This document shows positions 1 to 42,781 of a DNA stretch of 42,781 nt, in pieces. The stretch spans positions 1 to 42,781 of the forward strand of contig NZ_JANLCK010000019.1 of NCBI RefSeq assembly GCF_024979315.1. The letters are read 5' to 3'. The stretch's first letter is position 1. Each line of letters starts with the position of its first letter. Source of the stretch: Herbiconiux oxytropis (GTDB lineage: Bacteria; Actinomycetota; Actinomycetes; Actinomycetales; Microbacteriaceae). The translations under genes were made by a program, and so were the position numbers. Below the pieces are notes generated by a model. It was given only the letters and a program-made list of their open reading frames with translations, made no database searches and had not been told where the DNA came from.

Positions 1-822
1 TGGGGTCGTGGGTGCTGATTCGCACCCGGCCAGCACCACCGCCGGCACCGTCACGATCACACTCGGGACGAAACCGGCCACACCATCAGCACGGCCCAGG
101 ATGCGGTCGGCGAGAATGTCCGAACGCAGCTGCGCCTGCGTGCGCGACTCCGTGTCGCTGCGTGCCGCGCGGGCCGCCTGATCGATCACGTCATGAATCG
201 CCAACGCATCCACCGCCGACAGATGATGATGGAGGGTCGCCATGCCATCACGCTCAGCATCCACCCACACCGCACGCTCCTCACGCGCCAGCACCGCACG
301 GCGGGTGATCGACTCAGGGTGATGCACCTCACGCAACCGACGGGCCGCGTCGTCGAAGCGGGCCGGGTTCTTCTCCCGCGCCTGCGGCAGAACGGCGTGC
401 TCGAACGCACCACGCGTCTCCACCGGCAGAGAGCCGGCGTGCACCACCACCGAACGGGCATGGGCGTAGGACACCTCACCCGCCTCGAGCGCAGTGAGCG
501 TCGAAGGCAGATCCTCCACCAGCGTCTCCGCATCCGCGATCAGACGCGACACCGCCCCCTCCGAACGCCGAGACGCACACGCGATTTCGGCCCGCAACGA
601 CCGCCTCGCCCACTCCCGCGCCTTCGGCGTCAGACCACCCTGCAGCAGTTCCGCCCGAGACTCCGCCAACCCCACCGCCCGCGCCAACCGGCGCGCCTGA
701 CGGGCCTGCAGCTTCGCAATCTCCCGGTCATCCCGCACGAACCCCGCCACCTCATCCGAGATCGCCCGCGCGAGCGCATCCAACCGGGTGGCCCCGGGAG
801 TAGATCCGAACGTCGTCTTCAT
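1..822 (-). CDS. DUF222 domain protein (13E12/HNH-type family), 5' part only
   Basis: The minus strand is open from an ATG at 822 to the left window edge (274 codons, no stop), so the C-terminus is missing. The visible protein is rich in Ala, Arg and Glu, with the helical pattern of DUF222: an N-terminal segment ending in AKLQARQARRLARAVGLAES, a central stretch with GEVSYAHARSVV, and a later segment with AVDALAIHDVIDQAARAARS. In actinobacteria this domain usually precedes a C-terminal HNH nuclease motif, which would lie outside the window. The family is often present in many copies per genome and its role is not established. No strong ribosome binding site precedes the ATG, so the start is likely but not certain. 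The gene is divergent from the LacI gene at 905. Confidence 0.8.
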   Translation of the reverse strand, partial: MKTTFGSTPGATRLDALARAISDEVAGFVRDDREIAKLQARQARRLARAVGLAESRAELLQGGLTPKAREWARRSLRAEIACASRRSEGAVSRLIADAETLVEDLPSTLTALEAGEVSYAHARSVVVHAGSLPVETRGAFEHAVLPQAREKNPARFDDAARRLREVHHPESITRRAVLAREERAVWVDAERDGMATLHHHLSAVDALAIHDVIDQAARAARSDTESRTQAQLRSDILADRILGRADGVAGFVPSVIVTVPAVVLAGCESAPTTP

Positions 823-892
823 GAGGTTTATTCAACCAGCAGCCACCGACACCGGGCCCCGCCGCAGCAGACCACCCGACACGACCCTGCGG

Positions 893-900
893 TAACGTTA
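893..900 (+). promoter_or_regulatory. TAACGTTA palindrome at the -10 position of the LacI gene
   Basis: A perfect 8-bp palindrome with the central CG typical of LacI-family operators. TAACGT (893-898) also sits where a -10 box would be for a transcript starting at the GTG at 905. It may be both promoter and autoregulatory operator. This is inferred from position only; no good -35 box was found. Confidence 0.35.
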
Positions 901-904
901 TCTC

Positions 905-2005
905 GTGAGTGACGTGAGGAAGCAGCCCACGTTGCACGACGTGGCCAGACTGGCAGGCTTCTCCACGTCGACCACCGCCCGCGCCCTCGGCAACTACGGC
1001 CGGATCGCCGAGACCACGCGCGAGAAGGTGCGCGCCGCCGCCGACGAGCTCGGCTACCGAGCCAACCCGCTCGCCCGCAGCATGATCACGGGCAAGACCA
1101 AGACCATCGGCGTGGTCTGCGCCGACCTCAGCAGCCCCTTCTTCGCCGAGGCTCTCCGCGGCATCAGCGACGTGGCCAAGGGCCGCGGCTACGACATCCT
1201 GATCGTCAACACCGACGAGGACGTCGCCTCAGAACGCGACGCCGTCGCACTGCTCCGCGACCGCCACGTCGACGGCGTGATCGTCTCCCCCGCCGACGTG
1301 CGCCAGGTCGGCCACCTCGCCGCCCTGCAGACCCCCGAACGCGCCCTCGTGCTGCTCGACCGCTCGAGCGCCGCCCTCGACGCCGACTCCGTGACCGTCG
1401 ACGACGTGAGCGCCATGACGGATGCCGTGGGCCGGCTGCTCGACGCCGGCCACCGCCACATCGGCATCGTCACCGAGCTGCGGATCGAACGCGAGGCCGA
1501 CTGGCAGTCACTGCTCGGCGACCTCGACCACTCCGAGCGCCGCGAACTCAACCCGAGCTCCCGCCGACTGCTCGGCTACCTCCGCGCACACCGTGAGCAC
1601 GACATCCCGATCGACCCCGCCCTCGTCGCCCGCACCGGCGCCACCTCCGTCGACTCCGCCCGCAGCGCCACCACCCGGCTGCTCGACCAGCGCGCACAGA
1701 CCGGGATGACCGCCGTGGTCACCGTCGACAACACCACCTCCGTGGGCGCCTACGGAGCGATCCGCGACCACGGGCTGCGGGTTCCGGACGACCTCTCGTT
1801 CATCGCCTTCGACAACCTCGACTGGACGACCCTCGTGCAGCCCGCCGTGTCGGTGATCGAACAGCCCGTCTACGCCCTCGGCAGCCGCGCCGCCGAAGTG
1901 CTCCTCGACCGCCTCGACGGCACCCGCGACACCCCGGGCGAGGAGATCCTCCTCGACACCCGCTTCATCGAACGCGAGTCGATCCGCGCGGTGCAGCAGG
2001 TCTGA
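905..2005 (+). CDS. LacI-family transcriptional regulator
   Basis: 366 residues. The N-terminus (PTLHDVARLAGFSTSTTARAL, residues about 8-28) is a LacI helix-turn-helix, followed by the hinge segment ELGYRANPLARSMITGKTKT. The rest is a type 1 periplasmic-binding-protein fold with recognisable VCADLSSPFFAEALRGI and VPDDLSFIAFDNLDWTT segments. A roughly 40-residue insertion (about residues 205-245) is unusual for the family. The start is GTG, six bases behind a TAACGT -10-like element. The gene is convergent with the end of the nine-gene SIS/PfkB/ABC/HyuAB operon. It is therefore a candidate regulator of that operon through the ACGTT-centred operators at 11808-11845, but the link is inference. 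The effector is unknown, probably a sugar or sugar derivative. Confidence 0.9.
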   Translation: MSDVRKQPTLHDVARLAGFSTSTTARALGNYGRIAETTREKVRAAADELGYRANPLARSMITGKTKTIGVVCADLSSPFFAEALRGISDVAKGRGYDILIVNTDEDVASERDAVALLRDRHVDGVIVSPADVRQVGHLAALQTPERALVLLDRSSAALDADSVTVDDVSAMTDAVGRLLDAGHRHIGIVTELRIEREADWQSLLGDLDHSERRELNPSSRRLLGYLRAHREHDIPIDPALVARTGATSVDSARSATTRLLDQRAQTGMTAVVTVDNTTSVGAYGAIRDHGLRVPDDLSFIAFDNLDWTTLVQPAVSVIEQPVYALGSRAAEVLLDRLDGTRDTPGEEILLDTRFIERESIRAVQQV

Positions 2006-2007
2006 CC

Positions 2008-2055
2008 GGCCGGGGAGTCAGGCCGGGGAGCCCGGCCGGGGAGTCAGGCCGGCGA
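2008..2055. repeat. 13-bp tandem repeat at the convergent 3' junction
   Basis: Three full copies and one partial copy of GGCCGGGGAG plus TCA or CCC (2008-2020, 2021-2033, 2034-2046, partial 2047-2055) lie between the LacI stop and the VOC gene. The VOC stop codon (TCA on the plus strand, 2044-2046) is part of the third unit. Confidence 0.8.
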
Positions 2056-2556
2056 ATCCGCCCACGCGTCGAACTCGGCACGGTTCGCCTCGAGCCCCAG
2101 CTCGATGCGGCCGGCGAGCGGATGCACGAGGTAGCGGTAGCGCACCGAATCGTCGGCATCGAGACCTGTCGCCTCCACCACCCAGCCGGCACCCACGAGC
2201 GCTGCAGTGGCGACCTCGACATCGGCCACCCAATAGCTGAGATGGTGCACCGCCAGAACACCCGGCCCCGCCACGACCGGCACGAAGACGCTCCCGGATG
2301 CGGCCGAGATCACCTTGATCCGCGGCTCCCCACCGACCGCCGCCGCATACGACACCGGATGCTCACCCACCCGACCGTCGGCCGCCTCCAGCCGGGCGAC
2401 AGGCCGGGTGACACTGCTCCACCGCACCCCGGCCGCCGCGAACACCGCGAGCGTGCCCTCGAAGTCATCGGTCACGAACGCGATGTGCCCGACCGGACCG
2501 AGCAAGACGGGATCGGCGACCCTGGGACCGCCCGCATCTGCACCCGCGCCGCTCAC
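2044..2556 (-). CDS. VOC (glyoxalase-fold) family protein, distal operon gene
   Basis: 170 residues from a GTG at 2556 that overlaps the upstream stop as GTGA. The chain shows two beta-alpha-beta-beta-beta modules of a vicinal-oxygen-chelate enzyme. The first starts at GPVGHIAFVTDDFEG (about residues 25-39). The second starts at VHHLSYWVADVEVA and ends at GRIELGLEA; the His residues and the final Glu are in the usual metal-ligand positions. The nearest functional classes are the Glyoxalase_4/methylmalonyl-CoA-epimerase-like proteins, which are diverse, so the substrate cannot be read from sequence. It is the last gene of the SIS-PfkB-ABC-HyuAB operon and a likely paralogue of the gene just before it. 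The two may form a heteromer or act on two intermediates. Confidence 0.8.
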   Translation of the reverse strand: MSGAGADAGGPRVADPVLLGPVGHIAFVTDDFEGTLAVFAAAGVRWSSVTRPVARLEAADGRVGEHPVSYAAAVGGEPRIKVISAASGSVFVPVVAGPGVLAVHHLSYWVADVEVATAALVGAGWVVEATGLDADDSVRYRYLVHPLAGRIELGLEANRAEFDAWADSPA

Positions 2557-3074
2557 GCGATCCCGAGCCCGTAGTCGCGCCCCGACACCCACTCGTCCCA
2601 GGCGTGCTGCGTGTGCCGGGCACCCAACTCCAGACGGATGCCACCCGGCGCGATCAGATACGCGAAGCGGACGCGACCCTCCACGTCGTCGCCGCTGGCC
2701 TCGAGCTCGTAGCCCTCGGCACGGAGGCGCGCGATGTCGCCCTCGAGGTCGTCGCTCCAGTAGGCGAGGTGGTGCAGCGCCTGGCCGCGTGAGAGCTCGG
2801 TCGACCAGAGGCCCGACCCCGCCTGGATGAGCTCCCAGTCGGGCGACTCCCCCGAGGTCGCCGCCCACCGCACCCGAGCGGTCTCGAGTGCACGGGCATC
2901 CGGAGCCGCCGAGGAACCCGGAGCACCCGGGCGGTCACCGAGCACGACCGTCACCTCCTGCTCCTGCACCGAGGTGAAGGAGTGCCCGAGCGTCGCCCCG
3001 AGGTCGCGTGCCGTGGCGTCGAGATCGTCCACGACGATCCCGACGTGCCACAGCGCACCGAGCACCGAGGTCAC
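2553..3074 (-). CDS. VOC (glyoxalase-fold) family protein
   Basis: 173 residues from a GTG at 3074 that overlaps the HyuB stop as GTGA. The VOC modules are visible as LWHVGIVVDDLDATARDLG near the N-terminus and LHHLAYWSDDLEGDIARLRA near residue 105. A C-terminal GGIRLELGA carries the Glu usually used as metal ligand. Candidate ligands are therefore His in HVGI, His in LHHL and the final Glu. The layout matches its downstream neighbour. Coupling by 4-bp overlaps on both sides implies co-translation with HyuB. The role is unknown. A glyoxalase-fold enzyme beside an ATP-dependent cyclic-amide hydrolase could work as an epimerase (as hydantoin racemases do functionally, though those are another family) or on a dicarbonyl-derived adduct; both are speculation. 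Confidence 0.8.
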   Translation of the reverse strand: MTSVLGALWHVGIVVDDLDATARDLGATLGHSFTSVQEQEVTVVLGDRPGAPGSSAAPDARALETARVRWAATSGESPDWELIQAGSGLWSTELSRGQALHHLAYWSDDLEGDIARLRAEGYELEASGDDVEGRVRFAYLIAPGGIRLELGARHTQHAWDEWVSGRDYGLGIA

Positions 3075-4855
3075 CGAGTGGCCTCCGACACCACGGCGGC
3101 AGCACCCACCCCACCGGCGACCTCCGCCGCCCGTCCCGCATCGAACCCGTACTCCGCCACCGCCGCCGCCGGCGAGATGAACCCCGCCCGCAGGTCGGCC
3201 TCCACCGCCTCGACCGGCCGATCCTCCACCGGCCCGAACCCGCCGCCGCCACCGGCCCGCAGGCTCACGACCTCGCCGGACTGCGCCACACCCTTGCCCT
3301 TCGACCGCAGGGCGTGCTCCACGCCGTCGCCATCGATGAGGTGCAGCGAGGCGACCGCGCCCGAGTCCCCACCGTGCAGGCCCGTGGGCGGGAACGACGG
3401 GTTCGTCTGCTCCGCCTCCGACAGGAAGTGCAGCGGCTTCTCCGAGACGTTCCGGTAGTCGGCCCGGATGCCGAGGCCCCCGCGCTGCGCTCCCGCTCCA
3501 CCCGAGTCGGTGATGAGCTCGTAGCGCTCGACCCGCAGCTCGTAGCTGGTCTCGATGATCTCCGCGGGGATGAGGGCGCAGTTGCCCATGTGCACGTCCA
3601 TCGCGTTCGATCCGTCGCGGAAGCGGTTGCCGCCGGCACCGCCCGCGACGTTCGCGAGCAGCACGGCGCCGTCGCCCGACTTCGGCGAGCGCGACTCGCA
3701 GACGAGCACGGGCCAGCCCACGAACCACTCGGCGCTCGCCCGATCCGGAGCCGCGAAGGCCAGAGCCTTCGTGACGATCGAGGCGAGGCGCTGCGAAGCG
3801 AGGTGCCGGTCGCCGACCGCCGCAGGGAACACCGGGTTCACGGCGGTGCCCTCGGGCGCGATGATCGACACGGGCGCGAGCGAGCCCTCGTTGAACGAGA
3901 CGTCCGGCGGCATGAGGCACTTCACCGAGTAGTGCACCACCGAACGCAGGGTGGAGTTCGGGATGTTCATGCCGCCCGCCATCTGCGGCGCACTGCCGGT
4001 GAAGTCGAACGTGATCGCCTCGCCCTCGACGATCACGGCCACCCGCATGAGCACGGGCTCATCCAGCCGGATGCCGTCGTTGTCGAGCCAGCCTTCGGCC
4101 TCGTAGCGGCCGTCGGCGAGCTTGCCGATCTCTCGCGACGTGCGATAGGCCGTGCTGTCGAACAGGTCGGCGATGGCGTCGGCGAGCACGGGCGAGCCGT
4201 ACTTCGCCGCGAGCTCCGCGAACCGCCTCGCCCCCGAGCGGCCGGCGGCGATCTGCGCCCGCAGGTCACCGAGGTTCTGCGAGGGGTGCCGCACGTTGGC
4301 CGTGATGATGTCGTGCAGGTTCTGCTCGCGCACCCCTCGCACCTCGTACTTGAGAGCGGGCAGCAGCACGCCCTCCTCGTAGGCCGACTCGGACTGCGCG
4401 GCCGCGGTGCCCGCGATCCGGCCGCCCCAGTCGGCGTGGTGTGCGATGACGCCGGTGAACCCGATGAGCGTCTCCTCGGCGTCGAAGACCGGCACGAACA
4501 TGTTCATGTCGTTTGTCTGGCACGCGCCCATGTAGGGGTGGTTGTTGAGGAGGACGTCGCCCGGGTGGATGTCGTCGCCCCACTTCTCGATGCACGCCTG
4601 CAGTGCCGGCGCCATCGACGCCAGCAGCGTCGGGATGTCGAGGGCCGCGGCGACCATGCGCCCCTCGGCGTCGAAGACGGCGCAGGAGTAGTCGCGCATG
4701 TCCTTGACCACGACGCTCAGGGCCGTGCGGCGGAGCGCATTGCCCATCTCCTCGGCGATGGTCTCGAGGGCATTGCGCACGACCTCGGTGGTGATGGGAT
4801 CGGTGCGGCGTTCCGGCGGGGTCGAGACCGGGGCTGCCGTGGCGAGGGTGCTCAC
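3071..4855 (-). CDS. hyuB: Hydantoinase B/oxoprolinase family subunit (HyuB)
   Basis: 594 residues, within the normal range for HyuB. The N-terminus DPITTEVVRNALETIAEEMG, then RDYSCAVFDAEGRMVA, HPGDVLLNNHPYMG and HHADWGGRIAGT are typical of the hydantoinase B/oxoprolinase domain. The C-terminal GGAGAQRGGLGIRADY and a glycine-rich SLRAGGGGGFG are also family hallmarks. HyuB partners HyuA for ATP-dependent hydrolysis of cyclic amides such as hydantoins, N-methylhydantoin or 5-oxoproline. The start is GTG (4855), overlapping the HyuA stop as GTGA, which implies equal expression of the two subunits. Family membership is clear. The substrate is not known, and the fructosamine-type operon context is unusual for this enzyme. 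Confidence 0.9.
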   Translation of the reverse strand: MSTLATAAPVSTPPERRTDPITTEVVRNALETIAEEMGNALRRTALSVVVKDMRDYSCAVFDAEGRMVAAALDIPTLLASMAPALQACIEKWGDDIHPGDVLLNNHPYMGACQTNDMNMFVPVFDAEETLIGFTGVIAHHADWGGRIAGTAAAQSESAYEEGVLLPALKYEVRGVREQNLHDIITANVRHPSQNLGDLRAQIAAGRSGARRFAELAAKYGSPVLADAIADLFDSTAYRTSREIGKLADGRYEAEGWLDNDGIRLDEPVLMRVAVIVEGEAITFDFTGSAPQMAGGMNIPNSTLRSVVHYSVKCLMPPDVSFNEGSLAPVSIIAPEGTAVNPVFPAAVGDRHLASQRLASIVTKALAFAAPDRASAEWFVGWPVLVCESRSPKSGDGAVLLANVAGGAGGNRFRDGSNAMDVHMGNCALIPAEIIETSYELRVERYELITDSGGAGAQRGGLGIRADYRNVSEKPLHFLSEAEQTNPSFPPTGLHGGDSGAVASLHLIDGDGVEHALRSKGKGVAQSGEVVSLRAGGGGGFGPVEDRPVEAVEADLRAGFISPAAAVAEYGFDAGRAAEVAGGVGAAAVVSEATR

Positions 4856-6921
4856 GCGGAGACCTCCTTGTTGTAGGTGAGGACGAGGTTGCCACCCGGG
4901 TCGACGACGCCGGAGACGTTCGGCGTGACCACCGTGGTCGCCTCCCGCTCCTCGACGATCGCGGGGCCCTGGAAGACGGCGCCGGGCGCGAGGTTCTCGC
5001 GCTCATAGACGGGGGTGTCGTTCCACCCGGTCTCGCGGAAGTAGACCGGCCGGCTGGAGTCGGGCGAGGCGGATGCGGCCGGCGCGGCGCCGGCCGTCCC
5101 GGTCTCGGGCCGCTGCAGGGTGCCGACGGCCTCGATCCCGATCGAGTAGAGCTCGACCTTCTCGGAGGCGTCGCTGTGGCCGAACTCGAACAGGTGCCGC
5201 TCGTGGAAGCGGGCCACCGCATCCTCGAGCGCCGCGTCGTCGATCGGGGCGTCGCCGATCACGACCTCCACGTCGTTGTCCTGCCAGGCGTAGCGGAACC
5301 GCGCCACCCGCAGGTGCGTCGTGCTCTGCACGCCCGCGGAGGCGAGGCGCTCCTCGGCCTGCACGATGAGCCCGGCGCAGATGGCCTCGACCTCGGCGGC
5401 CGAAGTGCTCTCCATGCCCACGTCGACGAGGGTGAAGAAGTCGTACTTCACGTCGGAGCCCGAGAGCCCGACCGCCGAGAAGGTGCCGGGGTTCAACGGC
5501 ACGATGACGCCGGCCACATCGACGATGGCGCCGACGCTGAGGGCGTGCATGGGACCTGCGCCACCGAACGGCAGCAGGTGGAAGTCGCGCGGGTCGTGCC
5601 CGCGGTTGACGCTCACCACGCGGGCACCGCGCGCCATGACGGCGTCGGCGACCTCGAGGATGCCGGCGGCCGCTTCGGCGAGCTCCATGCCGAGCGGCTC
5701 GGCCACGTGCACGCGGATGGCCTCGCGCGCCGCGTCGATGTCGAGATCCATCTCGCCGCCGAGGAAGCGCTTCGGGTCGATCCGGCCGAGCACGAGCTGC
5801 GCATCCGTCGTGGTCGGCCGCGTGCCACCGCGCCCGTAGCAGGCGGGGCCGGGCACCGCGCCCGCGCTCTCCGGGCCCACCCGCAGCGCGCCGGACTCGT
5901 CGACCCTGGCGAGCGAGCCGCCGCCGGATCCGATGGTGTGGATGGCGAACTGCGGCACGAGCAGGGGCCGGCCCTCGAACTCGGTCTCGCGCTCGAGGGC
6001 CGCGCGGCCCTCGGCGATGAGCGCGATGTCGGTGGAGGTGCCGCCCATGTCGAACGTGATGAGGTCGGCGTACTCGGGCTGCTCGGCCACCCGGGTGGCG
6101 GCGAGGACACCGGCCGCCGGTCCCGAGAGCACCATGCGGTGAGCGTTGACCGAGGCCTCCTCTGCCGTCATGGTGCCGCCGTTGGACTGCATCACGAACA
6201 TCGGGGCGGTGACCCCGACATCGTGCAGCCCGTCGAGGATACCCGCCATGTAGCGGGCCACGAGGGGCTGAAGGGCCGCCGAGACGACGGTCGTGCTGGC
6301 CCGCTGGTACTCCTTGATCTCGGGCGCCACGGCACTCGAGATGGCGACCGACAGGCCCGGGATCGCCTCGCGGAGCGCATCGGCGATGCGCTGCTCGTGC
6401 TCGGCGTTGCGGAAGCTGAAGAGCAGGGCGATGCCCACCGCCTCCACTCCGGATGCCTTGACGCTCTCGACCACCGAGGCGATCGACTCGTCCGAGAGCG
6501 GGGTGACGACCCCACCCAGCCGGTCGACGCGCTCGGCGGCCTCGAACACGAGCTCGCGCGGCACGTACGGCTTCACCTTGGGCGCGGCGAGGTTGAAGAG
6601 GTCTGGACGCATCTGCGTGCCGATCTCGAGCATGTCGCGGAAGCCCTTGGTCACCACGAGGGCCGTGCGCGGGAGCTTGGACTCCAGCAGCGCGTTCGTG
6701 GCCACCGTCGAGCCGTGGGCGAAGACGCTGAGCGCCGACACGTCCACACCTCGGGTGCGCTTGATCTGCTCGATGCCGTTCAGGATGCCGATGGAGGCGT
6801 CGTGAGGGGTGCTCGGCACCTTCTCCACGACGGTCCGGCCGGACTCTTCGAAGACGACCACGTCGGTGAAGGTTCCTCCGACGTCGATCCCCAGTCGTGC
6901 TGTCATCGCTGCGCGTCTCAC
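4852..6921 (-). CDS. hyuA: Hydantoinase A/oxoprolinase family subunit (HyuA)
   Basis: 689 residues from the GTG at 6921, which overlaps the upstream lipoprotein stop as GTGA like every later junction in this operon. An ATG at 6906 (MTARLGIDVGGTFTD) is the alternative start and gives a more usual N-terminus. The actin-like ATPase fold shows GIDVGGTFTDVVVF, then DMGGTSTDIALI (about residue 295), the GSGGGS loop, GPACYGRGG and LPFGGAGPMHA. The length matches stand-alone HyuA rather than the about 1250-residue fused 5-oxoprolinase. HyuA is thought to provide the phosphorylating half of ATP-driven ring opening. It follows the sugar-binding lipoprotein gene directly, so it is part of the same transcript as the transporter. 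Confidence 0.9.
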   Translation of the reverse strand: MRRAAMTARLGIDVGGTFTDVVVFEESGRTVVEKVPSTPHDASIGILNGIEQIKRTRGVDVSALSVFAHGSTVATNALLESKLPRTALVVTKGFRDMLEIGTQMRPDLFNLAAPKVKPYVPRELVFEAAERVDRLGGVVTPLSDESIASVVESVKASGVEAVGIALLFSFRNAEHEQRIADALREAIPGLSVAISSAVAPEIKEYQRASTTVVSAALQPLVARYMAGILDGLHDVGVTAPMFVMQSNGGTMTAEEASVNAHRMVLSGPAAGVLAATRVAEQPEYADLITFDMGGTSTDIALIAEGRAALERETEFEGRPLLVPQFAIHTIGSGGGSLARVDESGALRVGPESAGAVPGPACYGRGGTRPTTTDAQLVLGRIDPKRFLGGEMDLDIDAAREAIRVHVAEPLGMELAEAAAGILEVADAVMARGARVVSVNRGHDPRDFHLLPFGGAGPMHALSVGAIVDVAGVIVPLNPGTFSAVGLSGSDVKYDFFTLVDVGMESTSAAEVEAICAGLIVQAEERLASAGVQSTTHLRVARFRYAWQDNDVEVVIGDAPIDDAALEDAVARFHERHLFEFGHSDASEKVELYSIGIEAVGTLQRPETGTAGAAPAASASPDSSRPVYFRETGWNDTPVYERENLAPGAVFQGPAIVEEREATTVVTPNVSGVVDPGGNLVLTYNKEVSA

Positions 6922-7904
6922 TTCTCGTCGGGCGTGGTGTAGAAGTACTTGCTGACCTCGGGGTCGTCCATGTTGTCCTTCGTGGCGATCACGGCGTCCA
7001 GGAGCGTCTCGCTCTCGGGCTCCTCGCCGTCCAGGATGTAGCCGGCGAGCTCCTCGACCGCGATGCCACCCATGTCGTAGGGCTTCTGCACCACGAGGGC
7101 GTTGATGAGACCGCGCTCGAGCAGGTCGACCTCGTCAGGGGCGGCGTCGACGCCGATCACGGCCACGTCGCGGCCGGCCTGCTGCACGCCCTGGGCGGCA
7201 CCGATGGCGGCGTTCGTCCAGGAGGCGAAGATGGCGTCGAGCTCGGTCTCGCGGGAGAGCAGCGCCGAGGTCTTCTCGACGTTCTCGGCCACGTCGGCGC
7301 CGGCGTACTCGTCGCCCGCGTTCTCGATGCCGGAGAACCCGGCGAGCGTCTCGGTCCAGCCCTCGAGCCGCACGTCGACGCTCTGGATGCCGGGGGTGTA
7401 GCCCACGTACCCCACGGTGCCCTCGCCGCCGAGGAGCTCCTCGACGTACTCGGCGGCCTGCTCGCCCGCGACCTTGCCGTCGGACTTGACGGTGCCGAGG
7501 CGCGCGCTCTCGTCGTTGACGTCGGAGTCGACCGTGATGATCGGGATGCCGGAGTCCATGATGGCCTTCATCGGTGCGACCATCGCATCCGCGTCGAGGG
7601 CCGACATGATGATGCCGTCGGGCTGAGTGGCTGCGACCGACTGCAGCAGCTGGGTCTGCGACGCCACGTCGAGCGTGGTGGGGGCCTGCCACGAGAAGTC
7701 GATGCCGAGCTCTTCGGCCTTCTCCTCCGCGCCCGTCACGAGCGTGAGGTAGTAGGGGTCGAACTGGTCGTTCAGGAGCATGACGATCTTCAGCGGCTGG
7801 TCGCCGGCTGCGTCGGTCGACGACGTCGTCGAGCTCGAGCTGCAGCCGGCGAGGGCCAGTGCGGTGACGGCGAGACCGGTGACCGCGAATGCAGTTTTCT
7901 TCAT
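6918..7904 (-). CDS. Ribose-type ABC transporter substrate-binding lipoprotein
   Basis: 328 residues. A lipoprotein signal peptide ends in the lipobox LAGC with lipidated Cys21, followed by a Ser/Thr linker. The mature part is a type 1 periplasmic-binding fold: KIVMLLNDQFDPYYLTLVTG at the first strand, QPDGIIMSALDADAMVAPM, and GVDAAPDEVDLLERG near the C-terminus. An AAGGAAAGG ribosome binding site precedes the ATG. It should capture a sugar or sugar-amino-acid compound outside the membrane and pass it to the permease encoded just upstream. In the operon the order is SIS, PfkB, ATPase, permease, this gene, then HyuAB. The ligand cannot be predicted from sequence alone. Confidence 0.9.
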   Translation of the reverse strand: MKKTAFAVTGLAVTALALAGCSSSSTTSSTDAAGDQPLKIVMLLNDQFDPYYLTLVTGAEEKAEELGIDFSWQAPTTLDVASQTQLLQSVAATQPDGIIMSALDADAMVAPMKAIMDSGIPIITVDSDVNDESARLGTVKSDGKVAGEQAAEYVEELLGGEGTVGYVGYTPGIQSVDVRLEGWTETLAGFSGIENAGDEYAGADVAENVEKTSALLSRETELDAIFASWTNAAIGAAQGVQQAGRDVAVIGVDAAPDEVDLLERGLINALVVQKPYDMGGIAVEELAGYILDGEEPESETLLDAVIATKDNMDDPEVSKYFYTTPDEK

Positions 7905-7948
7905 GGCGCTACCTTTCCTTGCTGTTGAGTGGGTGGTGCTGGTGGGCT

Positions 7949-7986
7949 ACTGGGTCGATGGATCACTGGGTCGATGGATCACTGGG
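7949..7986. repeat. 16-bp tandem repeat over the permease stop codon
   Basis: Two full copies of ACTGGGTCGATGGATC (7949-7964, 7965-7980) and the first six bases of a third (7981-7986) lie between the permease and lipoprotein genes. The permease stop (TCA, 7979-7981) falls at the junction of the second and third units, so the repeat duplicates the stop-codon region. Confidence 0.85.
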
Positions 7987-9019
7987 CGCTGAGCTTGCGG
8001 CGCCGGTACTGGTCGACGGCCACCGCGAGCAGCAGCACGATGCCGACGGCCACGTTCTGCCAGAACGGCTGGAGGCCGAGGATGACGAAGCCGCTCGTGA
8101 GGGTGGCGGGGATGAGCGATCCGATGATCGTGCCGCCCATGCCGCCCCGCCCGCCCCAGAGGCTCGTGCCGCCGATGACGACCGCCGTGATGACGTTGAG
8201 GGCGATGGCGGAGTAGCCGTTGACCGTGGCGGTCGTGAACCTCGCCACGTCGATCACGGCCACGAGACCGGCGAGCGCCCCGACCAGGGCGTAGACCGCC
8301 ACGGTGTAGCGGCCCACGTTGATGCCCGCGCGCCGCGCCGACTCGGGGTTCGCGCCGATGGCGTACAGCCGCAGCCCGAACCGGGTGTTCGCGAGCACGA
8401 TCCAGAGCACGATCACCACGACGGCGGCGATGACGATGGGCCAGGGCACGACGCCGAACATGCGGCCGAGCCCGAACACGGTCTGCAGCTCAGAGGGGGC
8501 GCCGCTGACGTTGAGACCGTTGGTCCACACCTGGGCGAGCCCCAGGATGACGGTCATGCTCGCGAGTGTCGCGATGAAGGGCGGGATGCCGGTCTTCACG
8601 ATGACGGTGCCGTTGAAGACGCCCCAGAGGGTGCCCACCGCGATGCCCGCGAGGGCTCCCCCGACGACCGGACCCCAGAGCGGCCAGCCCAGCCGGTCGG
8701 CGCCCTCGAGGGCCGCGGTGGCTCCCGCCATGATCTTCGCGGCCACGACGGCCGAGAACACGATGATGGCGCCGACCGACAGGTCGAGGCCGCCGGCGAT
8801 GAGGAGGAAGGTCACGCCGGCGCCCAGGATGAGCACCTGGGAGGCGGAGAGGCCGATCCCCTCGAGGTTCGTCTGGGAGAGGAACGATGAGGGCGAGAGC
8901 ACGGCGAAGACCGCGAAGATGAGCACGAACAGGCCGAGGATGGTGAGGCTCTGCAGGCGGCGCGACTGGGCGATCTTGACGAGCGGGTTGAGGCGCTTCT
9001 CGTCGGCGGTCGTGGTCAT
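7979..9019 (-). CDS. Ribose-type (CUT2) ABC transporter permease
   Basis: 346 residues, strongly hydrophobic with about nine to ten membrane segments. The family signatures are GGLDLSVGAIIVFSAVVAAK in the first third, FNGTVIVKTGIPPFIATLAS in the middle, and VVIGGTSLWGGRGGMGGTIIG in the last third. The last matches the RbsC/BPD_transp_2 segment near the cytoplasmic coupling region. A single permease gene implies a homodimeric pore. The start overlaps the ATPase stop as ATGA, with AAGGA as ribosome binding site. The protein moves the ligand of the lipoprotein encoded downstream. Confidence 0.93.
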   Translation of the reverse strand: MTTTADEKRLNPLVKIAQSRRLQSLTILGLFVLIFAVFAVLSPSSFLSQTNLEGIGLSASQVLILGAGVTFLLIAGGLDLSVGAIIVFSAVVAAKIMAGATAALEGADRLGWPLWGPVVGGALAGIAVGTLWGVFNGTVIVKTGIPPFIATLASMTVILGLAQVWTNGLNVSGAPSELQTVFGLGRMFGVVPWPIVIAAVVVIVLWIVLANTRFGLRLYAIGANPESARRAGINVGRYTVAVYALVGALAGLVAVIDVARFTTATVNGYSAIALNVITAVVIGGTSLWGGRGGMGGTIIGSLIPATLTSGFVILGLQPFWQNVAVGIVLLLAVAVDQYRRRKLSAQ

Positions 9020-9897
9020 GACTGGTCCTTCGGGGTGGTCGGGGCATCGGCGTGCGCGCTGGCTGATGCTTCGGCGGTGTCGCCGAGCGAGCGGCCGCCG
9101 GTCATGGCCGAGATGAGGTCGGTGGAGGTGACGTCGGCGATGTCGGTCGTCAGCACGTTCTCGCCGAGCCGCAGCACCGTGGCCCGGTCGGCGACCGCGA
9201 AGACGTCGGGGAGGTTGTGCGAGACGAGCAGCACCGAGAGACCGCGCTCGTCGCGGAGCCGCCGGATGAGATCGAGCACCGAGGTCGTCTGCGCCACGCC
9301 GAGGGCGGCGGTGGGCTCGTCGAGCATGATGAGCGCGGTGCCCCAGAGCGAGGCTCTCGCCACGGCGACCGCCTGGCGCTGGCCGCCCGAGAGCGCCTCG
9401 ACCTCCACATGGCTCGTGGGGGTGCGCGCACCGAGCTGCTGCAGCTGCTGCACCGCCGCCTCGCTCATGGCCTTCCTGTCGACGAAGCCGAGCTTGCCGA
9501 GCAGGCCCTTGCGCATGATCTCGCGACCGAGGAAGAGGTTCTCGCCCGGGCTGAGGCTCGGAGCGAGTGCGAGATCCTGGTAGACGGTCTCGATTCCCGC
9601 GGCCTGCGCGTCGGCCGGCTTGGCGAAGTTCTGCTCGACGCCGTTCACCTCGATCGTGCCGTGGTCGTGGGAGACGGCCCCGGCGAGGATCTTCATGAGC
9701 GTGGACTTGCCGGCCCCGTTGTCGCCGAGGAGGGCGTGCACCTCAGCGGGCCGCACCTCCAGGTCGACACCACGGAGGGCCTGCACGTGCCGGTAGCTCT
9801 TCGTGACGCCGGTCACCTTGAGGGCGGGCACGGCGGCGCCGTTCCGGCTGCCGGATGATGCGGCTGCGGCTGCGGCTGCGGACTCGGATTCAGACAT
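9016..9897 (-). CDS. ABC transporter ATP-binding protein (single-domain, sugar type)
   Basis: 293 residues with one complete nucleotide-binding domain: Walker A GDNGAGKS, a Q-loop region (TVYQDLALAP), signature LSGGQRQ, Walker B IMLDEPTAAL and switch His in SHN. Most ribose-type transporters use a double-length RbsA; this one is half-length, like the FrcA type, and should act as a homodimer. The start is the ATG at 9897, chosen because GGAGG lies eight bases upstream; it overlaps the kinase stop. The N-terminus has a low-complexity Ala/Ser stretch from a CGGCTG-type microsatellite, and the second operon's ATPase has a similar Ser/Ala tail. Confidence 0.93.
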   Translation of the reverse strand: MSESESAAAAAAASSGSRNGAAVPALKVTGVTKSYRHVQALRGVDLEVRPAEVHALLGDNGAGKSTLMKILAGAVSHDHGTIEVNGVEQNFAKPADAQAAGIETVYQDLALAPSLSPGENLFLGREIMRKGLLGKLGFVDRKAMSEAAVQQLQQLGARTPTSHVEVEALSGGQRQAVAVARASLWGTALIMLDEPTAALGVAQTTSVLDLIRRLRDERGLSVLLVSHNLPDVFAVADRATVLRLGENVLTTDIADVTSTDLISAMTGGRSLGDTAEASASAHADAPTTPKDQS

Positions 9898-10717
9898 CGT
9901 TGGTTTCCTCCCGGTCATGGGCGATGGGCGCGGCGTGGCCGAACGCCCCGTGGTGCAGGCAGACGGCGCTCGCCCACCCGGTCGCCGCCCTGGCGGCTGC
10001 GGCGAGGCTCTCGTCGTGCCCGAGTCCGCAGACGAACCGGGCGAGGAACGCGTCTCCGGCGCCCAGGGTGTCGACGGGAGTGATCCGGTCGGCGGGCTCG
10101 ACGTGCACGTCACCGCCCCGGGCGACGATGGCTCCGCGGGCGCCGCGGGTGACGACCACGATCGAGGGACCGGCATCCTGCACCCTGCGGATGAGGGCGA
10201 CGGCCTCCTCGTCCGAGAGCGTATCCCGGCTGAAGGCCGCCGCCTCGATGTGCGGCAGCAGGGTTGACGAGTACTCCTCGTCCTTGTACGAGAAGTCGAA
10301 GACGAGGGGTGCGAGGCCGGCGAGCTCGGGCACGAGGCCCTCGGTGCCGCTGGAGTAGTTCGTGTAGAGCCAGTCGCTCCCGGCGAGCCGCGCGCGGTCG
10401 GTCTCGTCGAGCACGATGCGGGTCGTGCTCGTGGTGAACGACGTGAACACGCGATTGCCCGTGGGGCTGATCGAGACATCCGTGATGGCGTTGGCCTCGT
10501 CGGGCCGTCGGCACAGCTCGAGCGAGACGCCCTCCTCGGTGAGGGAACCCGCCACGAGCGCTCCGGCGCCGTCGGAGCCGATCACGCCGAGGTAGAGCGC
10601 CTCGCAGCCGAAGCGGCGCGCGTGCACGGCCATGTTGGCCGCACCCCCGCCGGGGTACATCATCCCGGTGCCGTGGTAGCGGTCCACCACGTTGTCACCG
10701 ACGGTTCCGACCCGCAT
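9890..10717 (-). CDS. PfkB-family sugar kinase, FrlD (fructosamine kinase)-like
   Basis: 275 residues. The ribokinase fold is recognised from VGDNVVDRYHGTGMMYPGGG and AANMAVHARRFG at the N-terminus, and from VDTLGAGDAFLARF near the C-terminus, where Asp222 is the expected catalytic base. The short length and the GDNVVDRY start resemble fructoselysine 6-kinase FrlD rather than ribokinase (about 310 residues). Together with the SIS protein six bases upstream and the sugar ABC genes downstream, it fits intracellular 6-phosphorylation of an imported Amadori compound. The exact amino-acid partner (lysine, glutamine, asparagine or other) is unknown. The fused kinase at 30142 is a likely homologue (GDNTVDRYLGDEAVEYSGGN). 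Confidence 0.85.
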   Translation of the reverse strand: MRVGTVGDNVVDRYHGTGMMYPGGGAANMAVHARRFGCEALYLGVIGSDGAGALVAGSLTEEGVSLELCRRPDEANAITDVSISPTGNRVFTSFTTSTTRIVLDETDRARLAGSDWLYTNYSSGTEGLVPELAGLAPLVFDFSYKDEEYSSTLLPHIEAAAFSRDTLSDEEAVALIRRVQDAGPSIVVVTRGARGAIVARGGDVHVEPADRITPVDTLGAGDAFLARFVCGLGHDESLAAAARAATGWASAVCLHHGAFGHAAPIAHDREETNDV

Positions 10718-10723
10718 GACGGC

Positions 10724-11752
10724 CTAGTACTCGACCTTGTGCATGTACAGGCGGGTGTCGAGGTCGTGCCCGGACGCCGCCTCGAAGTGATCGGCGAGCC
10801 GCATCACCACGGAGGCCATGGGGATGTGGCCGACGGCCCCGCGCTGCTCGGGTGCGATGCCCTCGAGCTGGAGCTCGTCGACGTCGATGACCTCGTAGGT
10901 GTCGTTGTAGCGGTCGAGGAAGGCGCGCACGCGGTCGACGTGGCCGCGCGTGCCGTCGGCGCCGGCGATGAGGATGAAGGGCTGGTCGTTCTGCGCCATC
11001 TCGAACGGGCCGTGGAAGAAGTCGGCGGCGGTGAAGTAGGTCGACTTCTTCCACTGCATCTCGACCAGGTAGCAGACCGAGAGCATGTAGGCGAGGCCCA
11101 CCATGGGGCCGGCGCCGAGCACGTAGAGGTTGTCGCTCGGGCTGTAGGCCGCGGCGATCGACGAGAGCTTGGAGTCGTAGGCCTCGAGGGCGGCGAGGGT
11201 GGCCTCGGGGATGGCATCGAGCGCAGCGCGGGCGCCCGCGATGTCGGCCCCGGCGCCGAAGGCTTCTAGCAGGGAATAGGAGAGCTCGGTGAGCAGCACG
11301 TACTTGGCGCTCGTGATGGTGCGGTCGCTGCCGTAGACGAGGTGGAAGGCGGCGGCGCGGCCGAGCGCGTTGTCGGCATCACGGGCGAGCGAGACCACGA
11401 AGGCGCCCCGGGCGGCGGCGGCCTCGGCGGCCGCGACGGTCTCGGGGGTGCCGCCGGAGTGGGAGGCCGCGACCACGAGCGTCTTCTCGTCGATCGAGGG
11501 CAGGTAGAGGGAGGTGAGCTCGGTGGCGTTGATGTTCTCGGAGGAGAACGGGGTGGGGAGCGACCCGAGCAGCACGTTGGCCGGAACTCCGGAGGCCCAG
11601 GAGCCCCCGACGCCCGTGAAGACCACGCGGGTGATGCCGCGGCGGACGGCCTCGGCAGCGATCTCCTGGGTGAGACCGCGCTGGGAGGTGGCGCCGCGCA
11701 GCACGGCGACGAGATCGGATTCGATGGGCCGGAGGGCCAGGGATGACGACAT
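10724..11752 (-). CDS. SIS-domain protein, FrlB-like sugar-phosphate deglycase/isomerase
   Basis: 342 residues with two SIS domains. The phosphosugar-binding loops are FTGVGGSWASG (about residues 41-51) and AASHSGGTPETV (about 90-101), with the second half around YVLGAGPMVG and ADFFHGPFEM. That pattern (SxSGxTxE, then FFHGPFE) is shared with fructoselysine-6-phosphate deglycase FrlB and the isomerase half of GlmS; there is no glutaminase domain, which argues against GlmS. The start at 11752 is preceded by GAGGAA; longer in-frame starts reach into the operator region and are rejected. This is the first gene of the nine-gene operon. The probable reaction is cleavage of a 6-phosphorylated Amadori product into glucose-6-phosphate and a free amine. 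Confidence 0.85.
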   Translation of the reverse strand: MSSSLALRPIESDLVAVLRGATSQRGLTQEIAAEAVRRGITRVVFTGVGGSWASGVPANVLLGSLPTPFSSENINATELTSLYLPSIDEKTLVVAASHSGGTPETVAAAEAAAARGAFVVSLARDADNALGRAAAFHLVYGSDRTITSAKYVLLTELSYSLLEAFGAGADIAGARAALDAIPEATLAALEAYDSKLSSIAAAYSPSDNLYVLGAGPMVGLAYMLSVCYLVEMQWKKSTYFTAADFFHGPFEMAQNDQPFILIAGADGTRGHVDRVRAFLDRYNDTYEVIDVDELQLEGIAPEQRGAVGHIPMASVVMRLADHFEAASGHDLDTRLYMHKVEY

Positions 11753-11807
11753 GAGAGCAGTTCCTCGAGTGTGTGCGACGGTGCGGACATTCCGTGGGCG
11801 GTTCATG

Positions 11808-11845
11808 TGAGAACGTTCCTACGTTGTGGTGCGACAACGTTCTCA
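11808..11845. promoter_or_regulatory. Paired LacI-type operators between divergent SIS and CoA-transferase genes
   Basis: Two sites, 11808-11821 and 11832-11845, each match the perfect palindrome TGAGAACGTTCTCA at 12 of 14 positions, with centres 24 bp apart. A further inverted repeat, ACGTTGT-N6-ACAACGT, joins them (11821-11840). The arrangement suggests cooperative binding of a LacI-family dimer pair controlling one or both divergent genes. Which LacI protein binds is not known; the one at 905 is the nearest candidate. Confidence 0.6.
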
Positions 11846-11928
11846 TGAAGTGGCCGGATGCACAACGCCTCGTGTTTCGACGAGGTAAATTTCCCAGTAG
11901 CCCCACCCCGAACCCAGGAGACCTCCCC

Positions 11929-13092
11929 ATGGACCAGCTCGGCACCACCCCTCCTCCGCTCGCCGGCGTGCTCGTCGCCGACTTCTCCCGCGTGCTCGCC
12001 GGTCCGCTCGCCACGATGACCCTCGGCGACCTCGGCGCCCGCGTGATCAAGGTCGAGAGCCCCTCGGGCGACGACACGCGATCCTGGGGCCCGCCCTTCT
12101 CCGCCACCGGATCGACCTACTTCGAGGGCGTCAACCGCAACAAGGAGTCGATGACCCTCGACCTCGCCGACGCGGCCGACCTCGAGCTCGCCCGCACGCT
12201 CGTGGCACGCGCCGACGTGGTGATCGAGAACTTCCGGCCGGGCGGCATGGCCGCCTTCGGCCTGGGGTACGAAGAGGTCTCGGCGGCGAATCCGCGTGTC
12301 GTCTACGTCTCGATCTCGGGCTTCGGCTCGGCGGCCGGATCGGGGATGCTCGGCTACGACTTCATGGTGCAGGCCATGGGCGGGCTCATGCACATCACGG
12401 GGGAGGATGGTGGCGACCCGCAGAAGGTCGGGGTCGCCGTGGTCGACGTGCTCACGGCGAAGGATGCGGTGGCCGGCATCCTCGCCGCCCTCTACGCCCG
12501 CGACCGGTCGGGCCGCGGAGCCCGGATCGAGGTCAACCTCCTCTCGAGCCTGCAGGGAGCGCTCGCCAACCAGGCGCAGGCGGTGCTCGGAGCGAGCGCG
12601 GAACCGCGCCGGCTCGGCAACGTGCACCCGTCGATCAGCCCCTACGAGGCGCTGCGGTGCTCGGACGGGCTCCTCGCGGTGGCCTGCGGCAACGACGGAC
12701 AGTTCGCGCGGCTGACCGCGTGCCTGGGGGTTCCCGATCTTGCGACCGACCCTCGGTTCGCGAGCAACCCTGAGCGCGTGCGCCACCGCGCGGAGCTCGT
12801 GCCCGAGCTCGAGCGGGCGCTCGCCGGGCGCACCTCGGCCGAGTGGGAGGGCGTGCTCACCGCCGCGAAGGTGCCCGCCGGGCGGGTGCGCACGATCGCC
12901 GAGGGGCTCGAGCTGGCGGAACGGCTGGGGCTCTCGCCGACGGTGGGCGTCGTCGACGCGCAGGGTGCCGAGACCGGGCGGCAGGTGCGGAGCCCGCTGC
13001 AGTGGGAGCCGCCGTTTGAGGCACCGCGGAGCGCGCCGCCGGCGCTGGGGCAGCACGACCGCGCGCTGCGGGAGTGGCTCGAGGGCCTGTAG
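11929..13092 (+). CDS. Class III (CaiB/BaiF) CoA-transferase, possibly glutarate-specific
   Basis: 387 residues. The N-terminal GVLVADFSRVLAGPLATMTL and LGARVIKVESPSGDDTR, then NRNKESMTLDL, IENFRPGGM and LGYDFMVQAMGGLM, are family III CoA-transferase hallmarks. Asp144 in YDFMVQ is the expected acyl-anchoring residue. The ATG at 11929 is chosen because GGAG lies eight bases upstream. A class III enzyme is known to convert glutarate to glutaryl-CoA with succinyl-CoA as donor. The glutaryl-CoA dehydrogenase-like gene at 17847 makes that role plausible here. The gene is transcribed alone, shares its upstream region with the SIS operon, and is convergent with the PucR gene. Other acyl substrates cannot be excluded. 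Confidence 0.85.
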   Translation: MDQLGTTPPPLAGVLVADFSRVLAGPLATMTLGDLGARVIKVESPSGDDTRSWGPPFSATGSTYFEGVNRNKESMTLDLADAADLELARTLVARADVVIENFRPGGMAAFGLGYEEVSAANPRVVYVSISGFGSAAGSGMLGYDFMVQAMGGLMHITGEDGGDPQKVGVAVVDVLTAKDAVAGILAALYARDRSGRGARIEVNLLSSLQGALANQAQAVLGASAEPRRLGNVHPSISPYEALRCSDGLLAVACGNDGQFARLTACLGVPDLATDPRFASNPERVRHRAELVPELERALAGRTSAEWEGVLTAAKVPAGRVRTIAEGLELAERLGLSPTVGVVDAQGAETGRQVRSPLQWEPPFEAPRSAPPALGQHDRALREWLEGL

Positions 13093-13145
13093 GCGGGGGC
13101 CGAGGTCGGCGCGGCGCGGCTGGAACGCTCGTCGAGTCGGGGTCG

Positions 13146-13220
13146 CGTTCAGAACGGCAAACCTGCTGGTATCCGGGTCGATATGCGGCTCGGATGCCGG
13201 CAGCTTTGCGCTTCTGAACG
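13146..13220. repeat. Large 75-nt hairpin between convergent genes
   Basis: Arms 13146-13175 and 13191-13220 (30 nt each, 15-nt loop) pair at 25 of 30 positions, plus two G-U pairs; both arms end in CGTTCAGAA or its complement. No U-tract follows on either strand. It could be a bidirectional terminator for the CoA-transferase and PucR genes, or one copy of a dispersed palindromic repeat. Confidence 0.75.
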
Positions 13221-13262
13221 GGAAACGGCGGCGCCAGGCGGCTCGCGTTGGGTGCTCGGGGG

Positions 13263-14828
13263 TTAAGGCGCGGCCGGCCCGCCTGCCAGCCCTGCCGCGC
13301 GGAGGGCGAGCCAGAGCTCGGCCGCCACGTCGGCGTCGTCGAGGTCGAGGTCGAGGCGCTCGGAGACCGCGGCGATGCGGTTGCGCACCGAGTTGCGGTG
13401 CACGCCGAGCTCGCGGGCCGCGCGCTCCCAGTGGCCGCGGTGGCGGAGGTAGCTCACCACGGTGGGCAGCGCCTCGCCCGCGGGGTCGTCCACGAGCTGC
13501 TCCCGCCAGCGCGCAGCACGGGAGGTGCCCGACGGGTCGTCCTCCCACGCCAGCCGACCGGGCGCAACCGACCCGGCGAGTCGCAGCATCCGCTCGAGCG
13601 CGTGCGGCACCTGCTCGAGCGCCTGGGGCGACCCGAGCACGGCGGAGGCGACGAGGTCGCGTGCGTGGTTGACGTCGGCGCGGGTCGGCGCGGGGGCATC
13701 GATGCCGCCGCGCGGCAGGTCCGCCGGCACGAGCGCCACCGCCGTGCCGCGAAGGCGCAGCCACCACGGAGTGCGGGCGAGCACCGCCGCCAGCTGCTGC
13801 ACCCCCTCGCCCTCGAGGCCCGCCATCGTCGCGGCGAGCGCCGAGCGGGAGGCGAGGGCGGCAGCAGGCGCCCGCACCACGCAGAGCCGCACCTCGTCGG
13901 CCGGGGCGCCGAGCCCCTCCTGGCGCGTGACCGCCCGCGCCGCGTCGGTGCGGCCGGCCAGTACGAGACCTGTGACGACCGCGCCCACCCGGTCGTCCGC
14001 GTCCCGACGCCGCTCGCGCGCTCCCTCGCACACCCCGAGCAGAGCGGCAGCGGTGAGCAGCACGTGCCGATCGGGCCGCGGCTCGTCGTCGGCCGCCCCC
14101 ACCGCGAGGAACCCCGCCGAGCGGCGGCCGTCCATCACCGCGTGCCCGATCACCACGTCGCCGTCCTGCGGGAAGGTCGCGCCCGTGTGCGGGCCGAGCG
14201 ACCGCAGCCGGCCGAGGCCAGCCACGATCCCGGCGAGCTCCGCGGTCGCCGCGGCCGGGCGCACCAGGGCGACCTCGCCATCGAACGAGACGTACGCCGC
14301 CCACCCGCCCACCCCTCGCGCGAGCCGGTCGAGCAGCAGACCGGGGTCGTCGTCGGCCGCCGCCTGCGCGAGCGCCGTCTGCACCCGCAGCCGCGACGAC
14401 AGGTCGGCGAGCTCGAGCCGGCTCACCACCTCCCAGTAGCCACGTGAGATGCGCTGGAACGGCACGCCCGGCGGCACCACGAACAGAGGCAGTCCGGCCG
14501 CCCTGCAGGCCTCGGCGAGGCCCGGGTCGACGGCGTCGGTGCCCGCGCCGAGCCCCAGACCGAGGGCCACGACGCCCCGGCCGACCAGCCGGTCGACGTA
14601 GGGTCGCGGGTCGGCGGCACCTGCGAGCGGGATGCCCGTGGTGAGCAGCAGCTCGCCGCCCTCGAGATACGGGGTCGGGTCGTCGAGCTCGGAGACGTGC
14701 ACGCCGCGCACGAGGGGCCGGCCGATCCGACCGGGCTCTGCGAGGCGCAGCTCTGTGGAGAACAGGTGCATGAGCTCCTCGAGGGTGATCCCCCGCGGGC
14801 CGGTCTCGGAGCGGTCGACGGTCGTCAT
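13263..14828 (-). CDS. PucR-family transcriptional regulator
   Basis: 521 residues from the ATG at 14828. The N-terminal third holds the PucR/purine-catabolism-like sensor region (ITLEELMHLF, then GGELLLTTGIPLAG and FVVPPGVPFQRISRGYWE). The C-terminus has the PucR helix-turn-helix: VVSYLRHRGHWERAARELG followed by VHRNSVRNRIAAVSERLDLD. Such proteins activate nitrogen-compound catabolic genes. This one is divergent from the aminotransferase - aldehyde dehydrogenase - acyl-CoA dehydrogenase operon, with only 80 bases between start codons, and is the obvious candidate activator. Longer in-frame starts run into that intergenic region and lack typical PucR sequence. The inducer is probably the amine or omega-amino acid degraded by the operon (inference). 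Confidence 0.88.
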   Translation of the reverse strand: MTTVDRSETGPRGITLEELMHLFSTELRLAEPGRIGRPLVRGVHVSELDDPTPYLEGGELLLTTGIPLAGAADPRPYVDRLVGRGVVALGLGLGAGTDAVDPGLAEACRAAGLPLFVVPPGVPFQRISRGYWEVVSRLELADLSSRLRVQTALAQAAADDDPGLLLDRLARGVGGWAAYVSFDGEVALVRPAAATAELAGIVAGLGRLRSLGPHTGATFPQDGDVVIGHAVMDGRRSAGFLAVGAADDEPRPDRHVLLTAAALLGVCEGARERRRDADDRVGAVVTGLVLAGRTDAARAVTRQEGLGAPADEVRLCVVRAPAAALASRSALAATMAGLEGEGVQQLAAVLARTPWWLRLRGTAVALVPADLPRGGIDAPAPTRADVNHARDLVASAVLGSPQALEQVPHALERMLRLAGSVAPGRLAWEDDPSGTSRAARWREQLVDDPAGEALPTVVSYLRHRGHWERAARELGVHRNSVRNRIAAVSERLDLDLDDADVAAELWLALRAAGLAGGPAAP

Positions 14829-14896
14829 GGATGAATCATCCACCGACCACGGCATTTCAGGCGAATTGCACAGCCGCGTTGCCGGCTGCTCGCGCT

Positions 14897-14902
14897 TATG
14901 GT
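14897..14902 (+). promoter_or_regulatory. -10-like TATGGT for the aminotransferase operon
   Basis: TATGGT ends six bases before the ATG at 14909, so transcription would begin at or near the start codon (leaderless mRNA). No strong -35 box is seen, which would fit activator (PucR)-dependent transcription. Confidence 0.4.
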
Positions 14903-14908
14903 TTCGGC

Positions 14909-16291
14909 ATGTCCTCCGCATCCGAGACCCTCACCGCACCGCGCCTGCCGCAGACCCGACTGCTTCGCACCGAGCTCCCCGGCCCCGTGTCGCAGCGCCT
15001 GCACGCCGAGCGTCGCCGGCACGTCTCGAGCGGTTTCGGCATCGCGCTGCCGGTGTTCGTGGAGCGCGCAGACGGAGCCGTGATCGAGGACGTCGATGGC
15101 AACCGCATCCTCGATCTCGCCTCGGGCATCGCCGTGACGAGCGTGGGCGCGGCCAACCCGCTCGTGCAGCACGAGGTCGCCGCCCAGCTCGAGCGCTTCA
15201 CCCACACGTGCTTCATGGTCACCGAGTACGACGGCTTCGTGAAGGTGTGCCGCTGGCTCAACGAGAACACCCCCGGCGACTTCGACAAGCGCACCGCGCT
15301 GTTCTCGACCGGCGCCGAGGCGGTGGAGAACGCCGTGAAGATCGCGCGAGCGGCCACCGGGCGCCCCAACGTGCTCGTGTTCGACGAGGCGTACCACGGC
15401 CGGTCGCTCCTCACGATGGCGATGACCGCCAAGCCGGCGCCCTACAAGAACGGCTTCGGACCCTTCCCCGAGCACGTCGTGCGCGCGCCCAACGCCGTCG
15501 CCCTGCGCTGGCCCGGCGATCCGGAGCGGGTGGCCGAGGAGGCGCTCGCGGAGGTCGAACGGCTGCTCGCCGAGCACGGGCCCGACACCTTCGCCGCCCT
15601 CGTGATCGAGCCCATCCAGGGCGAGGGCGGATTCCTCGTACCGGCACCCCGGTTCCTCGCCGGACTCCGCGAGCTCGCCACGCGGCACGGCATCGTCTTC
15701 GTCGCCGACGAGATCCAGGCGGGTATGGGCCGCACCGGACGGATGTTCGCGATCGAGCACGAGGGCGTCGTGCCCGACCTCGTCATCAGCGCCAAGGCGC
15801 TGGCCGGTGGGCTCCCGCTGAGCGCGGTCACCGGCCGGGCCGAGATCATGGATGCGCCCGCGGTGGGCGGGCTCGGCGGCACCTATGCCGGCAACCCGCT
15901 CGCGTGCGCCGCGGCCCTCGGGGTCTTCCAGGCCTTCGAGGCGAGCGACCTGCTTGGCCGTGCCCTCGCCATCGAGCAGACGGTGAGGGCGGCGCTCGAA
16001 CCGCACACCGGGCCGGCGTCGGTGGTGGCGGAGGTGCGCGGACGGGGCGCGATGATGGCCGTGGAGTTCGCCCAGCCGTGGACCCTCGAGCCGCTGCCCC
16101 AGCTCGCTCAGGCCGTGGCGGCCGACTGCCTCGCCCAGGGCGTGCTCGTGCTCGTCTGCGGCACCCACGGCAACGTGGTGCGACTGCTTCCTCCCCTCGT
16201 GATCGAGGATGCGCTGCTCGACGACGGCCTCGCGGTGCTCACCGCCGCCATCGCCGAGGCGCAGCAGCGGTTCCTGGGGGCGCACGCGTGA
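14909..16291 (+). CDS. gabT: Class III omega-aminotransferase (GABA/5-aminovalerate type)
   Basis: 460 residues. It has the class III aminotransferase motifs ALFSTGAEAVENAVKIARAATG, FDEAYHGRSLLTM, VIEPIQGEGGF and FVADEIQAGMGRTGRMFA; the PLP-binding Lys296 is in SAKALAGGLPLSA. The pattern is that of GabT/DavT, which move an omega-amino group from 4-aminobutyrate or 5-aminovalerate to 2-oxoglutarate. The ATG at 14909 is preferred over the in-frame ATG at 14831 because the family N-terminus begins here and a -10-like box lies just upstream. With the aldehyde dehydrogenase and glutaryl-CoA dehydrogenase genes downstream, 5-aminovalerate (giving glutarate semialdehyde) is a better guess than GABA, but both are usual substrates. 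Confidence 0.9.
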   Translation: MSSASETLTAPRLPQTRLLRTELPGPVSQRLHAERRRHVSSGFGIALPVFVERADGAVIEDVDGNRILDLASGIAVTSVGAANPLVQHEVAAQLERFTHTCFMVTEYDGFVKVCRWLNENTPGDFDKRTALFSTGAEAVENAVKIARAATGRPNVLVFDEAYHGRSLLTMAMTAKPAPYKNGFGPFPEHVVRAPNAVALRWPGDPERVAEEALAEVERLLAEHGPDTFAALVIEPIQGEGGFLVPAPRFLAGLRELATRHGIVFVADEIQAGMGRTGRMFAIEHEGVVPDLVISAKALAGGLPLSAVTGRAEIMDAPAVGGLGGTYAGNPLACAAALGVFQAFEASDLLGRALAIEQTVRAALEPHTGPASVVAEVRGRGAMMAVEFAQPWTLEPLPQLAQAVAADCLAQGVLVLVCGTHGNVVRLLPPLVIEDALLDDGLAVLTAAIAEAQQRFLGAHA

Positions 16292-17850
16292 GCCTCGCTG
16301 TCCGCCAGGACGAGTCGGCCGCCGCGTCGCCCGCCGCCGAGGCGAGCTACGATCCGGCCACGGGGGAGATCCGCGGATCGGTGGCGCACACGCCGGCCGC
16401 CCGGGTCGACGCTCTGCTCGAAGCGGCCGCGCTGGCCGCCCCCGCGCTCGCCTCCTCCTCCCCCGCCGAGCGCTCGGTCTGGATCGAGGCCGCCTCGGCC
16501 GCTGTGCTCGAGCACACCGACGAGCTCGTGGCGATCGCCGAGGAGGAGACCCGGCTGGGGCTCCCCCGCCTCACCGGCGAGCTCGAGCGCGCGGCTGCCC
16601 AGGCCCGCTTCTACGCCGGCGTCGCCCTCGAGGGCTCCTACCTCGACGTGTGCCTCGACGAGGCCCCGGCCGGCTCGCTCGCGCGCTGGAACGTGCCGCT
16701 CGGGCCGGTCGCGGTGTTCGGGGCGAGCAACTTCCCCTTCGGCTTCGGTGTCTTCGGGCACGACGTCGCCTCGGCGCTGGCGGCCGGATGCCCCGTGGTC
16801 GTGAAGGCGCATCCGGCGCACCCCAGACTGAGTGCAGCCATCGCCGAGGTCGTCGGCACGGCGTTATCGGCGGCCGGAGCTCCGGAAGGTGCCCACGCAC
16901 TCGTCGTGGGCTTCGACGCCGGACTGCAGATCGTCGACGACCCCCGCATCGCAGTCGTCTGCTTCACCGGCAGCCAGGCCGGCGGCATGGCCCTCGTGGA
17001 ACGGGCCGCGCGACGCGGGGTGCCCGTGTTCGCCGAGATGGGCACCGTCAATCCGGTGTTCGTGAGCCCGGCGGCCGAGGGCCGACGCGACGAGATCGCG
17101 GCCGGATTCGTGGGCTCCTACACCCTCGGTGCCGGTCAGTTCTGCACGAAGCCCGGCCTGCTGCTCGCGCCCGCCGGCCAGGGGTACGCGGCCGCCATCC
17201 GATCGGTACTCGACGGAGTCGCTCCGGCGCCGCTGCTCACCGAGGCGATCGCCGCGCGGTTCAGCGAGACCGCCGCGAGGCTGCAGGCGACCGTCGGCGC
17301 AGACGTCCCTGTCGCCGAGCCGCCGTCCGGGTTCACCGTCGCGCCGGCGCTCGTGACTGCGCGGATCAGCGATCTCACCGAGGGCTCGCCGCTCCTCGAG
17401 GAGTGCTTCGGCCCGGTCGCCGTGGTCGCCGAGTACGAGTCGGTCGACGAGGCCCTCGAGGCGCTCGCCCGCCTGCAGCCCTCGCTCGCGGCCTCGGTGT
17501 TCACGTCGGGCGATCCGGAGCGCGACGATCCCGGCGCCGCCTCCGCCGTCCGCAGCCTCATCCCCCGGGTCGGCCGCGTCGCGGTCGACGCCTGGCCGAC
17601 GGGAGTCATCGGCACCTGGGCCCAGCAGCACGGCGGCCCCTGGCCCGCCACCTCGCGCCCCGAGGCCACGAGTGTCGGCGCCGGCGCGCTCGACCGCTTC
17701 CTCCGGCCCGTCACGGTGCAGAATGCGAGAGCAGGATTGATCCCGGCGTTCGTCAGCCGTGAGAATCCCTGGAGCATCCCCCTGCGCATCGACGGCCGCC
17801 TGCACCTGCCCCACCCCGCATCCGCGCTCGAAACGGAGACCACCCCATGA
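16288..17850 (+). CDS. Aldehyde dehydrogenase, alpha-ketoglutaric semialdehyde dehydrogenase-like
   Basis: 520 residues from a GTG that overlaps the aminotransferase stop by 4 bp. NAD(P)-binding GASNFPFGFGVFGHD and CPVVVKAHPAHP, then CFTGSQAGG, catalytic Glu250 in FAEMGTVNPVF and nucleophile Cys286 in GAGQFCTKPG, show an intact enzyme. KAHPAHP, the NPVF segment and the C-terminal QQHGGPWPATSRPEATSVG are characteristic of the KGSADH (2,5-dioxovalerate dehydrogenase) branch rather than GabD. Members of that branch oxidise ketoglutarate semialdehyde and can accept glutarate and succinate semialdehydes. Here it would oxidise the product of the aminotransferase, giving glutarate if 5-aminovalerate is the substrate. 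The overlap implies coupled translation. Confidence 0.88.
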   Translation: MSLAVRQDESAAASPAAEASYDPATGEIRGSVAHTPAARVDALLEAAALAAPALASSSPAERSVWIEAASAAVLEHTDELVAIAEEETRLGLPRLTGELERAAAQARFYAGVALEGSYLDVCLDEAPAGSLARWNVPLGPVAVFGASNFPFGFGVFGHDVASALAAGCPVVVKAHPAHPRLSAAIAEVVGTALSAAGAPEGAHALVVGFDAGLQIVDDPRIAVVCFTGSQAGGMALVERAARRGVPVFAEMGTVNPVFVSPAAEGRRDEIAAGFVGSYTLGAGQFCTKPGLLLAPAGQGYAAAIRSVLDGVAPAPLLTEAIAARFSETAARLQATVGADVPVAEPPSGFTVAPALVTARISDLTEGSPLLEECFGPVAVVAEYESVDEALEALARLQPSLAASVFTSGDPERDDPGAASAVRSLIPRVGRVAVDAWPTGVIGTWAQQHGGPWPATSRPEATSVGAGALDRFLRPVTVQNARAGLIPAFVSRENPWSIPLRIDGRLHLPHPASALETETTP

Positions 17851-19055
17851 GCACCACCCCCAGCAGCACCCCCGCTCCCTCACGCGGCGCCGCCGGCCTC
17901 GACGTGGCCGACCTGCTCGAGCTCGACGCCCTGCTCACGCCGGAGGAGATCGCCACCCGCGACAGCGTGCGCGCCTTCGTCGATGCCGAGGTGCGCCCGA
18001 ACATCTCCCGCTGGTTCGACGAGGCGGTCTTCCCGCGCGAGCTCGTGCCCGAGATGGGCCGGCTGGGCCTTCTCGGCATGCACATCACGGGCTACGGATG
18101 CGCAGGGCGAGGTGCGGTGGAGTACGGTCTCGCGGCGCTCGAGATGGAGGCGGGCGACTCAGGGCTCCGCACCTTCATGAGCGTGCAGGGCTCGCTCGCC
18201 ATGAGCGCGATCAACAAGCACGGCAGCGAGGAGCAGAAGCAGCGGTGGCTCCCCGGCATGGCCACGGGCGAGACCATCGGATGCTTCGGGCTGACCGAGC
18301 CGGCCGCGGGCTCCGATCCGGGCTCGATGAGCACGTTCGCGCGCCGTGACGGCGACGACTGGGTGATCTCGGGCTCGAAGCGGTGGATCGGGCTCGCCTC
18401 GATCGCCGACGTCGCGATCATCTGGGCGGCGACCGACGAGGGCATCCGCGGTTTCATCGTGCCGACCTCCACCCCGGGTTTCACGGCCACCGCCATTCCG
18501 GCGAAGCTCTCGATGCGGGCGTCGATCCAGTGCGACATCGAGCTCGACGAGGTGCGGGTGCCGGCCGACGCGCTGCTGCCCGGTGCCCGCGGGCTCCGCG
18601 GCCCGTTCGAGTGCCTCAACGAGGCCCGCTACGGCATCTCGTGGGGAGTGCTCGGCGCCGCCCGCGACTCCTACCTCACGGCCCTCGACTATGCCCGCGA
18701 CCGCACGGTGTTCTCGCGGTCGCTCGCGAGCTTCCAGCTCACGCAGCAGAAGCTCGCCGAGATGGCGCTCGAGCTCACCAAGGGGCAGCTGCTCGCGCTC
18801 CGTCTCGGACGACTCAAGGAGCAGGGGTCGCTGAAGCCCCACCAGATCTCGCTCGGCAAGCTCAACAACTGCCGCGAGGCCATCCGCATCGCCCAGACGG
18901 CGCGCACGATCCTCGGCGGCAACGGCATCACCACCGAGTTCTCGCCCATGCGGCACGCCGCGAACCTCGAGAGCGTGCGCACCTACGAGGGCACCGACGA
19001 GGTGCACCTGCTCGTGATCGGCGACGCCGTCACGGGGATGCCCGCGTTCCGCTGA
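17847..19055 (+). CDS. gcdH: Glutaryl-CoA dehydrogenase-like acyl-CoA dehydrogenase
   Basis: 402 residues; the ATG overlaps the upstream stop as ATGA. Acyl-CoA dehydrogenase motifs include CFGLTEPAAGSDPGSM (flavin/substrate region, about residue 150) and LGGNGITTEFSPMRHAANLE. Catalytic Glu381 lies in SVRTYEGTDEVHLLVIGDAV. Position and context of that Glu (YEGT before a His) and the short RFIVPT-type middle domain are those of GcdH, which converts glutaryl-CoA to crotonyl-CoA and CO2. It is the last gene of the operon and supplies the step after the CoA-transferase at 11929. A non-decarboxylating relative cannot be ruled out without alignment of the glutarate-binding Arg. Confidence 0.88.
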   Translation: MSTTPSSTPAPSRGAAGLDVADLLELDALLTPEEIATRDSVRAFVDAEVRPNISRWFDEAVFPRELVPEMGRLGLLGMHITGYGCAGRGAVEYGLAALEMEAGDSGLRTFMSVQGSLAMSAINKHGSEEQKQRWLPGMATGETIGCFGLTEPAAGSDPGSMSTFARRDGDDWVISGSKRWIGLASIADVAIIWAATDEGIRGFIVPTSTPGFTATAIPAKLSMRASIQCDIELDEVRVPADALLPGARGLRGPFECLNEARYGISWGVLGAARDSYLTALDYARDRTVFSRSLASFQLTQQKLAEMALELTKGQLLALRLGRLKEQGSLKPHQISLGKLNNCREAIRIAQTARTILGGNGITTEFSPMRHAANLESVRTYEGTDEVHLLVIGDAVTGMPAFR

Positions 19056-19111
19056 GCAGTGCTCGAGCTGCCGTGAACCGACGGCCGATGCTCGGCTGAG
19101 CAACGCTCGAG
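19051..19111. repeat. Two 17-bp direct repeats after the dehydrogenase gene
   Basis: GCTGAGCA-NN-GCTCGAG occurs at 19051-19067 (over the gcdH stop codon) and 19095-19111, differing at two central bases. Each unit contains a small inverted repeat (GAGC...GCTC). They may serve as weak tandem terminator hairpins; no U-tract is present. Confidence 0.5.
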
Positions 19112-19146
19112 TCGCACCCCGGGGCCCTCGCGTTTAGGCTCGTTGC

Positions 19147-19485
19147 GTGAACCACGAGCATCTTCCCCGCGGGCGCGCGAGCCTCGAGGTGCTGCGCGCC
19201 GAAGCGGCCGACGAGCTCGACACGATCGTGCACGAGCGGCTGCTCGCGGGCGAGGATCCGTGGGAGTTCATGGAGGAGCTGCCGACCGTCGACGAGCTCG
19301 TCGTCTACCTGCTGCGGGCCGACACCATCAACGAGAACGGCGGCCAGCGGCCCAACGCCGCGCGCAACTACCGGGTGCTCCGCCAGATCGCGCTCGAGCA
19401 TCCGGCGCTCACCCGCACGGTGTGGCGCGTGATCGGCGACGATTCTCTGGGAGTTGTCGCAAAGCTCCCGCACCCGGGGTTGTGA
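19147..19485 (+). CDS. Hypothetical protein, 112 residues
   Basis: I do not recognise this family. The protein is acidic and mainly helical in appearance (LEVLRAEAADELDTIVHERLLAG, ELPTVDELVVYLLRADTI) with no signal peptide or membrane segment. A conserved-looking NGGQRPNAARNYRVLRQI follows at about residues 60-77. The start is a GTG six bases behind a TAGGCT -10-like element (19135-19140), so the mRNA is probably leaderless. Codon use looks like that of real genes nearby, and the reading frame is bounded by promoter-like sequence. It stands alone after the glutarate operon. Confidence 0.7.
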   Translation: MNHEHLPRGRASLEVLRAEAADELDTIVHERLLAGEDPWEFMEELPTVDELVVYLLRADTINENGGQRPNAARNYRVLRQIALEHPALTRTVWRVIGDDSLGVVAKLPHPGL

Positions 19486-19544
19486 CCTCTGGCCGCAGCG
19501 GCGAGGGTGGATGACTTCTGATCGCTACCCGGAAAGGAGAGCTC

Positions 19545-19661
19545 ATGCTCACCCTCACCGAAAACGCCGCAGTCGTCGTCACCAACCTCGCCGACAAGGT
19601 GCTCGACGCGCAGGTCGACGAGGGCGGCTCGGTGCGGTTCTCCCTGGCGCAGGCGGTCTAG
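19545..19661 (+). pseudogene. Short HesB/IscA-like N-terminus, probably truncated
   Basis: A 38-codon frame (MLTLTENAAVVVTNLADKV... ending in a TAG at 19659-19661) begins behind a good AAAGGAG ribosome binding site. The first residues resemble the N-terminus of actinobacterial HesB/adhesin-type proteins of about 100 residues, but no cysteine motif follows and the frame after the stop shows no further family sequence. It is either a degraded gene or a true miniprotein that only shares this N-terminus. The assignment is from memory of the family start and is weak. Confidence 0.45.
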
Positions 19662-19740
19662 CGCCGGCACACAGAGTTCTTCGACGGGATCCGTCGCACC
19701 GGCCTTCGGGCAGGGCGGCGGATCTCGTGGCTTAAGCCGT

Positions 19741-19756
19741 GCGGGCGTGTGCCCGC
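19741..19756 (-). terminator. Small GC hairpin behind the 94-residue hypothetical gene
   Basis: GCGGGC-gtgt-GCCCGC (19741-19746, 19751-19756) lies five bases past the stop codon of the minus-strand gene. A six-base-pair stem with a four-base loop and no clear U-tract. Confidence 0.4.
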
Positions 19757-19760
19757 CCGT

Positions 19761-20045
19761 TCAGGAGCGGCGGAAGGCGCCGACGAGTCTTTGCCAAGCG
19801 CTCGGCTTCGATGCGGCGATGGGGCCGCCGAACTCAGAGCCTCCGGCGAGCTCGTGCACCTGCATCTGCACGTGTTCCGTCAGAAGCACCGTCGACGCCT
19901 CGGGGCGCACGGCGTCACCGCCGGCCATGGACGGGCGGCCGCGGGCGATCCAGTCGAGGTAGGCGGCATACGGATCGGAGCCGGGCTCCGTGAGGCCCAC
20001 GGGAACAGGCGCGGGGCTCGCCCGGCGATAGTTCTGTCGGCCCAT
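19761..20045 (-). CDS. Hypothetical protein, 94 residues
   Basis: I do not recognise this protein. It starts at the ATG at 20045 behind GAGGAAGGTG. The sequence has a proline-rich, polar N-terminus (MGRQNYRRASPAPVPVG), a central DPYAAYLDWIARGRP segment and a C-terminal basic end (WQRLVGAFRRS). There is no signal peptide or membrane helix; it is probably cytosolic. A hairpin lies just past the stop. The ribosome binding site, hairpin and composition support a real gene. Confidence 0.6.
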   Translation of the reverse strand: MGRQNYRRASPAPVPVGLTEPGSDPYAAYLDWIARGRPSMAGGDAVRPEASTVLLTEHVQMQVHELAGGSEFGGPIAASKPSAWQRLVGAFRRS

Positions 20046-20169
20046 CGGTACACCTTCCTCCCAGAATCGTCCTCCGAGAGCGGATGCAGCGCATCCCCCG
20101 TCGGATTTCGTTACCAGTTCGTTTCATGTGGACAGCACGTTCGAATCGTGCGTTCGCATGAAAGGAGGT

Positions 20170-20355
20170 CTAGGCAGCGCGGCTGCCGGCGAGCTCGTCG
20201 TGGCGCTGGTCGCGCTGGGCGTCGTGTCGGCGGTCGGAGGGAAGCACGCCGTCTCCGGAGCAGTCGCCGCAGAGGTCGACGACGTCGTCGAAGAAGGACT
20301 GGCGAGGGTCGGCGCCCGACCCGTCGCATCGTTCACACGTGTCAAAGATGTTCAT
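20170..20355 (-). CDS. DnaJ-type zinc-finger miniprotein, 61 residues
   Basis: From the ATG at 20355 the minus strand encodes MNIFDTCERCDGSGADPRQ followed by a second CGDCSGDG, ending in a polar basic tail. The two CxxCxGxG-like motifs, 23 residues apart, are the zinc-binding pattern of DnaJ cysteine-rich domains; here they stand alone without a J domain. Such free-standing fingers may bind zinc and support protein folding or redox tasks, but none of that is shown. The start lacks a strong ribosome binding site. It is divergent from the TPR-like gene at 20445. Confidence 0.65.
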   Translation of the reverse strand: MNIFDTCERCDGSGADPRQSFFDDVVDLCGDCSGDGVLPSDRRHDAQRDQRHDELAGSRAA

Positions 20356-20444
20356 GCGCCCATTGTGCGCGGCACCACCGACATCGGGCGGTGCCACGCC
20401 GGGCGCACGGGCTTGTCCAGCATCCGCTGAGGCAGGATGGAGGC

Positions 20445-20957
20445 ATGGACGACGACTGGCAGGCCCGCGCCGACGCACTGTGGGAGCGCTTCGACGAATT
20501 CGAGCCCGAGGCGTTCGTGGAGGCCATGCGACAGCTCGTGGCCGAGCTCCCGGCGGGCTCGGCGGTCGGTGCGTTCGAGCTCGCGGGTGCCTACGACTCG
20601 ACGGGCGGCACCGACCGAGCCGTTCCCCTCTATCGCGAGGCTCTCTCGCGCACCGCCGAAGTCGCCGGTTCCGGCGAGCGCGCCACCGCCCTCGACGCAT
20701 CGCAGCGTCGTCAGGCCACGATCCAGCTCGCGAGCTCGCTACGTGCCCTCGGTCACGTCGACGAGAGCATCGAGCTCCTCAGCGCCGAACGCGCGGCCGC
20801 CTCCGACGAACTCGACGACGCGGTCACCGGATTCCTCGCCCTGGCCCTCGTGCACGCCGGCCGCGAGCGCGAGGCCGCGGCCCTCACGCTCACGGCGCTG
20901 GCCGCGCACCTCCCTCGCTATCGTCGTTCTCTGACCGCCTACGCCACGGAACTCTGA
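20445..20957 (+). CDS. Tetratricopeptide-like protein
   Basis: 170 residues, entirely helical in appearance. The repeats look like a short TPR array: FELAGAYDSTGGTDRAVPLYREAL, then QRRQATIQLASSLRALGHVDESIELLSAERA and a third unit with LALALVHAGREREAAAL. This is the architecture of the TPR_5-type small proteins common in actinobacteria, likely protein-protein interaction scaffolds. ATG at 20445 behind GGATGGAGG. There is no signal peptide. It is a single gene with no clear partner. Confidence 0.8.
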   Translation: MDDDWQARADALWERFDEFEPEAFVEAMRQLVAELPAGSAVGAFELAGAYDSTGGTDRAVPLYREALSRTAEVAGSGERATALDASQRRQATIQLASSLRALGHVDESIELLSAERAAASDELDDAVTGFLALALVHAGREREAAALTLTALAAHLPRYRRSLTAYATEL

Positions 20958-20976
20958 TCGCGCGGTTCTGACGACA

Positions 20977-20996
20977 CATGGGGAGTTCTCCCCATG
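20977..20996. promoter_or_regulatory. Perfect 9-bp-arm palindrome upstream of a TAGGCT promoter
   Basis: CATGGGGAG-TT-CTCCCCATG. The two-base centre is too short for a stable RNA hairpin and suggests a protein-binding site. It overlaps the place of the -35 box for TAGGCT at 21018-21023, which would serve the gene at 21060. It could alternatively end the TPR-like gene. Confidence 0.45.
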
Positions 20997-21059
20997 GGCC
21001 GAGCGGATGCCCCTGCCTAGGCTCGGAAGACATCACCAGACGGCGACGGCAGGGCATTC

Positions 21060-21569
21060 ATGGGACGCGGACACACAGACGACTCGAACGCCCCGGCCAC
21101 CCCCACCGCCACTGCCGCGTCCGCTGCCGGCCCGACGGCTGCATCCACCGCTGACGAGCAGTTCGACGATTTCCTCTGGGACATCGACCTCACGGCCCGT
21201 CGACCGCGCGCGGGGCCGCCTGCGCAGGTCCGGCCGACGGCGCCGCAGCGCCCGGCCGCCCCCCAGGCGACTCGACTTCCCCCGCCCGAACGCCTGCCGA
21301 TTCGCCAGCCCGAGCCGGCTCGGCCGCAGGCGTCCGAGCCCGCCCCACCGCCGGCATCCGACCCTCATGCACACACCCACCCGCGTTACCGCTCCGCGCA
21401 GCCGAGTGCTCCAGCCGAAGCACCCCGCAACGGCCGTGGCCGCTTCTTCCGCCCCGAGCTCGAACCGGGCTGGCGCCGCCTGGCGGCCAACCCCTACCTC
21501 CAGCTCACGGCCGGAACGCTCCTCGCGAGCGCCACCGCCTACCTGGTCGTCGTGGCCCTCACCCGCTGA
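21060..21569 (+). CDS. Proline-rich protein with C-terminal membrane anchor
   Basis: 169 residues. The first 130 are polar and low in complexity, very rich in Pro and Ala with Arg, typical of a disordered region, with one conserved-looking island DEQFDDFLWDIDLTARRPR. The last about 25 residues (LAANPYLQLTAGTLLASATAYLVVVALTR) form a single membrane helix ending in Arg, so the protein is tail-anchored with its N-terminus inside. A TAGGCT -10-like box (21018-21023) and a palindrome lie upstream. Function unknown. Its last ten bases overlap the end of the convergent DUF1653 gene. Confidence 0.7.
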   Translation: MGRGHTDDSNAPATPTATAASAAGPTAASTADEQFDDFLWDIDLTARRPRAGPPAQVRPTAPQRPAAPQATRLPPPERLPIRQPEPARPQASEPAPPPASDPHAHTHPRYRSAQPSAPAEAPRNGRGRFFRPELEPGWRRLAANPYLQLTAGTLLASATAYLVVVALTR

Positions 21570-21783
21570 CGCGCACGAACCGCGGCCCGCTGTAGCCGTC
21601 CCGTTCCACGTGCTCCACGAACATCGCGAGCGGCCGCACCCACAGCCCCCGCTCCCCGTACAGCGGTCGATACACGACCACGGGCTCCTCGGTCTCGCTG
21701 TCGCGGGCGACCCCCACCACCTCGTAGCGGCTCCCCTTGAAGTGCTCGTACACACCGGGCTCCGGGTTCTGCTGCGCGCTCAC
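21559..21783 (-). CDS. DUF1653 family protein
   Basis: 74 residues from a GTG at 21783. The sequence PGVYEHFKGSRYEVVGVARDSETEEPVVVYRPLYGERGLWVRPLAMFVEHVE is a clear match in form to the DUF1653 family, small beta-rich proteins of unknown function with a conserved Y.HFKG.xYxV start and WVRPxxMFxE core. It has no membrane segment. It is transcribed toward the tail-anchored gene, and the two 3' ends overlap. Confidence 0.88.
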   Translation of the reverse strand: MSAQQNPEPGVYEHFKGSRYEVVGVARDSETEEPVVVYRPLYGERGLWVRPLAMFVEHVERDGYSGPRFVRVSG

Positions 21784-21845
21784 TCTGCGAGCCTAGACGC
21801 GCTGCTTCCACGCCGGCCAGCGCAAGGGGCGACGTCGACGACCGG

Positions 21846-22577
21846 TCAGCTGCCCTGGGCCGCACTCCACATCGCGATCTGCGAGGTGCGCACGCGGCGC
21901 GGCTGCTGCAGCGCCTGCACGATCGACAGCGCGACGTCGGCCGGCATCAGCACGTCGTCGAGCCACGCATCGCCCTCGGTGCGACCGCGCCCGATGGCGA
22001 ACTCGGTGCTCACAGCCGCGGGGCACACGGTCGTGACCCGGATGCCGGAGTCGCGCAGCTCACGATCGATCGCGCCGGCGAAGATCACCTGGGCGCCCTT
22101 CGTGCCTGCGTAGACGGCCTCGTCGGCGCCGCCGCGAAGGCCCGCGACCGAGCTCACGATCACGATGTCGCCCCCGGTCTCGAGCATGGCGGAGACGGCG
22201 GCGCGCACGCTCCACACCGTGCCCGTGAAGTTGGTGTCGATCATCTGCCGCATGTCGTCGTCGCTGCCGTCGAGCACTCCGCCGTAGGCGCCGATGCCCG
22301 CAGACGCGACCAGCGAGTCGAGCGAGCCGAACGTCTCCGTGGCCGCCTGCACGAGGGCGTTGCTCGTGGCGGGGTCGGAGATGTCGCCGGCCACCCACAC
22401 CACGGAATCGCGGCCGAGCTCGGCCTCGAGCTCGACGAGGCGCTCTTGACGACGTGCAGTCAGAGCCACTCGAGCACCTTCGGCCACGAGCTGGCGGGCG
22501 ACCTCGCGGCCGATCCCGGAGCTCGCCCCCGTGATGGCCACGACGGTGCCGGACAAGCTGCGGGTCTCTGCGGACAT
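21846..22577 (-). CDS. Short-chain dehydrogenase/reductase (SDR)
   Basis: 243 residues, classical SDR. The cofactor loop TGASSGIG is at residues 16-23, the catalytic Ser at about 142, and Tyr156-x3-Lys160 in YAGTK. ALTARRQERL after the second strand (Arg at 41-43) suggests NADP(H) preference. The ATG at 22577 has AGGAGCACC in front. The gene is divergent from a LacI regulator, with a LacI-type palindrome near its own promoter, so it is probably repressed by that protein and may act on a sugar or polyol; the substrate is unknown. Confidence 0.9.
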   Translation of the reverse strand: MSAETRSLSGTVVAITGASSGIGREVARQLVAEGARVALTARRQERLVELEAELGRDSVVWVAGDISDPATSNALVQAATETFGSLDSLVASAGIGAYGGVLDGSDDDMRQMIDTNFTGTVWSVRAAVSAMLETGGDIVIVSSVAGLRGGADEAVYAGTKGAQVIFAGAIDRELRDSGIRVTTVCPAAVSTEFAIGRGRTEGDAWLDDVLMPADVALSIVQALQQPRRVRTSQIAMWSAAQGS

Positions 22578-22626
22578 GATGGTGCTCCTGTTCTTCGGGA
22601 TGGACCCCGGGACGACTGATAGGCTC

Positions 22627-22640
22627 GGCAAACGTTTTCC
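22627..22640. promoter_or_regulatory. LacI-type operator between SDR and LacI genes
   Basis: GGCAAACGTTTTCC, symmetric at 12 of 14 positions around a central CG, lies about 50 bases from each of the two divergent start codons. Position and symmetry suggest the LacI protein at 22692 binds here and controls the SDR gene and itself. Confidence 0.55.
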
Positions 22641-22691
22641 GGCTTCGCGTCCGAACCTACGCGCAGGGCATACTGAGCGCAAGGAGGTGCC

Positions 22692-23684
22692 ATGGATCAG
22701 GCCCCGCACCGCGTCACGATCCGGGAGGTCGCGGCACACGCCGGACTGTCGATCTCCACGGTCTCCCGCGCCCTCACGGGCTCCCGCGCGGTGCTGCCCG
22801 AACTCGTCAGACGGGCGCAGGACTCCGCGTCGGAGCTCGGCTACCGCGCCGACACCGTCGGCCGGTCGCTCCGCACCCAGCGAACCGGGACCTTCGGTCT
22901 CGTCGTGCCCGATCTCACCAATCCGTTCTTCCCCGCGCTCGTGCAGGCCCTCGAGCATGCGGCACGATCCCGCGGGCTCAGCATCCTCATCGCCGACACC
23001 GGCAACGACCCCGAGGTCGAGACCGCGGCGATGAACACCCTCCTCGACCGGCGTGTCGACGCCCTGCTCGTCTCCCCGGTCGACCTCGAGGCGAGTCGTG
23101 AAGGGCTCATCTCAGCTGCGACGACCGTGCCGGTGCTGCAGATCGACCGCGTGATCGACGAGGGGATCCCGTTCGTGCGCGTCGACCAGGAGGCCCCGGT
23201 GAAGGCACTCGTGGAAAGGATGATCGCGACCGGGCGCCGGCACCTGGCATTCATCGGGCAGGACCCTCGCATCGCGACGTCGCGGGAGCGCGAGGTCGCG
23301 TTCGCTCAGGCGATGTCGGAGCGGTTCGCCGGGGGGCCGCTCCGTTCCGTCACGGGGGGCACGTCGCCGCAATCGGGACGAGCTGCCGCCGAGACGTTGC
23401 TCTCTCGCTGGCCCGAGACCGACGGGGTGGTGTGCGCAAACGACCTCATCGCGGTCGGGGTGCTGGAGCACGTGCGGGCCCGCCTGGCCGGGCGGCGGAT
23501 CGCCGTCTCGGGATTCGACGACACACTCATGGCCCAGGTGCTGGAGCTCACGTCGGTGCGTCAGCCCGTGCAGCAGCTCGCCGACCTCGCGATCGCCGCC
23601 GCGGCCCATCCCGATCGCTCGACGTTGCTGGCGACCCGTGCGGTCGTGGCGTCCGAGGTCGTCTTCCGTCGCTCGACGGACTGA
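22692..23684 (+). CDS. LacI-family transcriptional regulator
   Basis: 330 residues. Helix-turn-helix VTIREVAAHAGLSISTVSRAL at residues about 8-28, hinge ELGYRADTVGRSLRTQRTGT, then the sugar-binding fold with VVPDLTNPFFPALVQALE, VVCANDLIAVGVLEHV and AVSGFDDTLMAQVLELTSVRQP. The ATG is preceded by a consensus AAGGAGG. The divergent SDR and the palindrome between them make a small regulatory pair. The effector is unknown. Downstream lies the dispersed repeat at 23698. Confidence 0.92.
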   Translation: MDQAPHRVTIREVAAHAGLSISTVSRALTGSRAVLPELVRRAQDSASELGYRADTVGRSLRTQRTGTFGLVVPDLTNPFFPALVQALEHAARSRGLSILIADTGNDPEVETAAMNTLLDRRVDALLVSPVDLEASREGLISAATTVPVLQIDRVIDEGIPFVRVDQEAPVKALVERMIATGRRHLAFIGQDPRIATSREREVAFAQAMSERFAGGPLRSVTGGTSPQSGRAAAETLLSRWPETDGVVCANDLIAVGVLEHVRARLAGRRIAVSGFDDTLMAQVLELTSVRQPVQQLADLAIAAAAHPDRSTLLATRAVVASEVVFRRSTD

Positions 23685-23697
23685 GCGATGACCCCAG

Positions 23698-23815
23698 CGA
23701 CTTGACAGTAGCTGCGCTCATCCGGCGTGACTTGACACAAGATGTGCCAAGTCGGCGGTTTTGGGCGCAACTACTGTCAGGTGGAGGAGTTCCCGGGCCC
23801 GCGTCAGCGACCTGA
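23698..23815. repeat. Dispersed palindromic repeat, copy C (nested hairpins)
   Basis: Begins GCGACTTGACAGTAGCTGCG, as do the elements at 25598 and 42439. Outer arms 23703-23717 and 23765-23779 pair at 14 of 15 positions. An inner hairpin, GACTTGACACA (23729-23739) with TGTGCCAAGTC (23743-23753), pairs at 10 of 11. A GTGGAGGAGTTCCCG segment after the right arm corresponds to GTGGACGACCTCCCG in copy A. This copy lacks the long 31-bp-arm palindrome. Most of the 410-base gap 23685-24094 is this element plus the regulator remnant. Confidence 0.7.
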
Positions 23816-23863
23816 CAGAACGGCCGCCGGGTGTGCAGGATCCGCTCGCGAAGCTGCAGCCCC

Positions 23864-24034
23864 TCACGACTCGGTGGGGGGCTCCCATCGCTGCGCGTAA
23901 ACGGCCATCGGCCGCAGCGATCGAAGCAGGTCCACACCTCGCGCGGTCAGCTGATACCGCACGCTCACGGGGGTGGTGGCTATGACCTCGCGATCCACCA
24001 GGCCACTGAACGCTTGACGGGCCCTCTCACCACC
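23864..24034 (-). pseudogene. HxlR/MarR-like winged-helix regulator, C-terminal remnant
   Basis: The minus-strand frame between an upstream in-frame TGA (24035-24037) and the TGA at 23864 reads AFSGLVDREVIATTPVSVRY, then QLTARGVDLLRSLRPM. That is the beta-wing and last helix of HxlR-type regulators (LV.RE....P..V.Y.LT..G..L). The recognition helix and N-terminal half are missing, and no start codon or ribosome binding site is present. It is a decayed 3' fragment, lying between repeat copy C and the sigma factor gene. Confidence 0.6.
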
Positions 24035-24060
24035 TCACGGACATCGCGATCCCCCGGAAT

Positions 24061-24088
24061 GGAACCGATCGACGAGTCGCGACATTCT
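24061..24088 (+). promoter_or_regulatory. ECF-type autoregulatory promoter candidate
   Basis: GGAACC (24061-24066), a 16-base spacer, then CATTCT (24083-24088), six bases before the GTG of the sigma factor gene. GGAAC-type -35 boxes with a 16-17 base spacer are typical of ECF sigma factor target promoters, and ECF genes often control themselves. Confidence 0.5.
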
Positions 24089-24094
24089 CTTAAC

Positions 24095-24691
24095 GTGACC
24101 ACCACTACCACTGACGACGAAGCCGCCAGATGGGACTCCGCCCGAGCAGGAGATCCCGAGTCCTTCGGCGTCATCTTCGACCTGCACCGCAACCGCGTCT
24201 TCCATCAGGCGCAACGGATGTCACCCACGATCCATGACGCCGAAGACGTCACCGCCGCAACCTTCCTCGAAGCATGGAGACGACGCGAATCCGTCCGCGT
24301 GGTCGATGGCTCCGTCATCGGTTGGCTCCTCGTCACGGCCAACTACCTCGCCCGGAATCTCGACCGCTCTCGTCGCCGGTACGGGACACTTCTCGAACAG
24401 ATGCGGGAGCCCGAGCACGGCGCGGACCCCGCCGACGAGGTCGCTGATCGACTCGACACCCACGTGATGACGGTGCGCGTGCGCGACGCCTTCGCACGCT
24501 TGTCGAAGCGGGACCAGGACATCATCACGCTCTGCCTCGTCCAGCAGCTCTCGACGGCCGACGCCGCAACGGTACTCTCCGTCCCATTGGGAACAGTGAA
24601 GTCCCGACTCTCCCGAGCGAAACAGCGTCTAGCACGTGACGTACTGGCCACACTCGACAGCGAAACCGCACACACTGGAGGTGCTCGATGA
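24095..24691 (+). CDS. ECF-type RNA polymerase sigma factor
   Basis: 198 residues. Region 2 is seen as FGVIFDLHRNRVFHQAQRM with HDAEDVTAATFLEAWRR (the DAED/V motif of region 2), and region 4 as FARLSKRDQDIITLCLVQQL and LSVPLGTVKSRLSRAKQRL, the sigma-70 region 4 helix-turn-helix. The GTG at 24095 (VTTTTTDDEAARWD) is chosen because it follows a GGAACC-N16-CATTCT promoter by six bases. The ATG at 24059 would lie inside that promoter. The gene overlaps the next one as ATGA. The pair sits between repeat copies C and A. The signal that activates it is unknown. Confidence 0.9.
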   Translation: MTTTTTDDEAARWDSARAGDPESFGVIFDLHRNRVFHQAQRMSPTIHDAEDVTAATFLEAWRRRESVRVVDGSVIGWLLVTANYLARNLDRSRRRYGTLLEQMREPEHGADPADEVADRLDTHVMTVRVRDAFARLSKRDQDIITLCLVQQLSTADAATVLSVPLGTVKSRLSRAKQRLARDVLATLDSETAHTGGAR

Positions 24692-25521
24692 CCGGACAGG
24701 ATCTGGACCCGCAGCTGTCCACCTCGATGCGCCGGACGATCGTGCAGCATGCCCGTACGAGCACCCGGAGGTCGCGGTCTCCGCGTCAATGGGCGACGAT
24801 CCTGGGGAGCATCGCGCTGCTCACGGGTGTCGCAGCGATGGCCGCAGCGATCATCGTCACGGGCCTGCCGAACTCCGTTCCGACTCCGCCCATCGCGAAC
24901 ACCTCTGCACCGACCGCGTCTTCGTCTCCTCCACCACCGACGCCGACCCCATCTCCGACACCGACCAGCACTCCGACACCGTCGGCAGCGCCGGCGCCTC
25001 AGGTGGACAACACCGACCCGAGCACCTGGATCGTGGGCTTCGACGGAGTCGGTCCTGTTCAGCTCGGCTCCCCACTGGAGGACCAGCGGCAGCTGCTTCC
25101 GGTCTTCGAGGACATCACAGACCCGCTGTGCGTGGCGGGATACCTCGACCTCCGCGCGCCGAGTGGATTCGCACTCCGCTTCGTGAGCGGACCCGATCAA
25201 CCCGTCACCGCGGCCATCACCTTCGGAAACGGCGGATCAAGGAGTGCGGATGATCGGGCGACCACCCCGACTACCGCCGAGGGCATCGGCATCGGTTCGA
25301 CCAAGGATGAACTACTCACGGCGTATCCGGATATCGAGCTGACCGGGACCTACCAGAGTGACGACTACCCCTACTACGGGATAACGGATGGTACGGGCGG
25401 TTGGATCATCTTCGCGCTGATCGACGACGAGGTGAGCAGGATCCAGATCGCTCACGAGGACGTCCTGCCCATCGAGAACGTGAGTGTGAAGACCATGCCC
25501 TCGGAACGCTGCCCCGCCTGA
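24688..25521 (+). CDS. Single-pass membrane protein, probable partner of the ECF sigma factor
   Basis: 277 residues. A short basic cytoplasmic part (residues 1-35, MRRTIVQHARTSTRRSRSP) precedes one membrane helix (about 36-60, ILGSIALLTGVAAMAAAII). Next comes a Pro/Thr/Ser-rich linker (about 65-105, PTPTPSPTPTSTPTPS) and an extracellular domain of about 165 residues with aromatic, Gly-rich strands. The layout and the 4-bp overlap with the sigma gene are those of an anti-sigma or signal-sensing partner, but no zinc anti-sigma HxxxCxxC motif is present in the short cytoplasmic part. The mechanism is therefore open. The extracellular domain has GIGIGSTKDELLTAYPD, a segment seen in secreted bacterial domains of unknown role. 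Confidence 0.75.
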   Translation: MTGQDLDPQLSTSMRRTIVQHARTSTRRSRSPRQWATILGSIALLTGVAAMAAAIIVTGLPNSVPTPPIANTSAPTASSSPPPPTPTPSPTPTSTPTPSAAPAPQVDNTDPSTWIVGFDGVGPVQLGSPLEDQRQLLPVFEDITDPLCVAGYLDLRAPSGFALRFVSGPDQPVTAAITFGNGGSRSADDRATTPTTAEGIGIGSTKDELLTAYPDIELTGTYQSDDYPYYGITDGTGGWIIFALIDDEVSRIQIAHEDVLPIENVSVKTMPSERCPA

Positions 25522-25597
25522 CCCAGTCGCGCTCCCCCGCACCGCCCGACCGGAGCGCCGCATGGCCACCTGGCGGAAGCTGCCGCTCAGGCCACCC

Positions 25598-25807
25598 GCG
25601 ACTTGACAGTAACTGCGCCCATCCGCGCACAACTTCTGTCAAGTGGACGACCTCCCGAGAGCGCGTCAGCCCCAGAACGTAAGCAGGCCGTGGGGTGTGC
25701 ATGATCCGTTCGAGTCATCGGCATCGGGCCTGGCGGGAGACCGCGAAGCGGGCGAGGGGACTATGACTCGAACGGATCATGCACACCCCACGGACCCCAC
25801 GAGCAAC
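25598..25807. repeat. Dispersed palindromic repeat, copy A
   Basis: This fills about half of the 409-base gap 25522-25930, which holds no gene. The core is a perfect 31-bp inverted repeat, 25688-25718 with 25763-25793 (arms start CCGTGGGGTGTGCATGATCC), around a 44-base loop with a CCGC-gaa-GCGG mini-stem. The core is preceded by the GACTTGACAGTA module shared with copies B and C, which itself has a partly paired partner at 25623-25642. The core matches copy B (42491-42596) at 105 of 106 positions. Confidence 0.85.
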
Positions 25808-25848
25808 TCCGTCGAATGTGTCGCGCACGTAAAACCCGCGCCCACCTC

Positions 25849-25909
25849 TTGACAGACATCATCCGGAGACATCATTGTTATGTCCGATGACAACACCAGT
25901 CATCAGACA
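25849..25909 (+). promoter_or_regulatory. Promoter and GntR-type operator region of the second SIS operon
   Basis: A consensus -35 TTGACA (25849-25854) is followed by ATCATCCGGAGAC (25858-25870). Next is an inverted repeat TGTCCGATGAC-N7-GTCATCAGACA (25881-25891, 25899-25909; 10 of 11 pairs). ATCATCCG-NN-GAC recurs upstream of the GntR/UTRA gene at 32329-32341, which supports these as binding sites of that regulator. The exact -10 box is uncertain. Confidence 0.55.
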
Positions 25910-25930
25910 ACTGCAATCAGAAGGCTCCTA

Positions 25931-26944
25931 ATGCTCAATTTCGACGAAGCCCGCTTCACCAGAATCCAGTCCGGCGCGGTGGCGCTGTCGGGCCCGCTCG
26001 ACGACCTCGTCGGCACGCTGCTCGATCAGGGCGCGAAGAACGTCTTCTTCCTCGGCGCCGGCGGCGCCGGTGTGCTCATGCAGCCCGCCGTCCAGCTCAT
26101 CTCCCGCCACTCCGACTTCCCGGCCCACCTCGATAACGCCGCCGAGCTCATGGCCGTGGGTTCGACGAACCTCGGCGAAGGCTCCATCGTGGTCGTGCCC
26201 TCGCTCTCGGGCACCACGAAGGAGGCCGTGCAGGTGGTCGAGTACGCCCGCGGAAAGGGTGCCGTCACCATCACGCTCACCGGCTACGCCGACAGCCCCG
26301 TGGCCAAGGCCGCCGACCACAACTTCACCAACTTTGCCGCCGACGACACCTCCTCGGAATCGTTCTACCTGCAGTCGCTCGAGTTCGCGCTCTCGATCGT
26401 GCGTCGCCGAGGCGAGCTGCCCGACTACGACACCGTGATCGCCGAGCTGGCACTGCTGCCCACCCTGCTGATCGAGGCGAAGCGGTCGTTCGAGGAGCGG
26501 GCCGAGGCCCTGGCGGTCGCCACGAAGGACGTCGGCTACCACATCTTCACGGGGGCGGGCGAGGCCTGGACCGAGGCCTGGTACTTCGCCACCTGCATCC
26601 TCGAGGAGATGCAGTGGGTGCGCACCCGACCCGTGCACGCCTCCGACTTCTTCCATGGAACCCTGGAGCTCGTGGAGCAGGGCGTGAGCGTGGTGCTGCT
26701 GAAGGGCGAGGATGCCACGCGTGCGCTCGCCGACCGCGTCGAGGCCTTCGTGCCCTCGATCACCGAGGAGCTCACGGTGATCGACTCCGCCTCCTTCGAC
26801 CTGCCAGGCATCAGCCCCCGGGTGCGCGCACTGATCTCGCACATCGTGCTCGCCACGGTGCTCGAGCGCTACAGCGCCCACCTCGAAGTCGTGCGCGACC
26901 ACCCGCTCACCACCCGCCGGTACTACCGCCGCCTCGACTACTGA
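25931..26944 (+). CDS. SIS-domain protein, FrlB-like sugar-phosphate deglycase/isomerase
   Basis: 337 residues from the ATG at 25931, chosen because AGAAGG lies six bases upstream; an ATG at 25880 would fall inside the operator. Two SIS domains: VFFLGAGGAGVLM (about residues 36-48) and VPSLSGTTKEAVQVVEYARG (about 90-109), then IFTGAGEAWTEAWYFATCIL and ASDFFHGTLELVEQG. This is the FrlB/fructosamine-6-phosphate deglycase layout without a glutaminase domain. It is the first gene of an operon with a ribose-type transporter and a PfkB-M20 fusion. It is only distantly similar to the SIS protein at 10724 (shared motif positions, differing elsewhere), so the two modules are probably not a recent duplication. 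Confidence 0.85.
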   Translation: MLNFDEARFTRIQSGAVALSGPLDDLVGTLLDQGAKNVFFLGAGGAGVLMQPAVQLISRHSDFPAHLDNAAELMAVGSTNLGEGSIVVVPSLSGTTKEAVQVVEYARGKGAVTITLTGYADSPVAKAADHNFTNFAADDTSSESFYLQSLEFALSIVRRRGELPDYDTVIAELALLPTLLIEAKRSFEERAEALAVATKDVGYHIFTGAGEAWTEAWYFATCILEEMQWVRTRPVHASDFFHGTLELVEQGVSVVLLKGEDATRALADRVEAFVPSITEELTVIDSASFDLPGISPRVRALISHIVLATVLERYSAHLEVVRDHPLTTRRYYRRLDY

Positions 26945-26951
26945 ACCCCTC

Positions 26952-26983
26952 CGGGGGCGGAGGTGCCGCGACCTCCGCCCCCG
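26952..26983 (+). terminator. Strong intra-operon hairpin after the SIS gene
   Basis: A 13-bp perfect stem (26952-26964 with 26971-26983, CGGGGGCGGAGGT and complement) with a 6-base loop, eight bases past the SIS stop codon. No U-tract. It may partly stop transcription or protect the 3' end of the processed upstream transcript before the lipoprotein gene. Confidence 0.6.
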
Positions 26984-27097
26984 CCCGGCCAGCTCCACCG
27001 CGCGGCACCCGCACCGAACCGAAAGCACCACCTGCACGTCACCATCCACCGATCGAATCCCATCGCGCGGCTCCCGCCGCCGGGTTAGGACACCCAC

Positions 27098-28207
27098 ATG
27101 ATCACGACACTCAGCACCCCAGCGGCCAAGCGCCTGCGCCTGGCCACCGCCGCCACGGCCGGACTCGCGCTCTTCGCCCTCGCCGGCTGCTCGTCGAGCG
27201 GCGACGACGCCCCCTCGACGTCGGCCTCCGGAGACGACGTCGCGGTGACGCTCATCATCAAGACCCAGGGCACCTCGTACTTCCAGGAGATGGCCGACGG
27301 CGCCACCGCCGCAGCCGACGAGCTCGGCGTCGACCTCACCGTGGCCGCCGGCAAGGTCGATGGCGACGAGGACACCCAGATCCAGGCGATCGAGAACGCC
27401 ATCTCCCGCGGCGACCAGGGCATCCTGATCACACCCAACGGCCCCACCGTGTTCGACGCCATCCAGAAGGCACGCGAGGCCGGCCTCTACGTGATCGCCC
27501 TCGACACCGTCCCGGATCCGGTCGACTCGGTCGACATCACCTTCGCCACCGACAACTTCCTCGCCGGTCAGCTGGTGGGCCAGTGGACGGCCGAGAAGCT
27601 CGACGGCGGCGACGCCGTGATCGCGCTCCTGGACCTCTTCGACGACAAGGTGCTCACCGTCGACTACGACCGCGACCAGGGCTTCCTCGACGGCCTGGGC
27701 ATCGACCTCGGCGATCCCGCCGTGAACGGCGACGAGGCTCCCACCGGCACCTACACCGGCGGGAAGGGCGGCGAGTACACGATCGTCGGCAACCTCGCCA
27801 CCCAGGGCACCGAGGAGGGCGGCCGCACCGCCACCGAGACCCTGCTCAGCGAGAACCCCGACATCAACGTGATCTACGGCATCAACGAGCCGGCCTCCTA
27901 CGGCGGCTACCAGGCGATGGAGGCCGCGGGCAAGACCGAAGGCCTCATCACGGTGTCGATCGACGGCTCGTGCGACGGAGCCCAGTACGTCGAGGACGGG
28001 ATCCTGCAGGCGACAGCGCAGCAGTACCCTCTGAAGATGGCCGAGCTCGGCGTGCAGGCGATCTACGACCTCGTCACCACCGGCACCGCTCCCGCTCCCG
28101 AAGACGGGGAGGACTTCTTCAACACCGGCGTGCAGCTGATCACGAACGAGCCGATGCCCGATGTGCCGAGCATCGACGTCGCCGAAGGCCAGGAGGTCTG
28201 CTTCTGA
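27098..28207 (+). CDS. Ribose-type ABC transporter substrate-binding lipoprotein
   Basis: 369 residues. Signal peptide with lipobox LAGC and lipidated Cys31, then a Ser/Asp-rich linker. The type 1 periplasmic-binding fold is seen at VTLIIKTQGTSYFQEMADG, GDQGILITPNGPTVFDAIQ, VIALDTVPDPVDSVDITFA and NVIYGINEPASYGGYQAM. It is somewhat longer than the homologue at 6918. Strong hairpins lie both before and after this gene, a pattern that usually sets a higher transcript level for the binding protein than for the other components. It should deliver the sugar derivative handled by the SIS and fusion enzymes. Confidence 0.9.
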   Translation: MITTLSTPAAKRLRLATAATAGLALFALAGCSSSGDDAPSTSASGDDVAVTLIIKTQGTSYFQEMADGATAAADELGVDLTVAAGKVDGDEDTQIQAIENAISRGDQGILITPNGPTVFDAIQKAREAGLYVIALDTVPDPVDSVDITFATDNFLAGQLVGQWTAEKLDGGDAVIALLDLFDDKVLTVDYDRDQGFLDGLGIDLGDPAVNGDEAPTGTYTGGKGGEYTIVGNLATQGTEEGGRTATETLLSENPDINVIYGINEPASYGGYQAMEAAGKTEGLITVSIDGSCDGAQYVEDGILQATAQQYPLKMAELGVQAIYDLVTTGTAPAPEDGEDFFNTGVQLITNEPMPDVPSIDVAEGQEVCF

Positions 28208-28241
28208 GCACGATGCGGCCCGCCCCGCGCGGAACGCACCA

Positions 28242-28269
28242 GGGGCGGCTCGGCCGGTCGAGCCGCCCC
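28242..28269 (+). terminator. Strong intra-operon hairpin after the lipoprotein gene
   Basis: GGGGCGGCTCG (28242-28252) pairs perfectly with CGAGCCGCCCC (28259-28269) around a 6-base loop. No U-tract follows. Probably an attenuating or RNA-stabilising stem between lipoprotein and permease genes. Confidence 0.6.
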
Positions 28270-28298
28270 CACCTTCCCTCTCGACCAGGAGTAGCACT

Positions 28299-29333
28299 GT
28301 GACCGACACCGCACCGAAGACGGGTTCTCTCGACCTGGCTGAGGAGTTCCTCGACCGAACGACGCCCCTCACCCGCATCCGGGGCATCCTGCACCGGCAC
28401 CCCGCCATCAGCCCCGCCCTCGTGCTGCTCGTGGCGGTGATCGTCTTCGGCCTGCTGAACGACCGGTTCCTGCGCCCGGAGAACCTCTCGTTGATCTCGC
28501 AGCAGGTGGCCGTGGTGGGCACGCTGGCCATCGCCCAGACGCTCGTCATCCTCACCGCCGGCATCGACCTGTCGGTGGGTGCGATCATGATCCTCTCGGC
28601 CATGGTGATGGCCCAGACCGCCGCGAGCACCGGAGTGCCACCCGTGCTCTGCCTGCTGCTCGGGCTCGTGGTCGGCCTCGCAGCCGGCGGCCTGAACGGC
28701 CTGCTCGTCACGCGCCTGAAGCTGCCGCCGTTCATCGTGACTCTCGGCACGCTGAGCATCTTCACCGCGGTGACGCTGCTCTACACGGGCGGCACCACCG
28801 TGCGCGGCTCCGAGATCCCGCCGCTGCTGACCTTCACGGGGGTCACCTTCAGCATCGGAGGCATCAGCCTCACCGCGGGCGTGCTGATCATGGTGCTCCT
28901 CTACCTGATCATGGCCTACGCGCTCAACCGCACCGCGTGGGGCCGCCACGTCTACGCCGTCGGCGACGACAAGGAGGCCGCGCGGCTGGCGGGCATCAGC
29001 GTCAACCGCGTGCTCGTGTCGGTGTACCTCGCGGCCGGCGCCATCATCGCCGTCGCCGCCTGGATCCAGATCGGCCGGACCAACGCGGCCAGCCCGAACT
29101 CCGGGGTCGACCTCAACCTCGACTCCATCACGGCCGTGGTGATCGGCGGCACGAGCCTCTTCGGCGGGCGGGGCGCCGTGTGGGGCACTCTGCTCGGGGC
29201 GCTCATCGTCGGCGTCTTCCGCAACGGGCTCGCTCTCGCGGGGCTCGACGTGCTCTACCAGACGCTCGCGGTGGGCGTGCTCATCATCGTCGCCGTCGCT
29301 CTCGACCAGTGGATCAGGAAGGCCCGCTCATGA
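28299..29333 (+). CDS. Ribose-type (CUT2) ABC transporter permease
   Basis: 344 residues from a GTG at 28299 behind CCAGGAG. About nine to ten membrane segments with the family marks AGIDLSVGAIMILSAMVMAQ, LNGLLVTRLKLPPFIVTLGT and VVIGGTSLFGGRGAVWGTLLG. An N-terminal cytoplasmic stretch of about 40 residues precedes the first membrane segment. A single permease gene implies a homodimer. The stop overlaps the ATPase start as ATGA. Confidence 0.93.
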   Translation: MTDTAPKTGSLDLAEEFLDRTTPLTRIRGILHRHPAISPALVLLVAVIVFGLLNDRFLRPENLSLISQQVAVVGTLAIAQTLVILTAGIDLSVGAIMILSAMVMAQTAASTGVPPVLCLLLGLVVGLAAGGLNGLLVTRLKLPPFIVTLGTLSIFTAVTLLYTGGTTVRGSEIPPLLTFTGVTFSIGGISLTAGVLIMVLLYLIMAYALNRTAWGRHVYAVGDDKEAARLAGISVNRVLVSVYLAAGAIIAVAAWIQIGRTNAASPNSGVDLNLDSITAVVIGGTSLFGGRGAVWGTLLGALIVGVFRNGLALAGLDVLYQTLAVGVLIIVAVALDQWIRKARS

Positions 29334-30145
29334 CCGCACCCGCATCCCGATCCGCGTCCGCATCCGCATCCGCCCACGACGTCGACACCCGCGCCCCGAT
29401 CCTCGAGGCGCGCCGCCTGGTCAAGACCTACGGCCGCGTCGTGGGGCTCGACGGGGTCGGCCTGAAGCTCTACCCCGGCGAGGTGCTCGCCATCATCGGC
29501 GACAACGGCGCCGGCAAGTCGACCCTCGTCAAGTGCCTCACCGGCGCCGAGGTCCCCGACACCGGCGAGCTGCTGCTCGACGGCCGGCCCGTCAGCTTCA
29601 AGCGGCCGCAGGATGCCAGAGCGGCCGGCATCGAGACCGTCTACCAGACCCTCGCCGTGTCGCCCGCGCTCGACGTGGCCTCGAACCTCTTCCTCGGCCG
29701 CGAGGAGCGCAAGCGCGGCATCCTGGGCTCGGTGTTCCGGATGCTCGACACCAAGGGCATGCGGGCGAAGGCGGGCCGGGAGCTCGCCGAGCTCGGCATC
29801 TCGACGCTGCAGGATGTCACGGTGCCGGTGGAGAACCTCTCGGGCGGTCAGCGCCAGGCGGTCGCCGTGGCCCGCGCCGCGGCCTTCGGCTCGAAGGTGG
29901 TGGTGCTCGACGAGCCCACCGCCGCCCTCGGCGTGCGCGAGTCGAACCAGGTGCTGGAGCTCGTGAAGGCCCTGCGCGAGCGCGGCATCCCGGTGATCAT
30001 CATCAGCCACAACATGCCGCAGGTGTTCGAGGTGGCCGACCGCATCCACATCCAGCGGCTCGGCAAGCGCGCGGCCACGATCACGCCGCAGTCGCACTCG
30101 ATGACCGAGGCCGTCGCCATCATGACAGGAGCCCAGACCGCATGA
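29330..30145 (+). CDS. ABC transporter ATP-binding protein (single-domain, sugar type)
   Basis: 271 residues, one nucleotide-binding domain: Walker A GDNGAGKS, TVYQTLAVSP around the Q-loop, signature LSGGQRQ, Walker B VVLDEPTAAL and SHN switch. It is half the length of RbsA and should act as a homodimer, as in the first operon. The N-terminus carries a short Ser/Ala repeat (SRSASASASA) encoded by TCCGCA-type repeats. Its stop overlaps the start of the kinase-M20 fusion as ATGA. Confidence 0.93.
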   Translation: MTAPASRSASASASAHDVDTRAPILEARRLVKTYGRVVGLDGVGLKLYPGEVLAIIGDNGAGKSTLVKCLTGAEVPDTGELLLDGRPVSFKRPQDARAAGIETVYQTLAVSPALDVASNLFLGREERKRGILGSVFRMLDTKGMRAKAGRELAELGISTLQDVTVPVENLSGGQRQAVAVARAAAFGSKVVVLDEPTAALGVRESNQVLELVKALRERGIPVIIISHNMPQVFEVADRIHIQRLGKRAATITPQSHSMTEAVAIMTGAQTA

Positions 30146-32316
30146 GCACCCTTGAACCCCTGCAGTCCCTCTGGGTCGCCGTCGTCGGCGACAACACCGT
30201 CGATCGCTACCTCGGCGACGAGGCCGTGGAGTACTCCGGCGGCAACGCCTTCAACGTGGCCGTGCAGCTCGCCCGCGCCGGAGTGCCGGTGCGCTACTTC
30301 GGCGCGGTCGCGGCGGATGCGGACGCGCGCATCATCGAGCGCGGCCTCGTGCAGAACGGCATCGCTCTCGACGGACTCGAGGTGCTGCCGGGCGAGACGG
30401 CCGTCACGATCATCCGGGTGACCGAGGACGGCGACCGGGTGTTCGAGCGGGAGGACTTCGGCGTGACGGCCGACTACCACCCCTCGGCCGACACCGTGCA
30501 GACGCTCGCCGGGGCGGCGTGGGTGCACATCGGGATGCTGCCCGGCGCCGGCACGCTGCGGGCCGAGCTCGCTGCGGGAGCGCACGGCGTGATCAGCCAG
30601 GACTGCGCCGTGGCGGCGGGCCTCGCCGATCTCGACGTCGCCTTCCTCTCGGCCGGGGAGGGCGCCGACGCCGAGGCGATCGCAGCCGAGACCCTGGCCG
30701 CAGGCGTGCCGCTCGCGGTGGTGACTCGGGGTGCCGACGGCGCGTTCGCGAGCGACGGATCGTCGCACTGGAGCCAGGAGGCCGCGCCCGCTGAGGTGGT
30801 CGACACCACGGGTGCCGGCGACAGCTTCATCGCCGGATTCATCGCCGCACGGGTGACCGGCGGAGACGTTCCGGCCGCGCTCGAGAACGGCGCCCGGTTC
30901 GCGGCCGTGACGGTGACGCATCAGGCCGGCTGGCCGCATCCGGAGCCTGCTGAGTCAGAAGCCGCCAAGACAGCCGCGGCCGGGGTCTCCGGAGACCGGG
31001 ACGAGCTGCTTGCGCGGATCGACGCGGCGATCGAGGAGTTCGCCGACGAGGCGACGGCGCTCCTGGTCGACCTCGTAGCCGTGCGAAGCGTGAATCCGCT
31101 GCAGCCCGGGGTCGACGGCTCGCTCTATGCGGGCGGCGAGAAGCGCGCCAACGAGGTGCTGGCCGAGGCGTTCCGGCCGCTGGGCTTCACGATCGACTGG
31201 GTCGAGGCGGCGGAGGGCCGGCCGAACCTCGTCGCCGTGCTGCCCGGCACGGGCGGCGGCCGCTCTCTCGCTCTCAACGGGCACATCGACACGGTGGCTC
31301 CTCAGGCGGGCCGGTTCGACGATCCGTGGACCGCCGTGATCGAGGACGGCTGGCTCTACGGACTGGGCGCCACCGACATGAAGGCCGGTCACGCCGCCAT
31401 GTGGCTGGCGGCCCGGGCGCTGGAGCGTTCGGGCGTGCGTCTGGCAGGAGCGCTGCACATCCACTCGGTGGTCGGCGAGGAGACGATGAGTCACGAGATC
31501 GGCACCACGGCGATCCTCGAAGCCGGCTACGTCGTCGACGGGGCGATCATCCCGGAGCCGACCTCCACGGCACCGGATCTGCTGCGGGTGGCCAACGCCG
31601 CCGCGGGCAACTACCTGTTCTCCGTGGCCGTCCGCGGCCGCTCCACGCACTGGGCGTCGCGCAATCTCGCGATCCGCGCGGGAGGGCCCGGCGACGAGAT
31701 CGGGGTGAACGCGATCGACAAGATCGTGCAGGTCTACTCGGCCATGCGCCAGCTCGAGGAGCAGTGGGCGTTCACGAAGACGCATCCGAGCTTCCCCGCC
31801 GGGGCGTTCATCATCCACCCCGGGGTGATGAGGGCCGACATCGGCGTCGAGGCGGCACCGTACTTCCCGGATCGCGCCCGCATCGACTACCTGCTCTCCT
31901 TCCCGCCGGGCGACACCTCCGAACAGATCGCGGCCGAGGTGGAGGAGCACATCGGCCACGCGGCGGCGATGGATCCGTGGCTGCGGGAGAACCCGGTGGA
32001 GTTCACCTGGACCGACACGTGGCCGCCCGCCTACACCGACCCCTCGTCGGAGTTCGCCCGCTCGGTCATGGCGTCACGCGGCAGTCTCGCCGAGGTCGAA
32101 CCCGCGGTGCCGCCGCTCGACGCGCCGGTGACCGCAGCGGCGCAGTCGGATGCCAATTTCTACGAGGCCTACGGCATCCCGGCGCTCGTGTGCGGGCCGG
32201 GCGATGTGCGGGTCGCGCACGCGGCCGACGAGCGGGTGGCCGTGGCGAACATCGCCCTCGCCGCACGCATGATGGCCCGAGTCGCGATCGACTGGTGCGG
32301 GGTGAAGGAGCGCTAG
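30142..32316 (+). CDS. Fusion protein: PfkB (FrlD-like) sugar kinase + M20 metallopeptidase/deacylase
   Basis: 724 residues in one uninterrupted frame. Residues 1-270 are a complete PfkB kinase: VVGDNTVDRYLGDEAVEYSG at the N-terminus, and DTTGAGDSFIAGF with catalytic Asp227. After a short Ala/Glu-rich linker (about 270-285), residues 287-724 form a full M20 enzyme (ArgE/DapE/dipeptidase type). Its metal ligands and catalytic residues are present: His381 and Asp383 (NGHIDTV), Asp412 (TDMKAG), Glu446-Glu447 (GEET), Glu472 (PEPT) and His693 (VAHAAD). M20 enzymes hydrolyse N-acyl amino acids or dipeptides. Fusion to a fructosamine-type kinase suggests both act on the same imported molecule, for example a glycated dipeptide or N-acylated Amadori compound. 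The operon has no other kinase. No ribosome binding site is seen at the junction, so separate translation of the M20 part is unlikely. Confidence 0.9.
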   Translation: MSTLEPLQSLWVAVVGDNTVDRYLGDEAVEYSGGNAFNVAVQLARAGVPVRYFGAVAADADARIIERGLVQNGIALDGLEVLPGETAVTIIRVTEDGDRVFEREDFGVTADYHPSADTVQTLAGAAWVHIGMLPGAGTLRAELAAGAHGVISQDCAVAAGLADLDVAFLSAGEGADAEAIAAETLAAGVPLAVVTRGADGAFASDGSSHWSQEAAPAEVVDTTGAGDSFIAGFIAARVTGGDVPAALENGARFAAVTVTHQAGWPHPEPAESEAAKTAAAGVSGDRDELLARIDAAIEEFADEATALLVDLVAVRSVNPLQPGVDGSLYAGGEKRANEVLAEAFRPLGFTIDWVEAAEGRPNLVAVLPGTGGGRSLALNGHIDTVAPQAGRFDDPWTAVIEDGWLYGLGATDMKAGHAAMWLAARALERSGVRLAGALHIHSVVGEETMSHEIGTTAILEAGYVVDGAIIPEPTSTAPDLLRVANAAAGNYLFSVAVRGRSTHWASRNLAIRAGGPGDEIGVNAIDKIVQVYSAMRQLEEQWAFTKTHPSFPAGAFIIHPGVMRADIGVEAAPYFPDRARIDYLLSFPPGDTSEQIAAEVEEHIGHAAAMDPWLRENPVEFTWTDTWPPAYTDPSSEFARSVMASRGSLAEVEPAVPPLDAPVTAAAQSDANFYEAYGIPALVCGPGDVRVAHAADERVAVANIALAARMMARVAIDWCGVKER

Positions 32317-32328
32317 ACGAATCCGCGG

Positions 32329-32364
32329 ATCATCCGACGACTACCAGGTGGCCTTGAATACACT
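32329..32364 (+). promoter_or_regulatory. Operator-like site and -10 box of the GntR gene
   Basis: ATCATCCGACGAC (32329-32341) matches the site at 25858-25870 at 11 of 13 positions. It overlaps the place of a -35 box for TACACT (32359-32364). This suggests autoregulation by the GntR protein. Confidence 0.5.
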
Positions 32365-32402
32365 GAGGCCGAGCGCGCTTCGGAGCGCAGAGGAGGACAG
32401 CC

Positions 32403-33146
32403 GTGAAAGCTGGGAAGTCACCGTCCACCAAGAAGGCGCCCCTGGCGCACGGGCTGAAGGAGGACATCCTCGAGCTGATCGCCGCCGAGGGCATGCGACC
32501 GGGCGACCAGCTGCCGACCGAGCCCGAGCTCGCCGAACGGTTCTCGGCGTCGCGGTCGACGGTGCGCGAGGCGCTCAAGCTGCTCGAGCAGGACGGGCTC
32601 GTGAACGCCATCCAGGGCCGGGGCCGCTTCCTCTCCGCCCTCGGCTCGATGAGCATCGAGCGGCCGGTGACGATCTACGAGAGCATCACCGAGATGCTCG
32701 AGGGGCTCGGCTTCACGGTGACCAATGCGGTGCTCAGCGTCACGGAGGACACGGCCGACGAGCACGTCGCCCACGAGCTGGGCCTCGAACCGGGCGACCC
32801 GGTCATCCGGCTGGTGCGGCTGCGGCTCGGCAACGACCAGCCGATGGTGTTCAGCATCAACATCATCCGGCGCGACGCCCTGCCGGGCCCGATCGCCTAC
32901 CGTGACTGGGGCGTCTCGGTGACGAGCGCCCTCGAGGGCCACGGGCACAGCATCGACTCGTCGATCGCGCGGATCAGCGCGGCCGACCTGCCGGCAGACT
33001 ACGCCCGCAAGCACGACCTGAAGAAGTACGACCCGTGGCTCCTCGTGGAGGAGACCTGCATCACCCGCGACGGCCAGCGCGTGCTGTACGCGCTCGACTT
33101 CCACCGCAGCAGCGAGATCGCCTTCAACGTGATCCGCCGCCGCTGA
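32403..33146 (+). CDS. GntR-family regulator, HutC/UTRA subfamily (FrlR-like)
   Basis: 247 residues from a GTG at 32403 with a strong GAGGAGGA ribosome binding site. Winged helix at residues about 10-75 (LKEDILELIAAEGMRPGDQL, PTEPELAERFSASRSTVREA). The UTRA effector domain follows, with LGLEPGDPVIRLVRLRLGND, WGVSVTSALEG and a closing LYALDFHRSSEIAFNVIRR. Fructosamine operons of E. coli (FrlR) and Salmonella (FraR) are controlled by this same subfamily, usually sensing a phosphorylated sugar. Its location right after the second SIS operon and shared operator-like sequence make it the likely regulator of that operon. Confidence 0.92.
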   Translation: MKAGKSPSTKKAPLAHGLKEDILELIAAEGMRPGDQLPTEPELAERFSASRSTVREALKLLEQDGLVNAIQGRGRFLSALGSMSIERPVTIYESITEMLEGLGFTVTNAVLSVTEDTADEHVAHELGLEPGDPVIRLVRLRLGNDQPMVFSINIIRRDALPGPIAYRDWGVSVTSALEGHGHSIDSSIARISAADLPADYARKHDLKKYDPWLLVEETCITRDGQRVLYALDFHRSSEIAFNVIRRR

Positions 33147-33284
33147 CCTCGGGGATCCATGCTCACCCGAATCTCGTCCACGCCGAAGAACTCCAGCTGG
33201 GGCTCGGCCACGGCGCCCCCCGGCTCCTCGGCACGAACTCGAGAACTCCGCGATCGTCGTCGGTGTCGGCGGCGGCCTCCCGTG

Positions 33285-33836
33285 CTATCTGATCTCGGAG
33301 ATGAGCACCGCTGTGGTTCCTTCGACCTGAGACTCGAAGAGATGGGGGGCATCGCCCGGGTACGAGAGGTAGTCGCCGGGCAAGAGGGCGAGCGGAGCTG
33401 AAGCCGGTCCGACGAGTGCGGCACCCGACGCCAGGATGACGTGCTCCACGGTTCCACGGGCATGGGGGCCGGAGATCTTCGGAGTGCCGGGATCGGCCTG
33501 CACGAGGTAGACGTCGCGACGTGCGTGGGGCGGACTGGCCGAGAGGAGTGCAGCTCCATAGCTGCTCGTGGCCGACCGGATGCGCGGGGCGTCGGCTGCA
33601 CGGATCAGCGTGACGGATTCGGGCGACTCGTCCACGAGCCGGGCGAACGGAACTGCGAGCGCGTCCCCGAGGCCCCACAGCGTCTCCACGTTCGGGTTGC
33701 CTCCGCCCGACTCGAGCTGCGAGATCGTCGCCTTGGAGACGCCCGAGAGGCGGGCCAGTTCGGACACGGAAAGGCCGGCCGCCGTGCGCTCCCTGCGAAG
33801 CGCCGCTCCGATCCGAGCGCCGAGATCGACCATCAT
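33285..33836 (-). CDS. XRE-family regulator with C-terminal cupin
   Basis: 183 residues. N-terminal Cro/C1 helix-turn-helix (GARIGAALRRERTAAGLSVS, then LARLSGVSKATISQLESGGG). A cupin sensor follows from about residue 105: KISGPHARGTVEHVILASGA and LPGDYLSYPGDAPHLFE, with metal-binding His and Glu. Such proteins control amino-acid or amine transport and catabolism. It is divergent from the AzlCD genes, with an inverted repeat at its own start codon, so it probably represses both. The 138 bases between its stop and the GntR stop hold no clear gene; a short minus-strand frame there (VAEPQLEFFGVDEIRVSMD) might be the remnant of one. Confidence 0.9.
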   Translation of the reverse strand: MMVDLGARIGAALRRERTAAGLSVSELARLSGVSKATISQLESGGGNPNVETLWGLGDALAVPFARLVDESPESVTLIRAADAPRIRSATSSYGAALLSASPPHARRDVYLVQADPGTPKISGPHARGTVEHVILASGAALVGPASAPLALLPGDYLSYPGDAPHLFESQVEGTTAVLISEIR

Positions 33837-33837
33837 T

Positions 33838-33894
33838 CGTTCATCGTACCGAACGGACGATCGGTTTGACAGACGGCCGGCCTGCGTTCATGAT
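33838..33894. promoter_or_regulatory. Operator and promoter between XRE-cupin and azlC
   Basis: The inverted repeat CGTTC-N8-GAACG (33838-33855, extendable to 6 of 7 arm positions) abuts the XRE start codon. The azlC promoter is TTGACA (33866-33871), a 17-base spacer and CATGAT (33889-33894), seven bases before the azlC ATG. Confidence 0.5.
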
Positions 33895-33901
33895 ACTGGT
33901 C

Positions 33902-34573
33902 ATGCGTTCAGTTCATCGAACAGGCCGACCACTCGTGCCGGCGGCGATCGCGATCTCCGCAGCGGTCCTCGTGGTCGGAGTGGCCTACGGCGCGACGGCG
34001 GAATCGGCCGGATTTCCGCCGTGGCTCGTCATCCTCACCGCCGTTCTCGTGCTCGGCGCCTCCTCGGAGCTGCTGTTCGTCGGGATCATCGCCGCCGGCG
34101 GCCTGCCCTGGCTCGCCGTCGGCGCCGCACTCCTCGTCAATCTCCGGAACCTCGTCTACGGCTTCTCCGCATCCGAATTCCTGCCGGGTCAGCGTCCCCT
34201 CCGGCTCCTCGCGGCCCACCTCGTCAACGACGAGAGCGTCGCCTTCGCGCTGGCCCGCCCCCCGGCCCGTCGCCTCCGCGCCTTCCAGGCCGTCGGCGTC
34301 GCCATCGCGATCGCGTGGCCGCTCGGAGCGGCCATCGGCGTCGCGGTGGGGTACATCGTGCCCGACCCCGGCATCCTCGGCCTGGATGCCGCTTTCCCCG
34401 CCATTTTCGTCGCGATCCTCGTGGGAACCCTCAGCCGTCGCACGTCGGGCCCCGCGGTGGCCGGCGCGACGATCGCACTTGCCGCCACGCCGTTCGTCGC
34501 CGCCGGCGTCGCTCCCGTCCTCGGCCTGGCGGGCCTGCTCGCCCTCGTGCGGGATCGGGGACGTCGTGCCTGA
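33902..34573 (+). CDS. azlC: AzlC-family amino-acid exporter, large subunit
   Basis: 223 residues with about six to seven membrane segments. GVAYGATAESAGFPPWLVILTAV, VLGASSELLFVGIIAAGGLPW and NLRNLVYGFSASEFL are AzlC family marks; the last is the conserved N-R-x-x-x-Y/M-G segment. AzlC and AzlD form a two-part exporter of branched-chain or related amino acids. The ATG at 33902 is chosen over upstream in-frame starts because a full -35/-10 promoter lies between them; the mRNA would be almost leaderless. It overlaps azlD by 8 bp. Confidence 0.88.
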   Translation: MRSVHRTGRPLVPAAIAISAAVLVVGVAYGATAESAGFPPWLVILTAVLVLGASSELLFVGIIAAGGLPWLAVGAALLVNLRNLVYGFSASEFLPGQRPLRLLAAHLVNDESVAFALARPPARRLRAFQAVGVAIAIAWPLGAAIGVAVGYIVPDPGILGLDAAFPAIFVAILVGTLSRRTSGPAVAGATIALAATPFVAAGVAPVLGLAGLLALVRDRGRRA

Positions 34574-34883
34574 CCCGAACCTCGTTCTCGCCGTGGTCGT
34601 GCTCGCGGCCGGAACATATCTGCTCAGACTCGGTGGGGTCGGCTTCGGCGGATCGCATCACGCCGTCCGCCTCCGCCCCGGGAGCGATGCCGCGGTGATC
34701 ACGCTCCTCGCCGGCGTCGCCGCCACCGCGACGTTCTACGAAGGCCAGGAGTTCGCCGGCTGGGCCCGCCTCACCGGCGTGGCCGCGGCGACCGGCCTGG
34801 CCGCGGTTCGCGCCCCGCTCGTCGTGGTGGTCGTCGCCGCGGCCGGAGTGACCGCCGGCCTGAGGGCACTCGGAGTCGACTGA
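34566..34883 (+). CDS. azlD: AzlD-family amino-acid exporter, small subunit
   Basis: 105 residues from a GTG at 34566, overlapping the end of azlC. Three to four membrane helices with VVVLAAGTYLLRLGGVGFGG at the start and AAATGLAAVRAPLVVVVVAA near the end; this is the AzlD size and layout. It partners AzlC. Translational overlap implies equal production. Exported substrate is not known; the XRE-cupin regulator next door suggests response to an amino acid. Confidence 0.85.
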   Translation: MPDPNLVLAVVVLAAGTYLLRLGGVGFGGSHHAVRLRPGSDAAVITLLAGVAATATFYEGQEFAGWARLTGVAAATGLAAVRAPLVVVVVAAAGVTAGLRALGVD

Positions 34884-34893
34884 CCCAACCCGG

Positions 34894-34906
34894 CCGGCTC
34901 TGCCGG
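34894..34906. terminator. Small hairpin between convergent azlD and LacI genes
   Basis: CCGGC-tct-GCCGG lies in the 37 bases between the two stop codons. A short stem without a U-tract; at best a weak terminator. Confidence 0.3.
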
Positions 34907-34920
34907 AGCGCCGCGCGATG

Positions 34921-35946
34921 TCAGGTCCGCGGTCGACCCGGCGCGCTGCTCTCCCGCACGATCAGCCGATGCGGCGCCACCACCTCGACGGCCTCGCGGT
35001 CCGGGTCGTCGATGCGCTCGACGATGCGCGAGACCGCCTGCGCCGCGATGAACGGGGTGTCGAGCGACACCGTACTGAGCGAGGGCCGCGAGAACCGGCC
35101 CTCCTCGATGTCGTCGATCCCCACGATGGCGATGTCGTCGGGCACCCGCAGGCCCGCGTCGAAGACGGCCCGCATCGCGCCCATCGCGAGCAGGTCGGAG
35201 TAGCAGAAGATGGCATCCGGCGCCTCGTTCGCCGCCAGCAGCTCGCGGGCAGCCGTGTAGCCCTCGGCGCGACTGTAGTGCGCGGCGGGCCGGGTGAGCG
35301 CGGGCTCGAAGTCGAGACCGGAGTCGGCGAGCGCCTGCCGATAGCCCGCCGAGCGCTGCTGCGGGGTGGCGTAGTCCTCGGCGGGCTGGGTGCCCAGCGC
35401 GCCGATGCGCGTGCGCCCCGACAGCACGAGGTGCCGCACGGCATCGTAGGCGGCCTGCACGTTGTCGATGGCGACGTGGTCGAACCGCCCGTCGAAGTCG
35501 TGCTCGCCGAGCAGCACCAGCGGCATGCCGCTCTCGCCGTTCATCTCGCGCAGCTCCGCCTTCGTGACGAGAGGGCTGAACAGAATGCCGTCGAACAGCA
35601 TCGTGCGGTCCCCCCCGGTCAGCAGCTCGCGCTCGCGCTGGTGGTCGTGACCGGTCTGATCGATCATCACCCGGTAGCCGAGCTCCCCCGCCGAGTTGAT
35701 GACGTCGCGAGCGAGCTGGCTGAAGTAGGGCACATCGATCTCGGGCACCACGAGGGCGAGCACACCGGTCCGCCCGGTGCGCAGCGTCCGCGCCACGAGG
35801 TTGGGTCGGTAGTCCAACTCGTCGATGGCCTTCTGCACACGGGTGCGCATCCGCTCGCTCACGTGCTCGTAGCCGCTCACGACGTTCGAGACGGTGCGGA
35901 TGGACACGTTCGCCCGCTCGGCGACGTCGCGCAGTGTTGCCGGCAT
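34921..35946 (-). CDS. LacI-family regulator of the GH2/sugar transporter operon
   Basis: 341 residues from the ATG at 35946 behind GGAGG. Helix-turn-helix PATLRDVAERANVSIRTVSN at the extreme N-terminus, hinge ELDYRPNLVARTLRTGRTGV, then the sugar-binding fold with VVPEIDVPYFSQLARDVIN, IFCYSDLLAMGAMRAV and AIVGIDDIEEGRFSRPSLST. It is divergent from the CUT1 transporter and GH2 genes, with CAAACGC-type operators between. It almost certainly represses that operon until an oligosaccharide or its cleavage product binds. Confidence 0.92.
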   Translation of the reverse strand: MPATLRDVAERANVSIRTVSNVVSGYEHVSERMRTRVQKAIDELDYRPNLVARTLRTGRTGVLALVVPEIDVPYFSQLARDVINSAGELGYRVMIDQTGHDHQRERELLTGGDRTMLFDGILFSPLVTKAELREMNGESGMPLVLLGEHDFDGRFDHVAIDNVQAAYDAVRHLVLSGRTRIGALGTQPAEDYATPQQRSAGYRQALADSGLDFEPALTRPAAHYSRAEGYTAARELLAANEAPDAIFCYSDLLAMGAMRAVFDAGLRVPDDIAIVGIDDIEEGRFSRPSLSTVSLDTPFIAAQAVSRIVERIDDPDREAVEVVAPHRLIVRESSAPGRPRT

Positions 35947-35990
35947 CCTGCCGCCTCCTTCGAACTCGGTCCCAGGATGCCCCCAGCATA

Positions 35991-36045
35991 GCGTTTGCAT
36001 CGTGCGCAAACGCGGTGCTACTGTTTTGCCTACGTTGGCAAACGC
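35991..36045. promoter_or_regulatory. Operators and promoter of the GH2/transporter operon
   Basis: GCGTTTG (35991-35997) and CAAACGC (36007-36013) form an inverted repeat with a 9-base centre. A third copy, GGCAAACGC, follows at 36037-36045. A possible promoter, TTGCAT (35995-36000), 18 bases, TACTGT (36019-36024), overlaps the first pair, so a bound LacI protein would block it. Confidence 0.6.
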
Positions 36046-36066
36046 ACCGTCACAAAGGAGTGTCCC

Positions 36067-37434
36067 TTGCACAAGCACCTGCCCCGAACGGCGACCCGGG
36101 CCGCCGCGCTCGGCCTCGCCGCCGCTGTCGCCCTCGGGCTCACCGCCTGCGGCCCCGACATCGGCACCGCACCATCCACCGACGCCGGCGCCGACCTCCT
36201 GCAGCTCCCGGCCGAGGAGTCGCCCTCGGGCGAGATCACCATCTGGGACAGGTCGGGCGACCTGTTCGAGGTGTTCGACGAGGCCATCGCCGACTTCAAC
36301 GAGAAGTATCCCGACGTCACCGTCAACCACGAGGCCGTGGACATCGACGCCAAGCTGCAGAACACGCTCATCACCGGCACCGACGTGCCCGACGGCGTCT
36401 TCCTCGACGACGCCAAGATCGCCGGGTTGAGCGACTACCTGTGGGACCTCTCCGACGTGCTCGCCCCCTACTCGGGCGAGATCGCGCCGCAGAAGCTCGA
36501 TGTCAACTCGGTGAACGGGGGCATCTACGGGGTGCCGTTCGACTCCAACCCGGGTCTGCTCTACTACAACGCGGCCGCACTCGAGGCCGCGGGCATCGAC
36601 GCCACCGCCATCACCACCTACGACGAGTTGCTCGATGCTGCGCGCGCCTACAAGGAGGCCGTGCCGAGCGCGGCGCCGATCCACCTCGAGCAGTCGCCGT
36701 TCCTCGGCCAGCTGCAGCTCGAGATGTACGCGAGCCAGCTCGGCACGAGCCTCGCCGACGCCGACGGCACACTGCGACTCGACAGCCCCGAGTACGAGCA
36801 GATCCTCACCTACCTCGACACCGTGCAGAAGGAGGGCCTCGGCACCCGCGCCGAATACCTCGGCCCGACCGACATCGCCGAGCTCGAGAACGGCAACGAG
36901 GTGTTCTACCCCTGGGCCATCTGGTTCGACTTCGCCCCGCAGCAGCTGCTCACCGAGACGCAGGGCGACTGGCGCGCCATGCCGCTGCCCGCCTGGGAGT
37001 CCGGCGGAGCGCGCAGCGGCGCGATGGGCGGCTCGTCGTTCGCCATCCCGAAGGACGGCGAGAACTCCGAGCTGGCCGCCCTGTTCTACAGCTTCCTGAT
37101 GTTCGACGAGGCCGGCTACAGCGCGGTCTGGGGCCCGAGCTCGGTCTACCCGTCCGGGCTCAACACCTCCATCCCGAGCTACCTGCCCGCCGCCGACCCG
37201 AGCACACCGCTGTTCGAGCCGGTGCCCGCTCTCGGCGACCAGGACCTGTGGGCCGTGGCCACGGAGGCCGGCGCCGAGATCCCGGCGAGCGTCCCGACCC
37301 CCTCCTGGTGGGCCGGAGCCGTCGACTACCTCGGCACGAACATGCAGCGCATGCTCGACGGCGAGCTCACGCCCGCCGAGGTGCTCGAGCAGTCGAGCAC
37401 CGAGATCCAGACTAACCTGATCGACCGGCAGTAG
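36067..37434 (+). CDS. CUT1 ABC transporter sugar-binding lipoprotein
   Basis: 455 residues from a TTG at 36067, chosen because AAAGGAG ends six bases upstream. Longer in-frame ATG starts lie in the operator region. Signal peptide with lipobox LTAC and lipidated Cys28. The mature protein is a solute-binding type 2 (maltose-binding-like) fold: GEITIWDRSGDLFEVFDEAI, FNEKYPDVTVNHEAVDID, GGIYGVPFDSNPGLLYYNAA and MGGSSFAIPKDGEN. It probably binds an oligosaccharide or glycoside that the GH2 enzyme later cleaves. Confidence 0.92.
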   Translation: MHKHLPRTATRAAALGLAAAVALGLTACGPDIGTAPSTDAGADLLQLPAEESPSGEITIWDRSGDLFEVFDEAIADFNEKYPDVTVNHEAVDIDAKLQNTLITGTDVPDGVFLDDAKIAGLSDYLWDLSDVLAPYSGEIAPQKLDVNSVNGGIYGVPFDSNPGLLYYNAAALEAAGIDATAITTYDELLDAARAYKEAVPSAAPIHLEQSPFLGQLQLEMYASQLGTSLADADGTLRLDSPEYEQILTYLDTVQKEGLGTRAEYLGPTDIAELENGNEVFYPWAIWFDFAPQQLLTETQGDWRAMPLPAWESGGARSGAMGGSSFAIPKDGENSELAALFYSFLMFDEAGYSAVWGPSSVYPSGLNTSIPSYLPAADPSTPLFEPVPALGDQDLWAVATEAGAEIPASVPTPSWWAGAVDYLGTNMQRMLDGELTPAEVLEQSSTEIQTNLIDRQ

Positions 37435-37448
37435 GAGCAGGCGCGATC

Positions 37449-38327
37449 ATGACCGCGATGACCGCCGCGCGAGCCCGGCGCAGACTGGCTCCCTATCTGT
37501 TCGTGCTCCCGTTCGTCGCGGTGTTCATCGCGTTCAGCGTCTATCCGCTCATCTTCACCGCCCGCCTGAGCTTCACCGACTGGCGGGGCTCGGGCGCGGC
37601 GGAGTGGGTGGGCTGGGACAACTACGTCTACCTGCTCACCAGCCCCGGCTTCTGGAACTCGCTCGCCAACTCGGGCGTGCTCTGGATCCTGATCATCCCG
37701 GCGCAGCTCGTGATCGCCCTGATCGCCGCGGTGCTGCTCGACAACGCGAAGCTGCGCCTCCGCGGCTTCTACCGGGTCGCCTTCATCGTGCCCTTCGTCA
37801 CCCCGCTCGTGGCGGTCGCCCAGATCTGGGTGGTGGTGTTCGACACGAACTACGGTGCGGTGAACGGCCTGCTCGGGCTGGTGGGGCTGCCGGATGTCGG
37901 CTGGCTCACCACGAGCGAGTGGGCGAAGCCCACCCTGGCACTCCTCTTCCTCTGGAAGACGACGGGGTTCATCATCATCATCCTGCTGTCGGGGCTGCAG
38001 TCGATCGACTCGTCGGTCTACGAGGCCGCCTCGCTCGACGGGTCGAGCCGGGTGCGCACACTGTGGAGCATCACCGTCCCGCTGCTGCGGCGCACCCTCA
38101 TGTTCGCCGTCGTGCTGCAGACGCTCGCGGTGTTCCAGATGTTCGCCGAGCCCTTCGTGGTGACCCAGGGCGGCCCGTACAACTCCACCACCACGGCCGG
38201 CTACTACCTCTACAACCACATCACGCGCGCCGACCTCGGCACGGGAGCCGCCAACTCCTTCCTGCTCGTGATCATCGTGATGGCGCTGTCGCTCGTGTTC
38301 GTGCGGCTGCTGCGAGCGAAGGACTGA
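37449..38327 (+). CDS. CUT1 sugar ABC transporter permease (MalF-type)
   Basis: 292 residues, six membrane segments. N-terminal YLFVLPFVAVFIAFSVYPLI, a periplasmic loop, then the coupling segment YEAASLDGSSRVRTLWSITV, the EAA motif of binding-protein-dependent permeases. GGPYNSTTTAGYYLYNH near the C-terminus is typical of sugar MalF-type subunits. It pairs with the downstream permease, with four bases between the genes. The operon has no ATPase gene, so the transporter probably borrows a shared MsiK-type ATPase encoded elsewhere, as in many actinobacteria. Confidence 0.93.
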   Translation: MTAMTAARARRRLAPYLFVLPFVAVFIAFSVYPLIFTARLSFTDWRGSGAAEWVGWDNYVYLLTSPGFWNSLANSGVLWILIIPAQLVIALIAAVLLDNAKLRLRGFYRVAFIVPFVTPLVAVAQIWVVVFDTNYGAVNGLLGLVGLPDVGWLTTSEWAKPTLALLFLWKTTGFIIIILLSGLQSIDSSVYEAASLDGSSRVRTLWSITVPLLRRTLMFAVVLQTLAVFQMFAEPFVVTQGGPYNSTTTAGYYLYNHITRADLGTGAANSFLLVIIVMALSLVFVRLLRAKD

Positions 38328-38331
38328 ACGG

Positions 38332-39207
38332 ATGACCCTCCCCACCCACGCCGTCGGCCGGCGTCGGGCACGACCCGCCATCGGCTCGCAGCTCTTCCTG
38401 GTGCTGCTCACCGTCGCGTTCCTCGCGCCGGTGGTCTGGGCGCTGCTGTCGGCCTTCAAACCGGCGAACGACATCATCCGCTCGCCGCTGCTGTTCGACC
38501 CGTCGACGTTCACCCTCGACAACTACGCGGCGATGTTCGAGGACGTGCCGATCGCCTCCGGCTTCGTGAACACCGGCGTCGTGCTCGTGTTCAAGGGCGC
38601 CATCACGCTGTTCTTCGCCCCGCTCGCGGCCTTCGCGTTCGCGAAGTACTCGTTCATCGGCAAGAACCTCATCTTCGGCGCCGTGCTGATCAGCCTGATG
38701 CTGCCCACGATCGTGCTGATCATCCCGCTGCTGCTCGAGATGAAGGAGCTCGGCTGGGTGAACACCTACCAGGCCCTCATCCTGCCGGGAGCGATCGATG
38801 CCTTCGCGATCTTCTGGATGCGCCAGGTGATCAGCGCCGTGCCCGACGAGCTGCTCGACGCGGCGCGCGTCGACGGCTGCAGCGAGTTCGGCATCTTCTG
38901 GCGCATCGTGCTGCCCGTCATCCGGCCGGGACTCGCGGGCCTCGCCGTGCTCACCGTCATGAACATCTACAACGACTTCGTCTGGCCGGTGGTGATCGCC
39001 TCGTCGGAGCGCATGGCGACCCTGCAGGTCGTGCTGTCGACCCTCTCCCAGAACATCACCGGCAACCGCATCGGTGCCGACTACGCCACCGTGACCGGCG
39101 AGCTGCTCGCCGCGAGCTCGGTCGCACTCATCCCGCTGCTCGTGCTCTTCATCGCACTGCAGCGCCATTTCATCAACGGAATCCTCGCTGGAAGCGTGAA
39201 GGGCTGA
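38332..39207 (+). CDS. CUT1 sugar ABC transporter permease (MalG-type)
   Basis: 291 residues with six membrane segments. The first helix (LFLVLLTVAFLAPVVWALLS) is followed by FKPANDIIRSPLLFDP, typical of MalG-type subunits. The EAA coupling motif appears as LLDAARVDGCSEFGIFWRIV. It forms a heterodimer with the preceding permease. The ATG at 38332 follows the upstream stop directly, and GH2 starts six bases after this stop. Confidence 0.93.
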   Translation: MTLPTHAVGRRRARPAIGSQLFLVLLTVAFLAPVVWALLSAFKPANDIIRSPLLFDPSTFTLDNYAAMFEDVPIASGFVNTGVVLVFKGAITLFFAPLAAFAFAKYSFIGKNLIFGAVLISLMLPTIVLIIPLLLEMKELGWVNTYQALILPGAIDAFAIFWMRQVISAVPDELLDAARVDGCSEFGIFWRIVLPVIRPGLAGLAVLTVMNIYNDFVWPVVIASSERMATLQVVLSTLSQNITGNRIGADYATVTGELLAASSVALIPLLVLFIALQRHFINGILAGSVKG

Positions 39208-39213
39208 ACCAGA

Positions 39214-41346
39214 ATGACCATCGCGACAGACATCATCACCACTCCCCCGGTCGGCACCACGGTCGTCCCCGTGCCGAAAGCGGAGTACCCGAGGCCTGAC
39301 CTCGACCGCTCCGAGCGCTGGCTCAGCCTGAACGGCGAGTGGGACTTCTCGAGCATCGACGGCACGGCCCGCATCACGGTGCCGTTCGCCTGGGAGACGC
39401 CCGCCTCGGGCATCGAGCGCACCTGGCTCGAAGCCGCCACCTACCGCCGCGTGCTGTCGGTGCCCGCCGACTGGAAGGGCCTTCGCACCGTGCTCTCCTT
39501 CGGCGCCGTGCACCACCGAGCGACCGTGTCGATCGACGGCACCGAGGTGGGCACCCACGTGGGCGGGTACACCTCGTTCGAGTTCGACGTGACCGGGCAC
39601 GTGCACCCGGGTCAGAATGCGCTGCTCGAGGTGGCCGTGGAGTCACCGGCCGACAAGCGCTCGATCGTGCACGGCAAGCAGCGGTCGATCCCGCGCGACG
39701 ACTACGACGGGGTCTCGTTCACCCCCACCTCGGGCATCTGGCAGAGCGTGTGGATGGAGGCCCGCGGTCGCAGCTACGCGCGCTCGGTGACGCTGCGGGG
39801 TGACTCGCTGACCGGCATCGACGTCTCGGTCGACGTGGCCGGCGACCGCTCGGCCGGAGTGCCGGTGCACGTGCGGGTCATCGGCGGCGAGGAGTCGCTC
39901 CGGCTGACGAGCGGAGAGGACGGCGTGGCGTCGGGACGACTCGACCTCGAGGCTCCCCGCCTCTGGTCGCCGGAGCATCCGCATCTCTACCGCGTGGAAG
40001 TGACCGTGGGCGAGGGTGCGGAGGCCGACCGGGTCGTCGCGACCACCGGACTGCGGTCGATGGAGTGGCACGACGGTCAGCTGAGGCTGAACGGCTCCCG
40101 GCTCTACCTCCGCGGCGTGCTCGACCAGGGCTACTGGCCGGGCACCGGCCTGACCGCGCCGAGCGATGAGGCGCTGCTCGCCGACCTCGATCTGGCACGC
40201 GAGCTCGGCTACACGATGGTGCGCAAGCACCTGAAGCTCGAGGAGCCGCGCTGGCTGCACCGCGCCGACGAGCTCGGGATGCTCGTCTGGGCCGAGCCCG
40301 CCGCCCCGAGCCGCTTCAGCCCCGAGGCCGCTGAGCTGTTCGAGGACCAGCTGGAGCCGATGGTCCGGCGCGACGGCAATCATCCGTCGATCGTGGTCTG
40401 GGGGCTCTACAACGAGGAGTGGGGTCTGGACTGGGACATCCCGGGCAGCCGTCGCCGCGCCGACGCGGCCGCCCACGCCTACGACACGATGGCCGCGATC
40501 GACCACACCAGGCCGCTGGTCGAGAACTCCGGCTGGGCCCACGTGAAGAGCGACCTGGTCGACTGGCACTACTACGAGCCCGACCCGGCCACCTGGGCGT
40601 CGAGCGTGCGCGAGCTCGCCTCGGGCGCGCAGGAGGCCTTCCCGGTCAAGCTCGGGCCGGACTTCGTGGTCGACAAGAGCCTCTACGGATCGGCCGACTT
40701 CCCGCGCACCGGCGTGCCGCTGCTCAACAGCGAGTACGGCGAGGGCTACACGAGCCTCGAGCGCGCCTGGCACCTCCGTTGGCAGACCCAGGAGCTGCGC
40801 CGGCACGAGCGCTACTCGGGCTACGTGTACACCGAGCTCGCCGACGTCGAGCACGAGAACGCGGGACTGCTCGACGCCGAGCGTCGCCGCAAGGACTGGG
40901 GCGGGCTCCGCCCGGCCGACATCAACGCCGACACCGTTCTCGTGATCGACCTCGTGCCGCGCGCAGCCGGAGCCGACATCGAGGTGCCCCTGTCGCCGTT
41001 CGAGCTGACGGTGCACGTGTCGCACCACGGTCCGGAGGCGGTGGCCGGGCAGCTGCAGGCGCAGTGGGTCCCGGCGGGGTCGCCGCTGCCCGCGTCGCTC
41101 GTGCCTCCGGCGTCGGCTGCGGTGCCGGTGCTCGTGTCGGTGGCCGTTCCAGCCGTCGAGCCGTTCGTTCTGGGCGGTCCGGTGACGCTCACGATCGAGC
41201 CGCCCGCCGCAGCGGCCCGTCTCGCCCTCCACTTCGTCGATGAGACCGGCGTCGTGCGGGCGCGGAACTTCGTCGACGCGGCTCCGGTGGAGGAGCCGAA
41301 CCGTCGTGGCGCCCGCCCGACGCCGTCCCCCGCCCCCACCCCCTGA
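39214..41346 (+). CDS. Glycoside hydrolase family 2 (beta-galactosidase/glucuronidase type)
   Basis: 710 residues. The N-terminal jelly-roll sugar-binding domain (RWLSLNGEWDF, VHHRATVSIDGTEVGTHVGG and YTSFEFDVT) is followed by an immunoglobulin-like domain and the catalytic barrel. The acid/base is Glu401 (HPSIVVWGLYNEEWG) and the nucleophile Glu507 (LLNSEYGEGY). There is no signal peptide, so the enzyme is cytosolic and acts on material brought in by the adjacent transporter. The final about 110 residues are Pro/Ala/Val-rich and look like a beta-sandwich plus a low-complexity tail. It is shorter than LacZ (about 1020). Substrate within GH2 (beta-galactoside, glucuronide, mannoside) is open. 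Confidence 0.92.
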   Translation: MTIATDIITTPPVGTTVVPVPKAEYPRPDLDRSERWLSLNGEWDFSSIDGTARITVPFAWETPASGIERTWLEAATYRRVLSVPADWKGLRTVLSFGAVHHRATVSIDGTEVGTHVGGYTSFEFDVTGHVHPGQNALLEVAVESPADKRSIVHGKQRSIPRDDYDGVSFTPTSGIWQSVWMEARGRSYARSVTLRGDSLTGIDVSVDVAGDRSAGVPVHVRVIGGEESLRLTSGEDGVASGRLDLEAPRLWSPEHPHLYRVEVTVGEGAEADRVVATTGLRSMEWHDGQLRLNGSRLYLRGVLDQGYWPGTGLTAPSDEALLADLDLARELGYTMVRKHLKLEEPRWLHRADELGMLVWAEPAAPSRFSPEAAELFEDQLEPMVRRDGNHPSIVVWGLYNEEWGLDWDIPGSRRRADAAAHAYDTMAAIDHTRPLVENSGWAHVKSDLVDWHYYEPDPATWASSVRELASGAQEAFPVKLGPDFVVDKSLYGSADFPRTGVPLLNSEYGEGYTSLERAWHLRWQTQELRRHERYSGYVYTELADVEHENAGLLDAERRRKDWGGLRPADINADTVLVIDLVPRAAGADIEVPLSPFELTVHVSHHGPEAVAGQLQAQWVPAGSPLPASLVPPASAAVPVLVSVAVPAVEPFVLGGPVTLTIEPPAAAARLALHFVDETGVVRARNFVDAAPVEEPNRRGARPTPSPAPTP

Positions 41347-41361
41347 GGCGGGCCCCCAGTC

Positions 41362-41397
41362 GTGGCGCGCGTCTCCTGCCAACGCGGCGCGCGCCAC
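41362..41397 (+). terminator. Hairpin after the GH2 gene
   Basis: GTGGCGCGCG (41362-41371) pairs perfectly with CGCGCGCCAC (41388-41397) around a 16-base loop, shortly after the GH2 stop. No U-tract. Probably ends the transporter-GH2 operon. CCCAGTCGTGG occurs just before it and again near 41420. Confidence 0.5.
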
Positions 41398-41447
41398 CTC
41401 GCGGACACGGCAGCCGACCTCCCAGTCGTGGGCGAGACACTGGATCG

Positions 41448-42389
41448 ATGCCCAGAACTCGCACGCGCCTGATCGCCGCCGCCGTCCTCACCGTCGCGCT
41501 CCCCCTGTCGGCGTGCACCACCAGCACGCCGCCTTCCAGCGAGCCGACTGCCGCGACACCGTCGGCTCCTGCCCCGAGCACCGCGCCGCCCTCGAAACCC
41601 GCCCCGAGCATCGACGTCTCGGGGCAGCTCGCCATGATCGAGGACCGCTACGGCGTGACCATCGGAGTGAGCGCCCGCACGGCCGACGGCAGCGCGGTCG
41701 AGTACCGGCAGAACGACCGCTTCGGCTACGCCTCCACCATCAAGGTGTTCGCCGCAGCGATGCTGCTGAAGACGACGACGCCCGAGGATCGAGCGGCCGT
41801 CGTCACCTTCACCGAGGCCGACATCGACGAGGCCGGCTACTCCCCCGTCACGACCGAGCACCTCGCGACGGGCCTGACCCTCGAGCAGCTCGCCGAAGCC
41901 GCCGTCCGCGGGAGCGACAACACCGCGATGAACCTGGTCCTGAAGGCTCTGGGCGGGCCGGAGGCTCTGCAGCAGTTCCTCCGCACCCTCGGCGACGACA
42001 CCACCGTCGTCACCTCCTACGAACCCGACCTCAACACGGTCACCCCCGGAGACGACAACAACACCACCACCCCGGCGGCCTTCACCACCGCACTGCAGTC
42101 GCTGCTCGCAGACGAGTCCATCGCCGACACGATGCTCACCTGGATGAGGGGCAACGCGACCGGCGACCGCCTCATCCGTGCCGGCGCCCCCACGGGCTGG
42201 CAGGTCGCAGACAAGTCCGGAGGTGCCGGCGGCATCCGCAACGACATAGCGGTGGTGACCAGGCCCGACGGCGAGCAGCTCATCCTCGCCATCCTCACCA
42301 CAACCGACGACCCCGCCGCCTCCTACAACGACGCAGTCGTCGAGGAGACCGCCCGAGTCGTGCTCGGCGCTATCCCGACCCCCCGCTGA
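41448..42389 (+). CDS. Class A beta-lactamase lipoprotein
   Basis: 313 residues. Signal peptide with lipobox LSAC and lipidated Cys23, followed by a Pro/Ser/Thr-rich spacer (about 24-55), so the enzyme is membrane-anchored outside the cell. All class A motifs are present: nucleophile Ser96 in STIK with Lys99, Ser156-Asp157-Asn158 (SDN), Glu192 to Asn196 (EPDLN, the omega-loop ExxLN) and Lys256-Ser257-Gly258 (KSG). The protein should hydrolyse beta-lactams by the Glu-assisted serine mechanism. It stands alone, with no mobile element or regulator, in codon use like its surroundings; an old chromosomal gene is likelier than a recent acquisition. A GACACT -10-like box lies six bases before the ATG. 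Spectrum cannot be predicted. Confidence 0.93.
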   Translation: MPRTRTRLIAAAVLTVALPLSACTTSTPPSSEPTAATPSAPAPSTAPPSKPAPSIDVSGQLAMIEDRYGVTIGVSARTADGSAVEYRQNDRFGYASTIKVFAAAMLLKTTTPEDRAAVVTFTEADIDEAGYSPVTTEHLATGLTLEQLAEAAVRGSDNTAMNLVLKALGGPEALQQFLRTLGDDTTVVTSYEPDLNTVTPGDDNNTTTPAAFTTALQSLLADESIADTMLTWMRGNATGDRLIRAGAPTGWQVADKSGGAGGIRNDIAVVTRPDGEQLILAILTTTDDPAASYNDAVVEETARVVLGAIPTPR

Positions 42390-42438
42390 CGGCGACCCGG
42401 TCGAGGCGCGGAGCGCCCACCGACCGACCGGAGCGCGC

Positions 42439-42610
42439 GCGACTTGACAGTAGATGCGCCCATTCGCGCCAGCCCCCGAACGTAAGCGGGCCGTGGGGTG
42501 TGCATGATCCGTTCGAGTCATAGGCATCGGGCCTGGCGGGAGACCGCGAAGCGGGCGAGGGGACTATGACTCGAACGGATCATGCACACCCCACGGACCC
42601 CACGAACAAC
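42439..42610. repeat. Dispersed palindromic repeat, copy B
   Basis: Same element as at 25598. Perfect 31-bp arms (42491-42521 with 42566-42596) around a 44-base loop that differs from copy A by one base. Upstream it keeps GACTTGACAGTA-N2-TGCGCCCAT but lacks about 38 bases present in copy A between CGCGC and CAGCCCC. It lies between the beta-lactamase gene and the terminator of the next minus-strand gene. The gap is 298 bases and holds no gene. Confidence 0.85.
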
Positions 42611-42638
42611 CCAACCCGACCAAGCCCCGTCAACGCCG

Positions 42639-42673
42639 AAAAGGCCCGCCGCAGTGGATGCGACGGGCCGTTT
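42639..42673 (-). terminator. Rho-independent terminator of the minus-strand gene at the right edge
   Basis: Stem GGCCCG-c-CGC (from 42643) with GCG-a-CGGGCC (to 42669), a 7-base AGTGGAT loop, and TTTT following on the minus strand. It is the clearest intrinsic terminator in the window and lies about 15 bases past the stop codon at 42688. Confidence 0.8.
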
Positions 42674-42687
42674 CAGGACAAGCGGGC

Positions 42688-42781
42688 TTACTTGGTGTTG
42701 ACGGTGATCTTCGCAACGCCCACGAGGAGGCCGCGCTTCACGGCGTCGGTGCCGAAGGTCTCGTTCAGGAGCCCGGCGGCG
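42688..42781 (-). CDS. C-terminal end of an unidentified protein
   Basis: Only the last 30 codons lie in the window, ending AAGLLNETFGTDAVKRGLLV and then GVAKITVNTK before a TAA at 42688. The frame is open to the right edge and followed by a good terminator, so it is a real gene 3' end. The alternating small and beta-branched residues suggest a secreted or cell-surface beta-rich domain, but the fragment is too short for me to name a family. Confidence 0.7.
   Translation of the reverse strand, partial: AAGLLNETFGTDAVKRGLLVGVAKITVNTK

What the first reader, a model, noticed from the sequence alone, without database searches (positions are those of the whole stretch)
30142..32316. PfkB fructosamine-type kinase fused in frame to an M20 metallopeptidase/deacylase
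Seen: one 724-residue frame with a complete PfkB kinase (GAGD, Asp227) and a complete M20 enzyme (His381, Asp383, Asp412, Glu446/447, Glu472, His693). Known: Amadori operons pair an SIS deglycase with a PfkB kinase (FrlB/FrlD), and Salmonella fra adds a separate asparaginase that trims the substrate. I know of no described kinase-M20 fusion. Inference: the two activities act in sequence on one imported compound, for example a glycated dipeptide or N-acyl fructosamine, which would be a new branch of Amadori catabolism. A 14-bp palindrome, GGTCTCCGGAGACC (30984-30997), lies in the linker.
Basis: partly seen in the sequence, partly recalled or inferred. Interest (0 to 1): 0.85.

Follow-up and report, generated by a model that had tools for sequence, protein, structure and literature searches.

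The report
Sugar-kinase/amidohydrolase fusion in fructosamine operon
In two Herbiconiux bacteria, two neighbouring enzymes of a probable operon for breaking down glycated amino acids (browning products), a sugar kinase and an amide-cutting metalloenzyme, have recently merged into one protein; the fusion is rare, but the pairing of these enzymes is older and points to an uncharacterised kind of glycated nutrient.

Summary
30142-32316 is one open frame of 724 aa: a PfkB kinase resembling fructoselysine 6-kinase, then an ArgE/DapE-type M20 enzyme, with the catalytic residues named all present. It is not an assembly error: Herbiconiux solani has the same fusion (82% identity), and a seven-protein tree puts both in one clade (99/98). 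Two other Herbiconiux, a Micromonospora and a Paractinoplanes have the same operon with two genes overlapping by 4 bp (ATGA/GTGA), so the fusion is one recent collapse of a stop/start overlap. No other fusion was seen in the searches made.

The older pattern is more interesting. All 11 genomes found with an M20 at least 64% identical also encode an FrlB-like SIS deglycase and an FrlD-like kinase, with CUT2 importer genes in the M20 cluster. SIS or KIN is nearby in 2 of 10 loci with M20 at 39-45%, and in 0 of 63 with more distant M20. In Conexibacter and Rubellimicrobium the cluster also holds a hydantoinase pair; the window has such a pair in a second SIS-PfkB-CUT2 operon (3-12 kb).

Best reading: M20 unmasks an imported amide-blocked fructosamine, then kinase and deglycase act. 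Substrate and order are untested. The palindrome is chance. New variant of a known kind.

The parts
25880..26944 (+). SIS-domain deglycase-like protein (FrlB/FraB/Gfr type), first gene of the operon
   Evidence: PF01380 57.8 bits; NCBIfam fructoselysine 6-phosphate deglycase 87.8 bits, below cut-off 430; best solved structures 2a3n 217.7, 3eua 151.3, 9ou6 122.6 bits; E243 (EMQW) and H259 (FFHG) lie in the same motifs there
27098..28207 (+). CUT2-type substrate-binding protein
   Evidence: PF13407 133.9 bits
28299..29333 (+). CUT2-type permease; start taken as GTG 28299 (the longest listed ORF starts at 28161 and would overlap the binding-protein gene)
   Evidence: PF02653 138.4 bits; ribose and allose permease models best; sequence
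29330..30145 (+). ABC ATPase of the importer; ATGA overlaps at both ends (29330-29333 with the permease stop, 30142-30145 with the kinase start)
   Evidence: PF00005 107.1 bits; sequence
30142..32316 (+). kinase-M20 fusion, 724 aa
   Evidence: AF2 model mean pLDDT 89.0, pTM 0.63
30142..30906 (+). PfkB kinase domain (about residues 1-255), FrlD-like
   Evidence: NF007321 fructoselysine 6-kinase 130 bits over 12-264, below cut-off 247
30907..30987 (+). flexible linker, residues 256-282, pLDDT under 50; site of the fusion
30994..32313 (+). M20 ArgE/DapE-type amidohydrolase domain (about residues 285-724)
   Evidence: TIGR01910 192 bits, below cut-off 217.6; Foldseek top hit 3pfo, TMt 0.80
32403..33146 (+). 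GntR/UTRA transcription regulator, conserved last gene of the syntenic operons
   Evidence: PF07702 89.8 and PF00392 63.9 bits; 83-85% identical in the three syntenic Herbiconiux loci

Best explanation
The operon at 25.9-33.1 kb takes up and breaks down a glycated (Amadori/Heyns-type) amine whose amino-acid part is blocked by an amide bond. Steps: a CUT2 ABC importer brings it in; the M20 domain hydrolyses the amide and frees a fructosyl-amino acid; the PfkB domain phosphorylates the sugar at C6; the SIS enzyme splits the product into hexose 6-phosphate and the free amino acid; the GntR/UTRA protein regulates. Kinase and M20 were translationally coupled neighbours, and in one Herbiconiux lineage the 4-bp stop/start overlap was lost, making one bifunctional chain with a flexible linker. 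Shown: the fusion, its single origin on the tree, conserved catalytic residues in kinase, M20 and SIS, and the conserved gene set. Inferred: the substrate class, the chemistry of each step, and that M20 acts first.
For: Both domains are full length with their catalytic residues. Kinase and SIS score best against fructoselysine 6-kinase and fructoselysine-6-phosphate deglycase among NCBIfam models. The same operon with separate genes is in G005, G014, Micromonospora and Paractinoplanes, each with a 4-bp overlap; window + H. solani clade 99/98. M20 at least 64% identical: 11 genomes, 11 of 11 with SIS and KIN homologues and 11 of 11 with CUT2 genes in the M20 cluster; SIS or KIN in 0 of 63 loci with the most distant M20s. 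M20 lies directly next to the importer ATPase gene in 5 of 8 divergent clusters (L044, L047, L134, L053, L123), which fits action on the freshly imported compound. Known parallel: Salmonella fra adds an asparaginase to kinase and deglycase (PMC4072780, passages). Between the two fusions dN/dS is 0.105 for M20 and 0.32 for the kinase, i.e. purifying selection.
Against: No substrate evidence of any kind. NCBIfam scores are below every curated cut-off shown for the fusion and SIS, so specificity is not assigned. The closest SIS structure is 2a3n, not 3eua, the putative fructose-amino-acid-6-phosphate deglycase; 2a3n is from memory a Salmonella Gfr deglycase. Of 10 loci with M20 at 39-45% (L048-L057) only 2 hold SIS or KIN, so the M20 type tells little outside the close clade; 31 of the 63 distant loci are shorter than 15 kb, which weakens that control. 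In G188 SIS is 20 kb and KIN 26 kb from M20. A mannose-6-phosphate isomerase-like gene lies near SIS/KIN in 10 of 27 loci profiled, though not in the window, which a plain glucose-6-phosphate product would not need. The fra asparaginase was reported as periplasmic, whereas an M20 fused to a kinase should be cytoplasmic.
Confidence: 0.5

Rival explanations
1. M20 acts last: kinase and SIS work on a glycated peptide or N-acyl amino acid, and M20 then cleaves the released dipeptide or N-acyl amino acid.
For: ArgE/DapE-type enzymes accept unglycated N-acyl amino acids, and M20 relatives cleave dipeptides (family knowledge; Foldseek hits include DapE, ArgE and carnosinase). Nothing in the anatomy fixes the order.
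Against: M20 is directly beside the importer ATPase gene in 5 of 8 divergent clusters and in none of the 8 is SIS its nearest profiled neighbour; S. meliloti keeps M20 + CUT2 + FAD oxidoreductase far from SIS/KIN.
Confidence: 0.25
2. The substrate is not a glucose Amadori compound but another amino-sugar conjugate, such as a Heyns product or one bearing a lactam or hydantoin ring, with mannose-6-phosphate or fructose-6-phosphate as product.
For: SIS is nearer to 2a3n (217.7 bits) than to 3eua (151.3); isomerase-like genes near SIS/KIN in 10 of 27 loci profiled, two of which (L022, L043) were scanned and pass the manA cut-off; caprolactamase-like HyuA/HyuB in the window's second operon and hydantoinase genes in Conexibacter and Rubellimicrobium.
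Against: The kinase still scores best against fructoselysine 6-kinase; no isomerase gene was found in the window, and the one match in its genome at E 1e-10 lies on another contig; none near the H. solani fusion either.
Confidence: 0.2
3. The fusion is a neutral accident: the two domains work exactly as the separate enzymes do, with no channelling. (Compatible with the best explanation.)
For: Linker differs in length and sequence between the two fusions, is of low confidence in the model, and relatives show the genes already coupled by a 4-bp overlap.
Against: Kept open in both descendants since their split; the window's M20 has no start of its own.
Confidence: 0.6
4. Assembly or sequencing error joined two genes.
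For: Relatives with separate genes differ at the joint by a frame change.
Against: Uninterrupted fusion in a second species; the overlap start codon of M20 is gone in both, which a single miscalled base would not explain.
Confidence: 0.01

Closest known systems
frl operon (FrlB/FrlD; E. coli, B. subtilis)
   Same: SIS deglycase with PfkB kinase; ABC importer in B. subtilis (PMC12632257, search listing and start of abstract only); GntR-type regulator FrlR is recalled
   Different: CUT2 importer, extra M20 and fusion here; NCBIfam scores below the equivalog cut-offs for both FrlB and FrlD
Salmonella fra locus (FraB, FraD, FraE)
   Same: kinase + phosphosugar isomerase/deglycase + GntR regulator plus a hydrolase (asparaginase FraE) thought to trim the glycated amino acid (PMC4072780, passages)
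   Different: dicarboxylate-type transporter and a reportedly periplasmic asparaginase there; CUT2 and a kinase-fused M20 here
Salmonella gfr (GfrE/GfrF deglycases)
   Same: deglycases for 6-phospho fructose-lysine and glucose-lysine (PMC12675984, passages; its text and its figure legend disagree on which is which); 2a3n, from memory a Gfr deglycase, is the nearest solved SIS
   Different: sugar phosphorylated by a PTS there, by a PfkB kinase here
soc genes for santhopine (fructosyl-glutamine) in Rhizobiaceae, Microbacteriaceae, Micrococcaceae
   Same: Amadori catabolism in the same bacterial family (PMC8262997, passages)
   Different: soc gene make-up was not compared here; two rhizobial SIS/PfkB clusters (S. 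meliloti, Rhizobium sp. BG4) use amino-acid ABC transporters and an FAD oxidoreductase
ArgE/DapE-type M20 deacylases; 3pfo of R. palustris
   Same: fold, metal-site residues, best sequence and structure match
   Different: 3pfo is annotated only as putative; 26% identity; here fused to a kinase

Membership tests
PfkB sugar kinases | PF00294 domain above cut-off and GAGD with catalytic Asp | tested here: met
   101.2 bits vs 25.8; GAGD 224-227 invariant in 11
FrlD fructoselysine 6-kinase | NCBIfam NF007321 equivalog cut-off | tested here: not met
   130 bits vs 247
FrlD fructoselysine 6-kinase | phosphorylates a fructosamine at C6 | not testable with these tools
   needs enzyme assay
M20 metallohydrolases | PF01546 above cut-off and His/Asp/Asp/Glu-Glu/Glu/His metal and catalytic residues | tested here: met
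   99.0 bits vs 24.6; residues 381, 383, 412, 446, 447, 472, 693
M20 metallohydrolases | lid/dimerisation domain PF07687 | tested here: inconclusive
   20.8 bits vs 21; the region is modelled with block pLDDT above 75
ArgE/DapE deacylase subfamily TIGR01910 | curated cut-off | tested here: not met
   192 bits vs 217.6; it resembles one in fold, but is not filed as a member
FrlB/FraB SIS deglycases | NF008481 equivalog cut-off | tested here: not met
   87.8 bits vs 430
FrlB/FraB SIS deglycases | catalytic Glu and His (FraB E214/H230, recalled) | tested here: met
   E243 and H259 align with the EMQW and FFHG motifs of 9ou6 and 3eua; that these motifs hold E214/H230 is recalled, and two papers looked at did not give the numbers
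fra-type locus (kinase + deglycase + trimming hydrolase) | hydrolase acting on the glycated amino acid | not testable with these tools
   M20 conserved with SIS/KIN, substrate unknown
fra-type locus (kinase + deglycase + trimming hydrolase) | FraA transporter and FraE asparaginase | tested here: not met
   CUT2 genes and M20 instead

The most novel reading that the evidence does not exclude
A separate branch of Amadori/Heyns catabolism, shared by Actinomycetota and at least some Alphaproteobacteria, feeds on amide- or lactam-masked glycated amino acids. An M20 amidohydrolase, or a caprolactamase-like HyuA/HyuB pair, unmasks the imported compound before an FrlD-like kinase and FrlB-like deglycase finish it; Herbiconiux has merged unmasking and phosphorylation in one bifunctional enzyme.
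Probability: 0.35. Interest if true: 0.7.

Novelty: new variant of a known kind. Interest (0 to 1): 0.48.

Why it matters
Glycated amino acids are common in decaying plants, soil and food, yet only a few free forms (such as fructosyl-lysine, -asparagine and -glutamine) have known bacterial pathways. A conserved M20 partner suggests that blocked forms are also eaten and gives a defined enzyme with which to find which. The fusion hands experimenters one chain in which to test both steps, and is a clean natural example of a stop/start overlap turning into a gene fusion, with the before and after states in one genus.

Tried and rejected
Assembly error: rejected (second species, lost overlap start of M20). 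Palindrome as a signal: rejected, chance. RNA element, promoter or terminator: no Rfam match in 25500-33300; in 25400-33400 no promoter-like site (shuffles 0.2) and one terminator-like site (shuffles 1.5). Two independent fusions: the seven-protein tree joins the two fused species. Fusions elsewhere: none among the other matches. Limits: the family, class, order and phylum searches scored only the best two candidates per genome, their genome draws overlap and are samples, and one search kept the best 80 of 493 relatives. Plasmid relatives of M20: 744 records matched, of which I looked at four neighbourhoods; S. meliloti (45%) has CUT2 genes, while Streptomyces, Tsukamurella and Rhodococcus (37-39%) have amidohydrolases, a nitrilase or glycine-cleavage genes and no SIS/KIN annotated nearby, so the last three were dropped as guides to function. 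Literature: no paper on a PfkB-M20 fusion or on an M20 partner in fructosamine operons appeared in the listings; the library holds only open-licence papers and only the top rows were listed, so this is weak. Support for fructosyl-pyroglutamate as substrate was sought and not found; it stays a guess.
Full report
What is there. Window 30142-32316 (+) is a single frame of 724 codons. Its ATG overlaps the stop of the preceding ABC ATPase gene (ATGA, 30142-30145). Pfam finds PF00294 and PF01546. NCBIfam's best matches are fructoselysine 6-kinase for residues 12-264 (130 bits, cut-off 247) and ArgE/DapE deacylase models for 288-723 (NF005306 193.6 of 376; TIGR01910 192 of 217.6), so each half has a near family but passes no curated cut-off among the 25 of 63 matches shown. 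Among PDB sequences 63 matched and 60 were shown; each half has relatives, and the longest chain shown has 472 residues, so none covers both halves. The AlphaFold2 model from 24 sequences has mean pLDDT 89.0 and pTM 0.63; two confident domains are joined by a low-confidence stretch at 256-282. Foldseek's 50 listed matches, led by 3pfo (TMt 0.80, 26% identity), are all M20-type enzymes.

The neighbourhood. SIS (25880), CUT2 binding protein (27098), permease (28299), ATPase (29330), the fusion, and a GntR/UTRA regulator (32403) run in one direction. The SIS protein matches fructoselysine-6-phosphate deglycase below cut-off (87.8 of 430), keeps the EMQW glutamate (243) and FFHG histidine (259) seen in the aligned solved structures, and is nearest to 2a3n (217.7 bits), ahead of 3eua, deposited as a putative fructose-amino-acid-6-phosphate deglycase (151.3).

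How the fusion arose. Among 60 relatives searched, G015 has a full-length match at 82% with no stop, while G005 and G014 of the same genus have the same two genes apart, kinase 72/71% and M20 87/86%. Of 16 genomes of the genus held, 5 match at E 1e-40 or better: two fused (the window's own and G015), two separate, and G001 with a kinase alone. In G005, G014 and Paractinoplanes the kinase stop and M20 start overlap as ATGA, in Micromonospora as GTGA. The fused forms have lost that start, and their linkers differ: H. solani is 742 aa, with an Asp/Gly-rich stretch that holds one in-frame GTG. A tree of seven concatenated proteins from six genomes (Micromonospora's binding protein left out, its match being in two pieces) joins window and H. 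solani at 99/98. One event inside Herbiconiux is the simplest account. dN/dS between the two fusions is 0.105 for M20 and 0.320 for the kinase; the kinase is also the faster between window and G005 (0.361 against 0.105), less so between G005 and G014 (0.131 against 0.093).

How widely. Matches at E 1e-40 or better: 17 of 398 genomes of the family. At E 1e-60 or better: 7 of 394 of the class, 4 of 396 of the order, 2 of 396 of the phylum; the draws overlap and each includes the window's own genome. Only G000 and G015 matched both halves in one frame.

The pairing is older than the fusion. One scan of the 84,980-species genome collection with the M20 alignment found 493 relatives and kept 79 loci. 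M20 proteins at least 64% identical are known here from 11 genomes: window, H. solani, G005, G014, Micromonospora, Paractinoplanes, Naasia (G306), Ruicaihuangia (G188), Agrococcus baldri (G257), G278 and G473; the pairings of G306, G188 and G257 with names rest on matching contig positions or lengths. SIS lies within the first fetched neighbourhood in 9; in G278 and G188 it is about 11 and 20 kb from M20. A kinase homologue is present in all 11, in G473 at the start of another contig and in G188 26 kb away at only 36% identity. CUT2 genes are in the M20 cluster in 11 of 11. Of the 16 loci L042-L057, 7 hold SIS or KIN: 5 of 6 with M20 at least 64% identical, and 2 of 10 with 39-45%, namely Conexibacter (L050, SIS cut by the contig end) and the alphaproteobacterium Rubellimicrobium (L053). 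Of the 63 loci L058-L120 none does; 31 of those 63 are shorter than 15 kb and 9 shorter than 8 kb, so that control is imperfect. In S. meliloti Ak57 pSymB the 45% M20 sits with CUT2 genes and an FAD oxidoreductase, while GntR, SIS and PfkB sit far away on the same replicon with amino-acid transport genes and another FAD oxidoreductase.

Accessory genes as hints. SIS/KIN genes without M20 keep other helpers: FAD oxidoreductases, an asparaginase and an argininosuccinate-lyase-like gene in Agrobacterium, and mannose-6-phosphate-isomerase-like genes, which also occur beside M20 clusters: 10 of 27 SIS/KIN places profiled, not the window or H. solani; two of the ten were scanned and pass the manA cut-off. 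Conexibacter and Rubellimicrobium join M20 with HyuA/HyuB. The window carries a second operon on the minus strand, SIS2-KIN2-CUT2-HyuA-HyuB; its HyuA/HyuB are 59% and 54% identical to Conexibacter's, and their best NCBIfam models are the caprolactamase subunits, below cut-off (540.7 and 266.3 of 1000). M20 and a lactam-opening pair may therefore be alternative or successive ways into one kind of chemistry: opening an amide on the amino-acid side of a glycated compound. That is an inference.

Mechanism. I commit to: import by CUT2, amide cleavage by M20, phosphorylation by PfkB, deglycation by SIS. Cleavage is placed first because M20 lies directly beside the importer ATPase gene in 5 of 8 divergent clusters (L044, L047, L134, L053, L123; not in L050, L145, L135), and by analogy with the asparaginase of fra (PMC4072780, passages), which however was reported as periplasmic. 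The order, the substrate and any channelling are unproven. The flexible, unconserved linker argues against a rigid tunnel.

Standing. Fusion: real, rare, recent. Pathway: a variant of the fructosamine kinase/deglycase kind, with an uncharacterised amidohydrolase step. I found no paper describing it in the searches named in Tried and rejected, in an open-licence library only.

Noticed in passing
window 3071-11806 (- strand): Second SIS-PfkB-CUT2 operon: SIS2 10724-11806, PfkB 9890-10717, ABC ATPase from about 9016, permease 7979-9019, binding protein 6918-7904, HyuA 4852-6921, HyuB 3071-4855 (best NCBIfam models caprolactamase, below cut-off). SIS2 is about 30% identical to SIS1. A frame with a glyoxalase-like domain follows at 2044-2868.
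   Followed up: partly
L022, L023, L043, L044, L047, L128, L129, L130, L131, L157: A class I mannose-6-phosphate isomerase-like gene lies near SIS/KIN genes in these 10 of 27 loci profiled; perhaps the deglycase releases mannose 6-phosphate. In the window's genome the one match lies on another contig.
   Followed up: partly
L053 and L050: One cluster holds SIS, PfkB, CUT2, M20, HyuA/HyuB and an FAD oxidoreductase, in an alphaproteobacterium and in Conexibacter.
   Followed up: partly
L124 (Agrobacterium sp. 33MFTa1.1): SIS and PfkB beside an asparaginase, an argininosuccinate-lyase-like gene and an MmgE/PrpD gene: possibly another route for fructosyl-asparagine/aspartate.
   Followed up: no
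window 13266-14921 (-): Frame with a PucR-type regulator domain upstream of the second operon.
   Followed up: no
window 30142-30906 and L042: The kinase domain differs more than its operon partners between window and H. solani (74% identity against 85-94%).
   Followed up: no
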